The notes under the pieces were generated by a model. That model worked only from the letters and a program-made list of their open reading frames with translations, made no database searches and was not told the origin of the DNA. A stretch of DNA of 58,216 nucleotides. Origin: a virus. The stretch covers positions 1-58,216 of the IMG/VR virus record IMGVR_UViG_3300043411_002890. The stretch is one strand, 5' to 3'. Numbering within the stretch: the stretch's first letter is position 1; each line of letters starts with the position of its first letter. This document shows positions 1 through 58,216 of this stretch, piece by piece. The position numbers and the translations under genes are program-made.

Positions 1-556
1 AAAGATTGATGACACAATTTTTTAAAAATAAATCTGGATTTTCTTTTCTCCAATTTTCAAGCTGTTTACTTCTTTGTATCAAAATCTCTGGCCTACTAGA
101 TGTTTTTATAGCAGTTTTGGAAGCTAATTCTATATTATTTTCTTTAAATTTAGGATCTTTCCAAAGATTCGATAATAATTTTGATCTCCTTTTTCTTTCA
201 TTTTGATTATTTAATATGGTCTTAGAAACGTTAAGTTTCATTTTAGAAATTTTTTCTTCACACAAAGAAGGGTCTTCTCTTTTATACTTCGTGATCCAAT
301 TTTCTCTTCCTTTTTGAGCAGCGGATCTTTTTTCAAAAGAACTTGAAATTTTCCGTATTGGGTTTTTTTCATTTGGATGACTTGAATTATAATGATTTTT
401 TAATTCACTAAAATTAAGTTTGCATATATCACATTTTAAATAATCTTTTCCTTCAATTCCTGTAAGAACAATGCAATCTTTTTTATGTTTAACCTTTTTA
501 CAAAAGGTACACCGAGGAGCACGTTTTTCAGCTTTTTTTATTACTTTCTTATTCAT
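1..556 (-). CDS. Putative homing endonuclease next to the DnaE split intein (3' end outside the window)
   Basis: A minus-strand frame opens with ATG at 556 and stays open to the left edge (about 185 codons). Cysteine pairs near the N-terminus (RCTFCKK, then KCDICKLNF followed by H..SSH) look like small zinc fingers. A middle segment LWKDPKFKEN resembles the NUMOD-type modules of phage homing endonucleases, and the visible end has a SRPE motif like the start of Vsr/EDxHD-type nuclease domains. The ORF overlaps the 3' end of DnaE piece 4 by 8 bp, so it sits directly after an intein N-half. That is the position expected of a free-standing endonuclease in a fractured gene. The catalytic region is largely outside the window, so the nuclease call is inferred from context and partial motifs. 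Confidence 0.6.
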   Translation of the reverse strand, partial: MNKKVIKKAEKRAPRCTFCKKVKHKKDCIVLTGIEGKDYLKCDICKLNFSELKNHYNSSHPNEKNPIRKISSSFEKRSAAQKGRENWITKYKREDPSLCEEKISKMKLNVSKTILNNQNERKRRSKLLSNLWKDPKFKENNIELASKTAIKTSSRPEILIQRSKQLENWRKENPDLFLKNCVINL

Positions 557-851
557 TGACTATTTCTAGATTTTCCTTTATTATTTGTTTTATAGGCAAC
601 ATTCGTCCGTCTTTTACTCTAAATTTATGATCCATTGAGCATATTACTTCAGTTCCATTATCTAGTAAAAACCTAAAAACAGGTATTTTTCCATGATCAT
701 GAAGTTTTTTTACTTTTACAAAAATAGTTTGTTGTGTTTTTTCATCTCTTGATCTGACAAATTCACCTGGTTGAATATTTTTTATCATTTTAGTTGTTTT
801 ACGTATTCCATTTTTATTATATATTGGAATTTTAGTGTTTGATTTCAAACT
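549..851 (-). other. Split intein N-half (DnaE site 4, FNA/S)
   Basis: This is the last 100 residues of piece 4. It starts with Ser1 (SLKSNTKIPIYN), has a GEFV block A-like turn and a SMDH block B, and then terminates. Its C-half partner must lie left of the window, together with the last part of DnaE. Confidence 0.87.
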
Positions 852-1811
852 TGCATTGAAAGAATACGCAACCAAAGCTTCCATTTTATCGAAGAATTCC
901 GAGGACTTACGTGGATCAAGGTTTGCAAAGGCTTTTGTTTTTTCAACAAATTCTTTTTTTAGTTTTTCTCTTTCTTTTGCTGCCTTCTCTTTGTTGTTGG
1001 TTTCTTTTTTTGTGAATGCTTTTCTAACAGAGTCGGTTTCATCCAGAGGCATCCCACAGAGTTTTGCATAGATCAACTGTAACTGTTCCTGGAATATTAA
1101 TAAACCACTTGTTGGTTTAAGAACATCTTCTAAAAGAGGGTGTTCGTATTGAATCTTGTCTGGGTTAGCACGATTATTAAGGAACAACTTATCAACTTTT
1201 AAGCCTAATGGTCCTGGGCGGTGAATGGACGTTGCAATTGCAATATCTCTAATTGAGACTGGCTTCATTTTTCTCATAAATTCTTGAGTATTTGGCTTAA
1301 CAAATTGAAATATTGAAAAGAAATTTCCGTTCCAAAAGACATGTTTATATACTTCAAGATCATCAAAGTTATTAACATCTGGTGATAGTGTTTTTTGAAA
1401 CCACTCATTTATCTGTTCAAAACTGGGATCTTTGATTCCGTGATGTTTTTTCAGGATCTTTCTCACCGTATTTTCAAACATTCTCAAGGTTCCTAATGCA
1501 AGGAAGTCAAACTTTAAGAATCCAAAATGTTCTAACATTCTAAAGTTTACTCCTTCTGTCCAAGGAGTTTGCAAACTCCTTTTTTCTCCTTTGCCGCCGA
1601 TTATCAGAGGCATATTCTGTTTTTCGATCGGTGAGTCCGTGAGCACCACGCCGCCAGCGTGACGCCCGCAATTTGAAATTAAACCTACATCCGTCAGGAT
1701 ATTAGGCTGTTCGTCAACAAATGCCCCAGGCGAGATATTATGGTGCAAGTCATAAACTTTACACGGCGTTTCTAACTTTTTTATTGAACTTATTTTTCTG
1801 TTTGTTACCAT
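549..1811 (-). CDS. dnaE: DnaE piece 4: intein C-half, DNA polymerase III alpha segment, intein N-half
   Basis: Residues 1-47 are an intein C-terminal half with block F KVYDL and the ending LISN before Cys48. Residues 48-320 are DnaE extein. CGRHAGGVVLTDSP aligns with the bacterial GKHAGGVV motif, and KFDFLALGTL carries the third catalytic aspartate (E. coli D555 equivalent). RPGPL and the thumb/fingers region follow, up to VAYSFNA, which matches YGFNKSH of DnaE. Residues 321-420 start SLKSNTKIP and form an intein N-half with a block B SMDH histidine. The protein should join piece 3 at its N-terminus and an unseen piece 5 at its C-terminus. The penultimate intein residue is Ser instead of the usual His, which is tolerated in some inteins. 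No strong SD precedes the ATG. Confidence 0.93.
   Translation of the reverse strand: MVTNRKISSIKKLETPCKVYDLHHNISPGAFVDEQPNILTDVGLISNCGRHAGGVVLTDSPIEKQNMPLIIGGKGEKRSLQTPWTEGVNFRMLEHFGFLKFDFLALGTLRMFENTVRKILKKHHGIKDPSFEQINEWFQKTLSPDVNNFDDLEVYKHVFWNGNFFSIFQFVKPNTQEFMRKMKPVSIRDIAIATSIHRPGPLGLKVDKLFLNNRANPDKIQYEHPLLEDVLKPTSGLLIFQEQLQLIYAKLCGMPLDETDSVRKAFTKKETNNKEKAAKEREKLKKEFVEKTKAFANLDPRKSSEFFDKMEALVAYSFNASLKSNTKIPIYNKNGIRKTTKMIKNIQPGEFVRSRDEKTQQTIFVKVKKLHDHGKIPVFRFLLDNGTEVICSMDHKFRVKDGRMLPIKQIIKENLEIVNE
1671..1811 (-). other. Split intein C-half (DnaE site 3, IKS/CGRHAGG)
   Basis: These are residues 1-47 of piece 4. The segment has block F (KVYDL) and ends ISN, followed by the +1 nucleophile Cys. 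Its partner is the N-half at the end of piece 3 (2306-2587). Ligation would give IKS-CGRHAGG, which aligns without a gap to the bacterial DnaE segment TRNAGKHAGG. Confidence 0.88.
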
Positions 1812-1826
1812 GTTCAGTGTCTTTTC

Positions 1827-2315
1827 TTAAACTAATCTGCAAGTGTTATTTGCTAAGGATACTTCATATGCTGTATCTGAGTTGGTGTCATCTATATTGA
1901 TATAAAGAATTTGATCTGTTTTCAATCTATTCGTGCTCAAATCAAAAACAATATTATTCATATAACGGACATTAGAAAAGTTGTCAAATGAAAACTTTGG
2001 AGTCAATTGTAAATCATCAACCATTAAAGAAGAAATATAAATTCGATTAGTTGTCAGTAATTTAAAATCTCTTCCGAAGTTCCTCCAAACTTCATCATTT
2101 TCATCAATTCCATTTTCAAAGAAAAATATTGGAAACGGCATAAAATCGTCTAGACAAATAAAAGTATTTAATTTTCTTACCCAAGAATCTTCTTTAATTT
2201 GTTTGATATAATCATCAAAAGACAATAGAAGAACATTTTTGTTTTTAATAATATACTCTTCTATAGCATAGAGAAGCTTAAAAAGCTCTTCTTGGTTTAG
2301 TTGAGTCATATCCAT
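1827..2315 (-). CDS. Hypothetical protein between DnaE pieces 3 and 4
   Basis: A 162-residue acidic protein of unknown function lying between an intein N-half (piece 3) and the matching C-half (piece 4). It overlaps the end of piece 3 by 10 bp. I see no zinc fingers, no PD-(D/E)XK, HNH, GIY-YIG or LAGLIDADG motif, so it does not look like the endonuclease expected at this position. It resembles in size and style the many small hypothetical proteins at 11.6-18.6 kb and 54.5-57.2 kb. It may have replaced a lost endonuclease, but that is inference. Confidence 0.7.
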   Translation of the reverse strand: MDMTQLNQEELFKLLYAIEEYIIKNKNVLLLSFDDYIKQIKEDSWVRKLNTFICLDDFMPFPIFFFENGIDENDEVWRNFGRDFKLLTTNRIYISSLMVDDLQLTPKFSFDNFSNVRYMNNIVFDLSTNRLKTDQILYINIDDTNSDTAYEVSLANNTCRLV

Positions 2316-2587
2316 CCTATTAAGCTATCATCCTCGCATAGATCTTTTACTTGCTTCCAACCTTTGTCTGTTTGGACTAAGTGATCTTCAGTTAGTTTAA
2401 TGCTTTTACCATCTTTAAAAGTAATTTCATAGAGTTCTTTTTCGCCGTTTTCAACCTTGAAGAAATCAGCGTTAAATTTAATCTCCCCAGTTGTATCAAT
2501 ATAAGCAACCTTGTCTTTGTCTTCAGATATGTCTTTAAATTGTTTCCAACCGCTTTCAGTTAAGATTAATGTTTCTTCTGTAAAACA
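2306..2587 (-). other. Split intein N-half (DnaE site 3)
   Basis: Residues 304-396 of piece 3. It starts CFTEETLILTESGW and contains TEDH (block B). It pairs with 1671-1811. Confidence 0.88.
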
Positions 2588-3496
2588 AGATTTTATTTGT
2601 TTAAACAAAATACGCAAACTTGATTCAAGTTGAGGATATTCTTCTAATAAAGCTTGAAAAGACGGAGAATTTTTTTCCGCACTCTCATAAGATAAAAACC
2701 ACACACCACGATCAAACCCATCCTGTTGTTTATCAGCATCAAGAGTCTCTTTTTCTATTTGTTGCGTTATAGGATTTATAATGTCAAATGGAATTTGATA
2801 AAGTCTTGCAAGGTCTTTTATCAAAGACTTAAGCTGCAACTGGTTATAGTTCGAAACAGGAAGCACAGATTCCTCGCCAAAATGCTCAGTTAATATTTTA
2901 ATTGCCTCTTCTCTGTCTGCACAATCACTATTGTGACTAACAATTTCAGAACCTTTTGAAGAATAAATAAGAAAATATGAATTTTCTACTGTTATATCGG
3001 TAACAGTGATTTTTTTTGTTTTTGGTAAAAATTTAACTATGTTATCTACAACTACATAAGATTGAGTTTTATTACCAAGAGGAGCTAATTCAATACCTTC
3101 TTTAAGATCTTGGACTTTAAGATCATTCCAATTTTTATTTGGAATTTTATGGTTACCAGTTGCAATAAAATATCCCATATCTTTAACTCGTACTTTATAC
3201 AAACATTCATTCTCTTTTAAAGCTCTTGTTTTCGAATACAATACACGTCGAGGGCAACCACACGAATCAATCACAAAATCCCCAGAATTTAATGAAGATA
3301 TTCTTTTTTTCCCATCAATACATTTTACTAATGTTGATGATAGCAAACAGTCTATATCAGGTAAAGAATTGTGAGTTAAATAAAACATTCCATTATGCTT
3401 GTCGCTAACGAAAAAAGTTTGGTCATTTTCAACTCCTATATCGATTAGTTTAATTGGGATCTCATGTTCTATTGTTTTTATTGTTTTTATCTTCAT
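2306..3496 (-). CDS. dnaE: DnaE piece 3: intein C-half, catalytic hexapeptide, mini-intein, extein, intein N-half
   Basis: Order in 396 residues: intein C-half 1-43 (ends THN), extein 44-49 (SLPDID), complete mini-intein 50-189 (starts CLLSST, block B TGNH, ends VSHN), extein 190-303 (SDCADREEAIKIL to LFKQIKS), and intein N-half 304-396 (starts CFTEETLI, block B TEDH). Removing the mini-intein restores SLPDID-SDCADR, the DnaE motif MPDIDIDF that holds the catalytic Asp pair (E. coli D401 and D403). The six-residue extein with both aspartates is therefore bounded by a trans-splicing intein on one side and a cis-splicing intein on the other. The piece overlaps the endonuclease ORF upstream by 35 bp. 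Confidence 0.94.
   Translation of the reverse strand: MKIKTIKTIEHEIPIKLIDIGVENDQTFFVSDKHNGMFYLTHNSLPDIDCLLSSTLVKCIDGKKRISSLNSGDFVIDSCGCPRRVLYSKTRALKENECLYKVRVKDMGYFIATGNHKIPNKNWNDLKVQDLKEGIELAPLGNKTQSYVVVDNIVKFLPKTKKITVTDITVENSYFLIYSSKGSEIVSHNSDCADREEAIKILTEHFGEESVLPVSNYNQLQLKSLIKDLARLYQIPFDIINPITQQIEKETLDADKQQDGFDRGVWFLSYESAEKNSPSFQALLEEYPQLESSLRILFKQIKSCFTEETLILTESGWKQFKDISEDKDKVAYIDTTGEIKFNADFFKVENGEKELYEITFKDGKSIKLTEDHLVQTDKGWKQVKDLCEDDSLIGWI
2930..3349 (-). other. Cis mini-intein inside the DnaE catalytic PDxD motif
   Basis: Residues 50-189 of piece 3, 140 aa, with Cys1, block B TGNH and C-terminal SHN followed by Ser+1. There is no endonuclease domain between blocks B and F. It lies directly after the second catalytic aspartate. 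Confidence 0.88.
3368..3496 (-). other. Split intein C-half (DnaE site 2, KKM/SLPDID)
   Basis: Residues 1-43 of piece 3, ending LTHN before Ser. LIDIGVENDQTFFVSD is block F-like. The partner is the N-half ending piece 2 (4357-4635). Confidence 0.87.
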
Positions 3497-4397
3497 ATTT
3501 GAAAACCAGCTCTTTTGTTTTTTTATAGTTTCTTTGTTCGAGATTTGGGATAATTTTCCAAATTTCTGCGAATTTTAAGCCTTGAATAAACTCTTTTTGA
3601 GTTATTGTTATAATATTAACATCTGAAGAAATAATGTCTTTTTTTGATAAATTTTTTGTCATCAAAATTTCAAAGTGTTTTCCTGTGTTTTCCACACCTT
3701 TTAATTCTATGAATAAACTTAATTCTGGTAAGAAAAAATCGGGCGTATATGCTCCATTTTCAGTTATAAATGTTTTTGTTTCATATTCATATTGAATATT
3801 AAAAAATTTAAGAAATCTAGCAAAATCAGCCTCAAGTGCGCTTTTAAAGTAAGTCTCAAATCCCAGATCAGTTCTATAACCTGTTCTTCCATTTAGATGA
3901 ATTTTAATCTTTCCATTAGATTGATCAATAAACTGACATTTTCTGCTGCAACGAACTATATGTCTATTCGATTTTTTATTTTGAAAGAATTTTTTACAGG
4001 TCACACATTCTTTTATTTCCCTATTGGAATTGTTAAAACAACTTCTAGAACAAAAAAAGCTGTTTATCCTACTTGGTTTTGTTTGATATATCTTAGTACA
4101 AAATAAACAATTTTTTGTTTTTAATTTTATTTGACTTTTATTTTTACAAGCTGTAGAGCAAAATAAACTATTTTTACATTTGTAAGAAATAAATTCTTGT
4201 TTACAAAATTTACAATTTTTGTTTATTTTGCCTTCTTTTTTCTTTTTATTATAATGTTCTTTACAATTTTTCGTACAAAATTGTTTTCTTAAACAGTTGT
4301 TGCTTCCACGTCTATTGTTTTCTGGTAGAATTATTGTAAACTCAGAATTACATTCTTTACAACATTTCAATAAACTCATCTGTGATTTCAATTTCAT
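3462..4397 (-). CDS. Zinc-finger PD-(D/E)XK homing endonuclease in the DnaE split-intein gap
   Basis: A 311-residue ORF filling the gap between pieces 2 and 3. A start at internal Met7 (4379) is also possible. The N-terminal half has about five treble-clef-like Cys clusters (CCKEC, CKFCKQEF, CLFCTKIY, CVTCKKFF, each followed by FC..(A/S)C-type pairs). The C-terminal half has SALEADFARFLKFF, then YTPDFFLPE, then FIELKG, which matches the E / PD / ExK signature of the PD-(D/E)XK fold seen in Vsr-like and TnsA-like phage nucleases. It overlaps piece 2 by 41 bp and piece 3 by 35 bp. A free-standing endonuclease between split intein halves is the arrangement described as fractured genes. Confidence 0.85.
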   Translation of the reverse strand: MKLKSQMSLLKCCKECNSEFTIILPENNRRGSNNCLRKQFCTKNCKEHYNKKKKEGKINKNCKFCKQEFISYKCKNSLFCSTACKNKSQIKLKTKNCLFCTKIYQTKPSRINSFFCSRSCFNNSNREIKECVTCKKFFQNKKSNRHIVRCSRKCQFIDQSNGKIKIHLNGRTGYRTDLGFETYFKSALEADFARFLKFFNIQYEYETKTFITENGAYTPDFFLPELSLFIELKGVENTGKHFEILMTKNLSKKDIISSDVNIITITQKEFIQGLKFAEIWKIIPNLEQRNYKKTKELVFKYEDKNNKNNRT

Positions 4398-4635
4398 CTG
4401 CTCTTAATTCCTTTTTAATACCATCCCGAATAACGATCCATAAATGATTAGGACTACTTTTTAATGTAGTACCATTTTCAAGTTCAAAAACTAAAACTTT
4501 ATTATGATAGGATTCATGTTTGTGAATAACTGGTTTATAACTGTTTGTATGAGTATACACCATATCACCAACATTAATATTTTTTAATTGTTTGATCTCA
4601 TCTTTAGTTTTTATATAGGTATCTGGGTCCAAGCA
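4357..4635 (-). other. Split intein N-half (DnaE site 2)
   Basis: Residues 70-161 of piece 2, from Cys1 (CLDPDTYIKT), with INVGDMVYTH and SPNHLW (block B). It pairs with 3368-3496. Confidence 0.88.
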
Positions 4636-4842
4636 CATCTTCTTTTTACTTAAAAACCGTTCAAATAAAAGCCCATGTTTCACAGGATCTACTTGTGTTA
4701 TACCTGTTGCGTAACACACCAAAGAACCTGCGCCAGAGTTATGAACGGGTATTCCTTCTACGTTGTACGAAGACTTATTTTTGACTGACAAATCATACAC
4801 TTTGCCAGAGTAAGGTACTTCTTTTTTCGATTTTAGTTTCAT
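4357..4842 (-). CDS. dnaE: DnaE piece 2: a 34-residue polymerase exon between two half-inteins
   Basis: Of 161 residues only 36-69 are polymerase: SGAGSLVCYATGITQVDP, then VKHGLLFERFLSKKKM. Residues 1-35 are an intein C-half (KVYDLSVKNKSSYNV, ending VHN) and 70-161 an intein N-half (starts CLDPDTYIKT, block B SPNH). Joining to piece 1 gives LLGAGRG-SGAGSL, the conserved DnaE nucleotide-binding loop (GRGSGAGSLVAYALGITDVDP in bacteria). Joining to piece 3 gives ERFLSKKKM-SLPDID. The protein must be spliced in trans at both ends. An AAGGA Shine-Dalgarno overlaps the stop of the upstream peptidyl-tRNA hydrolase, so translation is probably coupled. Confidence 0.94.
   Translation of the reverse strand: MKLKSKKEVPYSGKVYDLSVKNKSSYNVEGIPVHNSGAGSLVCYATGITQVDPVKHGLLFERFLSKKKMCLDPDTYIKTKDEIKQLKNINVGDMVYTHTNSYKPVIHKHESYHNKVLVFELENGTTLKSSPNHLWIVIRDGIKKELRADEIEITDEFIEML
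4738..4842 (-). other. Split intein C-half (DnaE site 1, GRG/SGAGS)
   Basis: Residues 1-35 of piece 2, with block F GKVYDLSV and block G GIPVHN, then Ser+1. The partner N-half ends piece 1 at 16143-16424, 11.3 kb away. Confidence 0.9.
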
Positions 4843-4849
4843 ATTTTCC

Positions 4850-5218
4850 TTATAGGAGCTTCAGATCTTTTGTTAGCGGGTCTATTTTTTCTGCGGCGTG
4901 CGGACCGACCGAGAGACAAGTTCTTGTAGGAACACCATTAAACTCAGTCAATCCCGAGTCGGTAATAAGATGTGTTGTTAAACCACTTGTTTTTGCCGCA
5001 TCGAACAAAGCAAGAAGTTCTGTTTCGCTCTCAACATAAACACAGATTTTTCTATGCCCAGAATCTAGCCATTCCTGTTCTTCTTGAGATAAAGCAAAAG
5101 AACCTTGTTTGTATTTTTCAATTAACCAAGCAGAACTTGCATGGGCTATTTGTGCAGCCAATTTACCTTTTCTTACATTAAGGTCTTTACGCCATACGAG
5201 TATTTGTTTTATTATCAT
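4850..5218 (-). CDS. Peptidyl-tRNA hydrolase, PTH2 family
   Basis: A 122-residue protein, the usual size of the archaeal/eukaryotic-type PTH2 fold. The N-terminal strand KQILVWRKDLNVRKGKLAAQ followed by IAHASSAW matches the PTH2 K..G..aaQ.aHA signature. The C-terminal TDSGLTEF and GVPTRTCLSVGPH match the family T.DAG.T(Q/E)...g..TvlaiGP. The activity would release tRNA from stalled peptidyl-tRNA. It sits 2 nt after the hypothetical gene upstream, and its stop overlaps the SD of DnaE piece 2. Confidence 0.9.
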   Translation of the reverse strand: MIIKQILVWRKDLNVRKGKLAAQIAHASSAWLIEKYKQGSFALSQEEQEWLDSGHRKICVYVESETELLALFDAAKTSGLTTHLITDSGLTEFNGVPTRTCLSVGPHAAEKIDPLTKDLKLL

Positions 5219-5220
5219 TA

Positions 5221-5622
5221 CTAACTCCTAGTTTTTAGAACTAAATTTTTAGGTTTTTGGTTTGGACCAAAATCAGATACTATTTCAAACGATTCAACGT
5301 CATTGTCGCAAATTTTATGCGAAAGAAATAACCAATCTATTTTTTCTGTGTTAGCACAATACATTAGAACACGATTTCTTGATAAACATTGAATTGTTTT
5401 CGTAATCACACAGACATCATAATTTTGTCTATCAGTTAGAGTTTTAAAATGTATATATTTTAAATGAAAATTTGGATCTGATAAAGGAATCAAATGATCT
5501 GGAATTTTTTCATCTTTATAATTTTTTATAAAACTCTGAAAGACGTTAATTCTACTAGAATCTAGATAATCTATTTCAGATTTAAGTTTATTAATGATAG
5601 ACTGTTCATCTTCTTCTTTCAT
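5221..5622 (-). CDS. Hypothetical protein
   Basis: A 133-residue protein with no recognised domain. It is acidic at the N-terminus and mixed alpha/beta in appearance, with no signal peptide or TM segment. It overlaps the thymidylate synthase stop by 4 bp (ATGA type), so it belongs to the same minus-strand operon. Confidence 0.75.
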   Translation of the reverse strand: MKEEDEQSIINKLKSEIDYLDSSRINVFQSFIKNYKDEKIPDHLIPLSDPNFHLKYIHFKTLTDRQNYDVCVITKTIQCLSRNRVLMYCANTEKIDWLFLSHKICDNDVESFEIVSDFGPNQKPKNLVLKTRS

Positions 5623-6458
5623 ACTGCTATCTCTAGATCTGCTTTTAGTTTTTGGGGAGAGTTAAATCCTTCTATTGTAAAGTCTTCTAGTTTTATTTCA
5701 TAAAAACTTTTTGAATGATTTAGTTCAAGCACTGGGGATTTATCGAGTGGTTCTTTTAAGATTAGTTCGTTTGCCGCGTTTAAATGCCTGTCATAAATGT
5801 GCAAATTATGAACATAATGGCAAAATTTTCCTGGTTTATATCCGAGATCAGAACAAACCATAAGCAATAAAGCATAATACTGAGCTTTATTTATCCAATT
5901 GGCCATAATATAATCTGAACTTCTCTGAATTAACGTTAAGTCTAATATAAATTTCCCATCTAGTTTTCTGACATTCCAAATGGTTTCATAAGCGCAAGGA
6001 TGCAAACCATTTGTTTCCTGAAGATCAGACTCTTGATATAAATTCATTATATGTCTTCTACTAAAGGGATCTTGCTTCAAACTATGTAATAGTTTATTCA
6101 TTAAATCCCATTTTCTGACGGTTGCACCATAACGCTGACCAATTGTGCCGTTTCCAATATCCCATTCGTCCCACCAATTAATCCCAGTTTGCTTCGCCGC
6201 GTCGAGCGAGGCGGTCTGCTGTTGGTATATCCACATTACCTCTTTAATCCCAGTTTTAACTGCCGTTGGTCGCAAGGTTGTGAATGGAAATTCTCCATTT
6301 AATAAGTCATATTCTTCAAATATTTGGTTTATGAATATACTTTTTGCAGGTGTGCCGTCTTTATATTTTGGTCTTGGATTTTCGTCTTTATATCCTTTTG
6401 TTGTTAACTTATATAAGTTTTGTTTGTAGTATTGGTCAGCTTTATTCATTTTTTTCAT
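5619..6458 (-). CDS. thyA: Thymidylate synthase
   Basis: A 279-residue ThyA-fold enzyme converting dUMP to dTMP with methylene-tetrahydrofolate. Landmarks are TTLRPTAVKTGIKE near the N-terminus, the DPFSRRHI arginine pair, catalytic Cys155 in GLHPCAYETI, LIQRSSDYIMANWIN (canonical QRS.D....P.N) and the C-terminal folate/dUMP loop HIYDRHLNAANELI. The residue after Cys-Ala is Tyr, not the usual His of PCH, a divergence seen in some phage enzymes. It is operonic with DHFR upstream, which recycles the dihydrofolate product. Confidence 0.95.
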   Translation of the reverse strand: MKKMNKADQYYKQNLYKLTTKGYKDENPRPKYKDGTPAKSIFINQIFEEYDLLNGEFPFTTLRPTAVKTGIKEVMWIYQQQTASLDAAKQTGINWWDEWDIGNGTIGQRYGATVRKWDLMNKLLHSLKQDPFSRRHIMNLYQESDLQETNGLHPCAYETIWNVRKLDGKFILDLTLIQRSSDYIMANWINKAQYYALLLMVCSDLGYKPGKFCHYVHNLHIYDRHLNAANELILKEPLDKSPVLELNHSKSFYEIKLEDFTIEGFNSPQKLKADLEIAV

Positions 6459-7105
6459 TCTTCCTTTTCTTCAAAATAGAAACCGTAAAGAGAATCACAG
6501 TCTATTTTCTTTGAATTTTTTAATAGTCCGAAACTTAACAATCTATGAGTTCCGTCAATTATTTTCATAGTTCCGTTTTTTGTTTTACAAACTACTATTC
6601 TATTTGTTGCAACCCAAATATTTTTAGAATTCAAAACATTGTGAGAAGACACTTTTGAGAGTTTTGGTAAAACTGTGTCATTTGCCGTAAGCCAAGAATT
6701 TAAGGAATCGACTCTTTTTTCTATATCGTTTATTGCATCAACAGACTTTTCTATATTATCTTTTGATTTTCTTACTATCGTAAAACCTTTTTTCTTTTTA
6801 ACAGACAGTTCGTAGCTATCCAAGAACTGTTCAAAACTTACAGAAGTATAACAAGACTCGTAACTTAATAACTCTTCAAAACTAAAATTGGCAATAACAA
6901 CAGAACTATCTTTAAGATAGTCAGAAATATATTGCCTCTTTGAATTGAAAATAACTTCTCTAAGTTTATTTTCTAAAGAAGAAGAAAAATCTGGTTTTAA
7001 TATTAAATCCTGATTCAATAATCTAATGTTGTTAGCCAATGCATGATCTCCATCAAGCATAGACCATATTAAAAACTCTTTGCTGGTTGCTAGTTTTACT
7101 TTCAT
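6455..7105 (-). CDS. Hypothetical protein with ParB-like DGTHR motif
   Basis: A 216-residue protein. The C-terminal third contains NGTMKIIDGTHRLLSFGLL, which resembles the DG.HR nucleotide-binding box of ParB/sulfiredoxin-fold proteins. The N-terminal half is helical and unassigned. Both ends overlap neighbours by 4 bp (thyA downstream, MORN-like gene upstream), indicating translational coupling. The ParB-like fold is a tentative reading from a single motif. Confidence 0.65.
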   Translation of the reverse strand: MKVKLATSKEFLIWSMLDGDHALANNIRLLNQDLILKPDFSSSLENKLREVIFNSKRQYISDYLKDSSVVIANFSFEELLSYESCYTSVSFEQFLDSYELSVKKKKGFTIVRKSKDNIEKSVDAINDIEKRVDSLNSWLTANDTVLPKLSKVSSHNVLNSKNIWVATNRIVVCKTKNGTMKIIDGTHRLLSFGLLKNSKKIDCDSLYGFYFEEKEE

Positions 7106-7410
7106 TTTATTATTAGTCCTGGGATGTCTGGGTATTCAAATATTTTATTTTTATCAAGAAGTTTGTACCATTTGATATTATACTTTCCCTTATCGTGGTC
7201 AAGAACAACATAGTCTTTTAGGTTTATTTTGGAATAGTAATGGCTTTCAAGATACCAATGTTTGGTTCCACTTGAATATTCACACGCTGGTCCACCTTCT
7301 CTATGATATTTACCATCTTTATACCATTCTTTTGTTCCACTTGAATATTCTGCAATACCAGTATAATTTTTTGGAATATCAAGACAAGATTTTACTTTTA
7401 TGGTTTTCAT
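7102..7410 (-). CDS. MORN-like repeat protein, tandem paralogue 6
   Basis: About 102 residues when started at the ATG at 7410, which forms an ATGA overlap with the upstream paralogue. A longer frame to 7440 exists but would extend further into that gene. It begins MKTIKVKSCLDIPKNYTG, has two short repeats of the type WYKDGKYHREGGPA, and ends with the family tail YPDIPGLIIK. This is the last and shortest member of the array before the ParB-like gene. Function unknown. Confidence 0.8.
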   Translation of the reverse strand: MKTIKVKSCLDIPKNYTGIAEYSSGTKEWYKDGKYHREGGPACEYSSGTKHWYLESHYYSKINLKDYVVLDHDKGKYNIKWYKLLDKNKIFEYPDIPGLIIK

Positions 7411-7784
7411 TTTTCTATTAGTCCTGGAATGTCTGGGCATTCAATTATTTTATCTTTGTTAAGGAGTTTGTACCACATAAGATTACATTTTCCTTCGTAG
7501 TAATCAAGGATAATATAATCATTTAGGTTTATATGGGAATAACATTCACTTTCAAGCCACCATTGTTTATATCCATTTGAAAATTCACATGCTGGGCCTT
7601 CTTCTCGATGCCGTTTTCCTTCTTTATACCATTCTTTTGTTCCACTTGGGTATTCAACCGCTGGTCCATCTTCTCGATGAAGTTTACCTTCTTTATACCA
7701 TTCTTTTGTTTCACTTAAAAAGTGAACAATCCCAGTGAAGTTTTCTGGAATTTCTGAAAGATCTTTTATTTTTATTGTTTTCAT
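7407..7784 (-). CDS. MORN-like repeat protein, tandem paralogue 5
   Basis: A 125-residue paralogue starting MKTIKIKDLSEIPENFTG. It has three repeats built on W(Y)KEGK.HRE(D/E)GPA.E followed by the conserved tail (DYIILDYYEGK, then CPDIPGLIEK). These repeats resemble the MORN-variant/YwqK-type beta-hairpin repeats found in phages and giant viruses. No catalytic residues are apparent. Confidence 0.83.
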   Translation of the reverse strand: MKTIKIKDLSEIPENFTGIVHFLSETKEWYKEGKLHREDGPAVEYPSGTKEWYKEGKRHREEGPACEFSNGYKQWWLESECYSHINLNDYIILDYYEGKCNLMWYKLLNKDKIIECPDIPGLIEK

Positions 7785-7796
7785 TTTACCACGAAT

Positions 7797-8243
7797 TTAC
7801 TTTTCAATCAATCCTGGAATGTCTGGATATTCTACAATTTCATCTTTAGTAAGAATTTTATACCACACGATCTCATCTTCTCCTTTAAAATAGTCGAGAA
7901 TAATATAATCATTTGGGTTTATTTGTTTATAAAAGTTGCCTTCGAGATACCAATCTCTATCTTCATCTGCCCATTCACATGCTGGCCCATCTGCTCTATG
8001 AAGTTTTCCTTCTTTGTACCACTTCTTTTCTCCATCTGCATATTCAACTGCTGGCCCATCTGCTCTATGAAGTTTTCCTTCTTTGTACCATTTCTTTGTT
8101 CCATGTGAATTTTCAACTGCTGGCCCATCTTCTCTGTGAAGATTACCTTCTTTATACCAACGTTTTGCTCCATCTGAATCTTCAACAATGCCTGTGAAGT
8201 TTTTTGGAATTTCTGAAACAGATGTTACTTTTATAGTTTTCAT
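7797..8243 (-). CDS. MORN-like repeat protein, tandem paralogue 4
   Basis: A 148-residue member, the longest of the six, because it holds one additional copy of the repeat (WYKEGKLHRADGPAVEYADG occurs twice almost unchanged). N-terminus MKTIKVTSVSEIPKNFTG and tail YPDIPGLIEK as in its siblings. The 12-nt gap to the next paralogue is the only one in the array without an ATGA overlap. The near-identical internal repeats suggest recent unequal recombination. Confidence 0.83.
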   Translation of the reverse strand: MKTIKVTSVSEIPKNFTGIVEDSDGAKRWYKEGNLHREDGPAVENSHGTKKWYKEGKLHRADGPAVEYADGEKKWYKEGKLHRADGPACEWADEDRDWYLEGNFYKQINPNDYIILDYFKGEDEIVWYKILTKDEIVEYPDIPGLIEK

Positions 8244-8617
8244 TTCTCAATCAGTCCTGGTATATCTGGGTATTCAAATATTTTATCTTCGCCAAGAAGT
8301 TTATACCACATAATCCCATATTTTCCCTCATATTCATCAAGAATAATTTGGTCTTTAAGAACTATTTGAGAATATCGTTCATTTTCAAGGTACCATCTTT
8401 TTGTTCCATCTGGCAATTCTTTTGCTGGACCATCTTCTCGATGCCACCACCCATTTTTATACCAAACCTTTGTTCCATCTGTATATTCAATTGCTGGTCC
8501 GTTTTCTCGATGACGTCTTCCGTCTTTATACCAAAATTTATCCCCATCGGGATATTCAACAATTCCAGTGAAATTTTCTGGTATCTCTTTCCATCTTTTT
8601 ACTTTTATAGTTTTCAT
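8240..8617 (-). CDS. MORN-like repeat protein, tandem paralogue 3
   Basis: A 125-residue member starting MKTIKVKRWKEIPENFTG with three HRE(N/D)GPA repeats and the tail FEYPDIPGLIEK. The first 15 residues are identical to paralogue 2, indicating a recent duplication or gene conversion of the 5' end. ATGA overlaps at both ends. Confidence 0.83.
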   Translation of the reverse strand: MKTIKVKRWKEIPENFTGIVEYPDGDKFWYKDGRRHRENGPAIEYTDGTKVWYKNGWWHREDGPAKELPDGTKRWYLENERYSQIVLKDQIILDEYEGKYGIMWYKLLGEDKIFEYPDIPGLIEK

Positions 8618-8922
8618 TTAGTTATAAGTCCTGGTATATCTGGATATTCAAATATTTTATCTTCGCCAAGAATTCTGTGCCAAATGAGGTTATATTCCCC
8701 TTGATAGGAATCAAGAATAACGTTATCTCCTAGAAATATTTGTTTATAACAAACATTGTTTAGATACCATTCTTTATACCCATCTGCATATTCACACGCT
8801 GGGCCATCTTCCCGATGTTGATCGCCATTTTTAAGCCAAAATTTATTTCCACTTGGATATTCCACGAGCCCAGTATAGTTTTCTGGTATCTCTTTCCATC
8901 TTTTTACTTTTATAGTTTTCAT
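8614..8922 (-). CDS. MORN-like repeat protein, tandem paralogue 2
   Basis: A 102-residue member starting MKTIKVKRWKEIPENYTG with only two repeats (NKFWLKNGDQHREDGPACEY and a degenerate one) and the tail FEYPDIPGLITK. It appears to have lost one repeat relative to its neighbour. Coupled by 4-bp overlaps on both sides. Confidence 0.83.
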   Translation of the reverse strand: MKTIKVKRWKEIPENYTGLVEYPSGNKFWLKNGDQHREDGPACEYADGYKEWYLNNVCYKQIFLGDNVILDSYQGEYNLIWHRILGEDKIFEYPDIPGLITK

Positions 8923-9260
8923 TTCTCAATCAGTCCTGGGATATCTGGGCATTCAAATATTTTATTCTTTCCAAGAATCCTATACCATATTAACCCATAC
9001 TTTCCCTCGTATTCATCAAGAATAATTTGATCTTTAAGAACTATTTGAAAATAAGAATCTCCTTCAAGATACCAATATTTTGTTCCATCTGGATATTCAA
9101 CGGCTGGTCCGTCTTCTCGATGACGTTTTCCTTCTTTATACCAATATTTTGTTCCATCTGCATATTCAATTGCTGGTCCATCTTCTCTATGAAGATTGTT
9201 GTTCTTATACCAGTGTCTTTCTTTGTTAGAAGAATGCCCAGAATAATCGTCTTTTTTCAT
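8919..9260 (-). CDS. MORN-like repeat protein, tandem paralogue 1 (atypical N-terminus)
   Basis: A 113-residue member with three HREDGPA repeats and the tail ECPDIPGLIEK. It lacks the shared MKTIKVK N-terminus and instead begins MKKDDYSGHSSNKERHWYKN. It lies directly downstream of DHFR (6 nt). As the first gene of the array, its 5' end may have been replaced or truncated. Confidence 0.82.
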   Translation of the reverse strand: MKKDDYSGHSSNKERHWYKNNNLHREDGPAIEYADGTKYWYKEGKRHREDGPAVEYPDGTKYWYLEGDSYFQIVLKDQIILDEYEGKYGLIWYRILGKNKIFECPDIPGLIEK

Positions 9261-9266
9261 TTAGCT

Positions 9267-9806
9267 TTATCTTTTCAAGTGGTGAAATGTATAACTTATA
9301 GGTTCTTTTTTAAGATCTTCTTTAAAGAAGGATTTTTCATCGTAAACTTTATACGAAAGAAATTCTTGCCAACCCTCTTTTATTAAAAGATCTGAATTAA
9401 AACTAATTTTTGTGTCAAACTTCAAATTTAAAGTTGTTTGTCGTTTTGATTTGGTAATTTCCGAAAGAAATATTTCATTAGCAAGTGGTAAGAAGAAATC
9501 AAAAATACTTGTCCCACCTAAGATAAAAACCTTTTCCTCTAAAGATTTATGTTTCTCAACCCATTCTTCTGGTGATTTAAAGATCTCGATTCCCTCTTTT
9601 TGATCTAAAGTTGTTGATATAACAACATTTTTTCTATTTGGCAGAGGTTTTCCGATTGAATCAAAAGTCTTTCGTCCCATTAAAACTTGATGACCAGTTG
9701 TTATCATCTTAAACCTCTTTAGATCAGAAGGAAGAAACCAAGAAAGGGTATTATCGTTTCCGATATACCCTTCTTTCGTTGAAGCTACAATCAAAGCTAT
9801 ATTCAT
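9267..9806 (-). CDS. folA: Dihydrofolate reductase
   Basis: A 179-residue enzyme of typical length. It begins MNIALIVASTKEGYIGNDNT (NADPH/substrate strand A), then LSWFLPSDLKRFKMIT with the L.W..P.D...F motif, VLMGRKTFDSIGKPLPNRKN (GRKT..S.G.PLP.R.N), and VFILGGTSIFDFFL (GG..iy). It reduces the dihydrofolate made by the phage ThyA in the same operon. It starts 9 nt after the subtilase stop, so it may be read from the promoter at 11598-11625. Confidence 0.95.
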   Translation of the reverse strand: MNIALIVASTKEGYIGNDNTLSWFLPSDLKRFKMITTGHQVLMGRKTFDSIGKPLPNRKNVVISTTLDQKEGIEIFKSPEEWVEKHKSLEEKVFILGGTSIFDFFLPLANEIFLSEITKSKRQTTLNLKFDTKISFNSDLLIKEGWQEFLSYKVYDEKSFFKEDLKKEPISYTFHHLKR

Positions 9807-9815
9807 AGCCTCATG

Positions 9816-11537
9816 TTACTTCTGGTTTTTTGTCGAGTCAAGTGTCAATCGTGCAATCACACTCATAACCATTACATTTCCTAGTGTCCACATTGCTGAA
9901 GATAGCCACCCAAGAGGAAATGCGTGCATTCCGCTTAGAAATGTACCCAACAAGAACGCTGCTGTTCCTATTGTAAATCCACCAATAGGTGCTCTAAGTT
10001 TTTTAGATGAATAGAATGTGGCTATTAGCACAAGAGGTAGAAAAGCACTTCCAAGAGGTAAGAATTGGTGAATAAAACTATTTGTATAGAGTGTTAGTTC
10101 ACCTGGGGGCACTGTTAGAAACTTGGGCAGCGTAAACGGAAGCCACATTGTAAGCAATGATAGGCCGAAAGCCGCATACATTGCAGGCAATACCCATTTT
10201 TTATGATCTTCGATCTTACCACCTTTTTTGGTTATTGCTCCCAAAACAGAGGCAAGAATAAGAATCAATGATAAACCACGCCAAAGTGTTTTCTTTGTTT
10301 CAATGCTGGAAACTGCATGTTTTGCGGACAAAACACCAGAGCCATAAAGTTCTGGGTTTCTATCTCCATGTTCAGGTCTTTGTGCTGAAGACCTTAGAAT
10401 TGACTCTACTGAATCAGGATTTGTTACGCCCATTGAAACAATCAAACCTGCAACTCCTGCAACATGCGGAGCTGCCATTGAAGTTCCCGACCATGCAACA
10501 AATTGCTCGCAGCCGTTTCGACCATTATCACAAATAGTTTGTTGTGGAATGTTAACTCCAGGAGCAGCAATCGCAATCTCTTGCCCACGAGAAGAAAAGT
10601 CTGCGATTGTATCGCCTGGGCCAATTGCACTAACTGCAAAAGCTCCTGGTTCATTTGCTGGGGATTCCACTCTATGTCCGTTGTTTCCTGCGGCACAGAT
10701 AACAACAGCTCCCTTATTTCTTGCATAAGCGACCGCTTCCGCCATAACACGGTTTCTTGGGCCGCCACCAAGAGAAAGATTGATAACATTTGCACCTTGA
10801 TCTGCCGCGAATCTGATTCCTTCCGCAACGTCTGCCAAAGTGCCAGAGCCACGAGCATCAAGAACTTTGACGGGAATGATTGTGGCGCAGTGAGCAATAC
10901 CAGCAAACCCGACTCCGTTATCTGTTGCCTGCGCAATTGTTCCAGCAACATGCGAACCGTGACCTTGGTCATCATTTGCATGATTGTTGTTTGAAACAAA
11001 GTTCCACCCTTCCACACAGTTTGTGGTATTCAAATCAGAAAGTCTCTGAAACCTTCCGTGAGTTTCACAGGCAACACCTGTATCAACAACCGCGATTCTA
11101 ACGCCTCTCCCGCATGTTTGATTCCATGCAGATTCAACTCCAATTCTTCTCAATCCCCATTGTTCAGAAAATCTTGGATCGTTTGGTGTACGAAACATTC
11201 GCATTTGATGGTTAGGCTCAGCACCTTGAACATTCGATTCATTTCTTAATGAAGAAATGATCTGTTCGCCGCGTGAATGTTCAGCTCTGAAAGTATAAAT
11301 TCTATCCTCACCAACCATTTGTGGAGTATTTGCCGTCAACGCAATCCCATATCTTCGAGATGTTTCTTGCACTGTTGATTCCGAAACAGAATCGGAAAAA
11401 TCAACAACGAATTCTTCTTGACCAGTATTTGTTTGCGATTCGTCATTGAATGTTGCATGCTGTGCTCTTGCGTTTGTTGACGCAAGAATAACAGATAGCA
11501 TCACCGATGTTGTTAGATAGGATCTTACGTTTCTCAT
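9816..11537 (-). CDS. Secreted/membrane S8 (subtilisin-like) serine protease
   Basis: A 573-residue protein. It has a signal peptide (residues about 1-25, hydrophobic core, ARA cleavage-like site), an inhibitor I9-like propeptide (about 40-115) and a peptidase S8 domain with Asp152 (IAVVDTGV), His193 (QGHGSHVAGT), Asn285 (AAGNN) and Ser353 (GTSMAAPHVAG). The C-terminal 150 residues hold about four TM helices, so the mature enzyme may be membrane-anchored. Codon use is visibly richer in G+C than the neighbours, which fits acquisition from a bacterial host. The SD is clear: GGAAACAAAGGAAAAAA precedes the ATG. A role in lysis, entry or predation of host envelope proteins is guesswork. Confidence 0.93.
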   Translation of the reverse strand: MRNVRSYLTTSVMLSVILASTNARAQHATFNDESQTNTGQEEFVVDFSDSVSESTVQETSRRYGIALTANTPQMVGEDRIYTFRAEHSRGEQIISSLRNESNVQGAEPNHQMRMFRTPNDPRFSEQWGLRRIGVESAWNQTCGRGVRIAVVDTGVACETHGRFQRLSDLNTTNCVEGWNFVSNNNHANDDQGHGSHVAGTIAQATDNGVGFAGIAHCATIIPVKVLDARGSGTLADVAEGIRFAADQGANVINLSLGGGPRNRVMAEAVAYARNKGAVVICAAGNNGHRVESPANEPGAFAVSAIGPGDTIADFSSRGQEIAIAAPGVNIPQQTICDNGRNGCEQFVAWSGTSMAAPHVAGVAGLIVSMGVTNPDSVESILRSSAQRPEHGDRNPELYGSGVLSAKHAVSSIETKKTLWRGLSLILILASVLGAITKKGGKIEDHKKWVLPAMYAAFGLSLLTMWLPFTLPKFLTVPPGELTLYTNSFIHQFLPLGSAFLPLVLIATFYSSKKLRAPIGGFTIGTAAFLLGTFLSGMHAFPLGWLSSAMWTLGNVMVMSVIARLTLDSTKNQK

Positions 11538-11597
11538 TTTTTTCCTTTGTTTCCTTTGTTTCCTGTTCTGGTTTCGTCTCTCGTGCCTTGGACTGAC

Positions 11598-11625
11598 ACT
11601 ATATGCACGCGCAGGCGGCTGTCAA
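11598..11625 (-). promoter_or_regulatory. Sigma70-type promoter upstream of the subtilase
   Basis: On the minus strand TTGACA (11620-11625), a 16-bp GC-rich spacer, and TATAGT (11598-11603). It lies about 60 bp upstream of the protease ATG with a purine-rich SD between them. Near-consensus in an AT-rich genome. Confidence 0.75.
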
Positions 11626-11632
11626 CGGCCGT

Positions 11633-12028
11633 CTATGGCATGTTTACGATTATACAAGGCGGCTCTAAAACTTTAAGGGATGTATATTTTTTGAATGCTG
11701 AAAACTGACTTTTTGTCATTAAAATAAACTCATAAACATATGCTACGTTATGCAAACGATCTGCATATTGAAAATAAAAAACATATAAAGATCTCTTTGA
11801 GATTACACTAAACTTAGTTCTAAGTTTTCTTGGAGACAAGAAACCCATGAGATTGATTACAATGCTGGTATCATTTTTTGTAATCAAGAAAAAATCTTCA
11901 ACAAGAGTTTTTTCGATTTTATCTAAAACAACTAAATTTAAACCAATTCGTTTTTTATTAATATTTCCCAGTTCGAAAGATGAAGAATCTATTAATTTAT
12001 CTATGATAAGTTTATTCTTCTTTTTCAT
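11633..12028 (-). CDS. Hypothetical protein, SPRKL family
   Basis: A 131-residue protein of unknown function, one of a local paralogous set. Shared features are an SIVI strand followed by FLSPRKL and a basic segment, then an aromatic strand (SLYVFYF), and a C-terminal strand LKVLEPPCIIVNM. No enzyme motif or TM segment. It starts within the end of the next paralogue (17-bp overlap). The set may be immunity/anti-defence proteins or structural decorations; nothing in the sequence decides this. Confidence 0.75.
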   Translation of the reverse strand: MKKKNKLIIDKLIDSSSFELGNINKKRIGLNLVVLDKIEKTLVEDFFLITKNDTSIVINLMGFLSPRKLRTKFSVISKRSLYVFYFQYADRLHNVAYVYEFILMTKSQFSAFKKYTSLKVLEPPCIIVNMP

Positions 12029-12479
12029 GACTCTCCATATTCAAAATTATTTTTGGTGGCTCTAAAACCTCAAGTCCACAAATTTTATGAAACTGGTTAA
12101 AATCTTTTTCAGATATAAAAAAATAATCAAAATCATTATGAATTTCAAATTCACGATTAGCCTTTAGACAAGAACCAATAAACTTTGACATAAATTGAAA
12201 TACTATAAGAGGTTTTCTTGATCGTATGCCAAAACATGTTTGAAGTTTTCGTGGAGAAAAAAATCCAACAGTATCTATGATTAAAGATGAATCAGTGACA
12301 ATTGATCCAAAGATAAGGTTGTAATTCTGTGCTTTATTTGTGTAAAACATTCCGACTGAAAAACGATTAGGTTGCAGAGGATAAGGATCAATATTAAAAC
12401 TAATATTATGTTTCTTAATAAGAAGATCAATATCTTGTTCGTGGCTTAATATATAAGCATTATTCTTTTTTGATTTCAT
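12012..12479 (-). CDS. Hypothetical protein, SPRKL family
   Basis: A 155-residue paralogue of the neighbour. It shares SSLIIDTVGFFSPRKLQTCF, the strand PLIVFQFM, and the C-terminal LEVLEPPKIILNM. The N-terminal third is variable. It overlaps the next gene upstream by 4 bp, so the paralogues are co-translated. Confidence 0.76.
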   Translation of the reverse strand: MKSKKNNAYILSHEQDIDLLIKKHNISFNIDPYPLQPNRFSVGMFYTNKAQNYNLIFGSIVTDSSLIIDTVGFFSPRKLQTCFGIRSRKPLIVFQFMSKFIGSCLKANREFEIHNDFDYFFISEKDFNQFHKICGLEVLEPPKIILNMESHEKEE

Positions 12480-12883
12480 TTTAAATGAACTATTACATGA
12501 GGTATATCAATAATATACTTGAAATATGATTTTTGCCTATTAAACTGTTCGATTGTCATTAAACAATGACATTGACTTTTATCTTCTCTAATTAATAAAC
12601 AACTAACAAGAGGAGCAAAATTTCTTATTTTATAAGAATATCGATTTATTCTAATTCTTTTTCTTCTTCTTGAAATCTTCTTTGAAGATTTCTTCTTTCT
12701 AAAATATGAAGAAGATATATGAAGTTTAAGATATTTTTCCGATCTTATGAGGAAGATGACTTGTAATCCATAATTTAATATATCTGAAAATAGAAATTGT
12801 TCTTTTTCTTCTAACAAAGAAATCTGTTTTTCTTCATCAAGAACTTCAATATATGTATTCTGAATACATTTTTCACTTTTCAT
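12476..12883 (-). CDS. Hypothetical protein, probable diverged SPRKL-family member
   Basis: A 135-residue protein rich in Lys/Arg in the middle (KKSSKKISRRRKRIRINR). Its C-terminal IIDIPHVIVHLK occupies the place of the LEPPKIILNM strand of the neighbours, but SPRKL itself is not preserved. Assignment to the family rests on position, size and that tail only. Confidence 0.68.
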   Translation of the reverse strand: MKSEKCIQNTYIEVLDEEKQISLLEEKEQFLFSDILNYGLQVIFLIRSEKYLKLHISSSYFRKKKSSKKISRRRKRIRINRYSYKIRNFAPLVSCLLIREDKSQCHCLMTIEQFNRQKSYFKYIIDIPHVIVHLK

Positions 12884-12885
12884 TT

Positions 12886-13122
12886 TTAGAGATTTTTTTC
12901 AAACTTATACATATTTTTTATATACGCATGAAAAAATTTGCCTTTTGATTCTGAAGATTTAAACTGTTCCCATGTATCTTCGGTAACACCCTTATATTCA
13001 TAAATTTTACCATTTGTTTTAAACGTTAATTTAAGTCTATGGTAAAGAGAATTGTATTCTGCATGGGTTATTAACTTACTTGATTCTGTATCTATTTGGT
13101 CTGTTGTTATTGAATCTATCAT
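12886..13122 (-). CDS. KTSC-domain protein
   Basis: A 78-residue protein matching the KTSC domain: ITHAEYNSLYHRLKLTF, then NGKIYEYKGVTEDTWEQF, then SSESKGKFFHAYIKN. The family pattern is v.Yd...L.v.F.nG..Y.Y..V....y..l..A.S.G.yfn..Ik. KTSC domains are small and sometimes fused to nucleic-acid enzymes; their role is not established. A second KTSC protein is encoded at 13627-14040. Confidence 0.8.
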   Translation of the reverse strand: MIDSITTDQIDTESSKLITHAEYNSLYHRLKLTFKTNGKIYEYKGVTEDTWEQFKSSESKGKFFHAYIKNMYKFEKNL

Positions 13123-13131
13123 TTTTTATCC

Positions 13132-13359
13132 TTAGTTTGTATTAACTATTACTTTTGGGAACTCTAGGAGTTTAATATTGAACTCTCTAAAATACGGAAT
13201 TAAATTTTGTAAATATGATTTCGTTATATACAATGGAGAGTTTATTTGATCATCAAAAGATATTAAATATTGTGTGTTTGGATCTATCTTATATAGTGAA
13301 AATTCACTAATAATTTGATATTTTGACCATAATCTTCTTGGCGAGATCTTTTCAATCAC
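13132..13359 (-). pseudogene. Truncated SPRKL-family paralogue
   Basis: The frame from a GTG at 13359 gives IEKISPRRLWSKYQIIS and a C-terminal FNIKLLEFPKVIVN strand, both matching the paralogues at 11633 and 12012. The same frame continues upstream without a start codon as ...DCNQSIV until a TGA near 13478, and that upstream part also aligns (NQSIVI versus DTSIVI). The gene therefore looks like a paralogue whose 5' end has decayed, although GTG initiation of a short product cannot be excluded. Confidence 0.6.
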
Positions 13360-13626
13360 AATAGATTGATTACAATCAAGGCGAATTAATTGTGAAGATA
13401 CTACTTGCTTCCTTGTCTCAATGAATTCACTTGTTAATTTTGATTGTTTATAAACAGTCTTTTTTCTAAAATTTCAAAAAATAAAGCATTTTTTTGTTTA
13501 AATATTCTATTTTTTTCTCAAACTCTCGAATAGTTTGGTCTATGTAAATTAATATTTAAATCCTTTCAAATAGGAAAGCCCTTGAAGGGTTTAATCTTCA
13601 AGGGCTTTATTTGGTTTAGATTCGAT
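13360..13626. other. Intergenic AT-rich segment with decayed 5' end and hairpin
   Basis: This 267-bp gap holds the residual upstream frame of the decayed SPRKL gene, a run of A/T-rich sequence, and the hairpin at 13575-13608. No other ORF or RNA gene was recognised. Confidence 0.6.
13575..13608. terminator. Strong hairpin, probable bidirectional terminator
   Basis: A perfect 13-bp stem (AAAGCCCTTGAAG / CTTCAAGGGCTTT) with an 8-nt loop, 19 bp downstream of the KTSC/basic-tail gene stop on the minus strand. The stem ends in AAA/TTT on each side, but only short U runs follow. Confidence 0.65.
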
Positions 13627-14040
13627 TCAAACCCGTTTTGAGGCCATTGTCTTCACATATGAATGGAAGAATGTACCAGCGGATTTACGTCTACGCCACG
13701 ACATTGCCATCTCTTTTGAGAAACTCTCATAAAGATACCGATTTCCGTCTTTGAAAAAGACGGTCATGTTACCAGTTTGATGATTGGCTTTGTCATTGGC
13801 TACCCAACGAAAGCTCTTGATGAAAGATGAATCTTCAAATTTATGCTCAATCATAAATTGAGTATTTGAAGGTGTACGTTTTGTAACAGGTGTTGACTTA
13901 ACCTTTGTAGGTTTAGTTGTTACCCTTGTTGAATTTTTCTTTGTTGATTTTTTAGGAGCTGATGTTTTTGTCATTTTTCTTGTTGATTTTCCTGTCGAGT
14001 TACTCTTAGATGATCGTTTCGCGGTTTTTGTCTTTGTCAT
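13627..14040 (-). CDS. Histone H1-like basic tail fused to a KTSC domain
   Basis: About 137 residues from the ATG at 14040. Residues 1-60 are almost only Lys, Arg, Ser and Thr (MTKTKTAKRSSKSNSTGKST, then TSAPKKSTKKNSTR), like histone H1 or bacterial Hc1-type tails. The C-terminal 75 residues are a KTSC domain (FIKSFRWVAND, then MTVFFKDGNRYLYES, then KSAGTFFHSYVK). The frame is open to 14142, but that would cross the promoter, and only 7 nt separate the -10 box from the 14040 ATG. DNA binding by the tail is inferred. Confidence 0.8.
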   Translation of the reverse strand: MTKTKTAKRSSKSNSTGKSTRKMTKTSAPKKSTKKNSTRVTTKPTKVKSTPVTKRTPSNTQFMIEHKFEDSSFIKSFRWVANDKANHQTGNMTVFFKDGNRYLYESFSKEMAMSWRRRKSAGTFFHSYVKTMASKRV

Positions 14041-14047
14041 GCACCGT

Positions 14048-14075
14048 AGTATAAGAGCGCTGCGGGCACCGTCAA
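14048..14075 (-). promoter_or_regulatory. Promoter giving a probable leaderless mRNA
   Basis: Minus strand TTGACG (14070-14075), 16-bp GC-rich spacer, TATACT (14048-14053). The downstream ATG at 14040 is 7 nt after the -10 box, so transcription would start at or next to the initiation codon. Confidence 0.7.
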
Positions 14076-14092
14076 GGGGCGGCGTGTCGTTT

Positions 14093-14326
14093 TCAGTCCT
14101 CGTTGTGCTTGAGTTTGTATTGAGCAAATAATTGCTGAACAATTCTTAACTCATCAAAAGTCAAACCAATACTATCTTGAGTGCCCATGATGTTAGCAAA
14201 ATAAACTTCAGAATACCTTTGTCTATCATATCCAAAATCATCGAACAAAACTACGGTTCTTGCTCTGATAACAAGACCATTTTTTTCTACCAAAGTTTCT
14301 TCACGAATTAGTTTTTGTTTCAACAT
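14093..14326 (-). CDS. Hypothetical protein
   Basis: A 77-residue protein, mixed beta then helical (LTFDELRIVQQLFAQYKLKH), without a recognisable domain. It overlaps the next gene upstream by 26 bp and ends just before the promoter at 14048-14075. Confidence 0.68.
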   Translation of the reverse strand: MLKQKLIREETLVEKNGLVIRARTVVLFDDFGYDRQRYSEVYFANIMGTQDSIGLTFDELRIVQQLFAQYKLKHNED

Positions 14327-14654
14327 TTTCTATACTTTCACCCTTTTCAAGAATCATTTTGTTTTTTTCATCTAAAATTTGTTTAATACCTAAAAAAGAA
14401 TATCCATTTACATCAAGATAAGCATCTAATCTGCCTTCTTCTGGAGGAAGTAGGCTGCTATTTGCTATTCGACTTAGCTTATCAATTACTCTTATGATGA
14501 ACATTACGTCAGAATATTGTTCTTCGACAATTCCATCTGGGAAGAGGAGTTTTAGGTGCTCCGTTGTCTTATTAAAACTTCCGCCATAAGCGCGATTCTT
14601 TTTCTCCAAGAGTTCGGCTTGGGCGACTGCAATTTCATGAAATGTTTTCTTCAT
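14301..14654 (-). CDS. DUF1599-like small phage protein
   Basis: A 117-residue protein. The N-terminal VAQAELLEKKNRAYGGSFNK and the following helices (YSDVMFIIRVIDKLSRIANS) resemble the LL..KN..YG.S motif of DUF1599, sometimes called nucleotide-modification-associated domain 1. Function in phages is not established, and I assign the family only from this motif pattern. Confidence 0.68.
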   Translation of the reverse strand: MKKTFHEIAVAQAELLEKKNRAYGGSFNKTTEHLKLLFPDGIVEEQYSDVMFIIRVIDKLSRIANSSLLPPEEGRLDAYLDVNGYSFLGIKQILDEKNKMILEKGESIENVETKTNS

Positions 14655-14698
14655 GGAGAAGAGTTATAACATCTCAATTTTAAGAAGGCAATAGTCTT

Positions 14699-14965
14699 TT
14701 ATTTTTCAGTGGGAAGATTGATATACACAACAACTATAGTATATTTGCCGCGCATGGACTGCGAAGACTCAAGATAAGAAACAATAGCAATCTCAGCCTC
14801 TTCCCAAGATTCATACAATGGATCAGTTTTCCCAGATATTGTAACAGACTCGAAGTATTCGTTGACAATCCTAAACATCTTATGAGGCTTAAGTTTGAAA
14901 TCATGAGAGCTAATTCTTCTTGGAGATAAATCATTTCCAAGAAGAATATCTTTTTCGTTACTCAT
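14699..14965 (-). CDS. Hypothetical protein, SPRKL-like family
   Basis: An 88-residue protein with NDLSPRRISSHDFKLKP near the N-terminus, like the SPRKL motif of the genes at 11.6-13.4 kb, and a C-terminal strand YTIVVVYINLP comparable to the IIVN tail. It overlaps the next upstream gene by 8 bp. The family link is suggestive, not certain. Confidence 0.7.
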   Translation of the reverse strand: MSNEKDILLGNDLSPRRISSHDFKLKPHKMFRIVNEYFESVTISGKTDPLYESWEEAEIAIVSYLESSQSMRGKYTIVVVYINLPTEK

Positions 14966-15365
14966 TAAATTTCTTAAAATTAATTTTTATAGAAGGCATT
15001 CCCTTAATTAATTTTTTATTTTCCAAGAAATTTTGACAAGATGAGAAAACATAAAAATATTGTTTTGTATATTTGTTTTGATACATGATTGTTGGAAAAT
15101 AAAAATTGATTATATCTTTTTCATTCTTATATTTTCCCATATCATTTATTTTGTATTGTGTCTTAAAGAACAACCTTACCGCCCTTTTAGAAATGACTCT
15201 AATAGGTTCAAGTTCTTTTATTTCATCTTCTGTGAGAGATACAGCATTAAAATAACACTCTTCATCATATTCATCTTGAATGATCTCAAAAAACATGAAA
15301 TATGTTGTTATTTTGCCCACTGTTGTTATACAATTTTTTATTAGTTGTCTAGTGAGCATTACCAC
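14958..15365 (-). CDS. Hypothetical protein
   Basis: A 135-residue protein. The segment EIKELEPIRVISKRAVRLFF resembles the SPRKL-plus-strand region of its neighbours, and the end (MPSIKINF) occupies the position of their C-terminal strand. No known domain or TM helix. It sits in the same minus-strand series of small co-oriented genes. Confidence 0.7.
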   Translation of the reverse strand: MVMLTRQLIKNCITTVGKITTYFMFFEIIQDEYDEECYFNAVSLTEDEIKELEPIRVISKRAVRLFFKTQYKINDMGKYKNEKDIINFYFPTIMYQNKYTKQYFYVFSSCQNFLENKKLIKGMPSIKINFKKFNE

Positions 15366-15392
15366 CTCACTATTAACTACGATACAAATATT

Positions 15393-15707
15393 TTAGTCTT
15401 TTGGATTTGATCTCATTATCGATATTATGTGTCTAACAAGTTTTTCTGGCTCTTGAATTAGCCTTGGGTTTTCTTTTAAATTATGAGCTATTATTTGTAC
15501 TAACGAATCAACTTCAAAATATATATCAAGAGAAATTAAAGGAACCATAATTGTTACAAAAATATTTAAAAGTGTTTCCTGAGCTTCTGAATTGGAAGCT
15601 AAAACAAGATTGTTTAACTCATCAATTTTAGCGTTAAAAATTTCTGTATGATAATCAGTTAGATCATCATATAAACCTTCATTCTCTAAAGCTTTTTTAT
15701 CTATCAT
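15393..15707 (-). CDS. Hypothetical protein with insertion-extended frame
   Basis: A 104-residue protein from ATG 15707 (MIDKKALENEGLYDDL). It appears largely helical. The frame is open to 15767, but the additional N-terminal residues (QDESVSFLLTRNK) are encoded by a mobile-element remnant at 15725-15767, so the original start is most likely 15707. No domain recognised. Confidence 0.7.
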   Translation of the reverse strand: MIDKKALENEGLYDDLTDYHTEIFNAKIDELNNLVLASNSEAQETLLNIFVTIMVPLISLDIYFEVDSLVQIIAHNLKENPRLIQEPEKLVRHIISIMRSNPKD

Positions 15708-15724
15708 TGTTTTTGACTTATTTC

Positions 15725-15767
15725 TTGTGAGCAGAAAACTCACAGACTCGTCCTGTGAGTAGTTCAC
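15725..15767. mobile_element. 43-bp TnpB-element remnant (LE hairpin joined to RE end)
   Basis: It holds TTGTGAGCAGAAAA, then a hairpin CTCACAG...CTGTGAG (15739-15759), then TAGTTCAC. The left part matches the left end of the IS at 57261 and the right part matches the right end of the 196-bp element at 49732-49927. Removing exactly this segment restores a normal stop (VIPMK, TAA) to the upstream gene. It is probably a deletion between the CTGTGAG arms of the two end hairpins. Confidence 0.82.
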
Positions 15768-16099
15768 ATTGGTATAACGTTATCTTTTACTAAGATGATT
15801 ATCTCTTTTAACAATTCAGCATCAGTAAATTTTTTACCAGATAAAGAATCTACAAGTTTTAGTATTTCTGTTATCTCAGGAATATTACCAATGATTTTTA
15901 TGGTTGCAATAATTACATCTTTTGGCGTTTGAAAATCTATCTTTCTTTTCGTAACCCATGCTGAATATTTGAAATTATGAATTTTAAGACAGTTTTTACT
16001 GCAACAAGTTATCGTTGCAGACCTATCGAGAAAACGCTGTTCTTCAGATGGTATAAATAAAAAACCACAGTTAGCACAGAAAATTTGATAAAAAACCAT
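15764..16099 (-). CDS. Zinc-ribbon-like hypothetical protein
   Basis: A 111-residue protein with an N-terminal Cys cluster (FCANCGFLF, later TCCSKNCLKIHNF) likely to bind Zn. The C-terminal part is helical (VIIATIKIIGNIPEITEILK). The last codon and stop come from the inserted element: the TGA is formed by the element's GTGAAC end, while excision would give Met-Lys-stop. The protein is therefore barely altered. It may bind nucleic acid. Confidence 0.72.
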   Translation of the reverse strand: MVFYQIFCANCGFLFIPSEEQRFLDRSATITCCSKNCLKIHNFKYSAWVTKRKIDFQTPKDVIIATIKIIGNIPEITEILKLVDSLSGKKFTDAELLKEIIILVKDNVIPM

Positions 16100-16142
16100 G
16101 GTTTAATTCCCAATAATAACTACTCAAAAAATATTACTAAAA

Positions 16143-16424
16143 CTAAAATGCTACTTTTTCTAACTCATCATTTTCAATAAGTTCTTCAGCAGTAACCCAA
16201 CCTCGATTTTTTGTTAAAATCTTGTGGTCTTTAGTACATGACACAATGGTACCATCATCAAATTCAAGTTCCAAAATGTTTTCATCAATATCAAATTCCC
16301 ACAACTTCAAGACCTCTTGAACACTTCCATCGTGCGTATAGACCCAATCTCCCTCTTTAATATCTTTGATCATTTTTTTAGATTTGTGAAGCGGCATACA
16401 AACATTAGTGTTGGGAACAAAACA
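16143..16424 (-). other. Split intein N-half (DnaE site 1, GRG/SGAGS)
   Basis: Residues 512-604 of piece 1, Cys1, with the block A-like EGDWVYTHDG and block B TKDHKIL. It pairs with the C-half at 4738-4842. Confidence 0.9.
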
Positions 16425-17957
16425 GCCTCTACCAGCACCCAGCAGCATTTTCTTTCCTATTAAAGCAAGACTTTGTGAGCATGTCAAGAAGTACCTTGGA
16501 AGGTTTAAGTGTCGTATTACGTCTAATTCTTCCATTGCTCGATCTATATATTTTTGGTCATTGAGTTTATTTTTTGCTTCAAGTCCTGCAATAGTAAGAT
16601 CAACAAGTTCATTAAAACTTATTTCATCTTCTGTTAACCCAGTTGCTTTAAGAGTATCGAGTTTTGATTGATCAATAAGTTTATTGAGACTTGGAAGTTT
16701 TGGGCTTTTATCAAAAGTTATTTTTTTATCAATTGCATCATGTGCGATATCATGCGTTCGCTCAATAGCATCACAAATTAATTCACTATACTCTTCTGGG
16801 TAAAATGACGGGAATTCAGAAACACAATATTTTTGATACGCTCCCCACATCTGATCCGCATTTTTTGGATACAGTTCATAATCTAATTCTTCAATCTGTT
16901 GCGGGATAATTGACGGGTCAATTTCTTTTAATTTCTCCGTTGTCATTTTAGACATTGTTTTGTAAATTATACGTTCTTTCCAATGATCAGGATTAGGGTA
17001 ATGACAATCCGCTGTTGCGACTAACTTGACTCCCATTTGTTTCGATAGTTCAATTAAATGATAGTTCAATATCTGTTGATATGGAAGCCTATTGAATTGA
17101 AGTTCTAAAAAGAAATTATCTTTTCCATGAAAAGAATCAACAAATCTCTCGGTTAACTCCTTAAGCTCTTTCTGAATTAGATCAAATTTATAATTTTTAA
17201 GTTTATCTATTGAATTTACATATTGATCTGAGTTTAAGTTTAGATCAATATAATGCTTTATCAGCACCTTATTATGCAAGTTTCCAAGACAAGCGCTTGT
17301 TCCGATAATGTTTCCATTAGTATTTGCTTTCAACATTTCAAAATCAATTCTTGGAAAGAAATAAAAACCATCCCGATATGAAAGAGAAGTCAGTTTAAAC
17401 AAACTGTTTAATCCAGTAGTGTTTTTTGCTAGTAATACCAAATGACTTCTGGTTCTTAACGGATTTGCTGATTTATATGACTTTGTTTCTTCTTCATTCT
17501 CAACAACGGTTGTTTCTTCATTGCCCTCTTTAGATTCTAAAATAACAACATTTTCAGTATGTTCATTCAACTCTTCAATCCGTTTTTCTTCTATTGGATC
17601 TGAAACAATAATAAGATTTTCATCTTTAGAAGATTTTTTAGTTGCCTTTTTTTGTTTTTTCAGCTCTTCTTTTTCATTTCCTATTTGTTTTCGCAGCTCT
17701 TCCCACTCTTTTATACTAGGAATGAAATATGCTTCGATTCCGTGGATTACTTTGAACGGTGAGCCACTTTTTTCGAGCCCCTCATAATATTTATATGAAT
17801 GTGAAAATGCATTCATGTTACCGTGATCGGTTATCGCGTGTGCGGTCAATCCGTTTTGTTCGGCAAACTTAAAATGATCTGGAGGTAATCCAATTGCATC
17901 ACCTATACTTCCGTTCGAGTGCGCGTGGAGATTTACATATTTTGTTGGTTTTTTCAT
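16143..17957 (-). CDS. dnaE: DnaE piece 1: PHP domain and palm start, ending in a split intein N-half
   Basis: A 604-residue protein. Residues 1-511 are the N-terminal part of the PolIII alpha subunit: PHP domain with NLHAHSNGSIGD, ITDHGNMNA and VIHGIEAY, a charged linker insertion around 90-160, KLVATADCHYPNPDHW, and the start of the polymerase core ending RYFLTCSQSLALIGKKML followed by LGAGRG. Residues 512-604 are an intein N-half (CFVPNTNVCMPL, EGDWVYTHDG, block B TKDH). The ORF then stops, with no polymerase active site. The rest of the enzyme lies 11.3 kb downstream and beyond. It is directly downstream of the NrdA/NrdB region. Confidence 0.95.
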   Translation of the reverse strand: MKKPTKYVNLHAHSNGSIGDAIGLPPDHFKFAEQNGLTAHAITDHGNMNAFSHSYKYYEGLEKSGSPFKVIHGIEAYFIPSIKEWEELRKQIGNEKEELKKQKKATKKSSKDENLIIVSDPIEEKRIEELNEHTENVVILESKEGNEETTVVENEEETKSYKSANPLRTRSHLVLLAKNTTGLNSLFKLTSLSYRDGFYFFPRIDFEMLKANTNGNIIGTSACLGNLHNKVLIKHYIDLNLNSDQYVNSIDKLKNYKFDLIQKELKELTERFVDSFHGKDNFFLELQFNRLPYQQILNYHLIELSKQMGVKLVATADCHYPNPDHWKERIIYKTMSKMTTEKLKEIDPSIIPQQIEELDYELYPKNADQMWGAYQKYCVSEFPSFYPEEYSELICDAIERTHDIAHDAIDKKITFDKSPKLPSLNKLIDQSKLDTLKATGLTEDEISFNELVDLTIAGLEAKNKLNDQKYIDRAMEELDVIRHLNLPRYFLTCSQSLALIGKKMLLGAGRGCFVPNTNVCMPLHKSKKMIKDIKEGDWVYTHDGSVQEVLKLWEFDIDENILELEFDDGTIVSCTKDHKILTKNRGWVTAEELIENDELEKVAF

Positions 17958-17962
17958 GATTT

Positions 17963-18232
17963 TTATGCCAGGATAAGCTGATCTGGGGAACTTACGCCGA
18001 TTTCTACGGTGTTCGTGTTTTTATTAAAAACAACATTGATATTGATATACCAATGTTGATTCAAAGGCTCTCTAGAACGATGAAAAAGCATTATATTAAT
18101 TAATTCTATCTGAATAAGATCTAACGTTTCGGTGGTTATTGGATAACCCGCGAATTTCGCATATATCTCTTTAGAATAATAACCTAGCAATTGCTCTAAA
18201 AATATCTTTGATATTATTATCTTATTTTCCAC
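17963..18232 (-). CDS. Hypothetical protein
   Basis: An 89-residue protein located 5 nt upstream of DnaE piece 1 in the same operon. Helical N-terminus, then beta strands (WYININVVF, TVEIGVSS). No motif recognised. It overlaps the preceding gene by 11 bp. Confidence 0.72.
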   Translation of the reverse strand: MENKIIISKIFLEQLLGYYSKEIYAKFAGYPITTETLDLIQIELINIMLFHRSREPLNQHWYININVVFNKNTNTVEIGVSSPDQLILA

Positions 18233-18626
18233 TGTTGATTTCCTTTACCATAGTTTTTAACTCATAAAAGTTTATTGGATTGTTCAATAATTTATTCTTT
18301 TCTCCTTCAGAGAATTGTTCAAAAACATCATCAGATATAATATGTGAATCGTAAAATCTTGCAATTTCAATATCAATCTTACGTAAGATTTTTACAGAAA
18401 ATATAAAATTTATTGATTTTCCATAGCCAGATTCGGAAAAATAAGATGTAAGCTCTCGCTCATCTAATTCAACCAAATCTTTCAGTCGAACATCCATAGA
18501 ATGTTCCATATTTAAAAATAAGCCTAAAAAAGTATTTATGGTGAATTTTCCATAAATCGGACTTTTATAGATAAAAGGTTTTTCTTTTATAGTTGTAAAA
18601 AATTTTCTATATATTTCATGTACCAT
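18222..18626 (-). CDS. Hypothetical protein
   Basis: A 134-residue soluble protein without recognised domain. It contains a strand-rich first half (YKSPIYGKFTINTFLGLF) and a helical acidic second half. It overlaps both neighbours by about 11 bp, consistent with one operon ending in DnaE piece 1. Confidence 0.72.
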   Translation of the reverse strand: MVHEIYRKFFTTIKEKPFIYKSPIYGKFTINTFLGLFLNMEHSMDVRLKDLVELDERELTSYFSESGYGKSINFIFSVKILRKIDIEIARFYDSHIISDDVFEQFSEGEKNKLLNNPINFYELKTMVKEINSGK

Positions 18627-19347
18627 ATTGTTTAAACCTTAAAGGTTCGTCGTGGATCATAGTAGCAAGTCTTGTGTCAGAAAAAATATCAGTTAACTTT
18701 CTTGGCATTCCATTTAACAAACAATCGTTTTTAATCATTCTTAACCCATGTGAATAATCAACATAAGAAACAATATGATCAATAGCGTTTAAATTTTGAA
18801 TAACAGTACCATCAGAATTAAACCACCCATAAATCGCAACATTGTTTTTATATTTTGGATTTGCTAAAATATTTGTAAGAACAACATCTTTTTTATGACC
18901 TGCAATGAGATTGTCTTCTTTATGACCAAGTTGGATCATTTGTGATTTAATTTTATTTGAGTGATCTAAATAACATTTTGTGGAATCTCTATTAAATTTC
19001 TTTTCGACATTCTTGTAAAGTTCACCCCAAGCAACAGCACGGGGTTTTGTTATCGCTGCCGAATAAATCTGTCTAACCATTTTCGGTGTGGGTAAAATGT
19101 AGTCATTAGTACGCATGAACGCGCGCGGTGTCAAGGGCGACATTGGACAATGTATCCAACCAAAGTTATCTCCGAGAGAAAGATAATCATTCGAAACATA
19201 ATATTCCAATACATCTTGCCCTTGAGTTACTTTAACTGTTGAAAACCCAAAATTAATATTCAGTCCTGAAAATAAAAAAGACTCTATTTCTTTCTCTCTA
19301 TTGCGAGAGGTAGATAGAGTCTGAAAAATTTTGTGATTAGTATCCAT
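18616..19347 (-). CDS. Conserved hypothetical protein with DYSHG motif
   Basis: A 243-residue protein. The C-terminal half has VAIYGWFNSDGTVIQ and IVSYVDYSHGLRMI, a combination I associate with uncharacterised bacterial and phage proteins of this length, sometimes exported. There is no obvious signal peptide here. The Tyr/His-containing YSHG segment could be catalytic, but no function can be assigned. A promoter-like TTGACA-17-TACTAA lies within the coding sequence (19106-19134). Confidence 0.75.
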   Translation of the reverse strand: MDTNHKIFQTLSTSRNREKEIESFLFSGLNINFGFSTVKVTQGQDVLEYYVSNDYLSLGDNFGWIHCPMSPLTPRAFMRTNDYILPTPKMVRQIYSAAITKPRAVAWGELYKNVEKKFNRDSTKCYLDHSNKIKSQMIQLGHKEDNLIAGHKKDVVLTNILANPKYKNNVAIYGWFNSDGTVIQNLNAIDHIVSYVDYSHGLRMIKNDCLLNGMPRKLTDIFSDTRLATMIHDEPLRFKQYGT

Positions 19348-19366
19348 TCAGCTAAATATAACTGAA

Positions 19367-21571
19367 TTAACCTTCACATGCTTTACATTCATCAATACTT
19401 CTAAAGTAAGGTTTTTCTTCTATTATGGTTTCAACTTGATCTATTGTACGTCTTTCATATCCGCGGCTTCCAGAATCACCTTTAAGTGGAGAAGATGTTC
19501 TACAGTAATATAAACTATTTAAACCTTCCTTCCAGGCTTGGACATGTATTTCATGAAAATATTTTGGATCAACATTTGACGGGAAAAAGATGTTAATCGA
19601 TTGCCCTTGATCTATCCACCGTTGCCTTTGTCCAGCTAATTTAATAATTGTGAATTGATTTATTTCTCTTGCGGTCGCAAAAACTTCTTTTTCATTTTGA
19701 GACAGAAAATCGAGATGCTGTACTGAACCTTGATTTGAAGTTATTGAATTCCAAACCTCTTCTGTGTTTTGTCCTTTTTCTTCTAAAAGTTTTAGAAGTT
19801 CTTGATTTTTTGTGATAAATGTTCCTTTGGCTGATTTTTTTGCAAAAACATTTGCGGTCCACGGTTCAATTGATGGAGAAACATTTCCTGATATTGTACT
19901 ATTTGAAACAGTTGGAGCAAGCGCTATTCTGTGTGTGTTTCTGACGCCATATCCCTTGCACCATTCGGGTTCGCCATACTCTTTTGCGAGATCCTTGGAA
20001 GCTCTAAGAGATTCCTTGTCCATTGTTCTAAAAATTTCTGCATTTAGCATAAATGTATCCATATGATCAAATGGTAAACGACGTTGCTGTAACAGTGAAT
20101 GAAAACCTAAAAGGCCCAAGCCAAGTGCTCTAGATTTTTCCGCAAATCTTACAGAACGTTCGAACCCATCTTTACCTTTAGCCTTATCAATAAATTCTTG
20201 CATAACACCATCAAGAAACCAAATTGATGTATAAATCAAATCAGAATTCTTCCATTCGTCATATTTTGCAGCATTTAAAGAAGACAAACAGCAAACAAAA
20301 GAATGGTCTTTATCTGTATGTAAAAAAATCTCAGTATTTCCAGTCATCAAACCATTTGCAAGTCCAAATTTACCAGTTGTTGGTAATTCAGGACAGAATA
20401 CAGGTTCCATTTTGTTTAGATCTTCTATCTTTACAATCCTATTCCACTCTTGAATATCTTTGGTTATAAACGAGACTGGTTCTATCAAATCGCCTATTTC
20501 TAACCCAGAAGTACGAACAACATTAAAAATGAAATTTGATTTTTCAATTTCATTTTTTGCAACAAACCATCGATGTTCTAAATTACAATCTACATAAGAG
20601 CCATCAGATATGTGTACACGATATAAAGAATCTACTCCCCTTTGTTTAAAAGATGAATTTTTAACCCAATTAATTCCATCCCAAACCTCAACAATTTTAT
20701 TACTTAATGAGTCAATTCTTTGTGGTCCTTCTTTTGTTAAGACTAAAGTATCCCCAGACACACAACATATATTTGAACCTTTAACATCTAAATTAAGATC
20801 TTTATAGATCTGTGGTCTGTTTTTTGCCACATTATCCGTAAAGAATATATAAGGCTCGCCAGTTTCATGTCTTGTTTTGAGAGTTTCAACCCAAAGCTCT
20901 CTAGCCTTTTTATCTTTTTTTACAAGAACTTTATCCATGAACTCATCTGAAATACAAAATCCGTGATGGGTGTTTAATGTTTGTCGATTAACATCCCCTT
21001 GTGGTTTGCGAATGTTTAAAAACTCTTCAGCATCTCCATGTTCAATTGACAAATAGGACGCGGAAGCTCCTCTTCTAACACCTCCCTGGGAAACTCCTAC
21101 TGTTGTAGAATCTTGAATTTTAAGAAATGGGACGACTCCATCTGATTTTCCATTTCCATTTGAAATTATACTTCCACGTTCTCTAACATCATTCCAATGC
21201 ATTCCAACGCCACCACCATGCTTACTTAGCAGTGCCAATTCCGTCATAGAATCCATTATTTCTTTAACGGAATCTCCAACATAAACAGAGAAACAACTAA
21301 TCGGTAAACCTCTCTCAGTTCCTATATTAGAACATACTGGAGATGCTGGGCATAACCAGCCTTTCCACATGTAATCAAAGAATTTTTCTTCTAATTCTGG
21401 TTTGTTTAACTTTGCGGCAACAGTTTTTGCGATTCTACCATACATGTCTCTAGGTTCTTCACCTTCGAGCAGATAGCCTCCCTTGAGTGTAGAATATCCT
21501 TCTATCGTTTGCCACTCTGGTACTAAACCTTTTTCTTTTAATTCTTCTATTGTTTGTTTTCTAGTTTCCAT
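19367..21571 (-). CDS. nrdA: Ribonucleotide reductase class I alpha subunit with intein
   Basis: A 734-residue precursor; after removal of the 143-residue intein the extein is 591 aa. It lacks an N-terminal ATP cone. Active-site features: Cys93 in ISCFSVYVGD, SKHGGGVG, the radical-site NxCxE motif split by the intein (SNIC / TEIFLHT), FVCCLSSLN with the second redox Cys, ALAPTVSNSTISGNVSPSIEP (substrate loop), SLYYCRTSS with the radical-transfer Tyr pair, and the C-terminal CKAC redox tail. It makes dNDPs with NrdB, encoded 12 bp upstream in the same operon. Confidence 0.96.
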   Translation of the reverse strand: METRKQTIEELKEKGLVPEWQTIEGYSTLKGGYLLEGEEPRDMYGRIAKTVAAKLNKPELEEKFFDYMWKGWLCPASPVCSNIGTERGLPISCFSVYVGDSVKEIMDSMTELALLSKHGGGVGMHWNDVRERGSIISNGNGKSDGVVPFLKIQDSTTVGVSQGGVRRGASASYLSIEHGDAEEFLNIRKPQGDVNRQTLNTHHGFCISDEFMDKVLVKKDKKARELWVETLKTRHETGEPYIFFTDNVAKNRPQIYKDLNLDVKGSNICCVSGDTLVLTKEGPQRIDSLSNKIVEVWDGINWVKNSSFKQRGVDSLYRVHISDGSYVDCNLEHRWFVAKNEIEKSNFIFNVVRTSGLEIGDLIEPVSFITKDIQEWNRIVKIEDLNKMEPVFCPELPTTGKFGLANGLMTGNTEIFLHTDKDHSFVCCLSSLNAAKYDEWKNSDLIYTSIWFLDGVMQEFIDKAKGKDGFERSVRFAEKSRALGLGLLGFHSLLQQRRLPFDHMDTFMLNAEIFRTMDKESLRASKDLAKEYGEPEWCKGYGVRNTHRIALAPTVSNSTISGNVSPSIEPWTANVFAKKSAKGTFITKNQELLKLLEEKGQNTEEVWNSITSNQGSVQHLDFLSQNEKEVFATAREINQFTIIKLAGQRQRWIDQGQSINIFFPSNVDPKYFHEIHVQAWKEGLNSLYYCRTSSPLKGDSGSRGYERRTIDQVETIIEEKPYFRSIDECKACEG
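20336..20764 (-). other. Mini-intein in NrdA, adjacent to the thiyl-radical cysteine
   Basis: Residues 270-412: starts CVSGDTLVLTKEG, block B-like NLEH, ends LMTGN before Thr+1. It has no endonuclease domain. Insertion is directly after the Cys of NxCxE (E. coli Cys439 equivalent). The penultimate residue is Gly instead of His. Confidence 0.92.
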
Positions 21572-21583
21572 TTTTATTTTACC

Positions 21584-23521
21584 TTATTCGTCTCCCTCAA
21601 AGATCTTACTAAAATCAACAACACCTTTCCCATATGCTGTTTCACGATTTTGGAAAAAATCTGTTTGTGATACTCCTTGCGAAAGAGCATCAAACCAAGC
21701 CATTCGTTTTAAAGAATCTTGATCTATATTTTTCCAATTTGTTTTACATAAAACTTCGCCAAGCTTTACGTTTGCACGATTACGAACAAATTGTTTAATG
21801 TCATGCACAGTTATTCCTTCTATTTCACCATGTTCGAATACTTTGTCAATAAAAGCGTCTTCAAGCTTTATTGTTTCTCTTGCGGCTTCATAAATTCGTT
21901 GCTTAACATCGTCTGTCCAAATTTCTGGGAACTCTTTTACGAGGGTTCTAAATAGCCATGTGCCTGCCTGGGAATGCAGGGATTCATCTAAAATTGACCA
22001 ATTAATGATCTGTGAAAGACCCTTAAGCTTATTAAATCTTGAAAAGTTAAACAATATCGCAAAACTTGAAAATAAAGAAACGCCTTCAGTAAAAGCAGAG
22101 AATATTGCAAGAGAGACTGCTATTTCTTTTAAATCTTTCGTATTTGGATCAATATTCAATAATCTATCGATTTTAGCTTTGGCTGTTGGTTCTTGAAGAA
22201 ACGCATCATAATCTTTTAAATCTAAACTATCATTTAGATAGGCATATCCAATGGCATGAACAGTGTTCCCAGTAAACGCAATCTTACCATTTCTTCTAGA
22301 AATAATATTTTGAGTTGGAACAGAAACGCAATAAACCTTATCGTTATAATCTATTTCTGTTCTATATGGATATGTTTTTTCCACTTGGTTTGAAAAAGTT
22401 AAAACATAGCAAGTTTTGGCAGTTTTTGATGTTTTTCCATTTGGTAACATTACAGTTAACGACTTTTCTTTTATTCTATTAACGGATAAACTTACAGCTA
22501 TATTTCCTAATACCGAAACTGCTTGTACAAAATCAATTGCTTCTTTATTGGTATTATACCAGCTTCTACCATCGGAACCATCCCAAAACAAAACTTCTTC
22601 AACGAATTCTTTTGCTTTTTCAGTTGAAAATGTTTCTAAATTAAAATGACCAAAGTTTTTTACTTTTTCAATATCAACTAATTCTCCAACTGAGAAAGTA
22701 AAATTAACAAATCCGTCTTTTAATATTTTTTTAGAGTATGATAAGTTTAAGTCTGATAATAATAATTCTAAACGCTTTATCTTTCTTTCTTTCTTTAGTT
22801 TAAAGTCGACAGTTTTCCAGGAAGCTTTACTTTTTGGACATAAGCCTCGTAAGCAACTATCTGCTTGTAGCGCAATAAGTAGTCTTTCAAATGAAGTTAA
22901 AATTTTGCTTGACCCGACAGAAAAACCAGCATTTGGATAAAGAAAATTAGATCCCCACTTTCCTTCAAAAGATTTTTTCTTTTTCACTTTTTTACTAGAA
23001 GGATGAATCAAAATTAATTCATGATTTGGCGTGACACAAATATCGGTTGATGTCGATTTGTAAACATGCATTTTTCCATTATATGGATAGCTTACAACTC
23101 TTGAAGGATTGACAAATGTGATTTCTTTAGTGTTTATATCATATTGTGCAACAATATCTTTTATTGTTAACTCAGATACATTTTTCCATCCTAAAGATGT
23201 TAACAATTCCGTTTCTTTGTCAAAGCACTCAAATGCCCCGAATGTCGAAGCCATCATCTGAATTTCAGGGTGTGGAAACCATTTTGCGACTCTGGAAGCC
23301 CAGTAATCTTCCACAACTAATTCAGTTTGAATAAACCCTTTTAGTACACCAGCGATAACAGACCTTTCTGATTCTGTTAAATTAAGTTTCCAGTCTTGGA
23401 TATCACTACTCATTACGACCTCAAATGGAAGCCAATGACTTTGTTGTTGTTTAAGCCAAAAATCATATGCTTTTTCGTAATGAAAAGGTTTATAAGTTAT
23501 TCTTTTATCTATGATTGTCAT
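21584..23521 (-). CDS. nrdB: Ribonucleotide reductase class I beta subunit with full-length intein
   Basis: A 645-residue precursor; the mature extein is 324 residues, normal for NrdB. Extein features are ERSVIAGVLKGFIQTELVVE near the N-terminus, FGAFE / TVHAIGYAYLND (the metal-ligand ExxH motif split by the intein), LFSSFAILFNFSRF, and ILDESLHSQAGTWLF with the second E..H metal pair. The protein generates the radical for NrdA. It has a 12-bp gap to nrdA and is co-directional with the helicase gene upstream. Confidence 0.96.
   Translation of the reverse strand: MTIIDKRITYKPFHYEKAYDFWLKQQQSHWLPFEVVMSSDIQDWKLNLTESERSVIAGVLKGFIQTELVVEDYWASRVAKWFPHPEIQMMASTFGAFECFDKETELLTSLGWKNVSELTIKDIVAQYDINTKEITFVNPSRVVSYPYNGKMHVYKSTSTDICVTPNHELILIHPSSKKVKKKKSFEGKWGSNFLYPNAGFSVGSSKILTSFERLLIALQADSCLRGLCPKSKASWKTVDFKLKKERKIKRLELLLSDLNLSYSKKILKDGFVNFTFSVGELVDIEKVKNFGHFNLETFSTEKAKEFVEEVLFWDGSDGRSWYNTNKEAIDFVQAVSVLGNIAVSLSVNRIKEKSLTVMLPNGKTSKTAKTCYVLTFSNQVEKTYPYRTEIDYNDKVYCVSVPTQNIISRRNGKIAFTGNTVHAIGYAYLNDSLDLKDYDAFLQEPTAKAKIDRLLNIDPNTKDLKEIAVSLAIFSAFTEGVSLFSSFAILFNFSRFNKLKGLSQIINWSILDESLHSQAGTWLFRTLVKEFPEIWTDDVKQRIYEAARETIKLEDAFIDKVFEHGEIEGITVHDIKQFVRNRANVKLGEVLCKTNWKNIDQDSLKRMAWFDALSQGVSQTDFFQNRETAYGKGVVDFSKIFEGDE
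22265..23227 (-). other. Full-length intein with LAGLIDADG-type endonuclease domain in NrdB
   Basis: Residues 99-419 (321 aa): starts CFDKETELLTSLGW, block B TPNH, endonuclease-like motifs RLLIALQADSC and EEVLFWDGSDG, block F KVYCVSV, end FTGN before Thr+1. It is inserted between the Glu and His of the diiron-ligand motif. Penultimate Gly, like the NrdA intein. Confidence 0.92.
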
Positions 23522-23548
23522 TTCTTGTATAACCGTTCTTTTTAATTT

Positions 23549-24985
23549 TTATTCGTTGAAAACGTCTTTAATATCGTTATTCATTTCTTTAATTTGTTTT
23601 TGCTTATCTTTTAAGAAGTTCTTAAGTTCAGACTTTTTATTATTGTTTGTTGCTTGTTTAGCTATAAGATCTTTAGATGTGTTTTCAACACCCTCTGATT
23701 CTTCTAAAACAACAACAGTTGATTTAGCAGTATCCATTGAGATGTTGAACGTTCTATCTTTCACACCCATTCTATTTTTAGCAACATGTAAAGTGCCAAA
23801 ACCAGATTTTTGAAAAAGACCTAAAATAAAATCAGCTTCTGCCGCCTGTGCGTAAGACTCAGCAAGATTCGTTTCATCGACAACCCCAGTTTTAGTACCT
23901 TCTTTATTGGATTGCAATGCCGTCCAAACAGGAGATGCCATTTCTTTAGCTAATGCTCTTAGCTCTCTTATGATTAATTGTAGTTCAATTCTAGTATGCT
24001 CATGCTTCTCGGTGCTTCTAACGAGCGCTGCGTAGTCAACGATTATCAAATCAGGCTTGAGATTTTTGTAAGCCATTTTTTCAATAAACGATCTCAGTGT
24101 TCCGACCGTTGGAACACCAGACGGATATTCTTTAATAATCAATTTACCAAGAACACCTCGTGATTTAAGCTCTTCAATTTCAGATCTGACGATATCTTTA
24201 TTTTCATCCAGGTCAGAACAGTTTATTTTTGTTATATATGAATCATAACGTAATGCAACATATTCTTCTGGCATTTCCATTGTAAAATGGAAAACGGTTT
24301 TGCCTCTTAAAAGTCCTTCTGCTCCAAATTGAATCAATAAGTGTGATTTACCATGATTGGTTGGTGCAACGATAATACCTATCTCTTTTGGAGCCAAACC
24401 TCCATTTAGAATTATCTTCTGATCAATTTCTGGTATTCCTGTAGAAATTGGAACCCGAGCTTCTTTTGAATAACGTCTATCGAATTCTTCTGTGTAATCT
24501 AATCCTTGACTTTGGGTGATTCCAAAACTAGAAACTTCTTTTATTTTTTGAACAACTAAATCATAGTTTCCTTCGTCAACAAACGCTGTCGCTTCCAATA
24601 CTGTTTGATATGTCTTCTGTTTTTTGCACCAATCAAGAGATTTTTCTTTTGCATATTTCAAATCTCCAAGATGTTTATTAGCCTTCACTTCAGATAAAAA
24701 TGTTTCAACTCTTGACTTGAGAGAAATATCTCCACTAAAAGATTCATTTACCATTGATGACAATAAATCAGTTGATGGAAACTCTTTGTATTTTTGATAA
24801 TGTTTAACGTATAGTTTGGACAAGGCTTGAAGATGTAATGAATCATCATCAAAAAAATCTGGGGAGAATACTTCTAGGAAGCCTCCCGCCCATTCTTTAT
24901 CCACAATCATTGCTTGCATGATTCTTTCCTGCATAGCTTGGTTCCAGTTGTTAGTCGAAAAAGAGGCTTGAATTATTTCACTCAT
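23549..24985 (-). CDS. Replicative DNA helicase, DnaB/gp41 family
   Basis: A 478-residue helicase of the SF4/RecA-like family. The N-terminal helical domain (1-150) is followed by the motor: GIPEIDQKIILNGGL, Walker A APTNHGKSH (207-215), METPEE-like FTMEMPEEYVALR, Walker B DLIIVDYAALV, TALQSNKEG, ESYAQAAEADFILGL, and a C-terminal Lys-rich tail. Unlike gp41 genes in published fractured-gene cases, this one has no intein. It would drive fork unwinding with the PrimPol primase encoded at 36159. Confidence 0.92.
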   Translation of the reverse strand: MSEIIQASFSTNNWNQAMQERIMQAMIVDKEWAGGFLEVFSPDFFDDDSLHLQALSKLYVKHYQKYKEFPSTDLLSSMVNESFSGDISLKSRVETFLSEVKANKHLGDLKYAKEKSLDWCKKQKTYQTVLEATAFVDEGNYDLVVQKIKEVSSFGITQSQGLDYTEEFDRRYSKEARVPISTGIPEIDQKIILNGGLAPKEIGIIVAPTNHGKSHLLIQFGAEGLLRGKTVFHFTMEMPEEYVALRYDSYITKINCSDLDENKDIVRSEIEELKSRGVLGKLIIKEYPSGVPTVGTLRSFIEKMAYKNLKPDLIIVDYAALVRSTEKHEHTRIELQLIIRELRALAKEMASPVWTALQSNKEGTKTGVVDETNLAESYAQAAEADFILGLFQKSGFGTLHVAKNRMGVKDRTFNISMDTAKSTVVVLEESEGVENTSKDLIAKQATNNNKKSELKNFLKDKQKQIKEMNNDIKDVFNE

Positions 24986-25055
24986 GTTTTTTACTTATTT
25001 TTCCCTTTGTTTCATTTTCATTTAAACGTGCAAAAATACAGCTAAAACAGCCTTT

Positions 25056-25085
25056 TTATCTTTATAGGTCATGGGGTAAAGATAA
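25056..25085. repeat. Inverted repeat in the helicase leader
   Basis: A 9-bp perfect inverted repeat (TTATCTTTA / TAAAGATAA) with a 12-nt loop in the 125-bp gap between the exonuclease stop and helicase start. It could fold in the mRNA leader as a regulatory hairpin or operator. It has no U-tract in the minus-strand direction. Confidence 0.4.
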
Positions 25086-25110
25086 AGAGTGTCCTAGCAA
25101 AAATTTTCTA

Positions 25111-26091
25111 TCAGCGTACTAATTTTTTTAGATCAGACAAAAAATAATCCCATTCTTGAGTCTGTTGAAGTTTTGCCGCAAACAAAATTTTAACAAACTC
25201 CATTTTTTTCAAAACATTATTTCTTTCTGAAAGTTGATTATCCACTTCCGCAATTTGTGACGCGGACAATACATTTGTTGATAAATGCATTAGTTTCCAA
25301 TTCTTCTCAATTATATCGAAACTTTCATGTAAAGTCTTCAATGCTTTTGTTGGTTTTTTAGTTTCATTGAATAATGAATTGGTCTTTTCTTTCAACCATT
25401 GAATGTCTTTCTCTGATTCTAAAAGCTCTGGGAACATCTTGTGCGCCGTTTTTTCTCCGATACCATCAATCCCAGGGATTGAATCAGAATTATCCCCAAT
25501 CATTGTTCTTAACAAGCAAACATTTTCTGGTAAAACTCCAAATTTTTCCTTAACAAACTCCTTGGAGATAAAATGTTTTTTCAACGGATCATAAATTTGA
25601 ATAGTATCATCTACTAAAAGTTGATAGAAATCTTTGTCGGCAGATAAAATAACCTTTTTCTTTGCAGCTTTTAATTTAGATGTGGCAATATACGCAATAA
25701 TATCATCACATTCTGTGTTTTCAACATATACTTGATATATTGGCAAACAATCTAATAAACTTATTAACAAGCTCAATTGCTTGGGTTTGTTATTATCATC
25801 AAAAAATGGATTTACTCTGCCGTCTTTACGGTATTGATTAAACTCTTTTATTTCTGATAGTTTATGACTTCCAGCTTTATAAGCTGGATCTATTGATTTT
25901 CTTCTTGGTGAAGGACCACCTTGTTCCCAAACAACGATTATTTCTTGTGGTTGAATTGTCTTATATGTATATTTTAAAGTATTAATAAATCCAATTACAC
26001 CACCAACAAGATCACCGCTTGCGGTGACAGATTGATTAGCAACAAAATTTCTCATAAAGTTATTAAATCCATCAACTATTAGTATTGACAT
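25111..26091 (-). CDS. 5'-3' exonuclease / flap nuclease (PolI exo-like, FEN family)
   Basis: A 326-residue nuclease. Conserved elements: ILIVDGFNNFMRNF (metal-binding Asp), IIVVWEQGGPSPRRKSIDPAYKAG (D.....RR....YK.(N/G)R), ENTECDDIIAYIAT (E.DD), KVILSADKDFYQLLVDD (second Asp site), and the H3TH region MIGDNSDSIPGIDGIGEKTA. It would remove RNA primers and flaps, in the role of T4 RNase H. Upstream genes are small and dUTPase follows. Confidence 0.93.
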   Translation of the reverse strand: MSILIVDGFNNFMRNFVANQSVTASGDLVGGVIGFINTLKYTYKTIQPQEIIVVWEQGGPSPRRKSIDPAYKAGSHKLSEIKEFNQYRKDGRVNPFFDDNNKPKQLSLLISLLDCLPIYQVYVENTECDDIIAYIATSKLKAAKKKVILSADKDFYQLLVDDTIQIYDPLKKHFISKEFVKEKFGVLPENVCLLRTMIGDNSDSIPGIDGIGEKTAHKMFPELLESEKDIQWLKEKTNSLFNETKKPTKALKTLHESFDIIEKNWKLMHLSTNVLSASQIAEVDNQLSERNNVLKKMEFVKILFAAKLQQTQEWDYFLSDLKKLVR

Positions 26092-26094
26092 TTT

Positions 26095-26568
26095 TTAATT
26101 TGAAACACTTTCTATTCCAAGGTCGGAATAAATTTCAGGAAATTGATCATTTTGCATATATCCTTTTGATCTAAGCCAGCAATAATAATAAAAAATAGCT
26201 TTAACAACGGTCTTTATAATCTCAGTTGGTATTTCAGAAACCTCTTTTTTAATAAAGTTATGATTAACTTTATTAATGGCGTCTATAAAAGGAAATGTTA
26301 TCGTTTGCTCATATTTTTTATAATCAATCTGATAAGATTGACACAATTCTTCAGATGTTGTTTTTTTGAAATCAACAAGAAATTTTTGAAATTCAGAAGT
26401 CATTTCAGGTGTAGTACCACAAAATCTAATATAGATCTTTTCACCTTGTGAACTCACGATATAAATTTGTGTACTATCCTCTATTAACAAGTCATGAGAT
26501 TTGAAATCTCCATTAGATTTACCATATACTAATATATCAAATTTTTTGATATAGTCTTCAACTATCAT
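26095..26568 (-). CDS. Hypothetical protein
   Basis: A 157-residue protein lying between dUTPase and the exonuclease, joined to the dUTPase stop by a one-base overlap. The N-terminal half is strand-rich (QIYIVSSQGEKIYIRFCG) and the C-terminal half helical with an aromatic patch (AIFYYYCWLRSKGYM). No domain recognised. Confidence 0.72.
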   Translation of the reverse strand: MIVEDYIKKFDILVYGKSNGDFKSHDLLIEDSTQIYIVSSQGEKIYIRFCGTTPEMTSEFQKFLVDFKKTTSEELCQSYQIDYKKYEQTITFPFIDAINKVNHNFIKKEVSEIPTEIIKTVVKAIFYYYCWLRSKGYMQNDQFPEIYSDLGIESVSN

Positions 26569-27050
26569 TATTTCATTCCTGTAGAACCAAATCCAGATTG
26601 TCCTCTGGATGTTTCTGTGACCGTCTCAGTCGTTGACAACAAAATTTCCGCAGAATTAGCCGCAACTCTATAAATTATCATTTGTGCTATTCTATCACCA
26701 ACATTAATTTTAAATGGAACCATGCTATTATTATTCATAATGCATTTAATTTCATTTCTATAAGAAAGATCAACTATTCCACCTGTTGGAACAATTCTTT
26801 TTAAGGCTAACCCAGACCTTCCTTCGATCTTAATAAAATAAGATTTGTCAAGATTATTAGAAAACTCAACATCTGCAAGAACTAATCCTGTTCCAACAGG
26901 TTTTGTTTCACCAGGCTCAAGCACAATTTCTTGACAAGAATAAAGATCAAAAGCAGCATCCCCTTCATGTGCTTTTGTTGGCAATTTAGCATTACTGTCA
27001 TTTAGTTTGAATTTGATATTCATCATAGTCCCCATATGATAAGATGCCAT
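26568..27050 (-). CDS. dut: dUTP diphosphatase (trimeric dUTPase)
   Basis: A 160-residue frame. The likely start is the ATG pair at 27026/27023 (MMNIKFKLN), preceded by GGGGA, giving about 150 aa. All five dUTPase motifs are present: GDAAFDLYS, GRSGLA, GGIVDLSYRNEI (usually GviD.dYrGe, so slightly divergent), NVGDRIAQMII, and RGQSGFGSTG at the C-terminus. It hydrolyses dUTP to dUMP, supplying ThyA and keeping uracil out of DNA. Confidence 0.94.
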   Translation of the reverse strand: MASYHMGTMMNIKFKLNDSNAKLPTKAHEGDAAFDLYSCQEIVLEPGETKPVGTGLVLADVEFSNNLDKSYFIKIEGRSGLALKRIVPTGGIVDLSYRNEIKCIMNNNSMVPFKINVGDRIAQMIIYRVAANSAEILLSTTETVTETSRGQSGFGSTGMK

Positions 27051-27090
27051 TTTCGGGGCAGCAACCGATCAAACTAATATTCGTTATCCG

Positions 27091-28758
27091 TTAGTCGATT
27101 CCGTGCTCCGAGACAGCGCCAGTAACCGCAGAAAATTCATCCTTGTCATCCATTTTTAATATAAAAGCTCCATCACAAAGTGAGAGGATATATGGTTTAT
27201 ATTTTTCATTTGTGAATATTGATGGAAAATCTACTTTGTAGAATTTCTTTTCTTCCACAATCTCTCCTGTTTTAATGTTAATAAGCTCAAAGGTTTTCCA
27301 CGCACCAGAACCTGTAAGTTGACCAACAATCCCATCATCAAGAGCATATTTTGCTTTGTTTTTTATAAACTTGTCCGATTCACAAAATATTCTGAGGTCA
27401 TCAAAAAGAAGTTCTAGATCTGTTACGCCTTTACCATAAATGATTTGTATTTCAGCTTGTCTATAAGGTCTTGCAACTTTATTTTTAACTGTTCCAATTC
27501 TTATTTGGATTCCTCTGATGATTTCTTGTTTGTCAACCGTTTCTTTTATTTTTTGTGGAGTATAAACTCTTAATCTAACTGATGCAGCAAAAGGAATTGC
27601 CATACCTCCAGGGGTCGTCGTGTTATGGTTTATTTGACCTTCAGCTAAGTAACAATTAGTATCTTTTACAGAAAGATCTAAAACTTCAATTTCTTTATCA
27701 ATTTTTATCGCCTCTGGGTGATTTTTTAGTTCTACCCATTCATTATTAAATAATACTTTATGATTTGCCGTACCCTTTAATGTTCCAAGCTGGTAGTGAT
27801 TATCACTTTTTTCTTTTACAACAAGATCTGTTATCTTGCTCCAGCAAGATAGTTTTGTTTTCTCATCATAACTTTCAATTTCGATATTTTCATCCTCAAC
27901 ACATAACATGCCAGGGTTTGAAAAATCATTAAGGCCATATCTTTTAAAGAGATCTTCTATCGATAGCTCTTCTATTTCATTTTTAACTTTTACTTTTATT
28001 TTTGTTTCAGGCGCAACACAAGCATCACCATGTAGTATTCCAATCTTTTGTCTTGTTTGATTAAGAAGAATTAGTGTCACTCCCTTATCCTTCAATATCT
28101 GATTAACTTTCATAATACCTTTGCTAAGGGCTCTAGCTTTAATTCCAATTTGCTGCTGCTCGTAAGTCGCCTCTAGCTCTACTCTAGAAACGGAGGCCGC
28201 TACAGAGTCCCACACGATGATTATAGGCATAGCCTTGTCTTGATTCTTAACAGAAGTTATAATTTGTTCAATCAACTGAAAAGTATCTTCAATACATTGT
28301 TCTTGTACGAAAATTAATTCATCAATATTAACTCCTATAACCGCTAAGTTTTCTAGTGAGGTAGCATTTTCAGAATCAATATAGACTGCAATAGCGCCTT
28401 CTCTTTGAGCTTGCGCACAAATTGTTTGTGCTAAAGTAGATTTACCAGATGAAGGTTCTCCGAAGATCTCTATAATTCTACCTTCTGGTATTCCTCCTCC
28501 TCGCTTATTTGAAATAATATAATCTAATTTTACTGCCGATGTTGTATACCAGTTTTTGACATTAGTTGGTGCATCTTCATCTGTATTAAGATTGAATGCA
28601 ATGCGCTCTCCTTTTGTCTTATTAATTTCACGAGTTATGTTTGAAATTAAACTGGCTTTTTTAGCCGTCGAGTTTTCAGAACTCGAATCAGCAGAGAGAC
28701 TATTCTTTCCTGTGGAGTTTCCTAGGTCTTGTTTTAGTGTTTTCTTTATTGGTGCCAT
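27091..28758 (-). CDS. uvsX: UvsX/RecA-type recombinase with intein in the L2 region
   Basis: A 555-residue precursor; the extein is 422 aa. Walker A is GEPSSGKST (100-108), Walker B MPIIIVWDSVAA, followed by IGIKARALSKGIMKV and LILLNQTRQKIG. The intein (247-379) lies between ILHGDA and TTTPGGMAIPFAASVRLRV, which aligns with RecA [20 protein letters not shown], the DNA-binding L2 loop. It catalyses strand exchange for recombination-dependent replication. The N-terminus is Ser/Lys rich. A terminator at 28804-28838 separates it from the SSB gene upstream. Confidence 0.95.
   Translation of the reverse strand: MAPIKKTLKQDLGNSTGKNSLSADSSSENSTAKKASLISNITREINKTKGERIAFNLNTDEDAPTNVKNWYTTSAVKLDYIISNKRGGGIPEGRIIEIFGEPSSGKSTLAQTICAQAQREGAIAVYIDSENATSLENLAVIGVNIDELIFVQEQCIEDTFQLIEQIITSVKNQDKAMPIIIVWDSVAASVSRVELEATYEQQQIGIKARALSKGIMKVNQILKDKGVTLILLNQTRQKIGILHGDACVAPETKIKVKVKNEIEELSIEDLFKRYGLNDFSNPGMLCVEDENIEIESYDEKTKLSCWSKITDLVVKEKSDNHYQLGTLKGTANHKVLFNNEWVELKNHPEAIKIDKEIEVLDLSVKDTNCYLAEGQINHNTTTPGGMAIPFAASVRLRVYTPQKIKETVDKQEIIRGIQIRIGTVKNKVARPYRQAEIQIIYGKGVTDLELLFDDLRIFCESDKFIKNKAKYALDDGIVGQLTGSGAWKTFELINIKTGEIVEEKKFYKVDFPSIFTNEKYKPYILSLCDGAFILKMDDKDEFSAVTGAVSEHGID
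27622..28020 (-). other. Mini-intein in UvsX/RecA
   Basis: Residues 247-379 (133 aa), starting CVAPETKIKVK, block B TANHKVL, block F EVLDLSVKDTNCYLA, end INHN before Thr+1. No endonuclease domain. Confidence 0.92.
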
Positions 28759-28803
28759 TTTGAATATTTAAATAATAAGTCCGATTTTTATGAATACAAT
28801 GGT

Positions 28804-28838
28804 AAAAAAAAAGGCCAAGAATTTTTGTTCTCGGCCTT
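28804..28838 (-). terminator. Rho-independent terminator after the SSB gene
   Basis: On the minus strand AAGGCCGAGAA, loop CAAAAA, TTCTTGGCCTT (11-bp stem with one G-U), followed by a run of seven or more T. It is placed 24 bp after the ssDNA-binding protein stop. Confidence 0.88.
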
Positions 28839-28861
28839 CAAAATAGTCTAACTTATCGAGA

Positions 28862-29755
28862 TTAGTCTTTTTTTGCTTTTGCTTTCAAAGCGTTTAATTT
28901 AGCCAAAGCAGAAGCATTACTTAGTGAAACGGGTGACGTTTCTTGTTGTGGAGCCGATGAAAATTTCTCTTCTTTTTCTTCCTCTGATTCAATCACAATT
29001 TCTCCGATACGCTCCGCAGATTGTGGGGTTGCCCCGTTAGCCGCTAAGTCTTGTCTTTCAAGGAATCCGTCCAAAACCTTTCCTAAGTTTTCAGCAGATT
29101 TAACGAAACCTTTTTGAATCTCAATCATTTTTGGTGCAGATTCTAAAAGTGAATTTCGTTTTTCTTCTGTTGGGGCAAGAGGAGTTGGTTTCATTCTAAT
29201 TGAAAATGTATAGTTTCTAACTGGTTTTCCTTGCCAAAGTTTTGGTTTGCCGTTATTGTCTGTTTTTGGAGATACTATGACTTCAAAATCATGCCCTTCA
29301 AGAACATCAAAAACGTCTCTATCTTGAAAATCTTCAGCTTGAAGACAGCCATAGATAGCATCTCGAATATCTTTCGAGAACTCAAAAACTTGTACTCCAG
29401 CAGCTTCGTTTGTTCTATCAACTAACAGAGCGAAAAAAGACTCTCTCGCTTTTAAGTTTTTAGCGGTATTCCAATCATCTTTACGAATAAGATCAAATCT
29501 GTCTTTAACAGGATCTGGTAGATCAAATTGATATGGAGCTACGAAGCGTTTATTTTCTTCTAAGTTTCTATAGAAAAGAATTTCATAGAAAGGTTCATCT
29601 GTAAGATTATCACTTGGTTGAATAAACCTTACATTATATTTTTTTCCAATTTCTGGTCTCCAGGTTGGATAGGCAGGAACAAACTCTTTCTTTTGAAAGG
29701 GTTGTTTTGGTGCCATTTTATTTTTTATTGCTTGCAGATATTTTGGTTGTGCCAT
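28862..29755 (-). CDS. gp32-like single-stranded DNA-binding protein
   Basis: A 297-residue protein with features of T4-type gp32: basic Pro-rich N-terminus, an OB-like core with aromatic residues (YNVRFIQPSDNLTDEPFYEI, RFVAPYQFDLPDPV, SFFALLVDR), and an acidic tail (IVIESEEEKEEKF) ending in an Ala/Lys helix. The zinc-finger Cys set of T4 gp32 is not evident. Its own terminator indicates strong independent expression, expected for a stoichiometric SSB. Family placement is by overall pattern and context with UvsX. Confidence 0.78.
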   Translation of the reverse strand: MAQPKYLQAIKNKMAPKQPFQKKEFVPAYPTWRPEIGKKYNVRFIQPSDNLTDEPFYEILFYRNLEENKRFVAPYQFDLPDPVKDRFDLIRKDDWNTAKNLKARESFFALLVDRTNEAAGVQVFEFSKDIRDAIYGCLQAEDFQDRDVFDVLEGHDFEVIVSPKTDNNGKPKLWQGKPVRNYTFSIRMKPTPLAPTEEKRNSLLESAPKMIEIQKGFVKSAENLGKVLDGFLERQDLAANGATPQSAERIGEIVIESEEEKEEKFSSAPQQETSPVSLSNASALAKLNALKAKAKKD

Positions 29756-29877
29756 TTGTGTGTTCTTTCTTGTGTCAGCAATCTAGTCCTGGTATTTTTG
29801 GTCATCAATAGTAGAAAAAAATGACGGTGGTGGACTGTCGTTGCGACCTGTGTATAAGTAGTGTTTCGCGTGGAAAT

Positions 29878-30909
29878 TTACTCAGAAATGTGAGAAATTT
29901 TTGAGAAAAAATTAAAGTTTTTATAATCAAATTTTAGTATTTTTTCACTTCTGTTGAAGCTTGGTTTTGCATAAAATACTAAAGCATCGTGGATAACAAA
30001 AAAAGGAATTATGTCATTTTTATACGTTTTGAAAAAATCTGATAATAGTAATAAAGCAAGATCTGTCGCTGAACTTTGGATATAATAATTTATCAACATA
30101 TGCTCTTGAAATTCAGACTCTAAAGCTTGTTCTCTAGACAGTAAAGGTTTTCCAAACCAGTTATATAACTGACCATTTTCATATAGAGCAGAATTAAGTT
30201 TCTTTTTTAGATCATTTATTTCTGTTGAATTTAAAAATTCCTGAAGCTTCTCGGCCTCAGATTTATTAAGTTCTTGCACATGATTTATACTAGATCCGTA
30301 TAGTATTTTCAATACAGAAAGTTTCACGAAGTCTCGATCTATTGACTTAAGTGATAAATGATTTTTAATTGCAGTATAAATGTCATTATAATCCAAATCA
30401 GTAAACCCTAAAAGTTGAAACAATAAACTAGGCTCCAAAGCTCTAAAGTCTATAATAAAAAGATTTTTATCATTAAAAATGAATTTTCTATCTTCTTTTT
30501 TCAGAGTTAAAATTTGTGGACCAGCTTCTATACGCAGTCTTCCAGTTATAGATTTTAACCTATCATAAACTATAGATTCTGTTTTAGGTCTAAAACTATT
30601 AATAATATTAAAGTTTCTTTTGTCATTTACACTGGGATATTTCGAATGTAATATTTCTAGGTTTTCTAAATTCACATACTCATCACAATCTTGAAGATTG
30701 TCCAAAATATAGTTTGATACTTTGAAAGTATTTTCATAATACTGTTTGGTATTATTAAACGTTGACAGTGATTCAATTAAGTTTTTGAGGTTCGAGTTTT
30801 TGTTTAAAAATTCATCTATTTCGAAATCTGAATCTAAATTAAGAGATTCGATTAGAGAATTTAATCTCTGTGATTGTTCTGTTCTTAACAGAGATAAAAA
30901 TGTAGACAT
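29878..30909 (-). CDS. Minimal family A DNA polymerase
   Basis: A 343-residue protein with all PolA core motifs but no exonuclease domain. TGRLRIEAGP matches TGRLSS; motif A is IIDFRALEPS with Asp154 and Glu159 (spacing as D705/E710 of Klenow). Motif B has Arg192, Lys196 and Tyr204-Gly205 (spacing as R754, K758, Y766). INYYIQSSATDLALLLL matches the (A/I)N.piQg.aaD helix, and motif C is VIHDALVF with His307-Asp308, where the usual third Glu is Ala. It may fill gaps or act in repair beside the fractured DnaE. The fingers region is very short. Confidence 0.85.
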   Translation of the reverse strand: MSTFLSLLRTEQSQRLNSLIESLNLDSDFEIDEFLNKNSNLKNLIESLSTFNNTKQYYENTFKVSNYILDNLQDCDEYVNLENLEILHSKYPSVNDKRNFNIINSFRPKTESIVYDRLKSITGRLRIEAGPQILTLKKEDRKFIFNDKNLFIIDFRALEPSLLFQLLGFTDLDYNDIYTAIKNHLSLKSIDRDFVKLSVLKILYGSSINHVQELNKSEAEKLQEFLNSTEINDLKKKLNSALYENGQLYNWFGKPLLSREQALESEFQEHMLINYYIQSSATDLALLLLSDFFKTYKNDIIPFFVIHDALVFYAKPSFNRSEKILKFDYKNFNFFSKISHISE

Positions 30910-30912
30910 TGA

Positions 30913-31698
30913 TTATTTCTTTTTTGTTTTTAAGATAAGTTCTATTAGTTGTTTTAGACACTGGGGATATGTTGGTGAGTAATTTGGATTACTTGAAATA
31001 TTGTATAGTAGGCAATCATCTTCGAGATTTGCAAACTGCGACCCAGCAAGTAATGCCTTATACCAAAACCACATGTCTTCAGTTAAAGGAAGAAGATCTT
31101 CATACATTCCAATCTTATAAACTAAGTTTCGTCTATAAAGAACAGAAGCATTTCCGATTGGATTTAATCCATTTAAAAACCATTGCACACAACCATCGTG
31201 ATCAATTGGCCGTCTTTCAAGTTGAATATAATCTTTCTCTTCGCTATTTTTTATGCGGCCAACATATTGTGTACCTAAAATATCGATCTCTTTATTCTCT
31301 TCTAGAAAATCTATTTGTTTTTGCAGTTTAAGAGTATCAATCCAAACATCATCAGCATCTTGATTTGCTATATAGTCAAAATGACTTGATGTTCCTTGTT
31401 CGTTTGCGAACACTTTTTGTAATAAAAAGTTTCTTGTTGGGGTTGTTCCCTGAAATATATTTTGTTCTGATTTAACCAGATTAAACTGTTTTTCTGCTCT
31501 AAAAAAGAGATCTTTTGAGTTATAAAACTCAAAGAGTATATCTCCTGTTTTATCAGTTGAATTATTTAAAGTGACAAAAACAGTATTGTGAACATTATGT
31601 TTCAATTTTTGATTATAAATTGATTGTATACATTCAAGAATGTATTTTTCATCATTATAGGCAGGTATAACTGTTGCAATTTTTATTTCTTTATCCAT
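30913..31698 (-). CDS. Family 2 glycosyltransferase
   Basis: A 261-residue GT-A enzyme. IATVIPAYNDEKYILECIQS is the GT2 nucleotide-binding start, NNSTDKT the D/E..S.D loop, FDYIANQDADDVWI carries the DxD metal site (QDADD), and LTEDMWFWYKALL holds the ED acceptor-side motif. It overlaps the next glycosyltransferase gene by 16 bp. It could modify phage DNA, virion proteins or host surface glycans; the sequence does not tell which. Confidence 0.9.
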   Translation of the reverse strand: MDKEIKIATVIPAYNDEKYILECIQSIYNQKLKHNVHNTVFVTLNNSTDKTGDILFEFYNSKDLFFRAEKQFNLVKSEQNIFQGTTPTRNFLLQKVFANEQGTSSHFDYIANQDADDVWIDTLKLQKQIDFLEENKEIDILGTQYVGRIKNSEEKDYIQLERRPIDHDGCVQWFLNGLNPIGNASVLYRRNLVYKIGMYEDLLPLTEDMWFWYKALLAGSQFANLEDDCLLYNISSNPNYSPTYPQCLKQLIELILKTKKK

Positions 31699-32678
31699 GG
31701 TGTGATATACCCAGGATGTGTAACTCCAACATTTTCAAACGTCAATGCATTTACAGAACTTCCGTCCCAAGGACTATGAAAAATCCAACCACCAGTTGAA
31801 GATTCTAATTTAGAAGAATATTCTCTAATCATCTCTTCTGTTATTTCTTTTTCATTTGGAAACATTGGATTATTTTCTAGATTGTCACCATAAAGACTAT
31901 TCCATGCAGTTGCCCAAAAATTTTTATAACTTCTTACTTTTCGTTCTATATCGAACCAAGAATAGTGATATATGCATGGAATATTTGAGTTTGTTACATG
32001 TTTTTTAAACCATAGTTCATAAACTTCAAGTGACGATTCTGAATATAAAGCTTCTTGCCTTAAAGGCATATTAAAATCGATATTTGGGAGATGTTGTTGT
32101 AAAGGTTCTAAAGTTGATACATTTATTAAATTACATCCATCTGTTCCAGGTTTTGCATACATTAAACCATTCTTAATATACGTTAAAGAACTTGGTAACC
32201 CATGTGTAATATGAGGTTTGTTTTTTGTTATTCTTTCTTTTGTTGGACCAATATCAATTCTAATTTTCTGGCCTCCCCAGAACTCAACAACTGGTAAATG
32301 TAAAATATCTAAATTTCCAGTATAGAAACTAAACAAAGTTTCCTTCCATTTTTTAATATCATTTTCATGTATTGTTTCATCAACATCAAATTGAACTAAA
32401 ACATCTCCTGTACAAACTGATCTAGATCTTGCTTTTGCAATACCATCATAAACACCATGATTTGGCGCACCCCAATCAATTTTAGAATCAAAACAAAGTT
32501 TGATTTTTTCATTCTTTGCGGCAATAGAAGAAAGTAATTCTCTTGTTCCATCATTTTTTCTTGATGAGTCAAAAATAACCAATTCATCAGCAATATCTGA
32601 AAATGAACTGATTGCGGCTTCGAATGGATAATTGTTGGTTAAACAATCTTTTGTTGTTGTATAGGCACTTACTTTCAC
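31683..32678 (-). CDS. Glycosyltransferase, GT2-like
   Basis: A 331-residue protein with a GT-A-like N-terminal half. MKVSAYTTTKDCLTNNYP occupies the nucleotide-binding strand, ELVIFDSSRKNDGTRELL is the D.SS.DGT loop and VLVQFDVDETIH the D.D metal motif. The C-terminal half (FKKHVTNSNIPCIYHYSWFD) is unassigned. Together with 30913-31698 and 35185-36111 it forms a three-gene sugar-transfer cluster. Confidence 0.82.
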   Translation of the reverse strand: MKVSAYTTTKDCLTNNYPFEAAISSFSDIADELVIFDSSRKNDGTRELLSSIAAKNEKIKLCFDSKIDWGAPNHGVYDGIAKARSRSVCTGDVLVQFDVDETIHENDIKKWKETLFSFYTGNLDILHLPVVEFWGGQKIRIDIGPTKERITKNKPHITHGLPSSLTYIKNGLMYAKPGTDGCNLINVSTLEPLQQHLPNIDFNMPLRQEALYSESSLEVYELWFKKHVTNSNIPCIYHYSWFDIERKVRSYKNFWATAWNSLYGDNLENNPMFPNEKEITEEMIREYSSKLESSTGGWIFHSPWDGSSVNALTFENVGVTHPGYITPWIKK

Positions 32679-32694
32679 TTTTTTCTCCTTGAGA

Positions 32695-33594
32695 TCAACC
32701 TTTACAGTGTTCTGTTCCGTAATAAACGCAGAATCTACAATTATCTCTATTTTTAGTATAGAAATGTTTTCTTATGTTGATGAAAAATTTCTTAATAAGG
32801 TTTTCTGCCTCTTTAAGTTCTTTTTCACCAGATTCGATTGGAATATAAAGACATCTACTTGGATTTGATTTGGGAGTTTTTCTTCTTAAGACAACAAACC
32901 CACATTCAATTTGATCCAAAGGAACATTATTCTTAATAGAATAAAAATGTTTATAAAGTACTAGTTGCAAGTATTTTTTCGGATCTTTAGATTTACTCTT
33001 ATCCCAGAAATCAGAACTTGTTTTCCAGTCAATAATATACACTTTATCATTTGACTTAATAATGCCATCGACAAAACCCTTGAAAAAATATCCAGTTTCG
33101 TTTTCGATTGGTTCAAACATTTCATATTCTGCCGCAACATATTCCCAATCTCCGAAAGTTTTAGTCATAAACTCAGGGATTTGAGTTGCAATTGGTTCAA
33201 TTACTTCTTGCCACAGTTGAGGTTCTTCCGCAAGTTTTTCAGCTTTTGGAAGTTTGTTAAACAACTCGGTCAACTTAACACGTTGCTCTTCAAAATCTGG
33301 TAAGGCTCTTGTTTTCAGATATTCTTCTAATATATCATGTAATACTTGACCGAACTCAGTATTTTCATTTGGACCATCAAGAGCAATTTGTTCTATATAT
33401 TTTAACTTATGTTTGAATCTACATTCATACCAAGTTAGCAACTCTGAAAAGCTAATATAGTTTTTCTTTTTTTCCATAGGAAGAGTTGAAACGCTTCCTT
33501 CAAATATTTTTTTTAGAATAAAATCATCTGATGATGACGCATCTTGCTCAAAATATACTACTGGTAACGTTTTCTTTTTTGGTTCCACTGACAT
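32695..33594 (-). CDS. PD-(D/E)XK nuclease with probable Fe-S cluster (Cas4/RecB-like)
   Basis: A 299-residue nuclease. ISFSELLTWYECRFKHKLKY has the first Cys, TEFGQVLHDILEEYL the His of the RecB family, FFKGFVDGIIKSNDKVYIIDWKTS is the D...D-x-K core, YLQLVLYKHFY the QL..Y motif, and NCRFCVYYGTEHC supplies three C-terminal Cys. One N-terminal plus three C-terminal Cys is the 4Fe-4S pattern of Cas4 and AddB-type nucleases. Likely DNA end processing in recombination or degradation of host DNA. Confidence 0.9.
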   Translation of the reverse strand: MSVEPKKKTLPVVYFEQDASSSDDFILKKIFEGSVSTLPMEKKKNYISFSELLTWYECRFKHKLKYIEQIALDGPNENTEFGQVLHDILEEYLKTRALPDFEEQRVKLTELFNKLPKAEKLAEEPQLWQEVIEPIATQIPEFMTKTFGDWEYVAAEYEMFEPIENETGYFFKGFVDGIIKSNDKVYIIDWKTSSDFWDKSKSKDPKKYLQLVLYKHFYSIKNNVPLDQIECGFVVLRRKTPKSNPSRCLYIPIESGEKELKEAENLIKKFFINIRKHFYTKNRDNCRFCVYYGTEHCKG

Positions 33595-33641
33595 ATCACC
33601 ATGTTATGTCGCCGATTTTGTCTTGTCCATAGGCAATCAGA

Positions 33642-34757
33642 TTATCCGTATATGGATGAGTTATGCCTAACCCCAAACTCGACGTTTCTTTTGAATTCTT
33701 CAAGTGTTCTAGAATCTGTATAACTCATTGCTGATCGTAAGCCACCAGCAATATTTTCAATTATTTCTTTCACATTTCCTTTTACTTTAACTTCGACTTC
33801 TTTACCCTCAGGAGTGGCCAACATTACATTTGGATCATTTAATAAATCACTTTGCCTTTTCATAGATCCAAATGATGCCATACCTCTATATTTTACAATG
33901 CCTGAATTTGGCTTAATAGAATCTTTCAAAGTTTGGCTCATAGATAAACCAATATCACTGTAGTGGTGGTAATTTTTTTCTAACATTTCTATTTCTTTTT
34001 TTACAGATACCACTGGTGGTGTTTCTTGCGATCCAGCGAAAAAACTACCACTCATTACAAGCGTCGCACCCGCTCCAATTGCTTTTGCGAAATCACCAAT
34101 CTCTTTACAACCTCCATCTGCAATAACTGGAACTGATAAATCAGTTGATAAACACGTATCCATTACACATGAAAATGCTGGGGAATTGACTCCAGTTGTA
34201 TTTTTGGTGGTGCAGATACTTCCCGAGCCAATCAAAATTTTAACCGCATCTGCTCCCATATTTTGCAATGCTATTGCACCTTCTGGTGTTCCAACATTTC
34301 CTAGCACAATTTTATATTGTTTTCTATATGGATCTGTATTAAACCAATGCATCAATACTTCAACATGATGACACCATGCGTTTGCAATATCAACAATGAA
34401 ATATCTCGCGCCTGCAGCATATAATTTACTATGTCTTTCTTTATAGTCTTTTACTCCTAAACTACAGAAACACTCGCATCCTGCGTCTCTTACTTCTTTA
34501 AACTGCTCAACATTTTCTTCAATAGACATAAATCGATGAAGAGCTCCAATCGTACCAGCTTTATATGCAGCGATTGCCATTTCTTTCTCGCAAACAGTAT
34601 CCATGTTTGAAACAACAACAGGAATTTTTAGTTCCAATCCAAGAAAATTTACCGTTGTATCTGCTTCCATTCTTGACTTGAGAGATGACCTCCCAGGTTT
34701 AATATATACGTCTTGATATGTATATTTTGGCTTAGTATCTATTTTCATTGCCCACAC
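33642..34757 (-). CDS. IMP dehydrogenase / GMP reductase family enzyme
   Basis: A 371-residue TIM-barrel enzyme without CBS domains; start ATG at 34757 or at 34748 (MKIDTKPKY). IPVVVSNMDTV, GTIGALHRFM, ADAVKILIGSGSICTTKNTTGV with the catalytic Cys, VPVIADGGCKEIGDFAKAIGAGA (phosphate site) and VKYRGMASFGSM (flap region) are all present. The loop after the Cys (TTKNTTGVNSP) is closer to GMP reductase, while YRGM is closer to IMPDH, so the direction of the reaction is left open. No intein, although split inteins in IMPDH are known from related phages. Confidence 0.9.
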   Translation of the reverse strand: MWAMKIDTKPKYTYQDVYIKPGRSSLKSRMEADTTVNFLGLELKIPVVVSNMDTVCEKEMAIAAYKAGTIGALHRFMSIEENVEQFKEVRDAGCECFCSLGVKDYKERHSKLYAAGARYFIVDIANAWCHHVEVLMHWFNTDPYRKQYKIVLGNVGTPEGAIALQNMGADAVKILIGSGSICTTKNTTGVNSPAFSCVMDTCLSTDLSVPVIADGGCKEIGDFAKAIGAGATLVMSGSFFAGSQETPPVVSVKKEIEMLEKNYHHYSDIGLSMSQTLKDSIKPNSGIVKYRGMASFGSMKRQSDLLNDPNVMLATPEGKEVEVKVKGNVKEIIENIAGGLRSAMSYTDSRTLEEFKRNVEFGVRHNSSIYG

Positions 34758-34784
34758 AACCTAACCACCCATTTTTAGCTGACA

Positions 34785-35183
34785 ATGGGCATAGTTATTC
34801 AGACAAGTGCAATGGATCTAACAGAAGAAAATAAAACAATAATAAAAGAATTTATTGAACACTGTAAGTTTGAGCTCCAAATTAATTCTAAATTTACCAT
34901 AAAAATAATAAAAAAAGGATTGAAAGACCCAACAGCGGGAACCTTCAACCCTTCAACAAATGTAATAACGGTATGCTGTAAAAATCGAGCCGTTGCTGAT
35001 TGTTTACGAACAATTGCACATGAAATGACTCACTTGAAACAATTAGAAGACCTAAACGGCAATTCATTTCCAGAAACAGATGAAGAATTACAGCCATATG
35101 AGAACGATGCAAACGTGTCAAGTGGAAAACTTGTACGCTATTGGGGAAGAACACACAGGGAAATTTATAATGATTTGAGATAG
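34785..35183 (+). CDS. Small zincin-like metallopeptidase (HExxH)
   Basis: A 132-residue plus-strand gene in a largely minus-strand block. RTIAHEMTHLKQLEDL contains the zinc-binding HExxH motif, with PYENDAN downstream that can supply the third ligand. The N-terminal strands (FTIKIIKKGLKDPTAGTFNP, ITVCC) resemble phage SprT/WLM-like minimal peptidases. It starts 27 bp from the divergent IMPDH/GMPR gene; an alternative start is ATG 34812 (MDLTEENK). The target is unknown. Confidence 0.82.
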   Translation: MGIVIQTSAMDLTEENKTIIKEFIEHCKFELQINSKFTIKIIKKGLKDPTAGTFNPSTNVITVCCKNRAVADCLRTIAHEMTHLKQLEDLNGNSFPETDEELQPYENDANVSSGKLVRYWGRTHREIYNDLR

Positions 35184-35184
35184 A

Positions 35185-36111
35185 TCAAACTATTTTTTCC
35201 CAGAAAAATGCAGGTCTACTTTTAAGGTAAGTAACTATTTCTTCTCTTGTACCATTAAACCAAGCTTCATCTTTATGCTGAACATTTTTATTTAAAATCA
35301 AATCTAATCCAAGAAGTTTAGCTTCTATTGTAACCCTAGGGCAAGTATCTTTATCAGATGGTCTAAAACAAAATGTCTTATATTTTGCTAGTTCTACTAA
35401 AAACTCATAATAAGGTTTTTTTGGAAGATGTGCAAAGTTTTTTCCATCAAGTTTCAAAAAGGCTTCTGTTGATTCAATTCCTTTTATCCAAGTTGAACCT
35501 TCTTTTGATAAGATCGCAACTTCTTCTTTTTTTGGCTTATCAAGATTTGAGTTATAAATAAAATCTATTTTATTCAGAGAAAATTCGTCAAATACGGAAG
35601 ATAAAATAAAACTTTGTTTATCTGCTAATTCAGACAGTCTAGAAATTTGATGTTTCTTTTGAGCTTCACTCATCCAAAAAACAGCTTCTGCGCCTAAGAA
35701 CAATTTAAGAATCACTTCTTTTATATGTTCGTTTTTATAACAATCACATGCTTTTTTTGTTTGAATTAGATGTAATCCTTCCGATCTAAATCTGCAATAT
35801 TTATAATCGTATTCAATAATATAATACTTTACATTATGTTCTCTTAATGCAGACAAACCTTCAACTGAAGCTGAAACAAAATTTGTTAATATAAACGTTT
35901 TATCTTTATTTGCTTTTATTATTTCTTCTGTCAAAGAAGAGGCGTGCATCTTAAAAATATTATTAGGATTAGAAGATTGATTAATCAAAGCTTCGGTTGT
36001 TAATTCTGCCCCACCTTGAACTTCGTTTGCAAAAAAGTCTGAAACAAAAATAGTTTTAATAAACTTTGGTACATGAAACTCTACTGGTAGATTTGTAAAA
36101 ACATTTCTCAT
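35185..36111 (-). CDS. Glycosyltransferase, GT4-like
   Basis: A 308-residue protein. IKTIFVSDFFANEVQGGAEL resembles the N-terminal G(G)AE loop of GT-B enzymes, and the C-terminal FCFRPSDKDTCPRVTIEAKLLGL resembles the donor-site motif P..e.......EA...G of GT4 family. The middle has VFWMSEAQKKHQI (the wmSe..k..y type). Convergent with the HExxH gene (1-bp gap). Confidence 0.8.
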   Translation of the reverse strand: MRNVFTNLPVEFHVPKFIKTIFVSDFFANEVQGGAELTTEALINQSSNPNNIFKMHASSLTEEIIKANKDKTFILTNFVSASVEGLSALREHNVKYYIIEYDYKYCRFRSEGLHLIQTKKACDCYKNEHIKEVILKLFLGAEAVFWMSEAQKKHQISRLSELADKQSFILSSVFDEFSLNKIDFIYNSNLDKPKKEEVAILSKEGSTWIKGIESTEAFLKLDGKNFAHLPKKPYYEFLVELAKYKTFCFRPSDKDTCPRVTIEAKLLGLDLILNKNVQHKDEAWFNGTREEIVTYLKSRPAFFWEKIV

Positions 36112-36158
36112 GATATATAATATTGGAACAAGATCTGGTGATCTGTAAATTACAGATA

Positions 36159-38288
36159 TTAATTTTTTACTTCTTCAGAAAGAGAAGGCTCATCAGTTGG
36201 TAAAGCATTCACCGCAGTTTCATCAACTTCATAAATCTCAAATTTCTGAATTCTCTCTTTTTCATCCAAACCAAACAATTCTCCATTTCGATAAAGAACA
36301 TCGAAATATTCCATATCAATATATTTGTTTATTAAACTAAATGGAACAGATGTTTTTGCTTCAAATTCAGAAGCCACGCGATCTTTCAATTTATACTTCT
36401 CATATATAACAATTTCCTCATTATCCAAATCAATAGAATCAAAAACGGCAGTTTTAAATCCTAATCCAATCACATCATGTTTTTTAAGATCATTTAACTT
36501 GCTGAGCACAGCTTCTTTATCGGTAAGCATTCCATCTTTCTTAGATGAAATTGTAAACTGATAATCCATATCAGCCTCAGCAAACAAAAGATGCCTCATT
36601 CCACCATATTTCTTATAGTGTAGTTTATGAAACTCTTTCTTTACTTCAATCTCTTTGACTTTTTTCAAGCCATTAGCTTCTGGGGAAGTTTTATTGGACA
36701 GCTTTTCATTATCGCTCATTTGATTTAGTCCTTCGGTTTGTGTTACACTGCACGGAATTGGTGAGTGCGCAAGCGTAACCACGCCCGACGTGTCAGACAA
36801 GCCCCCCGAGTCAATCAAATCGGAGATAGACATATTGAGGTCTCTAAAATTTAAGATCGGATTCTTCGGCTCTTTTATTTGAATCCCAAAATAATCTAGG
36901 ATCCTCTTATCAGTTGTATAATTTACTTTTTTAATCGTTCCTTTTATTTTTTTCGTAAACCCGATAAGCTTTTTTATCTCTTGACTAAAGAAAGAATTAA
37001 TAAGGTCAACCATTTCCTTCTTCGGACGTAATTCAAACCCGAAACCAGTTTTTCTGCGTTCTTTAGCACCTTTACCAACATATTTTACTCCAACATAAAG
37101 TCTTTTTTCAAGCTTTAAATCAAAGAAAACTTTAGCCCAGTTTTGAAAACTATTATTTATATAATTCCAAACAGGAATGTTTTCAAATACTTCATCAAAT
37201 ACTTTTTCTCTATACTCAATAAAATCAGTAACTCGTGTTCCAGTAAACGTCTCCGTTAATTCACGTTTTATCATACTTTTTTCTAAAAGAAAAATTTCTA
37301 GGTTAAAAAATAGACGACTTAAAAGGATCTCTTGAAACTCATTTGGAATGATTCCAATGTTTAAAAGTTTTCTTGCCCAAATGTTGGATGCTTCCTTAAG
37401 CGAAAACCCTTTATTTACATTTATTTTATCTTTAAGTTTATAGTTGTTAACTGACTTACAAACCTCTTCAAGTTCTTTGAGAGAAAAATTCTCATATTTC
37501 TCCATTCTTTTTCTGATTACCAATGCTTGTTCTTTAATATCATCTAAAGTTTTTGTTTTATCCTTTGCGAACAACATTAATTCTTTAAACAAAGTAGAAT
37601 TTCTTTGTCCAATAGGTATCTTTTTAGAATTTTCAATCGTAGACTTTACCACGAATCTAACTTCACTAGATTTTTTATCGTTTTTTGCTTTTGGTATTGT
37701 TTCGACTTCTAAAGTCTCTTCGTTAGAAATTTGAGTAAGTTCAGTTTTTACCCACTCTGGTAATTCAATTGGTTTAAGGCCATTCCAAGTATATTTTTTG
37801 CCACTCGAATGAACTGACCCTGGGGCGACTACATATCTTCCGTTTGAAATAATATCAAAGCCGCGATTTGAAGGTTTTATTTTTGATTTCACTTCAGAAA
37901 AGAAATAAAAATGAACCCCTTTGCCAGTTTCAACCTCGCAGGTATTAACTTGCCTTAATTTAGTGATTAACTCACTCTCTAGTTCGACATCATCGAAATC
38001 AATGACAATGAGAGGTTTTCCACTTATTTGATTAGAACTTTTGCCTGTTTTAATTCCAAAGTTATTTGACCCAAATAATCCTCTCATCCACATTTCAATC
38101 TCGGAGGGTTTTATTGATCTATCTTTTATTATATCTTTCTTTAACCATTTATCTACTGGGTGTTTGCCAACACTTCTACATAAGTTTGAACCACAGGTAC
38201 AAATGCCCGAACTTGTTATAGTATTAAGCAATACCATCTGGAAACCAAGTTCAAAGTACATTGTTTTATAAAAGTCAATCTCACTCAT
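36159..38288 (-). CDS. Primase of the PrimPol/AEP type with large C-terminal region
   Basis: A 709-residue protein. The N-terminal 190 residues match the bifunctional DNA primase/polymerase domain: CTCGSNLC...GKHP (zinc-binding Cys residues 30, 32, 37), NFGIKTGKSS, LIVIDFDD (metal Asp97, Asp99), GKGVHFYFF, and RYVVAPGSVHSSGKKY. The middle (about 200-470) is helical and may be helicase-associated; no Walker A is visible. Around residues 490-515 the coding DNA becomes sharply GC-rich. It probably primes for DnaE and the gp41-like helicase. The start follows a promoter with only a very short leader. Confidence 0.88.
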   Translation of the reverse strand: MSEIDFYKTMYFELGFQMVLLNTITSSGICTCGSNLCRSVGKHPVDKWLKKDIIKDRSIKPSEIEMWMRGLFGSNNFGIKTGKSSNQISGKPLIVIDFDDVELESELITKLRQVNTCEVETGKGVHFYFFSEVKSKIKPSNRGFDIISNGRYVVAPGSVHSSGKKYTWNGLKPIELPEWVKTELTQISNEETLEVETIPKAKNDKKSSEVRFVVKSTIENSKKIPIGQRNSTLFKELMLFAKDKTKTLDDIKEQALVIRKRMEKYENFSLKELEEVCKSVNNYKLKDKINVNKGFSLKEASNIWARKLLNIGIIPNEFQEILLSRLFFNLEIFLLEKSMIKRELTETFTGTRVTDFIEYREKVFDEVFENIPVWNYINNSFQNWAKVFFDLKLEKRLYVGVKYVGKGAKERRKTGFGFELRPKKEMVDLINSFFSQEIKKLIGFTKKIKGTIKKVNYTTDKRILDYFGIQIKEPKNPILNFRDLNMSISDLIDSGGLSDTSGVVTLAHSPIPCSVTQTEGLNQMSDNEKLSNKTSPEANGLKKVKEIEVKKEFHKLHYKKYGGMRHLLFAEADMDYQFTISSKKDGMLTDKEAVLSKLNDLKKHDVIGLGFKTAVFDSIDLDNEEIVIYEKYKLKDRVASEFEAKTSVPFSLINKYIDMEYFDVLYRNGELFGLDEKERIQKFEIYEVDETAVNALPTDEPSLSEEVKN

Positions 38289-38301
38289 TTAGGGATAACT
38301 G

Positions 38302-38330
38302 AAATTAGTACTCATGAATACCAGAGTCAA
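38302..38330 (-). promoter_or_regulatory. Promoter for the primase gene
   Basis: Minus strand TTGACT (38325-38330), 17-bp spacer, TAATTT (38302-38307). The ATG at 38288 lies 13 nt beyond the -10 box, leaving a leader of only about 6 nt and no SD. Confidence 0.6.
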
Positions 38331-38467
38331 TTGGAAAAACTATTCACTCGAAGGTCTTCTTTCCAGCTTGCTCTTGGAAGGTAATCCCCCCCAGGCGCTC
38401 TCTCTTATCGTACTACACACAGGGGTCTATAGATACCACAAAACCAAGTACTTAGTGATAGTGTAAA

Positions 38468-39175
38468 ATGGTTGGACTTAAAAGTAAAAGTAGATTAAGA
38501 AGAACATATGGTTATGAACGCTATGAACCAAGACCAGAAACAATAACTTATAATGATGGGACAACTAAAATAATAGATCTTACTAAATTTAGCATTGATA
38601 GACAATATTATCTGCTTTCTGGTCCGATCCAATATAATAGTTCTTCTAGTTCCTCTATCTTACCAATTGGCGAATATGAAGAATTCACTTATGCATTTTC
38701 CTCTTTTACAACAGGTTCTTCAATTTCATTTTTAACACCTTTTACAATAAAACCTATTCTAACCGTAGAAATAAATGACTCGACGAATAATTTACAGAAT
38801 GTTTCTTTTTTCTTAAAAAATGTATCTGAAACATCTTTTAATGTTGAATTTTCATCTCAATTTAGCGGCTCTATAAAATATAGAGCAATTTACTCATCAA
38901 CCTATCCAGCAATCGTAGAAAGAACACCAGATCTACCTTTAAATTACTTTACAGCTTCAGCAGGGACTTCTTTAATCAACAACGAATCTTCTAAAACTAT
39001 TACATATGCAGCCCTTCCAGAAGCTCCTACTAGCTTATTTTACTCTTTGGAAGACACTGGTAATAATTTAAGTCAAGTGACATTAGAACTATCTGGTGGA
39101 ATCAATTCAACAACTTCAAATATTAACATTTCTAACAGCACAGTTTCAAACATTAATTTTATTGTTACTAAATAA
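38468..39175 (+). CDS. Putative virion/tail-fibre-associated protein
   Basis: A 235-residue Ser/Thr/Asn-rich beta protein, first of three plus-strand genes. The N-terminus MVGLKSKSRLRRTYGYERY is basic and could anchor to the virion. The rest alternates beta strands (FTIKPILTVEINDS, FFLKNVSETSFNVEF), as in phage fibre or appendage domains. Composition and position before two fibre-like genes support the call; there is no specific domain match by eye. Confidence 0.65.
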   Translation: MVGLKSKSRLRRTYGYERYEPRPETITYNDGTTKIIDLTKFSIDRQYYLLSGPIQYNSSSSSSILPIGEYEEFTYAFSSFTTGSSISFLTPFTIKPILTVEINDSTNNLQNVSFFLKNVSETSFNVEFSSQFSGSIKYRAIYSSTYPAIVERTPDLPLNYFTASAGTSLINNESSKTITYAALPEAPTSLFYSLEDTGNNLSQVTLELSGGINSTTSNINISNSTVSNINFIVTK

Positions 39176-39207
39176 ACTAATTTATCTTATTTATCAATAG
39201 TAATAAA

Positions 39208-41349
39208 ATGGCAATTGATTTTAGGGCGAACCAAATAAGGGTAGAGAAAATAATTTCATCTGGATCAAGTATTTTAATATACCCTTCAGGTGCTGCTTCC
39301 GATTTAACAGGCACTATCAACGGAACAATATTTCCTCAAACTGGAATTGGTTCTGACGTTTTTCTGTTTGTTTCTGGTGGAGCTACTCGCGGAGGTAGTC
39401 AAAAGAACGTTTCTGCTTTTGGTGGTATTTTGGTTTCATCTGGTGCAATCTATGCACTTGCAGGATTATCTGGTTCACTTACTAAACTTACAGATGGAAC
39501 AAGTTATCTTATTGCCTCTGGTGGAGTTACGATTGTAACAAACTCAAATGGAAGTATAACAATAGGTTTTTCAGGCTCTACTGGTGGCTCTTCATTTGCT
39601 TTCACTTCAACATCAGTTGCTTTTTCTGGTTCAACTGGTTTAACAGGAACACCAGCTTTTTATTTTAATGATAATACAAACGCATTATATCTTTATGCTG
39701 ACCAAGTTTTGACTGCAAATAATGGTCTCCAATTATCTTACAATGGAATTATAAGACAAAATTCTAGTGATCAATCTATAAAACATAATTTATCTTTGAT
39801 TTCATCGGATGCTGGAGTTGTTTCTGGTGCTGGCGGTGATGTTTATGTAAATGGTGGAAATTCTGCATTTAGAGATGACTCTTCACCTTCAACTGGTGGA
39901 ACTGTTTATTTGAATGGTGGAAGTGGATCGGCAGTAATGAATACTGTAACCCAAAATGGCGGAGCAGGAGGAGGAATAAACATTTACCCAGGTAAAGGTG
40001 GAAACTCAACAGGAACAGCTCGTGGGGGTCTTGGTGGCTCAATATTGTTTTATGGTGCGGAAGGTGGAGCGAGTACAGGAAATTTGGGTGGAGATGGTTC
40101 GTCAATAACTTTATATGGTGGTAATGCTGGGTCTGGTGGTTCTGGTTCTGGAGTAGGTGGAAACATTGTATTAAAATCTGGAGATGGTGTGTTTTTAGAT
40201 CCATATTCCGACTCTGGTTATATTTCGATCGATATTGGGTATAGAAACGCTGCGAACTCCGCATCCAATGCGAATATTAGAATAGATGAAGCTAAACTGG
40301 CAAAAAACATATTGTTCGGTTTTAGTAATTTATCAACAAACACTGTTACCGATTCTTATTTTATTGTAAGTGGCAGTAGTACTAAAAAATCTCTTTTTAT
40401 AGGAGATATGGTGGTTTCTGGAACAGCTAAAATTCACAGTGGGATCTCAGCGTCTTTAACAAATTTGCCTGATGGCAGTTCGTATTTAATTGCTGGAAGT
40501 GGAATAACAGTTGCTTCTCAATCAAATGGATCAATTTTAATTTCTGCAAGTGGGAGTGGTAGCTCTTTACCAAGTGCATCAAATGGATCAGTTTTAGCTT
40601 ATTCATCTGATACATGGTCAGCGACAAATGTAGGCAGTTTAGGACAACCATTAATTTCTTCTGGTTCTGGAAAATCTTTATTCTCGAACAGTCTTGTTCC
40701 TTTACAACTTGGAACAAATGTTGCAATCCCTTCAGATTCGGCTTTGGCTTTGGGTTGGGCTTATAGATCAATAGTTGTTAGAGATTCTGGTAATACGAGT
40801 TGGTTAGATGTTTGGCGCGCAGACGGCTCAAGTTATTGGGTATATGGAACAACAAATGGAACCTACACAAATGGATTAATCTTAACCCTTCCATCAAGTG
40901 GTCAGTTTTTTCTTACTCGCGGTTCTAGCAATCATATAACGATTAATGGAAGCGGAATTTTGACATTAGGAACAACAACCCACTCCACCGTTTTGCGCGG
41001 TGGCGCATTAACAATAGGATTAACTGCTGTTGTTGCAACGTATCAGGGTGGGGCAAGAATACCAGAAGTTACAATAAGCGGAAATACAACCTTTGACACT
41101 TCAACCGAAATGGTATTTGTTGATACAATTTCAACAGTAGTAACTGGAACTCTTCCAGCAGGTGCTGGTGGAAGAATAATATCTGTTCAAAAAGTAACGG
41201 GGTCAAACAACTATGTTATCGCAGTTACAAGTCCAGACACAATAAGAGTTGCTGGTAGCGGAAGTGCGACGACATGGACAATAACTGATACCTTTAGGCA
41301 CAGTTTAGTATATCGTTCTTTTGGAACAGAGTGGGTAGCGGAGTATTGA
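39208..41349 (+). CDS. Gly/Ser-rich tail-fibre-like protein with internal duplication
   Basis: A 713-residue protein. Two copies of a module L..L.DG.SYLIA..G.T....SNGSI.I..SGS occur near residues 90-130 and 410-450. Between them is a collagen-like, glycine-rich stretch (GGDVYVNGG, GGTVYLNGG, GGAGGGINIYPGKGG, GGSILFYGA, GSSITLYGG, GGNIVLKSGDG) forming a regular about 15-20 residue beta-solenoid repeat. The C-terminus is a compact beta domain. This architecture is typical of receptor-binding fibres. The gene is 32 bp after the previous one. Confidence 0.82.
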   Translation: MAIDFRANQIRVEKIISSGSSILIYPSGAASDLTGTINGTIFPQTGIGSDVFLFVSGGATRGGSQKNVSAFGGILVSSGAIYALAGLSGSLTKLTDGTSYLIASGGVTIVTNSNGSITIGFSGSTGGSSFAFTSTSVAFSGSTGLTGTPAFYFNDNTNALYLYADQVLTANNGLQLSYNGIIRQNSSDQSIKHNLSLISSDAGVVSGAGGDVYVNGGNSAFRDDSSPSTGGTVYLNGGSGSAVMNTVTQNGGAGGGINIYPGKGGNSTGTARGGLGGSILFYGAEGGASTGNLGGDGSSITLYGGNAGSGGSGSGVGGNIVLKSGDGVFLDPYSDSGYISIDIGYRNAANSASNANIRIDEAKLAKNILFGFSNLSTNTVTDSYFIVSGSSTKKSLFIGDMVVSGTAKIHSGISASLTNLPDGSSYLIAGSGITVASQSNGSILISASGSGSSLPSASNGSVLAYSSDTWSATNVGSLGQPLISSGSGKSLFSNSLVPLQLGTNVAIPSDSALALGWAYRSIVVRDSGNTSWLDVWRADGSSYWVYGTTNGTYTNGLILTLPSSGQFFLTRGSSNHITINGSGILTLGTTTHSTVLRGGALTIGLTAVVATYQGGARIPEVTISGNTTFDTSTEMVFVDTISTVVTGTLPAGAGGRIISVQKVTGSNNYVIAVTSPDTIRVAGSGSATTWTITDTFRHSLVYRSFGTEWVAEY

Positions 41350-41350
41350 A

Positions 41351-42784
41351 ATGCATTCATTTATTTCGAGTTATTTTCAAATAGATAATACACCAAAAGG
41401 CATCCCAGGTCTTAGACTTTGGTTGAGATCCGATGACTTAATTCAATCGGCGGGAACTGTTTCTCAGGTTAATGATAGATCAGGCAATGGTGAACACGCG
41501 GTCCAAACTAGTCCAGGCAACCAACCTTATTACTTTGCCAGCGGAGGATTTGGAAATTTCCCATATTGGGAAGGGTTCAGCGCACCATCTTCAGGAAGAT
41601 ATTTGCTTGCTGGAGCTAATGGGGATTTTGATTTTATGCACAATGGAACAGATTGGACATTGATTTATATTGCATCAGCTCCAACTTACAATAGTTGCCT
41701 AATAATGGGAACTCAACAAGCTTCCTCAATCAATGCAGGATTCTCTGTCTGGGAATACACTAGTCCAGGTGTTCAACTCTACATGGGAAACGATGTTACT
41801 ACAGTAATCTCAAAAACTCAAACAACTGGATTTAATTCGGGCTCTTGGAACACAGCGATCCTGAAATATACAGACTCTGCAACTCCAGCATTAAGCGGAG
41901 TTCTGAATACAACAATTGAGACTACAGCGAATAAAGCCGCAACTCCAACCACTTCTTCTTCAGGTAGAAAATTTGGTGTTGGAAGCGCTGGAACTGGACA
42001 GTTCTCATCAAACACAAAGTTTGCTGAGGTTATTGTTTACAATAGAACCCTTGGAAGCAAGGAAATTGCTTCTATTGAAAACTATTTTATGAATCGTTAT
42101 ATAAAAACACCAGCAGATTTGCCTGGACTTGCTGCTTGGTGGCAAGCTGATGACGTTGTTTTGTCGGGAAGTAAAATTACACAGTTCAATGATAAATCTG
42201 GCAATGGTAGGCACGCAACAAATAGCAATGCAACGTATCAAGTCACTCAGTCTGTTGATGCTGCATACAATGGTAAAATTGTTGCTATTACAAATGGAAG
42301 TTCTAACCAAGTTTACACTTCTCCATCTTTCACAGCTTCCCAGCCTTTGACAATATTTGCTGTTGGTAATGGCAATGGAACAGACTGGGAAACCTGGATT
42401 GACTCCGCAGATGTCAATAGAGTCATTTTCAGAAAAGATCCAACAAACTACTTTACTGTATATGGAGGAACAGCAAATGTTAATATTGCTTCTGTTAATG
42501 TAAAAACCAATCCTGGGATTGGTTGGACAGAATTTAATGGAGCTTCCTCTAAGGGAAATACTAATTCAAATACCGCCACAACGCTTTCCACCAGCCCAGG
42601 AACAAACTCCCTTACTCAGCCAATTTTATTGGCTGGCTGGAGTGGCCACTATCCGCTTGTTAATGGTGCAAAATTTGCAGCCTTACTTGTTTACAACAGA
42701 GCTTTAACCACAGCCGAAAGAACACGAGTTTTAAGATATCTGTCAGAATACTATGGCATCCCAGTTTCTGGGTTATCAGTTTAA
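41351..42784 (+). CDS. Tandem LamG/concanavalin A-like tail-fibre protein
   Basis: A 477-residue protein starting 1 bp after the upstream stop. It consists of two homologous beta-sandwich units: GIPGLRLWLRSDDLI...QVNDRSGNGEHAVQ and DLPGLAAWWQADDVV...QFNDKSGNGRHATN, each ending with a (V/L)YNR.L...E....Y sequence (VIVYNRTLGSKEIASIENYF; LLVYNRALTTAERTRVLRYL). This is the usual LamG-like repeat of phage fibres and of surface proteins that bind glycans. Convergent with PhoH with no gap. Confidence 0.85.
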   Translation: MHSFISSYFQIDNTPKGIPGLRLWLRSDDLIQSAGTVSQVNDRSGNGEHAVQTSPGNQPYYFASGGFGNFPYWEGFSAPSSGRYLLAGANGDFDFMHNGTDWTLIYIASAPTYNSCLIMGTQQASSINAGFSVWEYTSPGVQLYMGNDVTTVISKTQTTGFNSGSWNTAILKYTDSATPALSGVLNTTIETTANKAATPTTSSSGRKFGVGSAGTGQFSSNTKFAEVIVYNRTLGSKEIASIENYFMNRYIKTPADLPGLAAWWQADDVVLSGSKITQFNDKSGNGRHATNSNATYQVTQSVDAAYNGKIVAITNGSSNQVYTSPSFTASQPLTIFAVGNGNGTDWETWIDSADVNRVIFRKDPTNYFTVYGGTANVNIASVNVKTNPGIGWTEFNGASSKGNTNSNTATTLSTSPGTNSLTQPILLAGWSGHYPLVNGAKFAALLVYNRALTTAERTRVLRYLSEYYGIPVSGLSV

Positions 42785-45148
42785 TTATTCTGCATTCAGG
42801 ATATCATTTGCCAAGTTAGCAAACTTACTTCTTTCACCTTTTGTTAATGTAATGTGTCCAACAATATCATTACCTTTGAATTTTTCAATCGCCACAATTA
42901 AACCGTTAGTAAATTTATTCAAATAGGTGTTATCTATTTGGTTTTGATCACCGAGGAAGATTATTTTTGTTCCTTCTCCAACTCTTGTAAGAATTGTTTT
43001 CATTTCATGCATACTAAGGTTTTGCGCCTCATCCACGATAAAGATACAATTTGGTATAGATCTTCCTCTGATAAATGTCGTCGCTTCAACTTGAATTATT
43101 CCTCGTTCAAATAGATCTTTCATCATAAACGAATGTTTCAGGTTTTCACCTTTTTTACCTTTTGTTGCACCTTTTGCGACGGCGTCGTCAATGTTTTCAT
43201 TTAGAAGAAATTCTAAGTTGTCTTTGAATGGCGCAATCCAAGGAGCCATTTTTTCATCTGCTGTATTATGTGTTACGATAAAGTCATCTGTAACGTACAA
43301 GTGCTCTGGATTTTCTACTCTAATACATTGAACTTCTTTTATACCAACTTTTGTTATTGAACTAATTCCAATATCAGTATCACGAATGCTATTTGCTTTT
43401 TGTAAGTTAGTATTAAATAATTTAACAGTCTTTGGAACAAAAATCTTAAATTTATATTCAGTTATGTTGCTTGTAGGTTCTACTTTAATATATCCTCCAA
43501 GACCATAAACAAGTTCAGAAATACTAGATTTAAAGTTTTTTGATTTAGTAGAATATGCTAAATCTCCATTTTTATTTGTTTTGCCGCCAATATCTATTAT
43601 ACCTTGCAACAAAGCGATTCTCAGCTCGAATGATGAGTTGTAAAGATATTCATTTGGAATCAAGTCTGATAGATTTTTATTAGAGATCGTCGCAAATTTT
43701 TCTTCTTCTTTTATTTTTTCAGTTATTTTGATATTTTTGACATTTCTATTTATAGAAAATTTATCTGAAAGTAGAACTCCTAATGTATAACCAGGAAGAT
43801 TTGATTTTGAGGATAAATTAAATTTAACGGGCTCATTTTTTGGAATAAAGAAATTTGGAATAAATTTTCCATCTTTTTCTTTCATTAAGTTTTCTTTGAT
43901 TTGTTTTGTAGAAAGAACTTTTCCTTGTTTTCCAAATTTTAACTCATCTTGTGTTTTTGCATACCACAAGTGGTCTTCACAACATTCGGTGATTTGCCCA
44001 TTTACGGTTTCAACACGAAATACTTCTTTTTTACCTTTTGGATATACTCCGATAATTTTAGTTGGTTTTCCATCTCTAGAAATTACTTTGTCTCCAATTT
44101 TAAGACTTCCCATTGTAACCCAACCTTTTGGCGTTAGGACTTTAGCATCTAAAGGTTGTGGTCCTGGTAACATTCCGATATCTTTTCCAAGAGGCTGAAT
44201 ATTTCTTGTAATTAAAATCTTGTTATATTTTCTTTGAGAAAGGGTTAATTCAAGGGCAGCAGCCATCGAGATCAAGTTTTTACCACAACCAGATTTAGAA
44301 TTAACAGAGACAAAACTAATTTTATCATCTAGAAGTAGATCAAGCAAGAATGCCTGTTCAACGTTTTTGCTTTTAATATTCCAAGCATTAGCTTGAAATG
44401 GAACATATTTCAAAGGCTGACCTGGAGCAATGAATCTTCCCGCAATTTTCGCGTCGGTTTCAGTTGACTCAAAGACTATAAATTGGTTTATGTATAGACC
44501 TTTTTCTTCTTCTTCAGTTAAGATAATTTGATTTTTGTTTTGATAAAACTTATCCATTTCTTCTTTTGAAATAGAAAATGTTTTGACGCCAGAATAAAAT
44601 TCAGATTCAGACGCAGGCATATTAAGTGTTTTTACAAGCTCTTTTGAAAGCTTCTTATAGTCTTCGCAATCTATTCCTACTGAGATTGCTTTAATTCTTA
44701 AAAGCAGATCTCTCGTAACTAAAATAACTTTTTCTTTGCTGAATTTTTGTTTATATTCTAAACAAAATTGAATTATCTTATTGTCGCCTTTAGATCCATC
44801 TAATTCTGGAATAGTGATTAAAACATTTGATTCTAAATCTTTTTGATTTAGAATTTTCAATTGTCCTTTGTTTTTCCCTATAGAGATTCCTGTTTTTACT
44901 TTTTGGCTATTTTCTTTTACTAATTCAATAAGTTGTCTTGTTATTTCTCTTGCGTTTTTACCAATATCATCTTGTTTATCTTTAAATCTATCTAGTTCTT
45001 CCACTACTATTAATGGAAGAACTATATCGTTATTTTGAAACGATTTTAAACATTCCGCATCTGACAATAGAATATTTGTATCTAAAATAAAAGTTTTCTT
45101 GTCTTCCTTTGAAACTTTTTTAGATTTTTTTACGATTTGTTTATCCAC
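42785..45148 (-). CDS. phoH: PhoH-like ATPase with N-terminal PIN domain and class 3-type intein
   Basis: 787 residues from GTG 45148, chosen because AAAGGA lies 6 nt upstream; an ATG at 45247 would extend into the upstream gene. It has a PIN domain at the N-terminus (KTFILDTNILLSDAECL, VVEELDRFKD, VILVTRDLLLRIKA) and a PhoH ATPase with a P-loop NSKSGCGKNL and Walker B CIFIVDEAQNLS. Ribonuclease plus ATPase is the YlaK/PhoH2 architecture. The P-loop has Asn where Ser/Thr is normal. The intein splits GMLPG / TADEKMAPWIAPF. Confidence 0.93.
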   Translation of the reverse strand: MDKQIVKKSKKVSKEDKKTFILDTNILLSDAECLKSFQNNDIVLPLIVVEELDRFKDKQDDIGKNAREITRQLIELVKENSQKVKTGISIGKNKGQLKILNQKDLESNVLITIPELDGSKGDNKIIQFCLEYKQKFSKEKVILVTRDLLLRIKAISVGIDCEDYKKLSKELVKTLNMPASESEFYSGVKTFSISKEEMDKFYQNKNQIILTEEEEKGLYINQFIVFESTETDAKIAGRFIAPGQPLKYVPFQANAWNIKSKNVEQAFLLDLLLDDKISFVSVNSKSGCGKNLISMAAALELTLSQRKYNKILITRNIQPLGKDIGMLPGPQPLDAKVLTPKGWVTMGSLKIGDKVISRDGKPTKIIGVYPKGKKEVFRVETVNGQITECCEDHLWYAKTQDELKFGKQGKVLSTKQIKENLMKEKDGKFIPNFFIPKNEPVKFNLSSKSNLPGYTLGVLLSDKFSINRNVKNIKITEKIKEEEKFATISNKNLSDLIPNEYLYNSSFELRIALLQGIIDIGGKTNKNGDLAYSTKSKNFKSSISELVYGLGGYIKVEPTSNITEYKFKIFVPKTVKLFNTNLQKANSIRDTDIGISSITKVGIKEVQCIRVENPEHLYVTDDFIVTHNTADEKMAPWIAPFKDNLEFLLNENIDDAVAKGATKGKKGENLKHSFMMKDLFERGIIQVEATTFIRGRSIPNCIFIVDEAQNLSMHEMKTILTRVGEGTKIIFLGDQNQIDNTYLNKFTNGLIVAIEKFKGNDIVGHITLTKGERSKFANLANDILNAE
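43265..44161 (-). other. Class 3-like intein in PhoH, lacking an N-terminal Cys/Ser
   Basis: About 299 residues, beginning PQPLDAKVLTPKGW and ending IVTHN before Thr. It has the WCT signature: Trp after the block B His (EDHLW), Cys in block F (EVQCIRVENPEHLY), Thr in block G (VTHN). The endonuclease core is degenerate: LGVLLSDKF keeps one Asp, but LLQGIIDIGG lacks the second catalytic acid. Confidence 0.85.
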
Positions 45149-45191
45149 TTTTATTCCTTTTGTTATATCTTGAAATGAAACTTGAACAACT

Positions 45192-45494
45192 TTAACTATC
45201 TTTAGTTGACTTCGTATTGAAGATAAATCCTCTTTTAATCTTGTCAAGTTCTAATTTTCGTTCTTTTTGTAAAAGATGAATGGCTCTATAAAGGTATAGA
45301 CTAACTGTTCTTAATCTTGTAAGTTTTTTCCTTGCACGTCGGCCTGCGGAAAAAATTCCTTTGTTAATAAACTTGTCAAAATCTTTATTAATAAATCTTA
45401 GAAGAAGATCATATTCTTTTTTTAAAAGATATGGATTATCTTTTATTTCTTCTAAATTTGCAGGTTTATACTTCTCAGCTTTTTTCAATGGCAT
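45192..45494 (-). CDS. Hypothetical basic protein
   Basis: 100 residues from ATG 45494, whose start overlaps the upstream stop (TAATG) with AAAGAAG just before. Helical and rich in Lys/Arg/Leu (FSAGRRARKKLTRLRTVSLY), without recognised domain. It may be a small nucleic-acid binding or virion protein. It lies in an operon with the coiled-coil/TM gene upstream and PhoH downstream. Confidence 0.75.
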   Translation of the reverse strand: MPLKKAEKYKPANLEEIKDNPYLLKKEYDLLLRFINKDFDKFINKGIFSAGRRARKKLTRLRTVSLYLYRAIHLLQKERKLELDKIKRGFIFNTKSTKDS

Positions 45495-45991
45495 TACTTC
45501 TTTAAGAAGGTTATTATTATACCTATAATTTGAATTGTAATACCACCAAATGCTATCCACATTAATTTAGAGAAGCTTTCGTGAAAATCAATAGCTTTTT
45601 TTGCTTTTTCTAATTCTTTACCACCACCAACTATTTTAAGCTGTTTTGTTATTTCATTTAATTCTTTTTGTTCGGTGGCTTTATCTTTATCTTTATCTTT
45701 TTCCTCTGTTAGTTTTAAACTTAATCGATTTATATCAGAATCTATTTTAAATATTTTAGGATAAACACCAGTTTCTGGGTCCATTAGTTTTGTAACCTGT
45801 TCAGACAACCCAGAGACTTTTACACTTACATTTTGATAGTCTGAACATAGTTTACTAACATCTTTCGATAGATCATCAGTCGATGCATTTAAATTAGAAA
45901 TTTCAGAGTTTAAATTTTCTAACTTGTCCAATCTGTTTACTATTTTTATTAACAGACCTAACTGTTCCTTCTCTGTTGCTGTAGTTGACAT
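45494..45991 (-). CDS. Coiled-coil protein with C-terminal transmembrane anchor
   Basis: 165 residues from ATG 45991 (MSTTATEKEQ), preceded by AAGGAA. Residues about 10-130 are heptad-rich (LIKIVNRLDKLENLNSEISN, DDLSKDVSKLCSDY), with a K/D/E run (EEKDKDKDK). The last 25 residues are one TM helix (LMWIAFGGITIQIIGIIITF) and LKK. It could be a spanin/holin-type or inner-membrane virion-associated protein. No family recognised. Confidence 0.78.
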   Translation of the reverse strand: MSTTATEKEQLGLLIKIVNRLDKLENLNSEISNLNASTDDLSKDVSKLCSDYQNVSVKVSGLSEQVTKLMDPETGVYPKIFKIDSDINRLSLKLTEEKDKDKDKATEQKELNEITKQLKIVGGGKELEKAKKAIDFHESFSKLMWIAFGGITIQIIGIIITFLKK

Positions 45992-46028
45992 TTCTTGTTC
46001 CTTGGTTACAAAAATTACAAGATTAATT

Positions 46029-47408
46029 ATGTCAAATAACTCTCCAAAAAACACACTTGTTGAAAATAATATTTTTCAAGAAGCTGTAAAGAATCTAATA
46101 GATGAAAAATATAGTTTGATTCTGACACAATCTGCAGAGAAAAACTCGTTTATTCAAGAATTTGGACTTTTTGAGAGTTTAAGAACAACAAAATTTTTAT
46201 TTAATTACCTAACCAAAATTAATAAAAAAAACAATATTGAACGTGTTTTTATTGAACTTTTGTACAAAAGTCTTTTAGAAACTGAAAAAGCCGCCGCTGG
46301 GTCTAGTTTCTTTTCATTTTATTTCACATTAAATTTTCTTAAAATGCAAAATGAAGAAGTCGATAAATTTAATGAAATGCTATTAGCTTCATTGAAGAAA
46401 GACAGAGAGTATCTGCCTACCTCTAAAGAGTTTTTTGAATTTATTGATGAGTGGTTTTGCTATAAATCCTCTTGGTACAAAACCTTTTATAAAGAAATTT
46501 TTAATCTAACTGGCCTAAAAAGTTTTACAAGTATAAAACAAACAAATTCCACACAACTTATAATTGAAGTGAAAAACGGTTACAGGTTTAACGGTTTTAT
46601 ACCAAAACCGTTCATTAATAATATTACGAACACTGTAGAGCTTAGAGATTTAAAAATCATAACTGTAGACGGAATGATTGAAAAATCAAGTGAAATCTTT
46701 AATATTTTAAATTATTCGTGGGATACGAAAATTCCTGTTGTTATCGTTGCACAAAAATTTAGTGATGAAGTTTATAATGTTTTATTAACAAACAATTTAA
46801 AAAACAAACTTCAGGTATATCCATTTGAAATTGAGACAAGTGTTGATACCCTAAATCAAATAACAGATATTTCAGTTGTATCAGATACACTTCCTGTGTC
46901 TGTTTTAAGTGGAGAATCGTTAATAACAAAAAACACAGCAGAGCTGCCAAGTATTGAGGTATGCACCATAAAAGATGGTGAGTTAATTATTGAAAATAAA
47001 AAAACAAACAAGGCTGTTGAAAACCATATAAGACAATTAATCAAAAGAAAGCAAGAGAAGCAAGAAACCTATAAGGTTATTGAAATTAGTGATTACAATA
47101 GACTTTTTGATATGAGAATTGAAAGACTCTTAGGAAGTATTGTTGAAATACAAGTTCCAAAAACTTGGTCAAAAATGCAAAAAAATGAATTTATCTCATT
47201 CTTTGATGAAATTTTTAAACAGCTTAAACATTACAATGTTTACGGCACCATAAGTGAAGAGAGCAAACAAATATTAAACTCATTGCCTTTGCAAACAAAT
47301 CTTTTTAAAGAATCAGAGTTAACATATCAAATAATCCATGGACTTCGTAATGCAGTCAGTTTAACAAAATTAATTCAAAACTCAAACAGCCTTATTTTGG
47401 CTATTTAA
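46029..47408 (+). CDS. Divergent GroEL-like chaperonin homologue
   Basis: 459 residues from ATG 46029. The central part follows the GroEL apical domain: GFIPKPFINNITNTVELRDL, then KIITVDGMIEKSSEIFNIL, IPVVIVAQKFSDEVYNVLL and LQVYPFEIET, parallel to GYLSPYFINK, P.ILL.DKKIS.....LP.LE, KPLLIIAEDVEGEALATLV and VAAVKAPGFGD. The later segment NHIRQLIKRKQE...YNRLFDMRIERLLGSIVEIQV parallels RV.QIR.QIEE....[23 protein letters not shown]. The ATP-site DGTTT is replaced by AAGSSFF, so ATPase activity may be lost. It may be a virion-protein folding factor. Divergent start 37 bp from the coiled-coil gene. Confidence 0.75.
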   Translation: MSNNSPKNTLVENNIFQEAVKNLIDEKYSLILTQSAEKNSFIQEFGLFESLRTTKFLFNYLTKINKKNNIERVFIELLYKSLLETEKAAAGSSFFSFYFTLNFLKMQNEEVDKFNEMLLASLKKDREYLPTSKEFFEFIDEWFCYKSSWYKTFYKEIFNLTGLKSFTSIKQTNSTQLIIEVKNGYRFNGFIPKPFINNITNTVELRDLKIITVDGMIEKSSEIFNILNYSWDTKIPVVIVAQKFSDEVYNVLLTNNLKNKLQVYPFEIETSVDTLNQITDISVVSDTLPVSVLSGESLITKNTAELPSIEVCTIKDGELIIENKKTNKAVENHIRQLIKRKQEKQETYKVIEISDYNRLFDMRIERLLGSIVEIQVPKTWSKMQKNEFISFFDEIFKQLKHYNVYGTISEESKQILNSLPLQTNLFKESELTYQIIHGLRNAVSLTKLIQNSNSLILAI

Positions 47409-48258
47409 TTTCTTCTTGTACTTTTTTACTTAGAGCTTCTGGTGTTTCATTTGCCATAAATGAATTTACAATTAACTGCTTGAGTTTCACTTGATTATCT
47501 GGAACTTGTCCTTTTTCTCCAAGCTGAGATACGAATTTATCATATAATTTATTTAATTCTGCTTGTGCTGAACGAAAACTTTGCTCTATTTCAGGTGCGG
47601 CTTTTCCTTGTGTGTCTTTAGGGTCTGCATTTGTCAAGGTTTTTGATACGGCCTCTGGATTCTGAACACTTCTAATTTGATTACTAACACCTTCTAGAGC
47701 AGCTTTAAGAGTTGATCTTGGGGTATTCATGAATTCTTGAATAAACTGTTCCGTGTTAAGATATGGAATATCTGAAACAAAGTTTGTATTTTTTGTAAGC
47801 GTTGCCAAGGCTTTTTTAAACCATGGTGAATTATCATTTTTAAGCGCCGCAACTATTTGTTGTTTAATTTCTTCCGCCTTTGGATTCGAGGATAAAATAG
47901 AATTATCATCTTGTGTTTTTGTTGGGTCAAAAAAGTCCCTCATCGCTGGTAATCTTGAAAGCGCCTTTAAGTCATTAGAAATAAAGTTCCATATTTTAGA
48001 ATAAAATGATATTATTTTCGCGATTATATCCCCAGATTTTTTAGGATTGGTTACGGCTTGATTTGCTTCGTTTTCTGCTTGGTTTAATGCTATCTTTAAA
48101 GAAGCAAAAGACGACATGCTAGAATTTATAACACCTGATAATTTTTCAATTTGATCAGCTAAAAGATTAATATTGTTTGCATCAATCGCTTCTAATATAA
48201 TATTTTCTTTTATTGTTTCTTTTAAAAGACTTTCGTTTATAAATTTAAGATTTGTCAT
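47401..48258 (-). CDS. Hypothetical helical protein, possibly virion-associated
   Basis: 285 residues from ATG 48258 (MTNLKFINESLL); the frame is open to 48372, but that would run through the divergent gene's start. Mostly alpha-helical with Ala/Asn/Gln-rich segments (ALNQAENEANQAVTNPKKSG, SFRSAQAELNKLYDKF). No enzyme motif or TM. Convergent with the GroEL-like gene (8-bp overlap). A structural or scaffold role is only a guess. Confidence 0.72.
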   Translation of the reverse strand: MTNLKFINESLLKETIKENIILEAIDANNINLLADQIEKLSGVINSSMSSFASLKIALNQAENEANQAVTNPKKSGDIIAKIISFYSKIWNFISNDLKALSRLPAMRDFFDPTKTQDDNSILSSNPKAEEIKQQIVAALKNDNSPWFKKALATLTKNTNFVSDIPYLNTEQFIQEFMNTPRSTLKAALEGVSNQIRSVQNPEAVSKTLTNADPKDTQGKAAPEIEQSFRSAQAELNKLYDKFVSQLGEKGQVPDNQVKLKQLIVNSFMANETPEALSKKVQEEIK

Positions 48259-48262
48259 TACT

Positions 48263-48937
48263 ATGTTAAGTAGTAAAAAAATGTTACCATTGAATATAAA
48301 GAAGACGATTGTCAAATTAACTCCTGAAGAAAGTTCTGAAGTTAAACAACAGCTAGAAAATTTTGAAACCAAAGACGAAGTTGTGATTGAAAAAAAACTA
48401 ATAAATAAAGTACATCTTCCAGTTCTAAATCTTAATAGAAAAGAAGACTGGAAATCTGCTCCTTTATCAAAAAGAAAGCATTTAACCGATGAGGTTGCTG
48501 CAAAAGAGTGTATGTCAAACTGTTGCGGATATGAAGGACTTGCAGCGGGTTGTTGTCAGCTCGACCCAGAAAATCTTGAGCATGTTTTGGGGGCCGTAAC
48601 AAAAGAGGATATTAGCAGAATATTAAGAAAACTCAAAAAAGTAATGCCTGGAATTGAAAGGTCAGATATCGTTATCGACAAGGAAGAAGGAATGTTAATT
48701 GGTCGAACATTTTTTAATGGGCATGATGTTTTCAATCAAGACACTTCTTATCCAATGTTAAGATTTCAAGCATATGAAAACAGATTTATTTGTAAATTTT
48801 TAAATCCAAAAACCAAACGCTGTGGAATTTATGAATTTCGACCAGATATGTGTAAAAATTTTTTTTGTCAATATATTAAAAAGAACTTTCTTATAAGAAC
48901 AAAAGATAATCCAAACACGTATTCGAAAATAGCTTGA
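48263..48937 (+). CDS. YkgJ-like metal-cluster protein
   Basis: 224 residues from ATG 48263 (ATG 48281 is an alternative). A Cys cluster CMSNCCGYEGLAAGCCQLD followed later by CKFLNPKTKRCGIYEFRPDMC and FFC matches the YkgJ family (Fe-S or zinc chelating, C..Cc......CC ... C.fL....C.IY..RP..C..F). Function of the family is poorly known; phage members may be redox or rRNA/tRNA-associated factors. It begins 4 bp from the divergent gene at 48258. Confidence 0.85.
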   Translation: MLSSKKMLPLNIKKTIVKLTPEESSEVKQQLENFETKDEVVIEKKLINKVHLPVLNLNRKEDWKSAPLSKRKHLTDEVAAKECMSNCCGYEGLAAGCCQLDPENLEHVLGAVTKEDISRILRKLKKVMPGIERSDIVIDKEEGMLIGRTFFNGHDVFNQDTSYPMLRFQAYENRFICKFLNPKTKRCGIYEFRPDMCKNFFCQYIKKNFLIRTKDNPNTYSKIA

Positions 48938-48962
48938 CAAACTAACAAAATGGATTCATAAT
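48934..48962 (+). promoter_or_regulatory. Sigma70-type promoter for the YkuK-like gene
   Basis: TTGACA (48934-48939), 17-bp spacer, CATAAT (48957-48962), followed by GGAG 6 nt before the ATG at 48984. The -35 box overlaps the stop of the YkgJ-like gene. Confidence 0.72.
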
Positions 48963-48983
48963 AAGAACATTATGGAGCAATAG

Positions 48984-49550
48984 ATGTCAACCAGAAAACC
49001 AAGCCCTTTTGATGTTATTTATGAAGCTAAAGAAGATGTTATTCCAACTGCAAAACGTAAATGGCATCAACCAGACAAAGGCAAGGTTTCATATGAAGAG
49101 ATGGTAATGTGGATCAAATCAAAACTTGATTCTGATATTGATGATTTAGATCAATATCATTTGATTGTTGGAACAGATTCACAAAAACGATCTCATAAAA
49201 TTAGATTCGTTACTATAATAACATTATACAAAGAAGGAAAAGGAGGTATGTACTTCTATACAAGTCATCTTTTACCAAAGACTTTATTTGGTAAACATAA
49301 AAATGATAAATCAAGAATTTACCAAGAGGTCGATTACTCGATTGAAACAGCAAATGAACTGATGACAGTTTTAGGAGACTATCTAGTTCCTTCGGTACAC
49401 GTTGATGTATCACCAAAAGCAAAAAAAGAATATACATCTGATATTTCTGATAATCTTATTTCACTTGTAAGATCTTATGGATTCGAACCAGGAATAAAAC
49501 CATTTTCTTTTGCCGCATCAACGATAGCAAACAAACACAGCAAGAGTTAA
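48984..49550 (+). CDS. YkuK-like (DUF458) RNase H-fold protein
   Basis: 188 residues. YHLIVGTDSQKRSHKIRFVT is the first strand with a catalytic-type Asp (GTDSQ), SVHVDVSPKAKKEYTSD is the second acidic site, and GFEPGIKPFSFAASTIANKHSKS is the C-terminal family signature (KP.s.AA...AD...k). The family is predicted to be an RNase H-like nuclease. It has its own promoter and SD. Confidence 0.86.
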   Translation: MSTRKPSPFDVIYEAKEDVIPTAKRKWHQPDKGKVSYEEMVMWIKSKLDSDIDDLDQYHLIVGTDSQKRSHKIRFVTIITLYKEGKGGMYFYTSHLLPKTLFGKHKNDKSRIYQEVDYSIETANELMTVLGDYLVPSVHVDVSPKAKKEYTSDISDNLISLVRSYGFEPGIKPFSFAASTIANKHSKS

Positions 49551-50021
49551 AAGTCTATTTCGTAACTTCCTTCATAGAAACTTAAATCGAGTATTGCGAA
49601 ATCTCCATTTGCTTTGAAGCCAAAATTATTTAAATGCATATCGGTCAGAGATATTTTACAATTTGTTATATCAGTCAAAAACTGTTTAAATTTTGGTTTT
49701 GATAATAGGTATCTTAAGATATTTTTATTTGTTGTGAGTAGAAAACTCACAGGCTCGTCCTGTGAGATGAATGCAAACAATTTAGTAAATTCAAACTTAT
49801 ACTATACTTATACAGGCATGGAGGGAATATAAAAGCAGGTGCAAACTTGGAAATTTCCGATGAAATGCTTAAAGTTTCGGGGTTTTCAACTTCGGAAGCT
49901 CACAACCTTGTGCTGTGAGTAGTTCACTGAATATATTAATAATGGAAACCTCTTTATTCGTTACAAACCTGGATCGGGTCTCTGTTATTTTCTTCATGTT
50001 TCTGAAATAAATAGAAAACAT
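49547..50021 (-). pseudogene. Small kinase-like gene interrupted by a MITE
   Basis: The minus-strand frame starts at ATG 50021 (MFSIYFRNMKKITETRSRF), is broken by the 196-bp element at 49732-49927, and resumes as TNKNILRYLLSKPKF to SLTDMHLNNFGFKANGDFAILDLSFYE and a stop at 49547. Removing exactly 196 bp restores one open frame of about 92 codons (IINIF-TNKNIL). DMHLNNFGF...AILDLSF resembles the D.H..N......iiD.g. catalytic/metal segment of kinase-like proteins. The shorter frame 49547-49780 contains element-encoded residues at its start. Confidence 0.8.
49732..49927. mobile_element. 196-bp MITE derived from the TnpB element
   Basis: The left end (TTGTGAGTAG, hairpin 49746-49766, and about 60 bp after it) is nearly identical to the left end of the IS at 57261. 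The right part keeps the last codons of a tnpB-like frame (HGGNIKAGANLEISDEMLKV to NLVL, stop), followed by the right-end hairpin 49899-49919 and TAGTTCAC. It has no transposase, so it could be mobilised only in trans. Precise excision restores the host gene, and there is no target duplication. Confidence 0.88.
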
Positions 50022-50051
50022 TTTTCAAATAAAACGTATATTATTCAAGGT

Positions 50052-50450
50052 ATGAATAGAGAAGAAGCTAGAGCAAAATTGGACATGGAGATTGAAAAAT
50101 CTTTGTTTATATTTACAAATAAAATCAAAGAAAATATCTATGACTTTATTATGATGTCAGTTAAAAGAGATCAAGTTCTTAATCAGTCTATTGATGATAA
50201 GACACTAAAGACGATAATCAGTCTTGCTCAAACATGTGTTCAACAAGGAAAAGGTTTGTTTATTGATGAATTTAATGGACAGATCAAAAAAGCATTGGAT
50301 AATTATACAGGTGCCGAAAACCCTACTTTGATGGCATTAACAGAAATGCCAAAGAAAGAGATGTCAGTCCAAACAAATTTACCAGCTATCTCTCAACCTT
50401 TGCCACAAGTAACAAAACCAAAAGTTTCGTTCGTTTTACCACAAGATTAA
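50052..50450 (+). CDS. Hypothetical protein
   Basis: 132 residues, first gene of a plus-strand set that ends with the lysin. The first 95 residues are helical; the rest is a flexible Pro/Lys tail (ISQPLPQVTKPKVSF). A purine-rich CAAGGT lies just before the ATG. No recognised domain. Confidence 0.75.
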   Translation: MNREEARAKLDMEIEKSLFIFTNKIKENIYDFIMMSVKRDQVLNQSIDDKTLKTIISLAQTCVQQGKGLFIDEFNGQIKKALDNYTGAENPTLMALTEMPKKEMSVQTNLPAISQPLPQVTKPKVSFVLPQD

Positions 50451-50478
50451 TCTTAATTCTACTTATCTTTTACCTAAA

Positions 50479-50958
50479 ATGAGATCTTTCGTAAAACATT
50501 TAATAGAATGTAATTGTATATTGCCTCAATTCAAAGCGGCAATACCACCCGTATTTCATAAATTTATTGTATTTTCAGAGCTCAAGGAAAAAAGTGAACT
50601 ACTTCCCTCTTATGTGAAATGTAACAACTGTGGTGCAATTCATAGAGTTTATGAAGTCAATAAGTCAGAACTTACAAAAAATGAAAATACCAGAGGCGTT
50701 GTTTCATTTGATGAATTAAAATTAAGCTTACCAGAAAAAATTGTAATAATACTAGAAAAATACGAGTGCGATATAACAGTATGGCAAGAAATAATGTTTT
50801 TAATAGAAAATAAAATTTGGGGAAATGAAGTTGTATTGTCAAGAGAAACAGAAGAAACACAGCAAAAGAAAAGAACGTTGATAACGACACTATTAATTGC
50901 TGGGGAAACTTTGTTCAAAATAAATAAGAGAGAAAAAGAGACGGATAAAAATGGTTAA
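50479..50958 (+). CDS. Hypothetical protein with possible zinc ribbon
   Basis: 159 residues. ECNCILPQF near the N-terminus and VKCNNCGAIHRVYEV form two Cys pairs that could bind zinc. The C-terminal half is helical and ends with a basic segment. It overlaps the next gene by 8 bp. No family recognised. Confidence 0.75.
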   Translation: MRSFVKHLIECNCILPQFKAAIPPVFHKFIVFSELKEKSELLPSYVKCNNCGAIHRVYEVNKSELTKNENTRGVVSFDELKLSLPEKIVIILEKYECDITVWQEIMFLIENKIWGNEVVLSRETEETQQKKRTLITTLLIAGETLFKINKREKETDKNG

Positions 50959-51262
50959 AATAGATACATTTGCTCCCACGGAAGATGCAGTTTTTGAAAA
51001 AGAAGATTTTACTACGGTAATTGATATATCTTCTCTTGAAACGAAACTTACAAAAGAACAAAAGGAAAAATGTTACGCTGTCGTTGTAGAAGTTGCAAAA
51101 TACCTGAAATCTGATAGAGAAAAATTATATATGATAGAACGGTTAATCATGGAGCTTGAGAACACAACAACTGCGGAGTTTATTATGAATGCTCTTAGGA
51201 GCACTAGAAAAACTCTAGTTGATAAAGAAATTAGTGTAACTAAAAAAGGTTTGGTATTATAA
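50951..51262 (+). CDS. Hypothetical protein
   Basis: 103 residues, helical and acidic at the start (VIDISSLETKLTKEQKEKCY, YLKSDREKLYMIERLIMELE). Its stop and the next start share one base, so the genes are translationally coupled. No domain recognised. Confidence 0.75.
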   Translation: MVKIDTFAPTEDAVFEKEDFTTVIDISSLETKLTKEQKEKCYAVVVEVAKYLKSDREKLYMIERLIMELENTTTAEFIMNALRSTRKTLVDKEISVTKKGLVL

Positions 51263-51510
51263 TGTTAAAATACGAAACAAAGTTTAAAAAAGTCTTTAAA
51301 AGACGAGAAGATGGTTTATATCAAGAAATCATTCGGCATTTTATTGTTACAACCAATAAACTTAATGGGGAAGTTAAAACTCAGTTTGATAAAGAATTTT
51401 ACGGTAAAATATATAAAAAAGCAACTGTTGCAGATCATGGAGTCAACGGATACGAAGAATTTTTTGATGAGAATACAAATGAAACCATTTTTCTTGTTGC
51501 GATACAATAA
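51262..51510 (+). CDS. Hypothetical protein
   Basis: 82 residues, basic N-terminus (FKKVFKRREDGLYQEIIRHF) and probably a small beta/alpha fold. Immediately upstream of the endolysin gene (8 bp), so it may belong to the lysis or late region. No domain recognised. Confidence 0.72.
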   Translation: MLKYETKFKKVFKRREDGLYQEIIRHFIVTTNKLNGEVKTQFDKEFYGKIYKKATVADHGVNGYEEFFDENTNETIFLVAIQ

Positions 51511-51518
51511 TATCCTTT

Positions 51519-52352
51519 ATGCCAATTAACAAATTGCCAACGTGGCTAGATCCAAACGCTGAAGTTACCCAGCATTCAAAACCTTCATGGTTTACTGCTT
51601 ATCAACGACCAATGTTTGATGCTATTTTTTATTTGTGGTGCGTTGATACATTTTATCACTGTGCTACCGAACAAGGTTACACATTATCCTATGATCAGTT
51701 AATTGAAATTGCCGCAAACGCTGCCGTTGAAACAGGACATGGCCAAAAGTGGAGCGGAAACAACTGGGGTGGTGTCAAAATAAACAGAACTTATGTTAGT
51801 GATTACAAAGAGAAACATGGAACCTCTCCTAAGTGGTATAAAGATGCTGGCCATGTTGCTGGTGGAGATCAGCCTGTTGTTTATTATGTTTATTTTGAAT
51901 CCCCACAAGACTATGCAACTTATTGGCTGCAAAAATTTGTTCCAATAGATTATTCAAAAGAAGAACAAATAGAAGAGACCAAGAGAACTAGATACTATAA
52001 AACAGCAAAAGCATTTTGGACAAATTCTACTTTTACAGATAAATCACAACATTGGTTTTATGAACTTTGTGTATCTGGTTATAAAGGAGAGGTTACAAAA
52101 AAAGATCCTGGGCCTAGTGTTGATACGCTTTTCAATTGTAAAAGTCGTGTAAAAACAATGTTATCTCAACTATTACTAGGTTTGTCTCCTGATAACGCTT
52201 GGGGAAATAAATCTAAAGAAAAGTGTAAAGAGTTTCAAACAGCACACGGATTATCTCCAAGTGGTATTCTTACTGATGAAACTTTTATTTTTATATTGAA
52301 TGATTATTTCACTTTAGCTGAATTTAGTAAATTTTTAAATCTTAAGTTTTAA
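51519..52352 (+). CDS. Endolysin: glucosaminidase-like domain plus peptidoglycan-binding domain
   Basis: 277 residues. The N-terminal 190 residues have the lysozyme-like/glucosaminidase pattern IAANAAVETGHGQKWSGNNW (catalytic Glu candidate in VETGHG), then GGVKINRTY and YFESPQDYATYWLQKFV. The C-terminal 70 residues (LLLGLSPDNAWGNKSKEKCK, FQTAHGLSPSGILTDETF) are a PG_binding_1-type three-helix domain. It cleaves the glycan backbone of peptidoglycan during lysis. Its end overlaps the convergent amidase by 4 bp. Confidence 0.85.
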   Translation: MPINKLPTWLDPNAEVTQHSKPSWFTAYQRPMFDAIFYLWCVDTFYHCATEQGYTLSYDQLIEIAANAAVETGHGQKWSGNNWGGVKINRTYVSDYKEKHGTSPKWYKDAGHVAGGDQPVVYYVYFESPQDYATYWLQKFVPIDYSKEEQIEETKRTRYYKTAKAFWTNSTFTDKSQHWFYELCVSGYKGEVTKKDPGPSVDTLFNCKSRVKTMLSQLLLGLSPDNAWGNKSKEKCKEFQTAHGLSPSGILTDETFIFILNDYFTLAEFSKFLNLKF

Positions 52353-53146
52353 AAGGAAAATAGACCATCAATAGGTCTTTGAATCCATATTCCATTTTTA
52401 TACCCTTTTGATTTCAATAAACCAACAGTTTGTTTTCCTGGAATTCCATCACAATTTTCTATTCCAAGATCTTTTTGTCTTTGTTTCCATGCTGTGATAT
52501 CTTGACTAGATCCTACATCAAAACATTCATAACCTGCATCTTTTAGTGCAATAAAAATCTGCTCTCCTGGGTCTCCTCTGCCTCTGTCACGCGTCAAATT
52601 TACGTGACCAAGTAATCCGATAAAATTATTATTATCAATAACTCTTTGTATTTGAGTTAAAACTGGTTTACCAGCTTTCCAAGCAATTTGTCTTTGAATT
52701 CCTAATGCTGCGGTTAAAAAATCAACTAATAAAACAGTTTTTTTAAGCTCTTCTTCATAGAGATATCTAGTGCCATTTTTATTTTCTTGTATAATTTCAA
52801 TACCCAAAGAAGATGGATTAAACTGTCCTGCTTGCCAACTATAATGTTGAACTGGATCATTTTGACAAACAACTTCTCCATTAAGGTCAACAGTATAATC
52901 CCAACTTACTTGTCTTTCTGTGTTTACTTGATATCTTGCTAAAGCTTCATCAATCTTTGAATCTGGCCCAATTCCCTGTAATAATTGAGAGACAATTCCT
53001 TCATGAGTGTGAAGAATAATATTTTTTATAGATTTAATTCTTGGTGATTTATCGGTGATATATTTTACCCAAGAAATATTATCTTCCCAAGATTTCGTTT
53101 TAAGATCTGGAATTTCATATTTTTGCTTATTGATTATTATAGACAT
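52349..53146 (-). CDS. N-acetylmuramoyl-L-alanine amidase (Amidase_2) with peptidoglycan-binding tail
   Basis: 265 residues. NIILHTHEG supplies the first zinc His, then VSWDYTVDLNGEVVCQND, SLGIEIIQE, IGLLGHVNLTRDRGRGDPGEQ with the second His and the D.P(G) zinc-binding region. The C-terminal segment (KQRQKDLGIENCDGIPGKQT) resembles a peptidoglycan-binding domain. It hydrolyses the amide bond between muramic acid and the peptide. Convergent with the glycan-cleaving lysin. Confidence 0.88.
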   Translation of the reverse strand: MSIIINKQKYEIPDLKTKSWEDNISWVKYITDKSPRIKSIKNIILHTHEGIVSQLLQGIGPDSKIDEALARYQVNTERQVSWDYTVDLNGEVVCQNDPVQHYSWQAGQFNPSSLGIEIIQENKNGTRYLYEEELKKTVLLVDFLTAALGIQRQIAWKAGKPVLTQIQRVIDNNNFIGLLGHVNLTRDRGRGDPGEQIFIALKDAGYECFDVGSSQDITAWKQRQKDLGIENCDGIPGKQTVGLLKSKGYKNGIWIQRPIDGLFSF

Positions 53147-53163
53147 TTAAAGTTAAATACTCG

Positions 53164-53469
53164 TTAATCAACTTCGATTAAACAATATTTATGAACCCAA
53201 AAAATTCTCGTATCATCAAGAATCCTAATATATTTCTTATCCGCTGAAATATCTAAAACAACTATCTCTTTATTTGGCATTATTTCAAATAGCTCATTAG
53301 CCATTTCAAAAAATCCATCTTCCCTTATGCAGCCATATAAGCCATTTTTATCAATTGTTTTATATGCTCTATTCATATCCACTTCAAATATTTTTTCCTT
53401 ATTATTTGTAAGTTGGCAAAATAGCTGCTTTTTATTTTCAGTCATATTCGAGTACACAGATTGTATCAT
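53164..53469 (-). CDS. Hypothetical protein, possibly SH3-like
   Basis: 101 residues (ATG 53469, or ATG 53445 giving MTENKKQLF). Strand-rich with KEIVVLDISADKKYIRILDD and an aromatic IFWVHKYCLIEVD end, reminiscent of a small SH3-like barrel. Unassigned. Upstream of the amidase in the same direction. Confidence 0.68.
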   Translation of the reverse strand: MIQSVYSNMTENKKQLFCQLTNNKEKIFEVDMNRAYKTIDKNGLYGCIREDGFFEMANELFEIMPNKEIVVLDISADKKYIRILDDTRIFWVHKYCLIEVD

Positions 53470-53509
53470 TAAACAAAGTCCTTGTCTTGAAACGTATAAT
53501 ACTAAAGAT

Positions 53510-53980
53510 ATGGATCTATGTGAAATTTGTCAAAAAAAACGCTGTCAATGTGACAGTATTATTTCTGAAGAGACTGATAATTTTAAACTTTCAATTTCTT
53601 CACGAAAAAGAAAAACAAAAGTAAACCCTACATTATCTTTGTTTGAAAACACTAAAGAAACTGAAATGGCGTTCATTAAACGTCTATTGGCGGCAGCAAA
53701 GGCCAGGGCAGAGAAGAAAGGGATTGAATTCTCTCTAACAGAGAATGACGTAACAATACCAAGATATTGCCCAGTGTTAGGAATTCCAATTTATAGTTCT
53801 AAACTTAACTCTGACAATAGTCCTTCAATAGATCGCTTTAATAACAAGCTTGGATATATACCATCAAATATTACAATTATATCAACAAGAGCAAATAGAA
53901 TAAAGAACGATTCAAACTTTGAAGAAATAGAAAAACTATATCTTTTTCTTAAGGAAGAAACCTTAAAACGCCGCCCTTGA
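53510..53980 (+). CDS. HNH-type (His-Me finger) endonuclease
   Basis: 156 residues from ATG 53510; the long frame upstream is not needed. LCEICQKKRCQC at the N-terminus is a zinc knuckle. The C-terminal 90 residues follow the phage HNH/endonuclease VII-like pattern YCPVLGIPIYSSK, SPSIDRFNNKLGYIPSNITI, ISTRANRIKND. The canonical first His is not obvious, so a divergent active site is likely. TATAAT occurs 9 nt before the ATG. Probably a stand-alone homing endonuclease. Confidence 0.82.
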   Translation: MDLCEICQKKRCQCDSIISEETDNFKLSISSRKRKTKVNPTLSLFENTKETEMAFIKRLLAAAKARAEKKGIEFSLTENDVTIPRYCPVLGIPIYSSKLNSDNSPSIDRFNNKLGYIPSNITIISTRANRIKNDSNFEEIEKLYLFLKEETLKRRP

Positions 53981-54005
53981 CAACACCCGCGCGCGTGCGC
54001 ATGGT
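53977..54005 (+). promoter_or_regulatory. Promoter with GC-rich spacer
   Basis: TTGACA (53977-53982), 17-bp spacer that is almost only G and C, CATGGT (54000-54005), then AAAGGA 8 nt before the ATG at 54032. The -10 is weak (3 of 6). Confidence 0.55.
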
Positions 54006-54031
54006 GAGCGTGTAGCGAAAGGACACACACT

Positions 54032-54583
54032 ATGAGTACCCTGAAAAAACTATCCGCCAAGTCTAAAGCTATTATGACGAAAACCTCAGTTCTTGATTTA
54101 ACTGAGGTTTCTAACATGGAAACACAAGAACTAGGTTCTAATGAATCTTTTGTTGTGTTGGATGATACAGAAGATTCTTTTCTTAGTGTTGCAGGAATAA
54201 AAGAATATAAAATTCTTACTTCAACTGGGATATGGCATTTGACAGAACCTACAGATTCTTCTTTTGCTATCATTTCCGATGAAAAGAGAATAAGTCAGTT
54301 GACTCGTGGACAAGTTAAACTTATCGCGGAAAATGGATTGCTAAAAATAGTTACAAAAACTAGTAAGCTTGAATCTCATATCTGTACTTCTCAAAATGAT
54401 ATTGACTCACTTTTTTGCAACCATTTTGAAGAAGTCATAAAGCTTGAAGATGTGGAAGATATGTTGTTAATATATACTAAATTTTGTGTAAAAACTATTA
54501 GTGGTGACTATGCTTTTCTTCTTCTTGAGAAAGCATGTTTTGAATTTGTAGAAGTAGAACCTCGTAATTCTTATCTTCGATAA
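54032..54583 (+). CDS. Hypothetical protein
   Basis: 183 residues with a strong SD (AAAGGA). The N-terminal 35 residues are Lys/Ser rich (MSTLKKLSAKSKAIMTKTSV), the rest mixed strands and acidic helices. No known domain. The 3' end overlaps the opposing gene by 86 bp, and a terminator lies 70 bp further. Confidence 0.74.
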   Translation: MSTLKKLSAKSKAIMTKTSVLDLTEVSNMETQELGSNESFVVLDDTEDSFLSVAGIKEYKILTSTGIWHLTEPTDSSFAIISDEKRISQLTRGQVKLIAENGLLKIVTKTSKLESHICTSQNDIDSLFCNHFEEVIKLEDVEDMLLIYTKFCVKTISGDYAFLLLEKACFEFVEVEPRNSYLR

Positions 54584-54986
54584 TAAATTTTTCACCTATT
54601 ATCTTAGGTCTGTTTGTTTGATTGTTAACGATATAAACAAAGTCTGTAATGGGCACTATGGAAACATAGTGCTCTTTTTTTTTGCTGATTATAGTCAAAT
54701 AAAATATTGGAACTGTTACTACTCTTTTAGTTGTTAAAAACTCCGCTGTCCATAAAAATGCAATTTCTTTCTTTTTAAGTTCTTTGTTTTCATCAATTAA
54801 AAGATAAACTTTTGGATCTTCGAGACAAATAATTTTTTTAGTCTTGAAATATAATATATCACACTTTATGTCAAATAAACTTTGTTTAATTTTCAATATT
54901 TTAGCCATTAAACTATAAGTTTTTAAAGAATCAATAATATTGATAAAATCTTTAACTTCAAAGTCTTCAAGTTCAAATGTTAACAT
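54498..54986 (-). CDS. Hypothetical protein
   Basis: 162 residues. N-terminal acidic helix (FELEDFEVKDFINIIDSLKT) and a run of strands (KRVVTVPIFYLTII, EHYVSIVPITDFVYIV). Similar in design to the five following genes, suggesting one family of about 100-200 aa proteins. Its coding region contains, on the opposite strand, a strong terminator for the gene at 54032. Confidence 0.7.
   Translation of the reverse strand: MLTFELEDFEVKDFINIIDSLKTYSLMAKILKIKQSLFDIKCDILYFKTKKIICLEDPKVYLLIDENKELKKKEIAFLWTAEFLTTKRVVTVPIFYLTIISKKKEHYVSIVPITDFVYIVNNQTNRPKIIGEKFIIEDKNYEVLLLQIQNMLSQEEEKHSHH
54653..54683 (+). terminator. Rho-independent terminator inside an opposing gene
   Basis: Perfect stem GCACTATG / CATAGTGC with a GAAA tetraloop followed by TC and nine or more T on the plus strand. 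Confidence 0.9.
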
Positions 54987-55604
54987 CTAAAATATCTCTA
55001 CTACAGCGAATTGATTTAGTATTTCTTTTGTAAGAGAAGAAATGTTTTTATTTGGTCTTCTATCAACAACCAAATTATTTAAAGTTTCGAGACCAATGTC
55101 TTTTAAAGACAGCGGATAAATAAATCCTCCATCTTCTATCTGAAGATATGTTTCATAGTTAACAAAACTATCAAATTCTTCTTGTGAAAGGGAAGGGGGA
55201 TATATTTTCACGTTTACAGAATTATCTCCCCTTATTTCTGTTTCTTGTGAAACTTTTACGAGTTGTGTTACTAAACATGCAGTTCTAATATCTGTTGTCG
55301 TTAATACTTTATGTAGTATAGTGTATTCAATACAAATTTCTCCACAAAAATCAGTCTTTTCTTGTGAGGTAAAAACAAGTGCTGTACAACTTTCAAGACT
55401 TAAAACAACAACGCTTGAATCGCTAAAAACCAAATTTAGTTTTAAGCCTGAAAGATTTTCATATATTGTGTTTATTCGTTGTTTTAGATATTTTTCATAT
55501 ATTTCTTTTGCTAAAAGGTCTTTTGCTTTTGAAATTGTTAATTCAGAATTCATCACTTTAGCTTTAACTAAAAGGTTGAACGATGTTCTTAAAATTTTCT
55601 TCAA
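54987..55604 (-). CDS. Hypothetical protein
   Basis: 205 residues, abutting the next gene (no gap). N-terminal basic helix region, central strands (LNLVFSDSSVVVLSLES, ALVFTSQEKTDFCGEICIEY), C-terminal acidic/hydrophobic helices. Alternative start ATG 55550 (MNSELTISKAKD). No domain recognised. Confidence 0.7.
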   Translation of the reverse strand: MKKILRTSFNLLVKAKVMNSELTISKAKDLLAKEIYEKYLKQRINTIYENLSGLKLNLVFSDSSVVVLSLESCTALVFTSQEKTDFCGEICIEYTILHKVLTTTDIRTACLVTQLVKVSQETEIRGDNSVNVKIYPPSLSQEEFDSFVNYETYLQIEDGGFIYPLSLKDIGLETLNNLVVDRRPNKNISSLTKEILNQFAVVEIF

Positions 55605-56034
55605 TTAATTGTAAGAGTTGTTTTATCTTTTGTGATGTTCCATAATAAGAGAAAGAATTGAAATTAAAACCATAAACATATTTCTCATCTGAGTTTTTAT
55701 GACTATCAATATAAATCACATAAGCAGACCTGGAAGAAATATCTGTTTTGGAAAGAAATTTTAATTCTATATAAATTGCGGTTCTATTTTTTAGTGGCCC
55801 TTTTGGTTTTATTGCCGCTGAATCTATAATTCTAAGTTCTAGTGAAAGAAAAATTAGGTCATGTAATTTTGTTGTAAAAAAACCATCGTTTAAAGATAAA
55901 CCGAAAACTGGCTGAATTGAATTTTCTTTCAATAAAGAAGATATAAGATCTTCCTGGGAAGATCTTATAAGATCAAAGCGATCACAAATCGCTTTTTTAA
56001 TTTCATCATTTGTTTCTGTTATTGGTTTTGGCAT
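55564..56034 (-). CDS. Hypothetical protein
   Basis: 156 residues. Helical N-terminus, strand-rich centre (LIFLSLELRIIDSAAIKPKG, TAIYIELKFLSKTDI, AYVIYIDSHK), and a C-terminal helix. The central pattern is shared with neighbours in this cluster. Overlaps the next gene start by 41 bp and the previous stop by 1 bp. Confidence 0.7.
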   Translation of the reverse strand: MPKPITETNDEIKKAICDRFDLIRSSQEDLISSLLKENSIQPVFGLSLNDGFFTTKLHDLIFLSLELRIIDSAAIKPKGPLKNRTAIYIELKFLSKTDISSRSAYVIYIDSHKNSDEKYVYGFNFNSFSYYGTSQKIKQLLQLIEENFKNIVQPFS

Positions 56035-56462
56035 TAGAATTTTTGACCTTCAATATTGAAAGGTTTCACAATATATTTTTTGAAGTCATAATGATCAATT
56101 ATATCATCAGTAAATGGAAAAGTATGATCAAAACTTAAATTACTGCCACCAAATCCATTTCCAGGAAAATTAAGCCATAGATTTGGTTTTGAGTGGCCTT
56201 TCATTTCAAGAATACAAAAAATTACTTGTATTAACTCTGCTTCAATTAAAACATCAATTGTTTTAATCCAAACAAATGTTTCGTCTGTTGGTTTCCATTC
56301 TGATGGATCAGATAAAACAACAAAAGATTTACCTTCATAAAGTATTTCCTCACCTTGAAGTTTTTGGATATAGCCATTTATTAAAGTTTCAATTTCTTTT
56401 GAAAATTCTACTTTATAAATTTTTTTGACTATTGATTCAAAATCATCCTGGCTTAAACCCAT
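56034..56462 (-). CDS. Hypothetical protein
   Basis: 142 residues. Helical start (DDFESIVKKIYKVEF) followed by strands (KSFVVLSDPSEWKP, VIFCILEMKGHSKPNLWLNF). The Gly/Pro-rich NFPGNGFGGSN loop is distinctive. No function recognised. Confidence 0.7.
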   Translation of the reverse strand: MGLSQDDFESIVKKIYKVEFSKEIETLINGYIQKLQGEEILYEGKSFVVLSDPSEWKPTDETFVWIKTIDVLIEAELIQVIFCILEMKGHSKPNLWLNFPGNGFGGSNLSFDHTFPFTDDIIDHYDFKKYIVKPFNIEGQKF

Positions 56463-56486
56463 TAATTTAATTTCTTATAAATTTAA

Positions 56487-56807
56487 CTATAAAACCAAAC
56501 AGTTTATTCTTGGTCTAGTCAAAGTTATATCATTAAATCTTTCTGTAAAACAGGAATCTACTAGGACAAGCTCACCAGACTTAGAAAAATAATAGTCTAA
56601 AAATACTGACCATTTCACAATAGCTGTGGATGAAAGCAGCTTGTACGAAATTTCAATATTTTTATGATCCAAATAAAATGTAATATCTGCGACTTCAGAA
56701 AGTAAAATATATTTATCTTGATAAGACGAAGCCCAAGCCTTAACTTCTTTCAAGAAGTTTTTAAACCCATTTGATGATAATATTGTTTCTTCTATTGATT
56801 TCTGCAT
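56487..56807 (-). CDS. Hypothetical protein
   Basis: 106 residues with a helical first third and strands (YILLSEVADITFYLDHKNIE, SYKLLSSTAIVKWSVFLDYY). Start overlaps the upstream gene end by 16 bp. Same general size and organisation as its cluster neighbours. Confidence 0.68.
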   Translation of the reverse strand: MQKSIEETILSSNGFKNFLKEVKAWASSYQDKYILLSEVADITFYLDHKNIEISYKLLSSTAIVKWSVFLDYYFSKSGELVLVDSCFTERFNDITLTRPRINCLVL

Positions 56808-57175
56808 GCAAGCCTTTGTGAGAACCTAAAATAGTCTTTGCAGATATTCAACAAATCATTTCCAATACACAACCTTGTACAGTTTGTAACTCGTATTTTT
56901 GAATACCAAGCAGATTTTGAGATAGAAAAGAAAACATGCCTTATTAATTTGATCTGATTAGCAGTTAAAAGTTTTAATTCAATAACAGCGTTTACACTGT
57001 TGTTTGAAATTTCATATCTAATTTCAGGGTCTTCTAAAATTATATATTCATAATAATGATTATGATAATTATTAATAATATATTCTGTATTGTTTTTTAG
57101 ATATTCTTCAAATACTGTTTCATGGTTTTTTAGATATTCTTTTATCTGGAGAAGTTTCTTTTCTGATGGTAACAC
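56792..57175 (-). CDS. Hypothetical protein
   Basis: 127 residues. Charged helical start (KKLLQIKEYLKNHETVFEEY), strands EYIILEDPEIRYEIS and VNAVIELKLL, and a Cys-containing C-terminus. First gene of the minus-strand cluster inside the window. No recognisable domain. Confidence 0.68.
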   Translation of the reverse strand: MLPSEKKLLQIKEYLKNHETVFEEYLKNNTEYIINNYHNHYYEYIILEDPEIRYEISNNSVNAVIELKLLTANQIKLIRHVFFSISKSAWYSKIRVTNCTRLCIGNDLLNICKDYFRFSQRLACRNQ

Positions 57176-57188
57176 TTGAAATTTTTTT

Positions 57189-57260
57189 CTATCCTTCTTT
57201 AAGGAAGCTTGCTAGGTCATTAACTAATTCGATATCCGTTTTCTTTAACCAATTTATTTC
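57189..57260 (-). pseudogene. C-terminal stub of a gene cut by the TnpB element
   Basis: The minus-strand frame ending at 57189 encodes NWLKKTDIELVNDLASFLKEG and runs into the IS left end at 57261. It is probably the 3' end of a gene whose 5' part lies right of the element, outside the window. Confidence 0.55.
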
Positions 57261-58216
57261 TTGTGAGCAGAAAACTCACAGGCTCGTCCTGTGAGATGAA
57301 TGCGAATAATTTAGCAAATTCAAACTTATACTATACTTATTAAGTAGTATAGAAATGCCCCTGCAAAATAAGACATACCAATTTAGGATCTATCCAAATG
57401 CAGAACAGCAACAGTTGCTCTCGAAAATGTTTGGATGCTCTCGTTTTGTTTGGAATTACTTTCTTAATAAAGAAAAAGAATATTTTCTCAATAACCAAGA
57501 AAAAGCTGAAGAAGAAAGAACAAAAAACTACCTTTCCTACTTCGATAATGCAAAAGCTTTAACACTGTTAAAACAAGAGCCAGAAACAAAGTTTCTAAAA
57601 GATGCAAACTCGCAAAGTTTGCAGGTGACACTCAAAAACTTAGATGTTGCTTATAAAAGATTCTTCAAAAAACAAAGTGGTTTTCCAAGGTTCAAAAAAA
57701 AACTTGGAAAACAATCTTTCTCCGTTCCTCAAAGCCTCTCAATTGAAAATGGAATGCTCCATATTCCTAAGTTTAAAACGGGAATCAAGATTAAACAACA
57801 CAGACCAATCAAAGGCAAGATCACAACTTCAACCATTACTAAAACATCAACCAATAAGTATTTTGTTTCTATTTCTGTAGAAGAAAATATCGAGCATTTG
57901 CCCAAAATGGCAAATTCGGTTGGAGTTGACCTTGGAATCAAGAGCTTCGCTTTTTTGTCCAATGGAGAAGAAGTAGCAAACCCAAAATACCTTGAAAAGC
58001 AAACAAAGCAACTAAAAAGGCAACAGCAGCATCTTTCAAGGAAAGAAAAAGGATCAAACAGCAGAAGTAAACAAAAGCTAAAAGTAGCTAAAATTCACGA
58101 AAGGATTACCAATCTCCGAAGAGATTTTCAACATAAGCTTTCATCGAAACTAATTCACGAAAACCAAGTGATTTGTATTGAGGATTTAAGCGTTAAAAAC
58201 ATGTTGAAAAACCATA
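57261..58216 (+). mobile_element. IS200/IS605-family TnpB-only element (right end outside the window)
   Basis: Begins TTGTGAGCAG, left-end hairpin CTCACAG...CTGTGAG at 57275-57295, then about 60 bp shared with the MITE at 49732, then tnpB. There is no tnpA between the left end and tnpB, so it needs a transposase in trans or lies in the IS1341-type group. The flank is ...TTATTTC. Confidence 0.9.
57355..58216 (+). CDS. tnpB: TnpB RNA-guided nuclease (truncated by the window edge)
   Basis: The first 287 residues are visible. MPLQNKTYQFRIYPNAEQQ is the typical TnpB N-terminus, followed by the WED/REC region FGCSRFVWNYFLNKEKEY, then SGFPRFKKKLGKQSF. In the RuvC domain, the first catalytic Asp is in SVGVDLGIKSFAFL and the Glu in VICIEDLSVKNM. 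The zinc finger and last RuvC Asp, plus the omega-RNA region, lie to the right. TnpB cuts DNA guided by an RNA from the element's right end and helps the element persist. Confidence 0.95.
   Translation, partial: MPLQNKTYQFRIYPNAEQQQLLSKMFGCSRFVWNYFLNKEKEYFLNNQEKAEEERTKNYLSYFDNAKALTLLKQEPETKFLKDANSQSLQVTLKNLDVAYKRFFKKQSGFPRFKKKLGKQSFSVPQSLSIENGMLHIPKFKTGIKIKQHRPIKGKITTSTITKTSTNKYFVSISVEENIEHLPKMANSVGVDLGIKSFAFLSNGEEVANPKYLEKQTKQLKRQQQHLSRKEKGSNSRSKQKLKVAKIHERITNLRRDFQHKLSSKLIHENQVICIEDLSVKNMLKNH

Follow-up and report, generated by a model that had tools for sequence, protein, structure and literature searches.

Essential genes whose halves lie far apart, such as cyanobacterial dnaE, are usually known in their finished state only. 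The cyanobacterial gene (Ssp DnaE, Npu DnaE) is split at Y^CFNKSH, in the fingers. The dnaE considered here, found in a 58-kb linear IMG/VR virus record (the window, which is the whole stretch of 58,216 nucleotides that was analysed), appears to work likewise, but its site is GRG^SGAGS, it belongs to a phage, both halves lie on one strand, and its relatives still show intermediate states. As these relatives include unbroken genes, contiguous inteins, splits with and without an endonuclease gene, and a gap of 24 genes, the route of separation can be read and tested.

Fractured genes combine split inteins with free-standing endonucleases (Dassa et al. 2009, as summarised in PMC7090010 and PMC6892783). 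Measured against that summary, the window is similar in that an essential replication gene is broken within an intein and PD-(D/E)xK endonuclease genes lie at related breaks (between the second and third pieces, D2 and D3, in the window; between D1 and D2 in L042 and other loci). It differs in that its own D1/D2 break holds no recognised endonuclease, but 24 other genes with promoters of their own. The PolB of Pseudomonas phage MIJ3 is encoded in two halves separated by a single HNH endonuclease gene (PMC6892783); here too a split intein breaks a phage replicative polymerase, although MIJ3 involves PolB and that single gene, and the window DnaE and 24 genes. Bacillus phage G has three DnaE-like pieces (gp329, gp331 and gp339), with gp332-gp338, about 5 kb, in between. 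As in the window, several genes lie between pieces, and the GRG^S site is occupied by an intein, which in gp329 is contiguous; at its gp329/gp331 and gp331/gp339 breaks no intein was seen and no Rfam intron was found. The minimal PolIII alpha of jumbo phages is likewise encoded by distant genes, whose separate proteins are predicted to reconstitute the enzyme, but an intein is not mentioned in the part of that account drawn on here (PMC7824862). Other kinds of large gap are thus already known (PMC7765530, PMC7824862 and Bacillus phage G), and hence the split in the window is not a new category. We think it likely that a single dnaE was taken apart by inteins into trans-spliced pieces, that a segment swap followed, and that D1 and D2 are now transcribed separately.

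The dnaE pieces and the genes between them

The DnaE pieces D1 to D4 all lie on the minus strand of the window, with the following parts:

16143-17957, minus: DnaE piece D1, residues 1-511 (PHP and N-terminal polymerase part, ending LGAGRG) plus N-intein
16146-16424, minus: N-intein of D1, 93 aa; site LGAGRG^C, with Cys1 and TKDH (block B) intact
4738-4842, minus: C-intein of D2, with VHN^S at its end; pairs with the N-intein of D1; aligned with L014, L042 and L048
4357-4842, minus: DnaE piece D2, a 35-aa C-intein, a 34-aa extein (SGAGS...SKKKM) and a 92-aa N-intein for the next junction
3462-4397, minus: free-standing PD-(D/E)xK/treble-clef endonuclease in the D2-D3 interval; L046 has a 53% homologue at this junction, G001 lacks the gene
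2306-3496, minus: DnaE piece D3, C-intein, SLPDID, contiguous mini-intein, SDCADRE...KS and N-intein
549-1811, minus: DnaE piece D4, C-intein, fingers region (Pfam DNA_pol3_finger, 1.8e-29) and N-intein at FNx^

D1 matches Pfam PHP (1.9e-25), an intein splicing domain (4e-5) and a PHROG phage DNA polymerase (4e-71), and D2 matches Pfam DNA_pol3_alpha (3e-13); the joined pieces carry PHP, DNA_pol3_alpha and DNA_pol3_finger, and are assigned to DnaE on that basis. The catalytic Asp motifs were read from the sequence as PDID^SD in D3 and KFDFL in D4. The PDIDxD motif of D3 is absent from D1, and no single piece holds the full active site. A second endonuclease ORF follows D4, and the C-terminal piece lies outside the window.

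The stop codon of D1 ends at 16143 and the ATG of D2 is at 4842, which leaves a gap (4843-16142) of exactly 11,300 bp, as an earlier note on this DNA had it (11.3 kb of other genes). It contains 24 ORFs, all of which share the strand of D1 and D2 (minus), at a coding density of 95%, and only two spacers exceed 50 bp (13360-13626, 267 bp; 11538-11632, 95 bp). The genes that bear on the argument, including one just outside the gap, are:

17963-18232, minus: h17963, small gene immediately 5' of D1; homologue closely 5' of unbroken dnaE in L047 and L044
14093-14654, minus: h14301-h14093 gene pair; the same two genes, again adjacent, 5' of unbroken dnaE in outgroup L047
13627-14040, minus: KTSC-domain protein with Lys/Thr/Ser-rich tail; own promoter and terminator-like hairpin
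9816-11537, minus: subtilase (S8), Pfam 3e-50; 59-65% conserved in sister phages
9267-9806, minus: dihydrofolate reductase (DHFR), Pfam 3e-40
7102-9260, minus: six tandem HREDGPA-repeat ORFs; copy number differs among sister phages
5619-6458, minus: thymidylate synthase (ThyA), Pfam 2.6e-61; 64-73% identity to three sister phages
4850-5218, minus: peptidyl-tRNA hydrolase 2 (PTH2), Pfam 5e-30; 7 bp before D2

The Pfam matches to thymidylate synthase, DHFR and S8 subtilase bear out the thyA, DHFR and protease genes named in the earlier note. Its "MORN array" is not borne out, as those HREDGPA-repeat ORFs that were searched gave sub-threshold DUF6745 matches only. The KTSC domain at 13627-14040 scored slightly under the Pfam cutoff, and a tRNA search of the window returned none.

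Three relatives share the long gap: a ThyA search led to L014 (G001, 172 kb) and L015 (G002), and an S8 search to L122 (G003). Their D1 is 60-68% identical to that of the window. The D1-D2 gap is ~15.6 kb in G001, and exceeds 10.4 kb in G002 and 9.2 kb in G003, where both contigs end before D2. In all three, D1 is followed by h15393, h14958, h14301, h14093, KTSC2, KTSC1, S8, DHFR and ThyA, in that order. In G001 this block is succeeded by PTH2, then by a single ORF for D2 plus D3, and after it by D4 and D5, the last piece; the fragments span residues 2-1222 of a one-piece homologue, and this fragmented set is the only DnaE found in its 172 kb. The D2/D3 intein of G001 is contiguous and the endonuclease at 3462-4397 is missing, while L046 is split there by a homologous endonuclease; the D2/D3 split is therefore variable, and the D1/D2 split common to the group. 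The extra contiguous intein that D3 carries between PDID and SD in the window is also lacking in G001.

Transcription of D1 and D2

According to the earlier note, a strong hairpin and at least two promoters separate the pieces. The signals are:

14048-14075, minus: sigma-70-like promoter TTGACG-16-TATACT, 5' of the KTSC gene; same place in 4/4 phages
13575-13608, minus: hairpin immediately 3' of the KTSC gene (KTSC2), likely terminator; position conserved in 4/4 phages, sequence not
11598-11625, minus: sigma-70-like promoter TTGACA-16-TATAGT, 5' of S8; same place in 4/4 phages

The hairpin is real (-23.1 kcal/mol, z = -6.1), and the hairpins after KTSC2 across the four phages have z values from -4.7 to -6.1, with clear U-runs in L014 and L122. 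In the window, however, the 3' tail on the minus strand (CCTATTTG) makes a poor U-run; a scan for consensus-type terminators flagged the hairpin for the plus strand only. The two promoters have real boxes, but their number says nothing: promoter-like sites are not above chance (62 vs 58.1 expected), and TTGAC-N17-TANNNT sites number 4 vs 4.2 expected. They stand above chance because they are conserved at the same two places in four phages, TTGAC-N17-TANNNT being found before KTSC2 and before S8 in each. A -35/-10 model from the four phages had its two best window matches at 14077 and 11627, but as it was built partly on both sites, the independent argument is that recurrence. T4-like late promoters (TATAAATA) gave six scattered matches with no pattern.

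A good minus-strand terminator was not found between S8 and D2, and D2 starts 7 bp after PTH2, so that D1 probably lies 5' of a terminator and D2 3' of a promoter. The positional conservation of promoters and hairpin in four phages makes it likely that D1 and D2 come from different transcripts, as was first suggested for the window. D1 would then share an upstream transcript with nrdA/nrdB that stops at the hairpin 3' of the KTSC gene, and D2 and the later pieces would come from a unit starting at the promoter before S8.

The same origin could have had no effect on expression, if D1, the block and D2 were covered by one long read-through transcript, or by phage promoters of a different kind, and the pieces were thus made at equal levels. 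All 24 gap genes running in one direction with mostly tiny spacers would suit such a reading, as would the weak minus-strand U-run, the flag for the plus strand only and the unremarkable number of promoter-like sites; we nonetheless hold it somewhat unlikely, given that each of the four phages has the hairpin in this position (two of them with a U-run) and that both promoters recur at the same places. Separate transcription of D1 and D2 is thus preferred, but the further proposal that the pieces could be dosed independently was over-stated: read-through may join the two units, and as each piece lacks part of the active site, one-to-one trans-splicing limits what unequal dosing could gain. It is doubtful that the separation is put to use, with D1 and D2-D5 under different promoters as an AND-gate for replication by protein splicing; if it were, full-length polymerase would be made only when both transcription programmes run.

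Split inteins at the breaks

At the D1/D2 junction the N- and C-splicing domains lie on separate ORFs at matching points of the host protein. D1 ends in GRG and the N-intein, D2 opens with the C-intein and SGAGS, and one-piece homologues are continuous here (GRGS..GS). A PDB search with the D1 N-intein and the D2 C-intein fused into one sequence placed the NrdJ-1 intein first (9e-9). The splicing residues are conserved, namely C512 (Cys1), TKDH (block B TxxH) and VHN^S; the D1 set is retained in G001 and G002, and the D2 set in G001. Judged by these features, D1 and D2 are the halves of a natural split intein, for which trans-splicing activity is predicted. NrdJ-1 is itself a naturally split intein.

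The D1 and D2 proteins would meet and trans-splice at GRG^SGAGS to give the junction peptide GAGRGSGAGSLVCY, and the remaining junctions would be spliced alike to yield a full-length polymerase. The window DnaE would accordingly hold several natural split inteins in one protein, with a D2 extein of 34 residues that needs splicing on either side. As in fractured genes, the break lies inside an intein of a conserved replication gene; a free-standing endonuclease sits in the D2/D3 break (3462-4397), and none was recognised in the D1/D2 break among the genes scanned there.

Might the pieces instead be separate subunits that assemble without splicing? Such a split enzyme has been proposed for jumbo phages (minimal PolIII alpha, Iyer et al.; PMC7824862). 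We find this improbable for the window, where all breaks fall inside inteins with intact splicing residues, where relatives have contiguous inteins or none at the same sites, and where the 34-aa extein of D2 seems too small for a subunit.

Origin of the long gap

That the pieces descend from one gene is also suggested by the range of states among relatives. We scanned ~90 related loci, the majority of which have DnaE in one piece (about 75 related contigs carry the gene in that form), and all breaks found are of about 2.7 kb or less, those in L042 and L046 having been missed by automatic chaining and read by hand. A search with the D2 C-intein and its extein located an intein at GRG^S in about 30 loci. 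The site has no intein in L043, L045, L047, L172 and many others, a contiguous intein in L048, L150 and L160, and a split in 16 distinct loci, with gaps of -8 to 2,300 bp that often hold one endonuclease gene. The earlier statement that fractured halves are usually parted by a single endonuclease gene thus agrees with these DnaE loci. Splits with an endonuclease include L042, L137, L155 and L158, and those without one L142, L143, L154 and L159. In several split loci a single ORF of ~290-340 aa fills the gap; it bears a PD-(D/E)xK signature and runs into the beginning of the second half. In others the gap holds a 68-aa remnant or nothing. The L042 endonuclease matches phage endonuclease families, and as L042 is split while its close relative L045 has no intein, the element is mobile. 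An L042-type endonuclease, or its remnant, has no match in the window.

The D1/D2 split plausibly descended from such a fractured gene. An unbroken dnaE, the usual state among relatives, would have gained a contiguous intein at LG.GRG^S, which then came apart around a single endonuclease gene, and the endonuclease would have been reduced to a remnant or lost.

The four phages with the long gap are monophyletic in a D1-extein tree (support 100/100), and by this measure the long gap has a single origin. The clade is nested in a larger one (99/98) with mostly unbroken dnaE, the exceptions being L042, with a short split at the D1/D2 site, and L046, whose split is the D2/D3 one. L047 has the order DnaB, Nrd, DHFR, h14301, h14093, ..., KTSC1, h17963, unbroken DnaE and a superoxide-dismutase-like gene, and L044 agrees for KTSC1, an h17963-like ORF and DnaE; profile comparisons back the homologies of both to window genes (for h17963, hhalign 97.5%, E 5.5e-12). 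In the window clade h17963 is still 5' of D1, but the h14301-h14093-KTSC1 segment is found between D1 and D2; the dismutase-like gene is still 3' of D5 in G001. Since the best outgroup has gap genes 5' of an unbroken dnaE, D1 and D2 were once adjacent and were probably parted by a segment swap, which answers the earlier call for an ancestral gap to be sought in related genomes. In the simplest account, the neighbouring segments changed places after the intein had turned to trans-splicing: adjacency of D1 and D2 would have become dispensable, a swap (for which tandem duplication and complementary loss would suffice) would have been tolerated, and the h14301-h14093-KTSC1 segment, formerly 5' of h17963-dnaE, would have moved between them, with D1 keeping its upstream neighbour and the last piece its downstream neighbours. 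DHFR does not have the same place in the block in L047 as in the window, and therefore the rearrangement may have proceeded in several events. For the best outgroup order the source is mainly one contig (L047) and partly L044.

Alternatively, the 24 genes might have entered the break as a moron cluster or mobile element, perhaps via the endonuclease site. Its own promoters and terminator-like hairpin, and the higher GC of S8 (0.435), would be expected of such an element, but the GC3 of S8 (0.29) resembles that of its neighbours, h14301, h14093 and KTSC1 are long resident 5' of dnaE in L047 and L044, and the scanned gap genes included no recognisable integrase, transposase or endonuclease; we give this account little probability. 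That S8 or the whole block arrived recently was considered and rejected, on the neighbour-like GC3 and on the block genes being old residents of the outgroups. A giant RNA intron (ORF-bearing phage introns exist) or an assembly chimera is scarcely credible, as an Rfam search of the region gave no match with E of 0.5 or below, and D1 and the block agree in four contigs from different metagenomes, two of which show D2 after PTH2.

Inteins of the window and its relatives

The third DnaE piece of the window (2306-3496) holds an additional contiguous mini-intein, placed exactly within the catalytic PDID^SD motif. This mini-intein is not present in the related genome G001, and inteins at the same point are also found in the related-phage loci L009 and L048. 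The window total is approximately nine intein sites within its 58 kb, and further intein-bearing genes are as follows.

Window 19367-23521, 27091-28758 and 42785-45247: NrdA, NrdB, RecA and PhoH

The RecA intein of the window is contiguous, while the same intein is broken in G001.

G001:C1, about 162073-164737, minus strand: RecA (locus L039), broken within the intein

Here the break falls after only ~17 residues of the intein, and the second ORF is a fusion of a PD-(D/E)xK-like endonuclease, the remaining intein and the RecA C-terminus. Compared with these two, the RecA of the relative G002 is apparently without an intein. The G001 arrangement resembles an early stage in the formation of an atypically split intein.

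DnaE in pieces in other phages

Bacillus phage G, 239245-250008 (L195/L197): DnaE-like protein, pieces gp329, gp331 and gp339
L013, 9941-16723: DnaE in five closely spaced pieces
L126, 5010-11896: DnaE in four closely spaced pieces

In L013 and L126 the breaks apparently lie at intein sites. The phage G protein is in at least three pieces, with several genes separating the last two (gp331 and gp339), and no intein or Rfam intron was seen at its breaks.

Other genes of the window and its relatives

Window 13627-14075: KTSC-domain gene unit, product with a Lys/Thr/Ser-rich tail

The KTSC gene has its own conserved promoter on one side and a terminator-like hairpin on the other, together forming a moron-like unit. 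A third promoter-like site lies immediately past the conserved hairpin in two relatives (L014:634-661 and L122:8818-8845), preceding a gene with no counterpart at that place in the window. The HREDGPA-repeat ORFs are a fast-changing array: the window has six (7102-9260), two were found in G001, and the stretches of G002 and G003 yielded none.

Window 29878-30909: 343-aa protein, weakly similar to family-A DNA polymerases (Pfam 2.4e-6, which falls short of the cutoff)
L014:17858-18769 and L047:14689-15555: superoxide-dismutase-like gene downstream of DnaE
Window 57355-58215: candidate TnpB-type transposon protein, ORF cut by the record end

The 343-aa protein is kept in G001 and G002, and its motif C reads HDA in place of HDE. 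By eye, the terminal ORF looks like a TnpB-type protein. In several relatives, the gene downstream of DnaE has a match to Fe/Mn superoxide dismutase, with a Pfam value of 8.5e-16 for the L047 copy.

Follow-up and report, generated by a model that had tools for sequence, protein, structure and literature searches.

The 58,216-base stretch analysed here (the window) is the IMG/VR virus record IMGVR_UViG_3300043411_002890, and it carries three copies of one repeat, all on the plus strand: E1, a 46-bp single-hairpin copy (15722-15767) in which a left-end half is joined to a right-end half; E2, a 199-bp copy (49729-49927); and E3 (57258-58216), a left end followed by the first 287 codons (57355 on) of a complete-type tnpB gene that is cut by the contig end. 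Elsewhere, intein-like inserts appear to interrupt core replication genes (549-4842, 16143-17957, 21584-23521, 27091-28758 and 42785-45247). The seemingly interrupted genes encode DNA polymerase III alpha, the ribonucleotide reductase small chain, RecA and a PhoH-like protein; Hint/intein domains are weakly detected in several of them, and the polymerase III alpha sequence is divided among several frames. At least five tandem paralogous genes with HREDGPA-type repeats, 62–73% alike in DNA, occupy 7102-9260, and a phage-encoded subtilase (Peptidase_S8) with a C-terminal membrane-like part lies at 9816-11537; the related phage G001 has one too.

E2 is too short for a transposase gene, and its ends match those of E3 and of a complete element in the related phage G004. 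It opens with a left end (49729-49811, 94% identical to that of E3) and continues with 116 nt made up of the final 34 tnpB codons and the right end; this right part shares 81% identity with the 3' terminus of a related complete element. Comparison with complete TnpB places the tnpB remnant at 49814-49918 on the plus strand, where 34 codons and a stop persist in an intact frame and translate to RHGGNIKAGANLEISDEMLKVSGFSTSEAHNLVL. Palindromes near both termini form hairpins at 49746-49766 (CTCACAGGCTCGTCCTGTGAG) and 49899-49919 (CTCACAACCTTGTGCTGTGAG), and the termini themselves, TTGTTGTGAG and TAGTTCAC, are not inverted repeats of each other. By the published definition (PMC3119063), E2 has the anatomy of a PATE, a palindrome-associated derivative of IS200/IS605. 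A preliminary description had read the element as a left end, the last tnpB codons and a right end, which the identities with E3 and the complete element and the 34 in-frame codons bear out, and was right to see in it a non-autonomous tnpB derivative of IS200/IS605 in a phage. Two other classes were rejected: an autonomous IS200/IS605 element would have its own Y1 transposase (TnpA), which E2 does not carry, and an IStron is at odds with the position of E2 on the strand opposite the interrupted frame and with an Rfam scan of the window that returned no match, introns included. No promoter above chance was found on the plus strand within E2 or the E3 left end.

In IS608, an IS200/IS605 element of Helicobacter pylori, base 4 of the guide pairs with position -1. 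Each hairpin has on its 5' side a guide of four bases, which pairs with a four-base cleavage site (left guide AAAG with TTAC, right guide GAAT with TCAA), the first two bases of the left guide pairing with positions -3 and -4 (PMC5934647). E2 is similarly arranged, with guide bases 5' of each hairpin that pair with cleavage sites and with insertion 3' of a four-base site that stays in the left flank; it differs in its sites (TTAT and TCAC) and in that IS608 encodes its own TnpA. The left guide AAAA (49742-49745), directly 5' of the left hairpin, matches TTAT (49725-49728, within the flank TTTAT) by the IS608-type code (PMC5934647), and the right guide GAAG (49895-49898), 5' of the right hairpin, matches TCAC (49924-49927), the final bases of E2; both pairs satisfy all three positions of the code. 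Among related copies, right guide CAAG is matched by TGAC in phage G006 and contig L054, and left guide GAAA follows a TCAT flank in two G006 left ends. Such covariation between guides and cleavage sites supports the borders and transposition of the IS200/IS605 type independently of reading frames. Two copies in phage G007 have guide AAAA and flank TTCTAT, of which TTCT also fits the code, and the position of the border is less certain for these two. Retargeted ends (right CAAG/TGAC; left GAAA/TCAT in G006) mark a diverged sister group at L044 16589-16940 (minus strand) and L054 1-123. A search for TnpA (PF01797) in eight records, the window and seven related ones, all of them possibly fragments, found none, and the protein would therefore have to act in trans.

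The target- or TAM-like flank TTTAT (49724-49728) stands directly before the left end of E2, as it does before those of E3 and of copies in G002, G003, G004 (three), G005 and G006 (two); nearly every copy that shares the left guide follows it, E1 being preceded by CTTAT instead. Excision of sister copies from TTTAT to TTCAC reopens frames across the junction of 301 codons for the complete G004 element, 114 for the G004 miniature G004m1 and 121 for the G002 miniature G002m, and border shifts of one or two bases close these frames. TTTAT occurs on the left side only and the three sister-copy frames reopen without a duplicate; the fixed 5' TTTAT and these restored frames support the earlier proposal of insertion without target duplication. 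Flank context, sister-copy frames and the guide/cleavage code agree, and the borders of E2 appear best placed at 49729-49927, directly 3' of TTTAT. The left border first proposed, 49732 (an element of 196 bp), was rejected because TTTAT/TTAT borders suit the other copies and the guide code; it lies three bases off, and three bases of the flank then given, TTTATTTG, belong to E2. Joining the flanks at the 49729/49927 borders yields TTTTTAT followed by TGAATATATTAATAATGG (TTTTTAT/TGAATA), as against TATTTG/TGAATA at 49732. Just 3' of E2, the right flank (about 16 nt) reads UGAAUAUAUUAAUAAU.

On the minus strand, E2 interrupts a reading frame at 49547-50021 (pieces 49547-49728 and 49928-50021) that has 92 codons (91 aa) once E2 is removed. 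The frame reopens with either 196 or 199 bp taken out (SIINIF/NKNIL with 199), and the frame argument cannot separate the two lengths because they are equal modulo 3. It had been claimed that exact excision restores a gene: the joined frame is indeed open, whilst restoration of a gene is compatible with the data and not established, because 7.2% of random 199-nt deletions in the window open, on both sides, a frame of equal or greater length, and because the interrupted gene is absent altogether from L020 and L021, the syntenic phage contigs closest to this one, in which the RNase H-like gene directly adjoins the counterpart of the 50052 gene. No relatives of the joined protein were confirmed in viral contigs, phages (best E about 6) or the PDB, its ABC1 kinase-like match in Pfam (E 0.029) falls under that family's cut-off, and a pattern for the exact empty site, allowing 0–4 bases for either border, had no match in the viral collection. 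Frame restoration is the weakest evidence for the border of E2. The minus-strand gene itself, with a kinase-like DMHLNNFGF motif and the weak ABC1 match, was found in this phage only, between plus-strand genes that two relatives have side by side. A plus-strand frame running from E2 into the gene at 50052 was rejected as non-coding, the homologues in L020 and L021 starting at the equivalent ATG.

The tnpB gene of E3 has the Pfam domains OrfB_IS605 and HTH_OrfB_IS605, and its product is 85% identical to TnpB of two IMG/VR contigs, one of them G004 (65.6 kb), whose complete element is 1357 bp long and encodes a TnpB of 416 aa, alongside two miniatures of about 260 bp. This complete TnpB is clearly related to that of ISDra2, the alignment covering about 390 residues (E about 1e-78); RuvC-type residues were recognised by eye as D (GVDLGIK), E (CIEDLSV) and D (QRDWNASKN), and E3 holds the first two ahead of the contig end. 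Phages G002 and G006 have one miniature of about 260 bp each, and G006 also has a diverged miniature of about 357 bp, with left ends running off both contig ends. The miniatures of about 260 bp (L029 6514-6781, minus strand, and 16453-16727, plus strand; L028 15999-16268; L047 9163-9428) form a separate tnpB-less family in G004, G002 and G006, with the omega-RNA and a different middle part. Two of them, G004m1 and G006m, are 96% identical and occupy different sites, so this type has moved as a miniature; E2 is present as a single copy, and differing insertion sites were seen only for the miniatures of about 260 bp. The related phages hold the same three size classes as the window (complete, miniature and 46-bp). 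Several contigs end within a copy (57258-58216 in the window; L033 1-1050; L044 1-120; L048 6420-6542), as if the repeats had broken the assemblies, and copy numbers are therefore underestimated. The exact left-end pattern of the window had no match in viral contigs and a relaxed one matched 8 stretches; a search of 84,980 prokaryote genomes for the left-end pattern returned nothing, and among bacterial TnpB proteins the best full-length match reached 47% identity, so no host copy was found.

The 46-bp class comprises four copies: E1, one in G005 and two in G007, those other than E1 lying at L034 5108-5151 (minus strand) and at L049 764-807 (minus strand) and 6097-6140 (plus strand). Each has one hairpin, with the left arm from the left end and the right arm from the right end, and in three of the four the arms no longer fully match (CCCACAG/CTGTGAG in G005; CTCACAG/CTGTGGG and CCCACAG/CTGTGAG in G007), which argues for separate recombination events and not for the spread of one copy. 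All combine left guide AAAA with right cleavage site TCAC, E1 failing the code at two of three positions; as AAAA does not fit TCAC, these copies should be dead, and E1 would be a dead scar of recombination between the two end hairpins. With the 46 bp removed at E1, the upstream gene ends in KDNVIPI and a stop, at the same length as its G001 homologue (KDNIIIF and a stop). A 44-bp border for E1, which would fuse two genes, was rejected because the TTAT border agrees with the guide code, with the other copies and with the homologue in G001. In form, the 46-bp copies resemble solo LTRs, the scars of deleted elements.

The 116 nt at 49812-49927 on the plus strand make up a putative omega-RNA core, supported by RNAalifold, pair counts and a covariance model. 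From an alignment of six sequences (E2 with its 116 nt, and the corresponding 3' parts of four miniatures and one complete element), RNAalifold derived a consensus fold of 30 pairs in four helices; compensatory changes occur in seven of these pairs. In E2, which retains 29 of the 30 pairs, the helices are P1 (49814-49819/49865-49870), P2 (49823-49828/49853-49858), P3 (49875-49883/49889-49897) and P4 (49898-49906/49912-49920), and the deletion stops two bases ahead of P1. Paired cells amount to 98.9%, against 92.8% in column shuffles and 35–55% in slid controls, and double-change pairs number 7, against 2.7 and 0–1 respectively. Helix P3 reads TTTCGGGG/CTTCGGAA in E2, TTCTAGAG/CTTTAGAA in the complete element and TTCCTGAA/TTCAGGAA in G002m, the pairing being the same and the sequence different. 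The covariance model gives 121.9 bits for E2, which is itself in the model's alignment, and only 33.6 bits for the diverged G006m2. All six short copies with both guide/cleavage sets (E2, G002m, G004m1, G004m2, G006m and G006m2), representing about three independent lineages, have the right-end RNA part. A structured omega-RNA at the 3' end of tnpB, running to the right end, appears from these alignments to be conserved, and the covariation supports the earlier suggestion that the retained 3' part folds as such an RNA. A scaffold of 116 nt is enough in ISDra2 (PMC10097598), and E2 retains as many, an equality of length that may be coincidence and does not establish that the helices are equivalent; the TAM of ISDra2 is TTGAT, in contrast to TTTAT for the E2 family.

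We consider it highly probable that E2 is a PATE of a phage-borne, tnpB-only IS200/IS605 family, a core-deleted copy that has kept both ends and the omega-RNA part and would depend on TnpA and TnpB supplied in trans. An internal deletion would have taken nearly all of tnpB and spared both recognition ends and the omega-RNA core. TnpA acting in trans would excise and insert E2 as a single strand, 3' of TTTAT and without duplication of the target. A complete copy such as E3 could provide the TnpB that loads the E2 RNA, whose 16-nt guide would, by analogy with TnpB biology (PMC10097598), be the right flank TGAATATATTAATAAT (49928-49943, plus strand); the two together would cut insert-free alleles, and E2 would be restored or spread by recombination. 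One study (PMC10278001) reports that TnpB matures omega-RNA from its own mRNA, and a transcript through E2 might by the same token be processed by the E3 TnpB.

The strongest rival, which we rate at slightly below an even chance, is that E2 is debris in decay, left by a complete tnpB element that inserted here and then lost its middle in place, with neither mobility nor RNA function left or selected. Core deletions are common in the family, as the four scars of the 46-bp class attest, and a lone copy with a left end so close to that of E3 and a tnpB tail still in frame may be young. Since that tail remains open, the deletion may be recent, and the omega-RNA fold of E2 may merely have been inherited. 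Yet both guide/cleavage sets and all but one of the RNA pairs are intact, the deletion ends just short of P1, and independent miniatures in other phages retain the same RNA part. It seems unlikely that this part was kept only as right-end DNA needed by TnpA and not for RNA function: the right hairpin (P4) and guide GAAG do serve both the RNA and the DNA end, but P1 to P3 lie outside the hairpin and guide that TnpA needs, and P2 and P3 nonetheless show compensatory changes. A classical MITE, the class originally named, would share the small size, the several copies and the want of coding capacity, and can be dismissed as wrong, for E2 has subterminal hairpins, a TTTAT target and an IS608-type code instead of terminal inverted repeats and target duplication.

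As a PATE with a retained omega-RNA part, E2 joins a class already published, including core-deleted forms and forms that keep the tnpB 3' end (PMC3119063, PMC7290912). Those of Haloquadratum walsbyi (HqIRS46, HqIRS71 and 52-bp derivatives of ISHwa23) likewise have near-terminal palindromes, lack terminal inverted repeats and target duplication and are too short for a transposase, and the 52-bp terminal-only forms, produced by repeat-mediated deletion between palindromes, resemble E1; they differ in residing in an archaeal chromosome and not a phage, omega-RNA structure was not considered there, and the authors think that the 52-bp form may still be mobile (PMC3119063), whereas the guide of the E1 type misfits its cleavage site. 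A PATE-like element of 271 nt in Halanaerobium hydrogeniformans is similar in keeping a left hairpin, the final 58 nt of tnpB and an entire right end, and differs as a single copy in a bacterial chromosome (PMC7290912). What is added here is a family carried by phages, in which all short copies with both ends also keep the omega-RNA part, and with it the phage setting, the three size classes together, the guide/cleavage covariation and the compensatory RNA changes in tnpB-less copies. PATEs were reportedly also discussed in work on Geobacillus TnpB.

A more speculative possibility, which we hold to be doubtful, is a two-part system of RNA-guided homing, in which complete copies would provide TnpB, each tnpB-less copy with the omega-RNA would bring a site-specific guide of its own, every insertion would thereby drive itself into those co-infecting phages that lack it, and selection would keep the RNA, and not the protein, in short copies. 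One set of phages holds complete tnpB elements, miniatures that keep the omega-RNA and single-hairpin scars, and offers a small system for two questions: whether TnpB can serve tnpB-less miniatures in trans, and whether it behaves like a homing endonuclease between co-infecting phages. The natural covariation of the ends (TTAT/TCAT; TCAC/TGAC) also provides naturally retargeted ends for studies of single-strand transposition.
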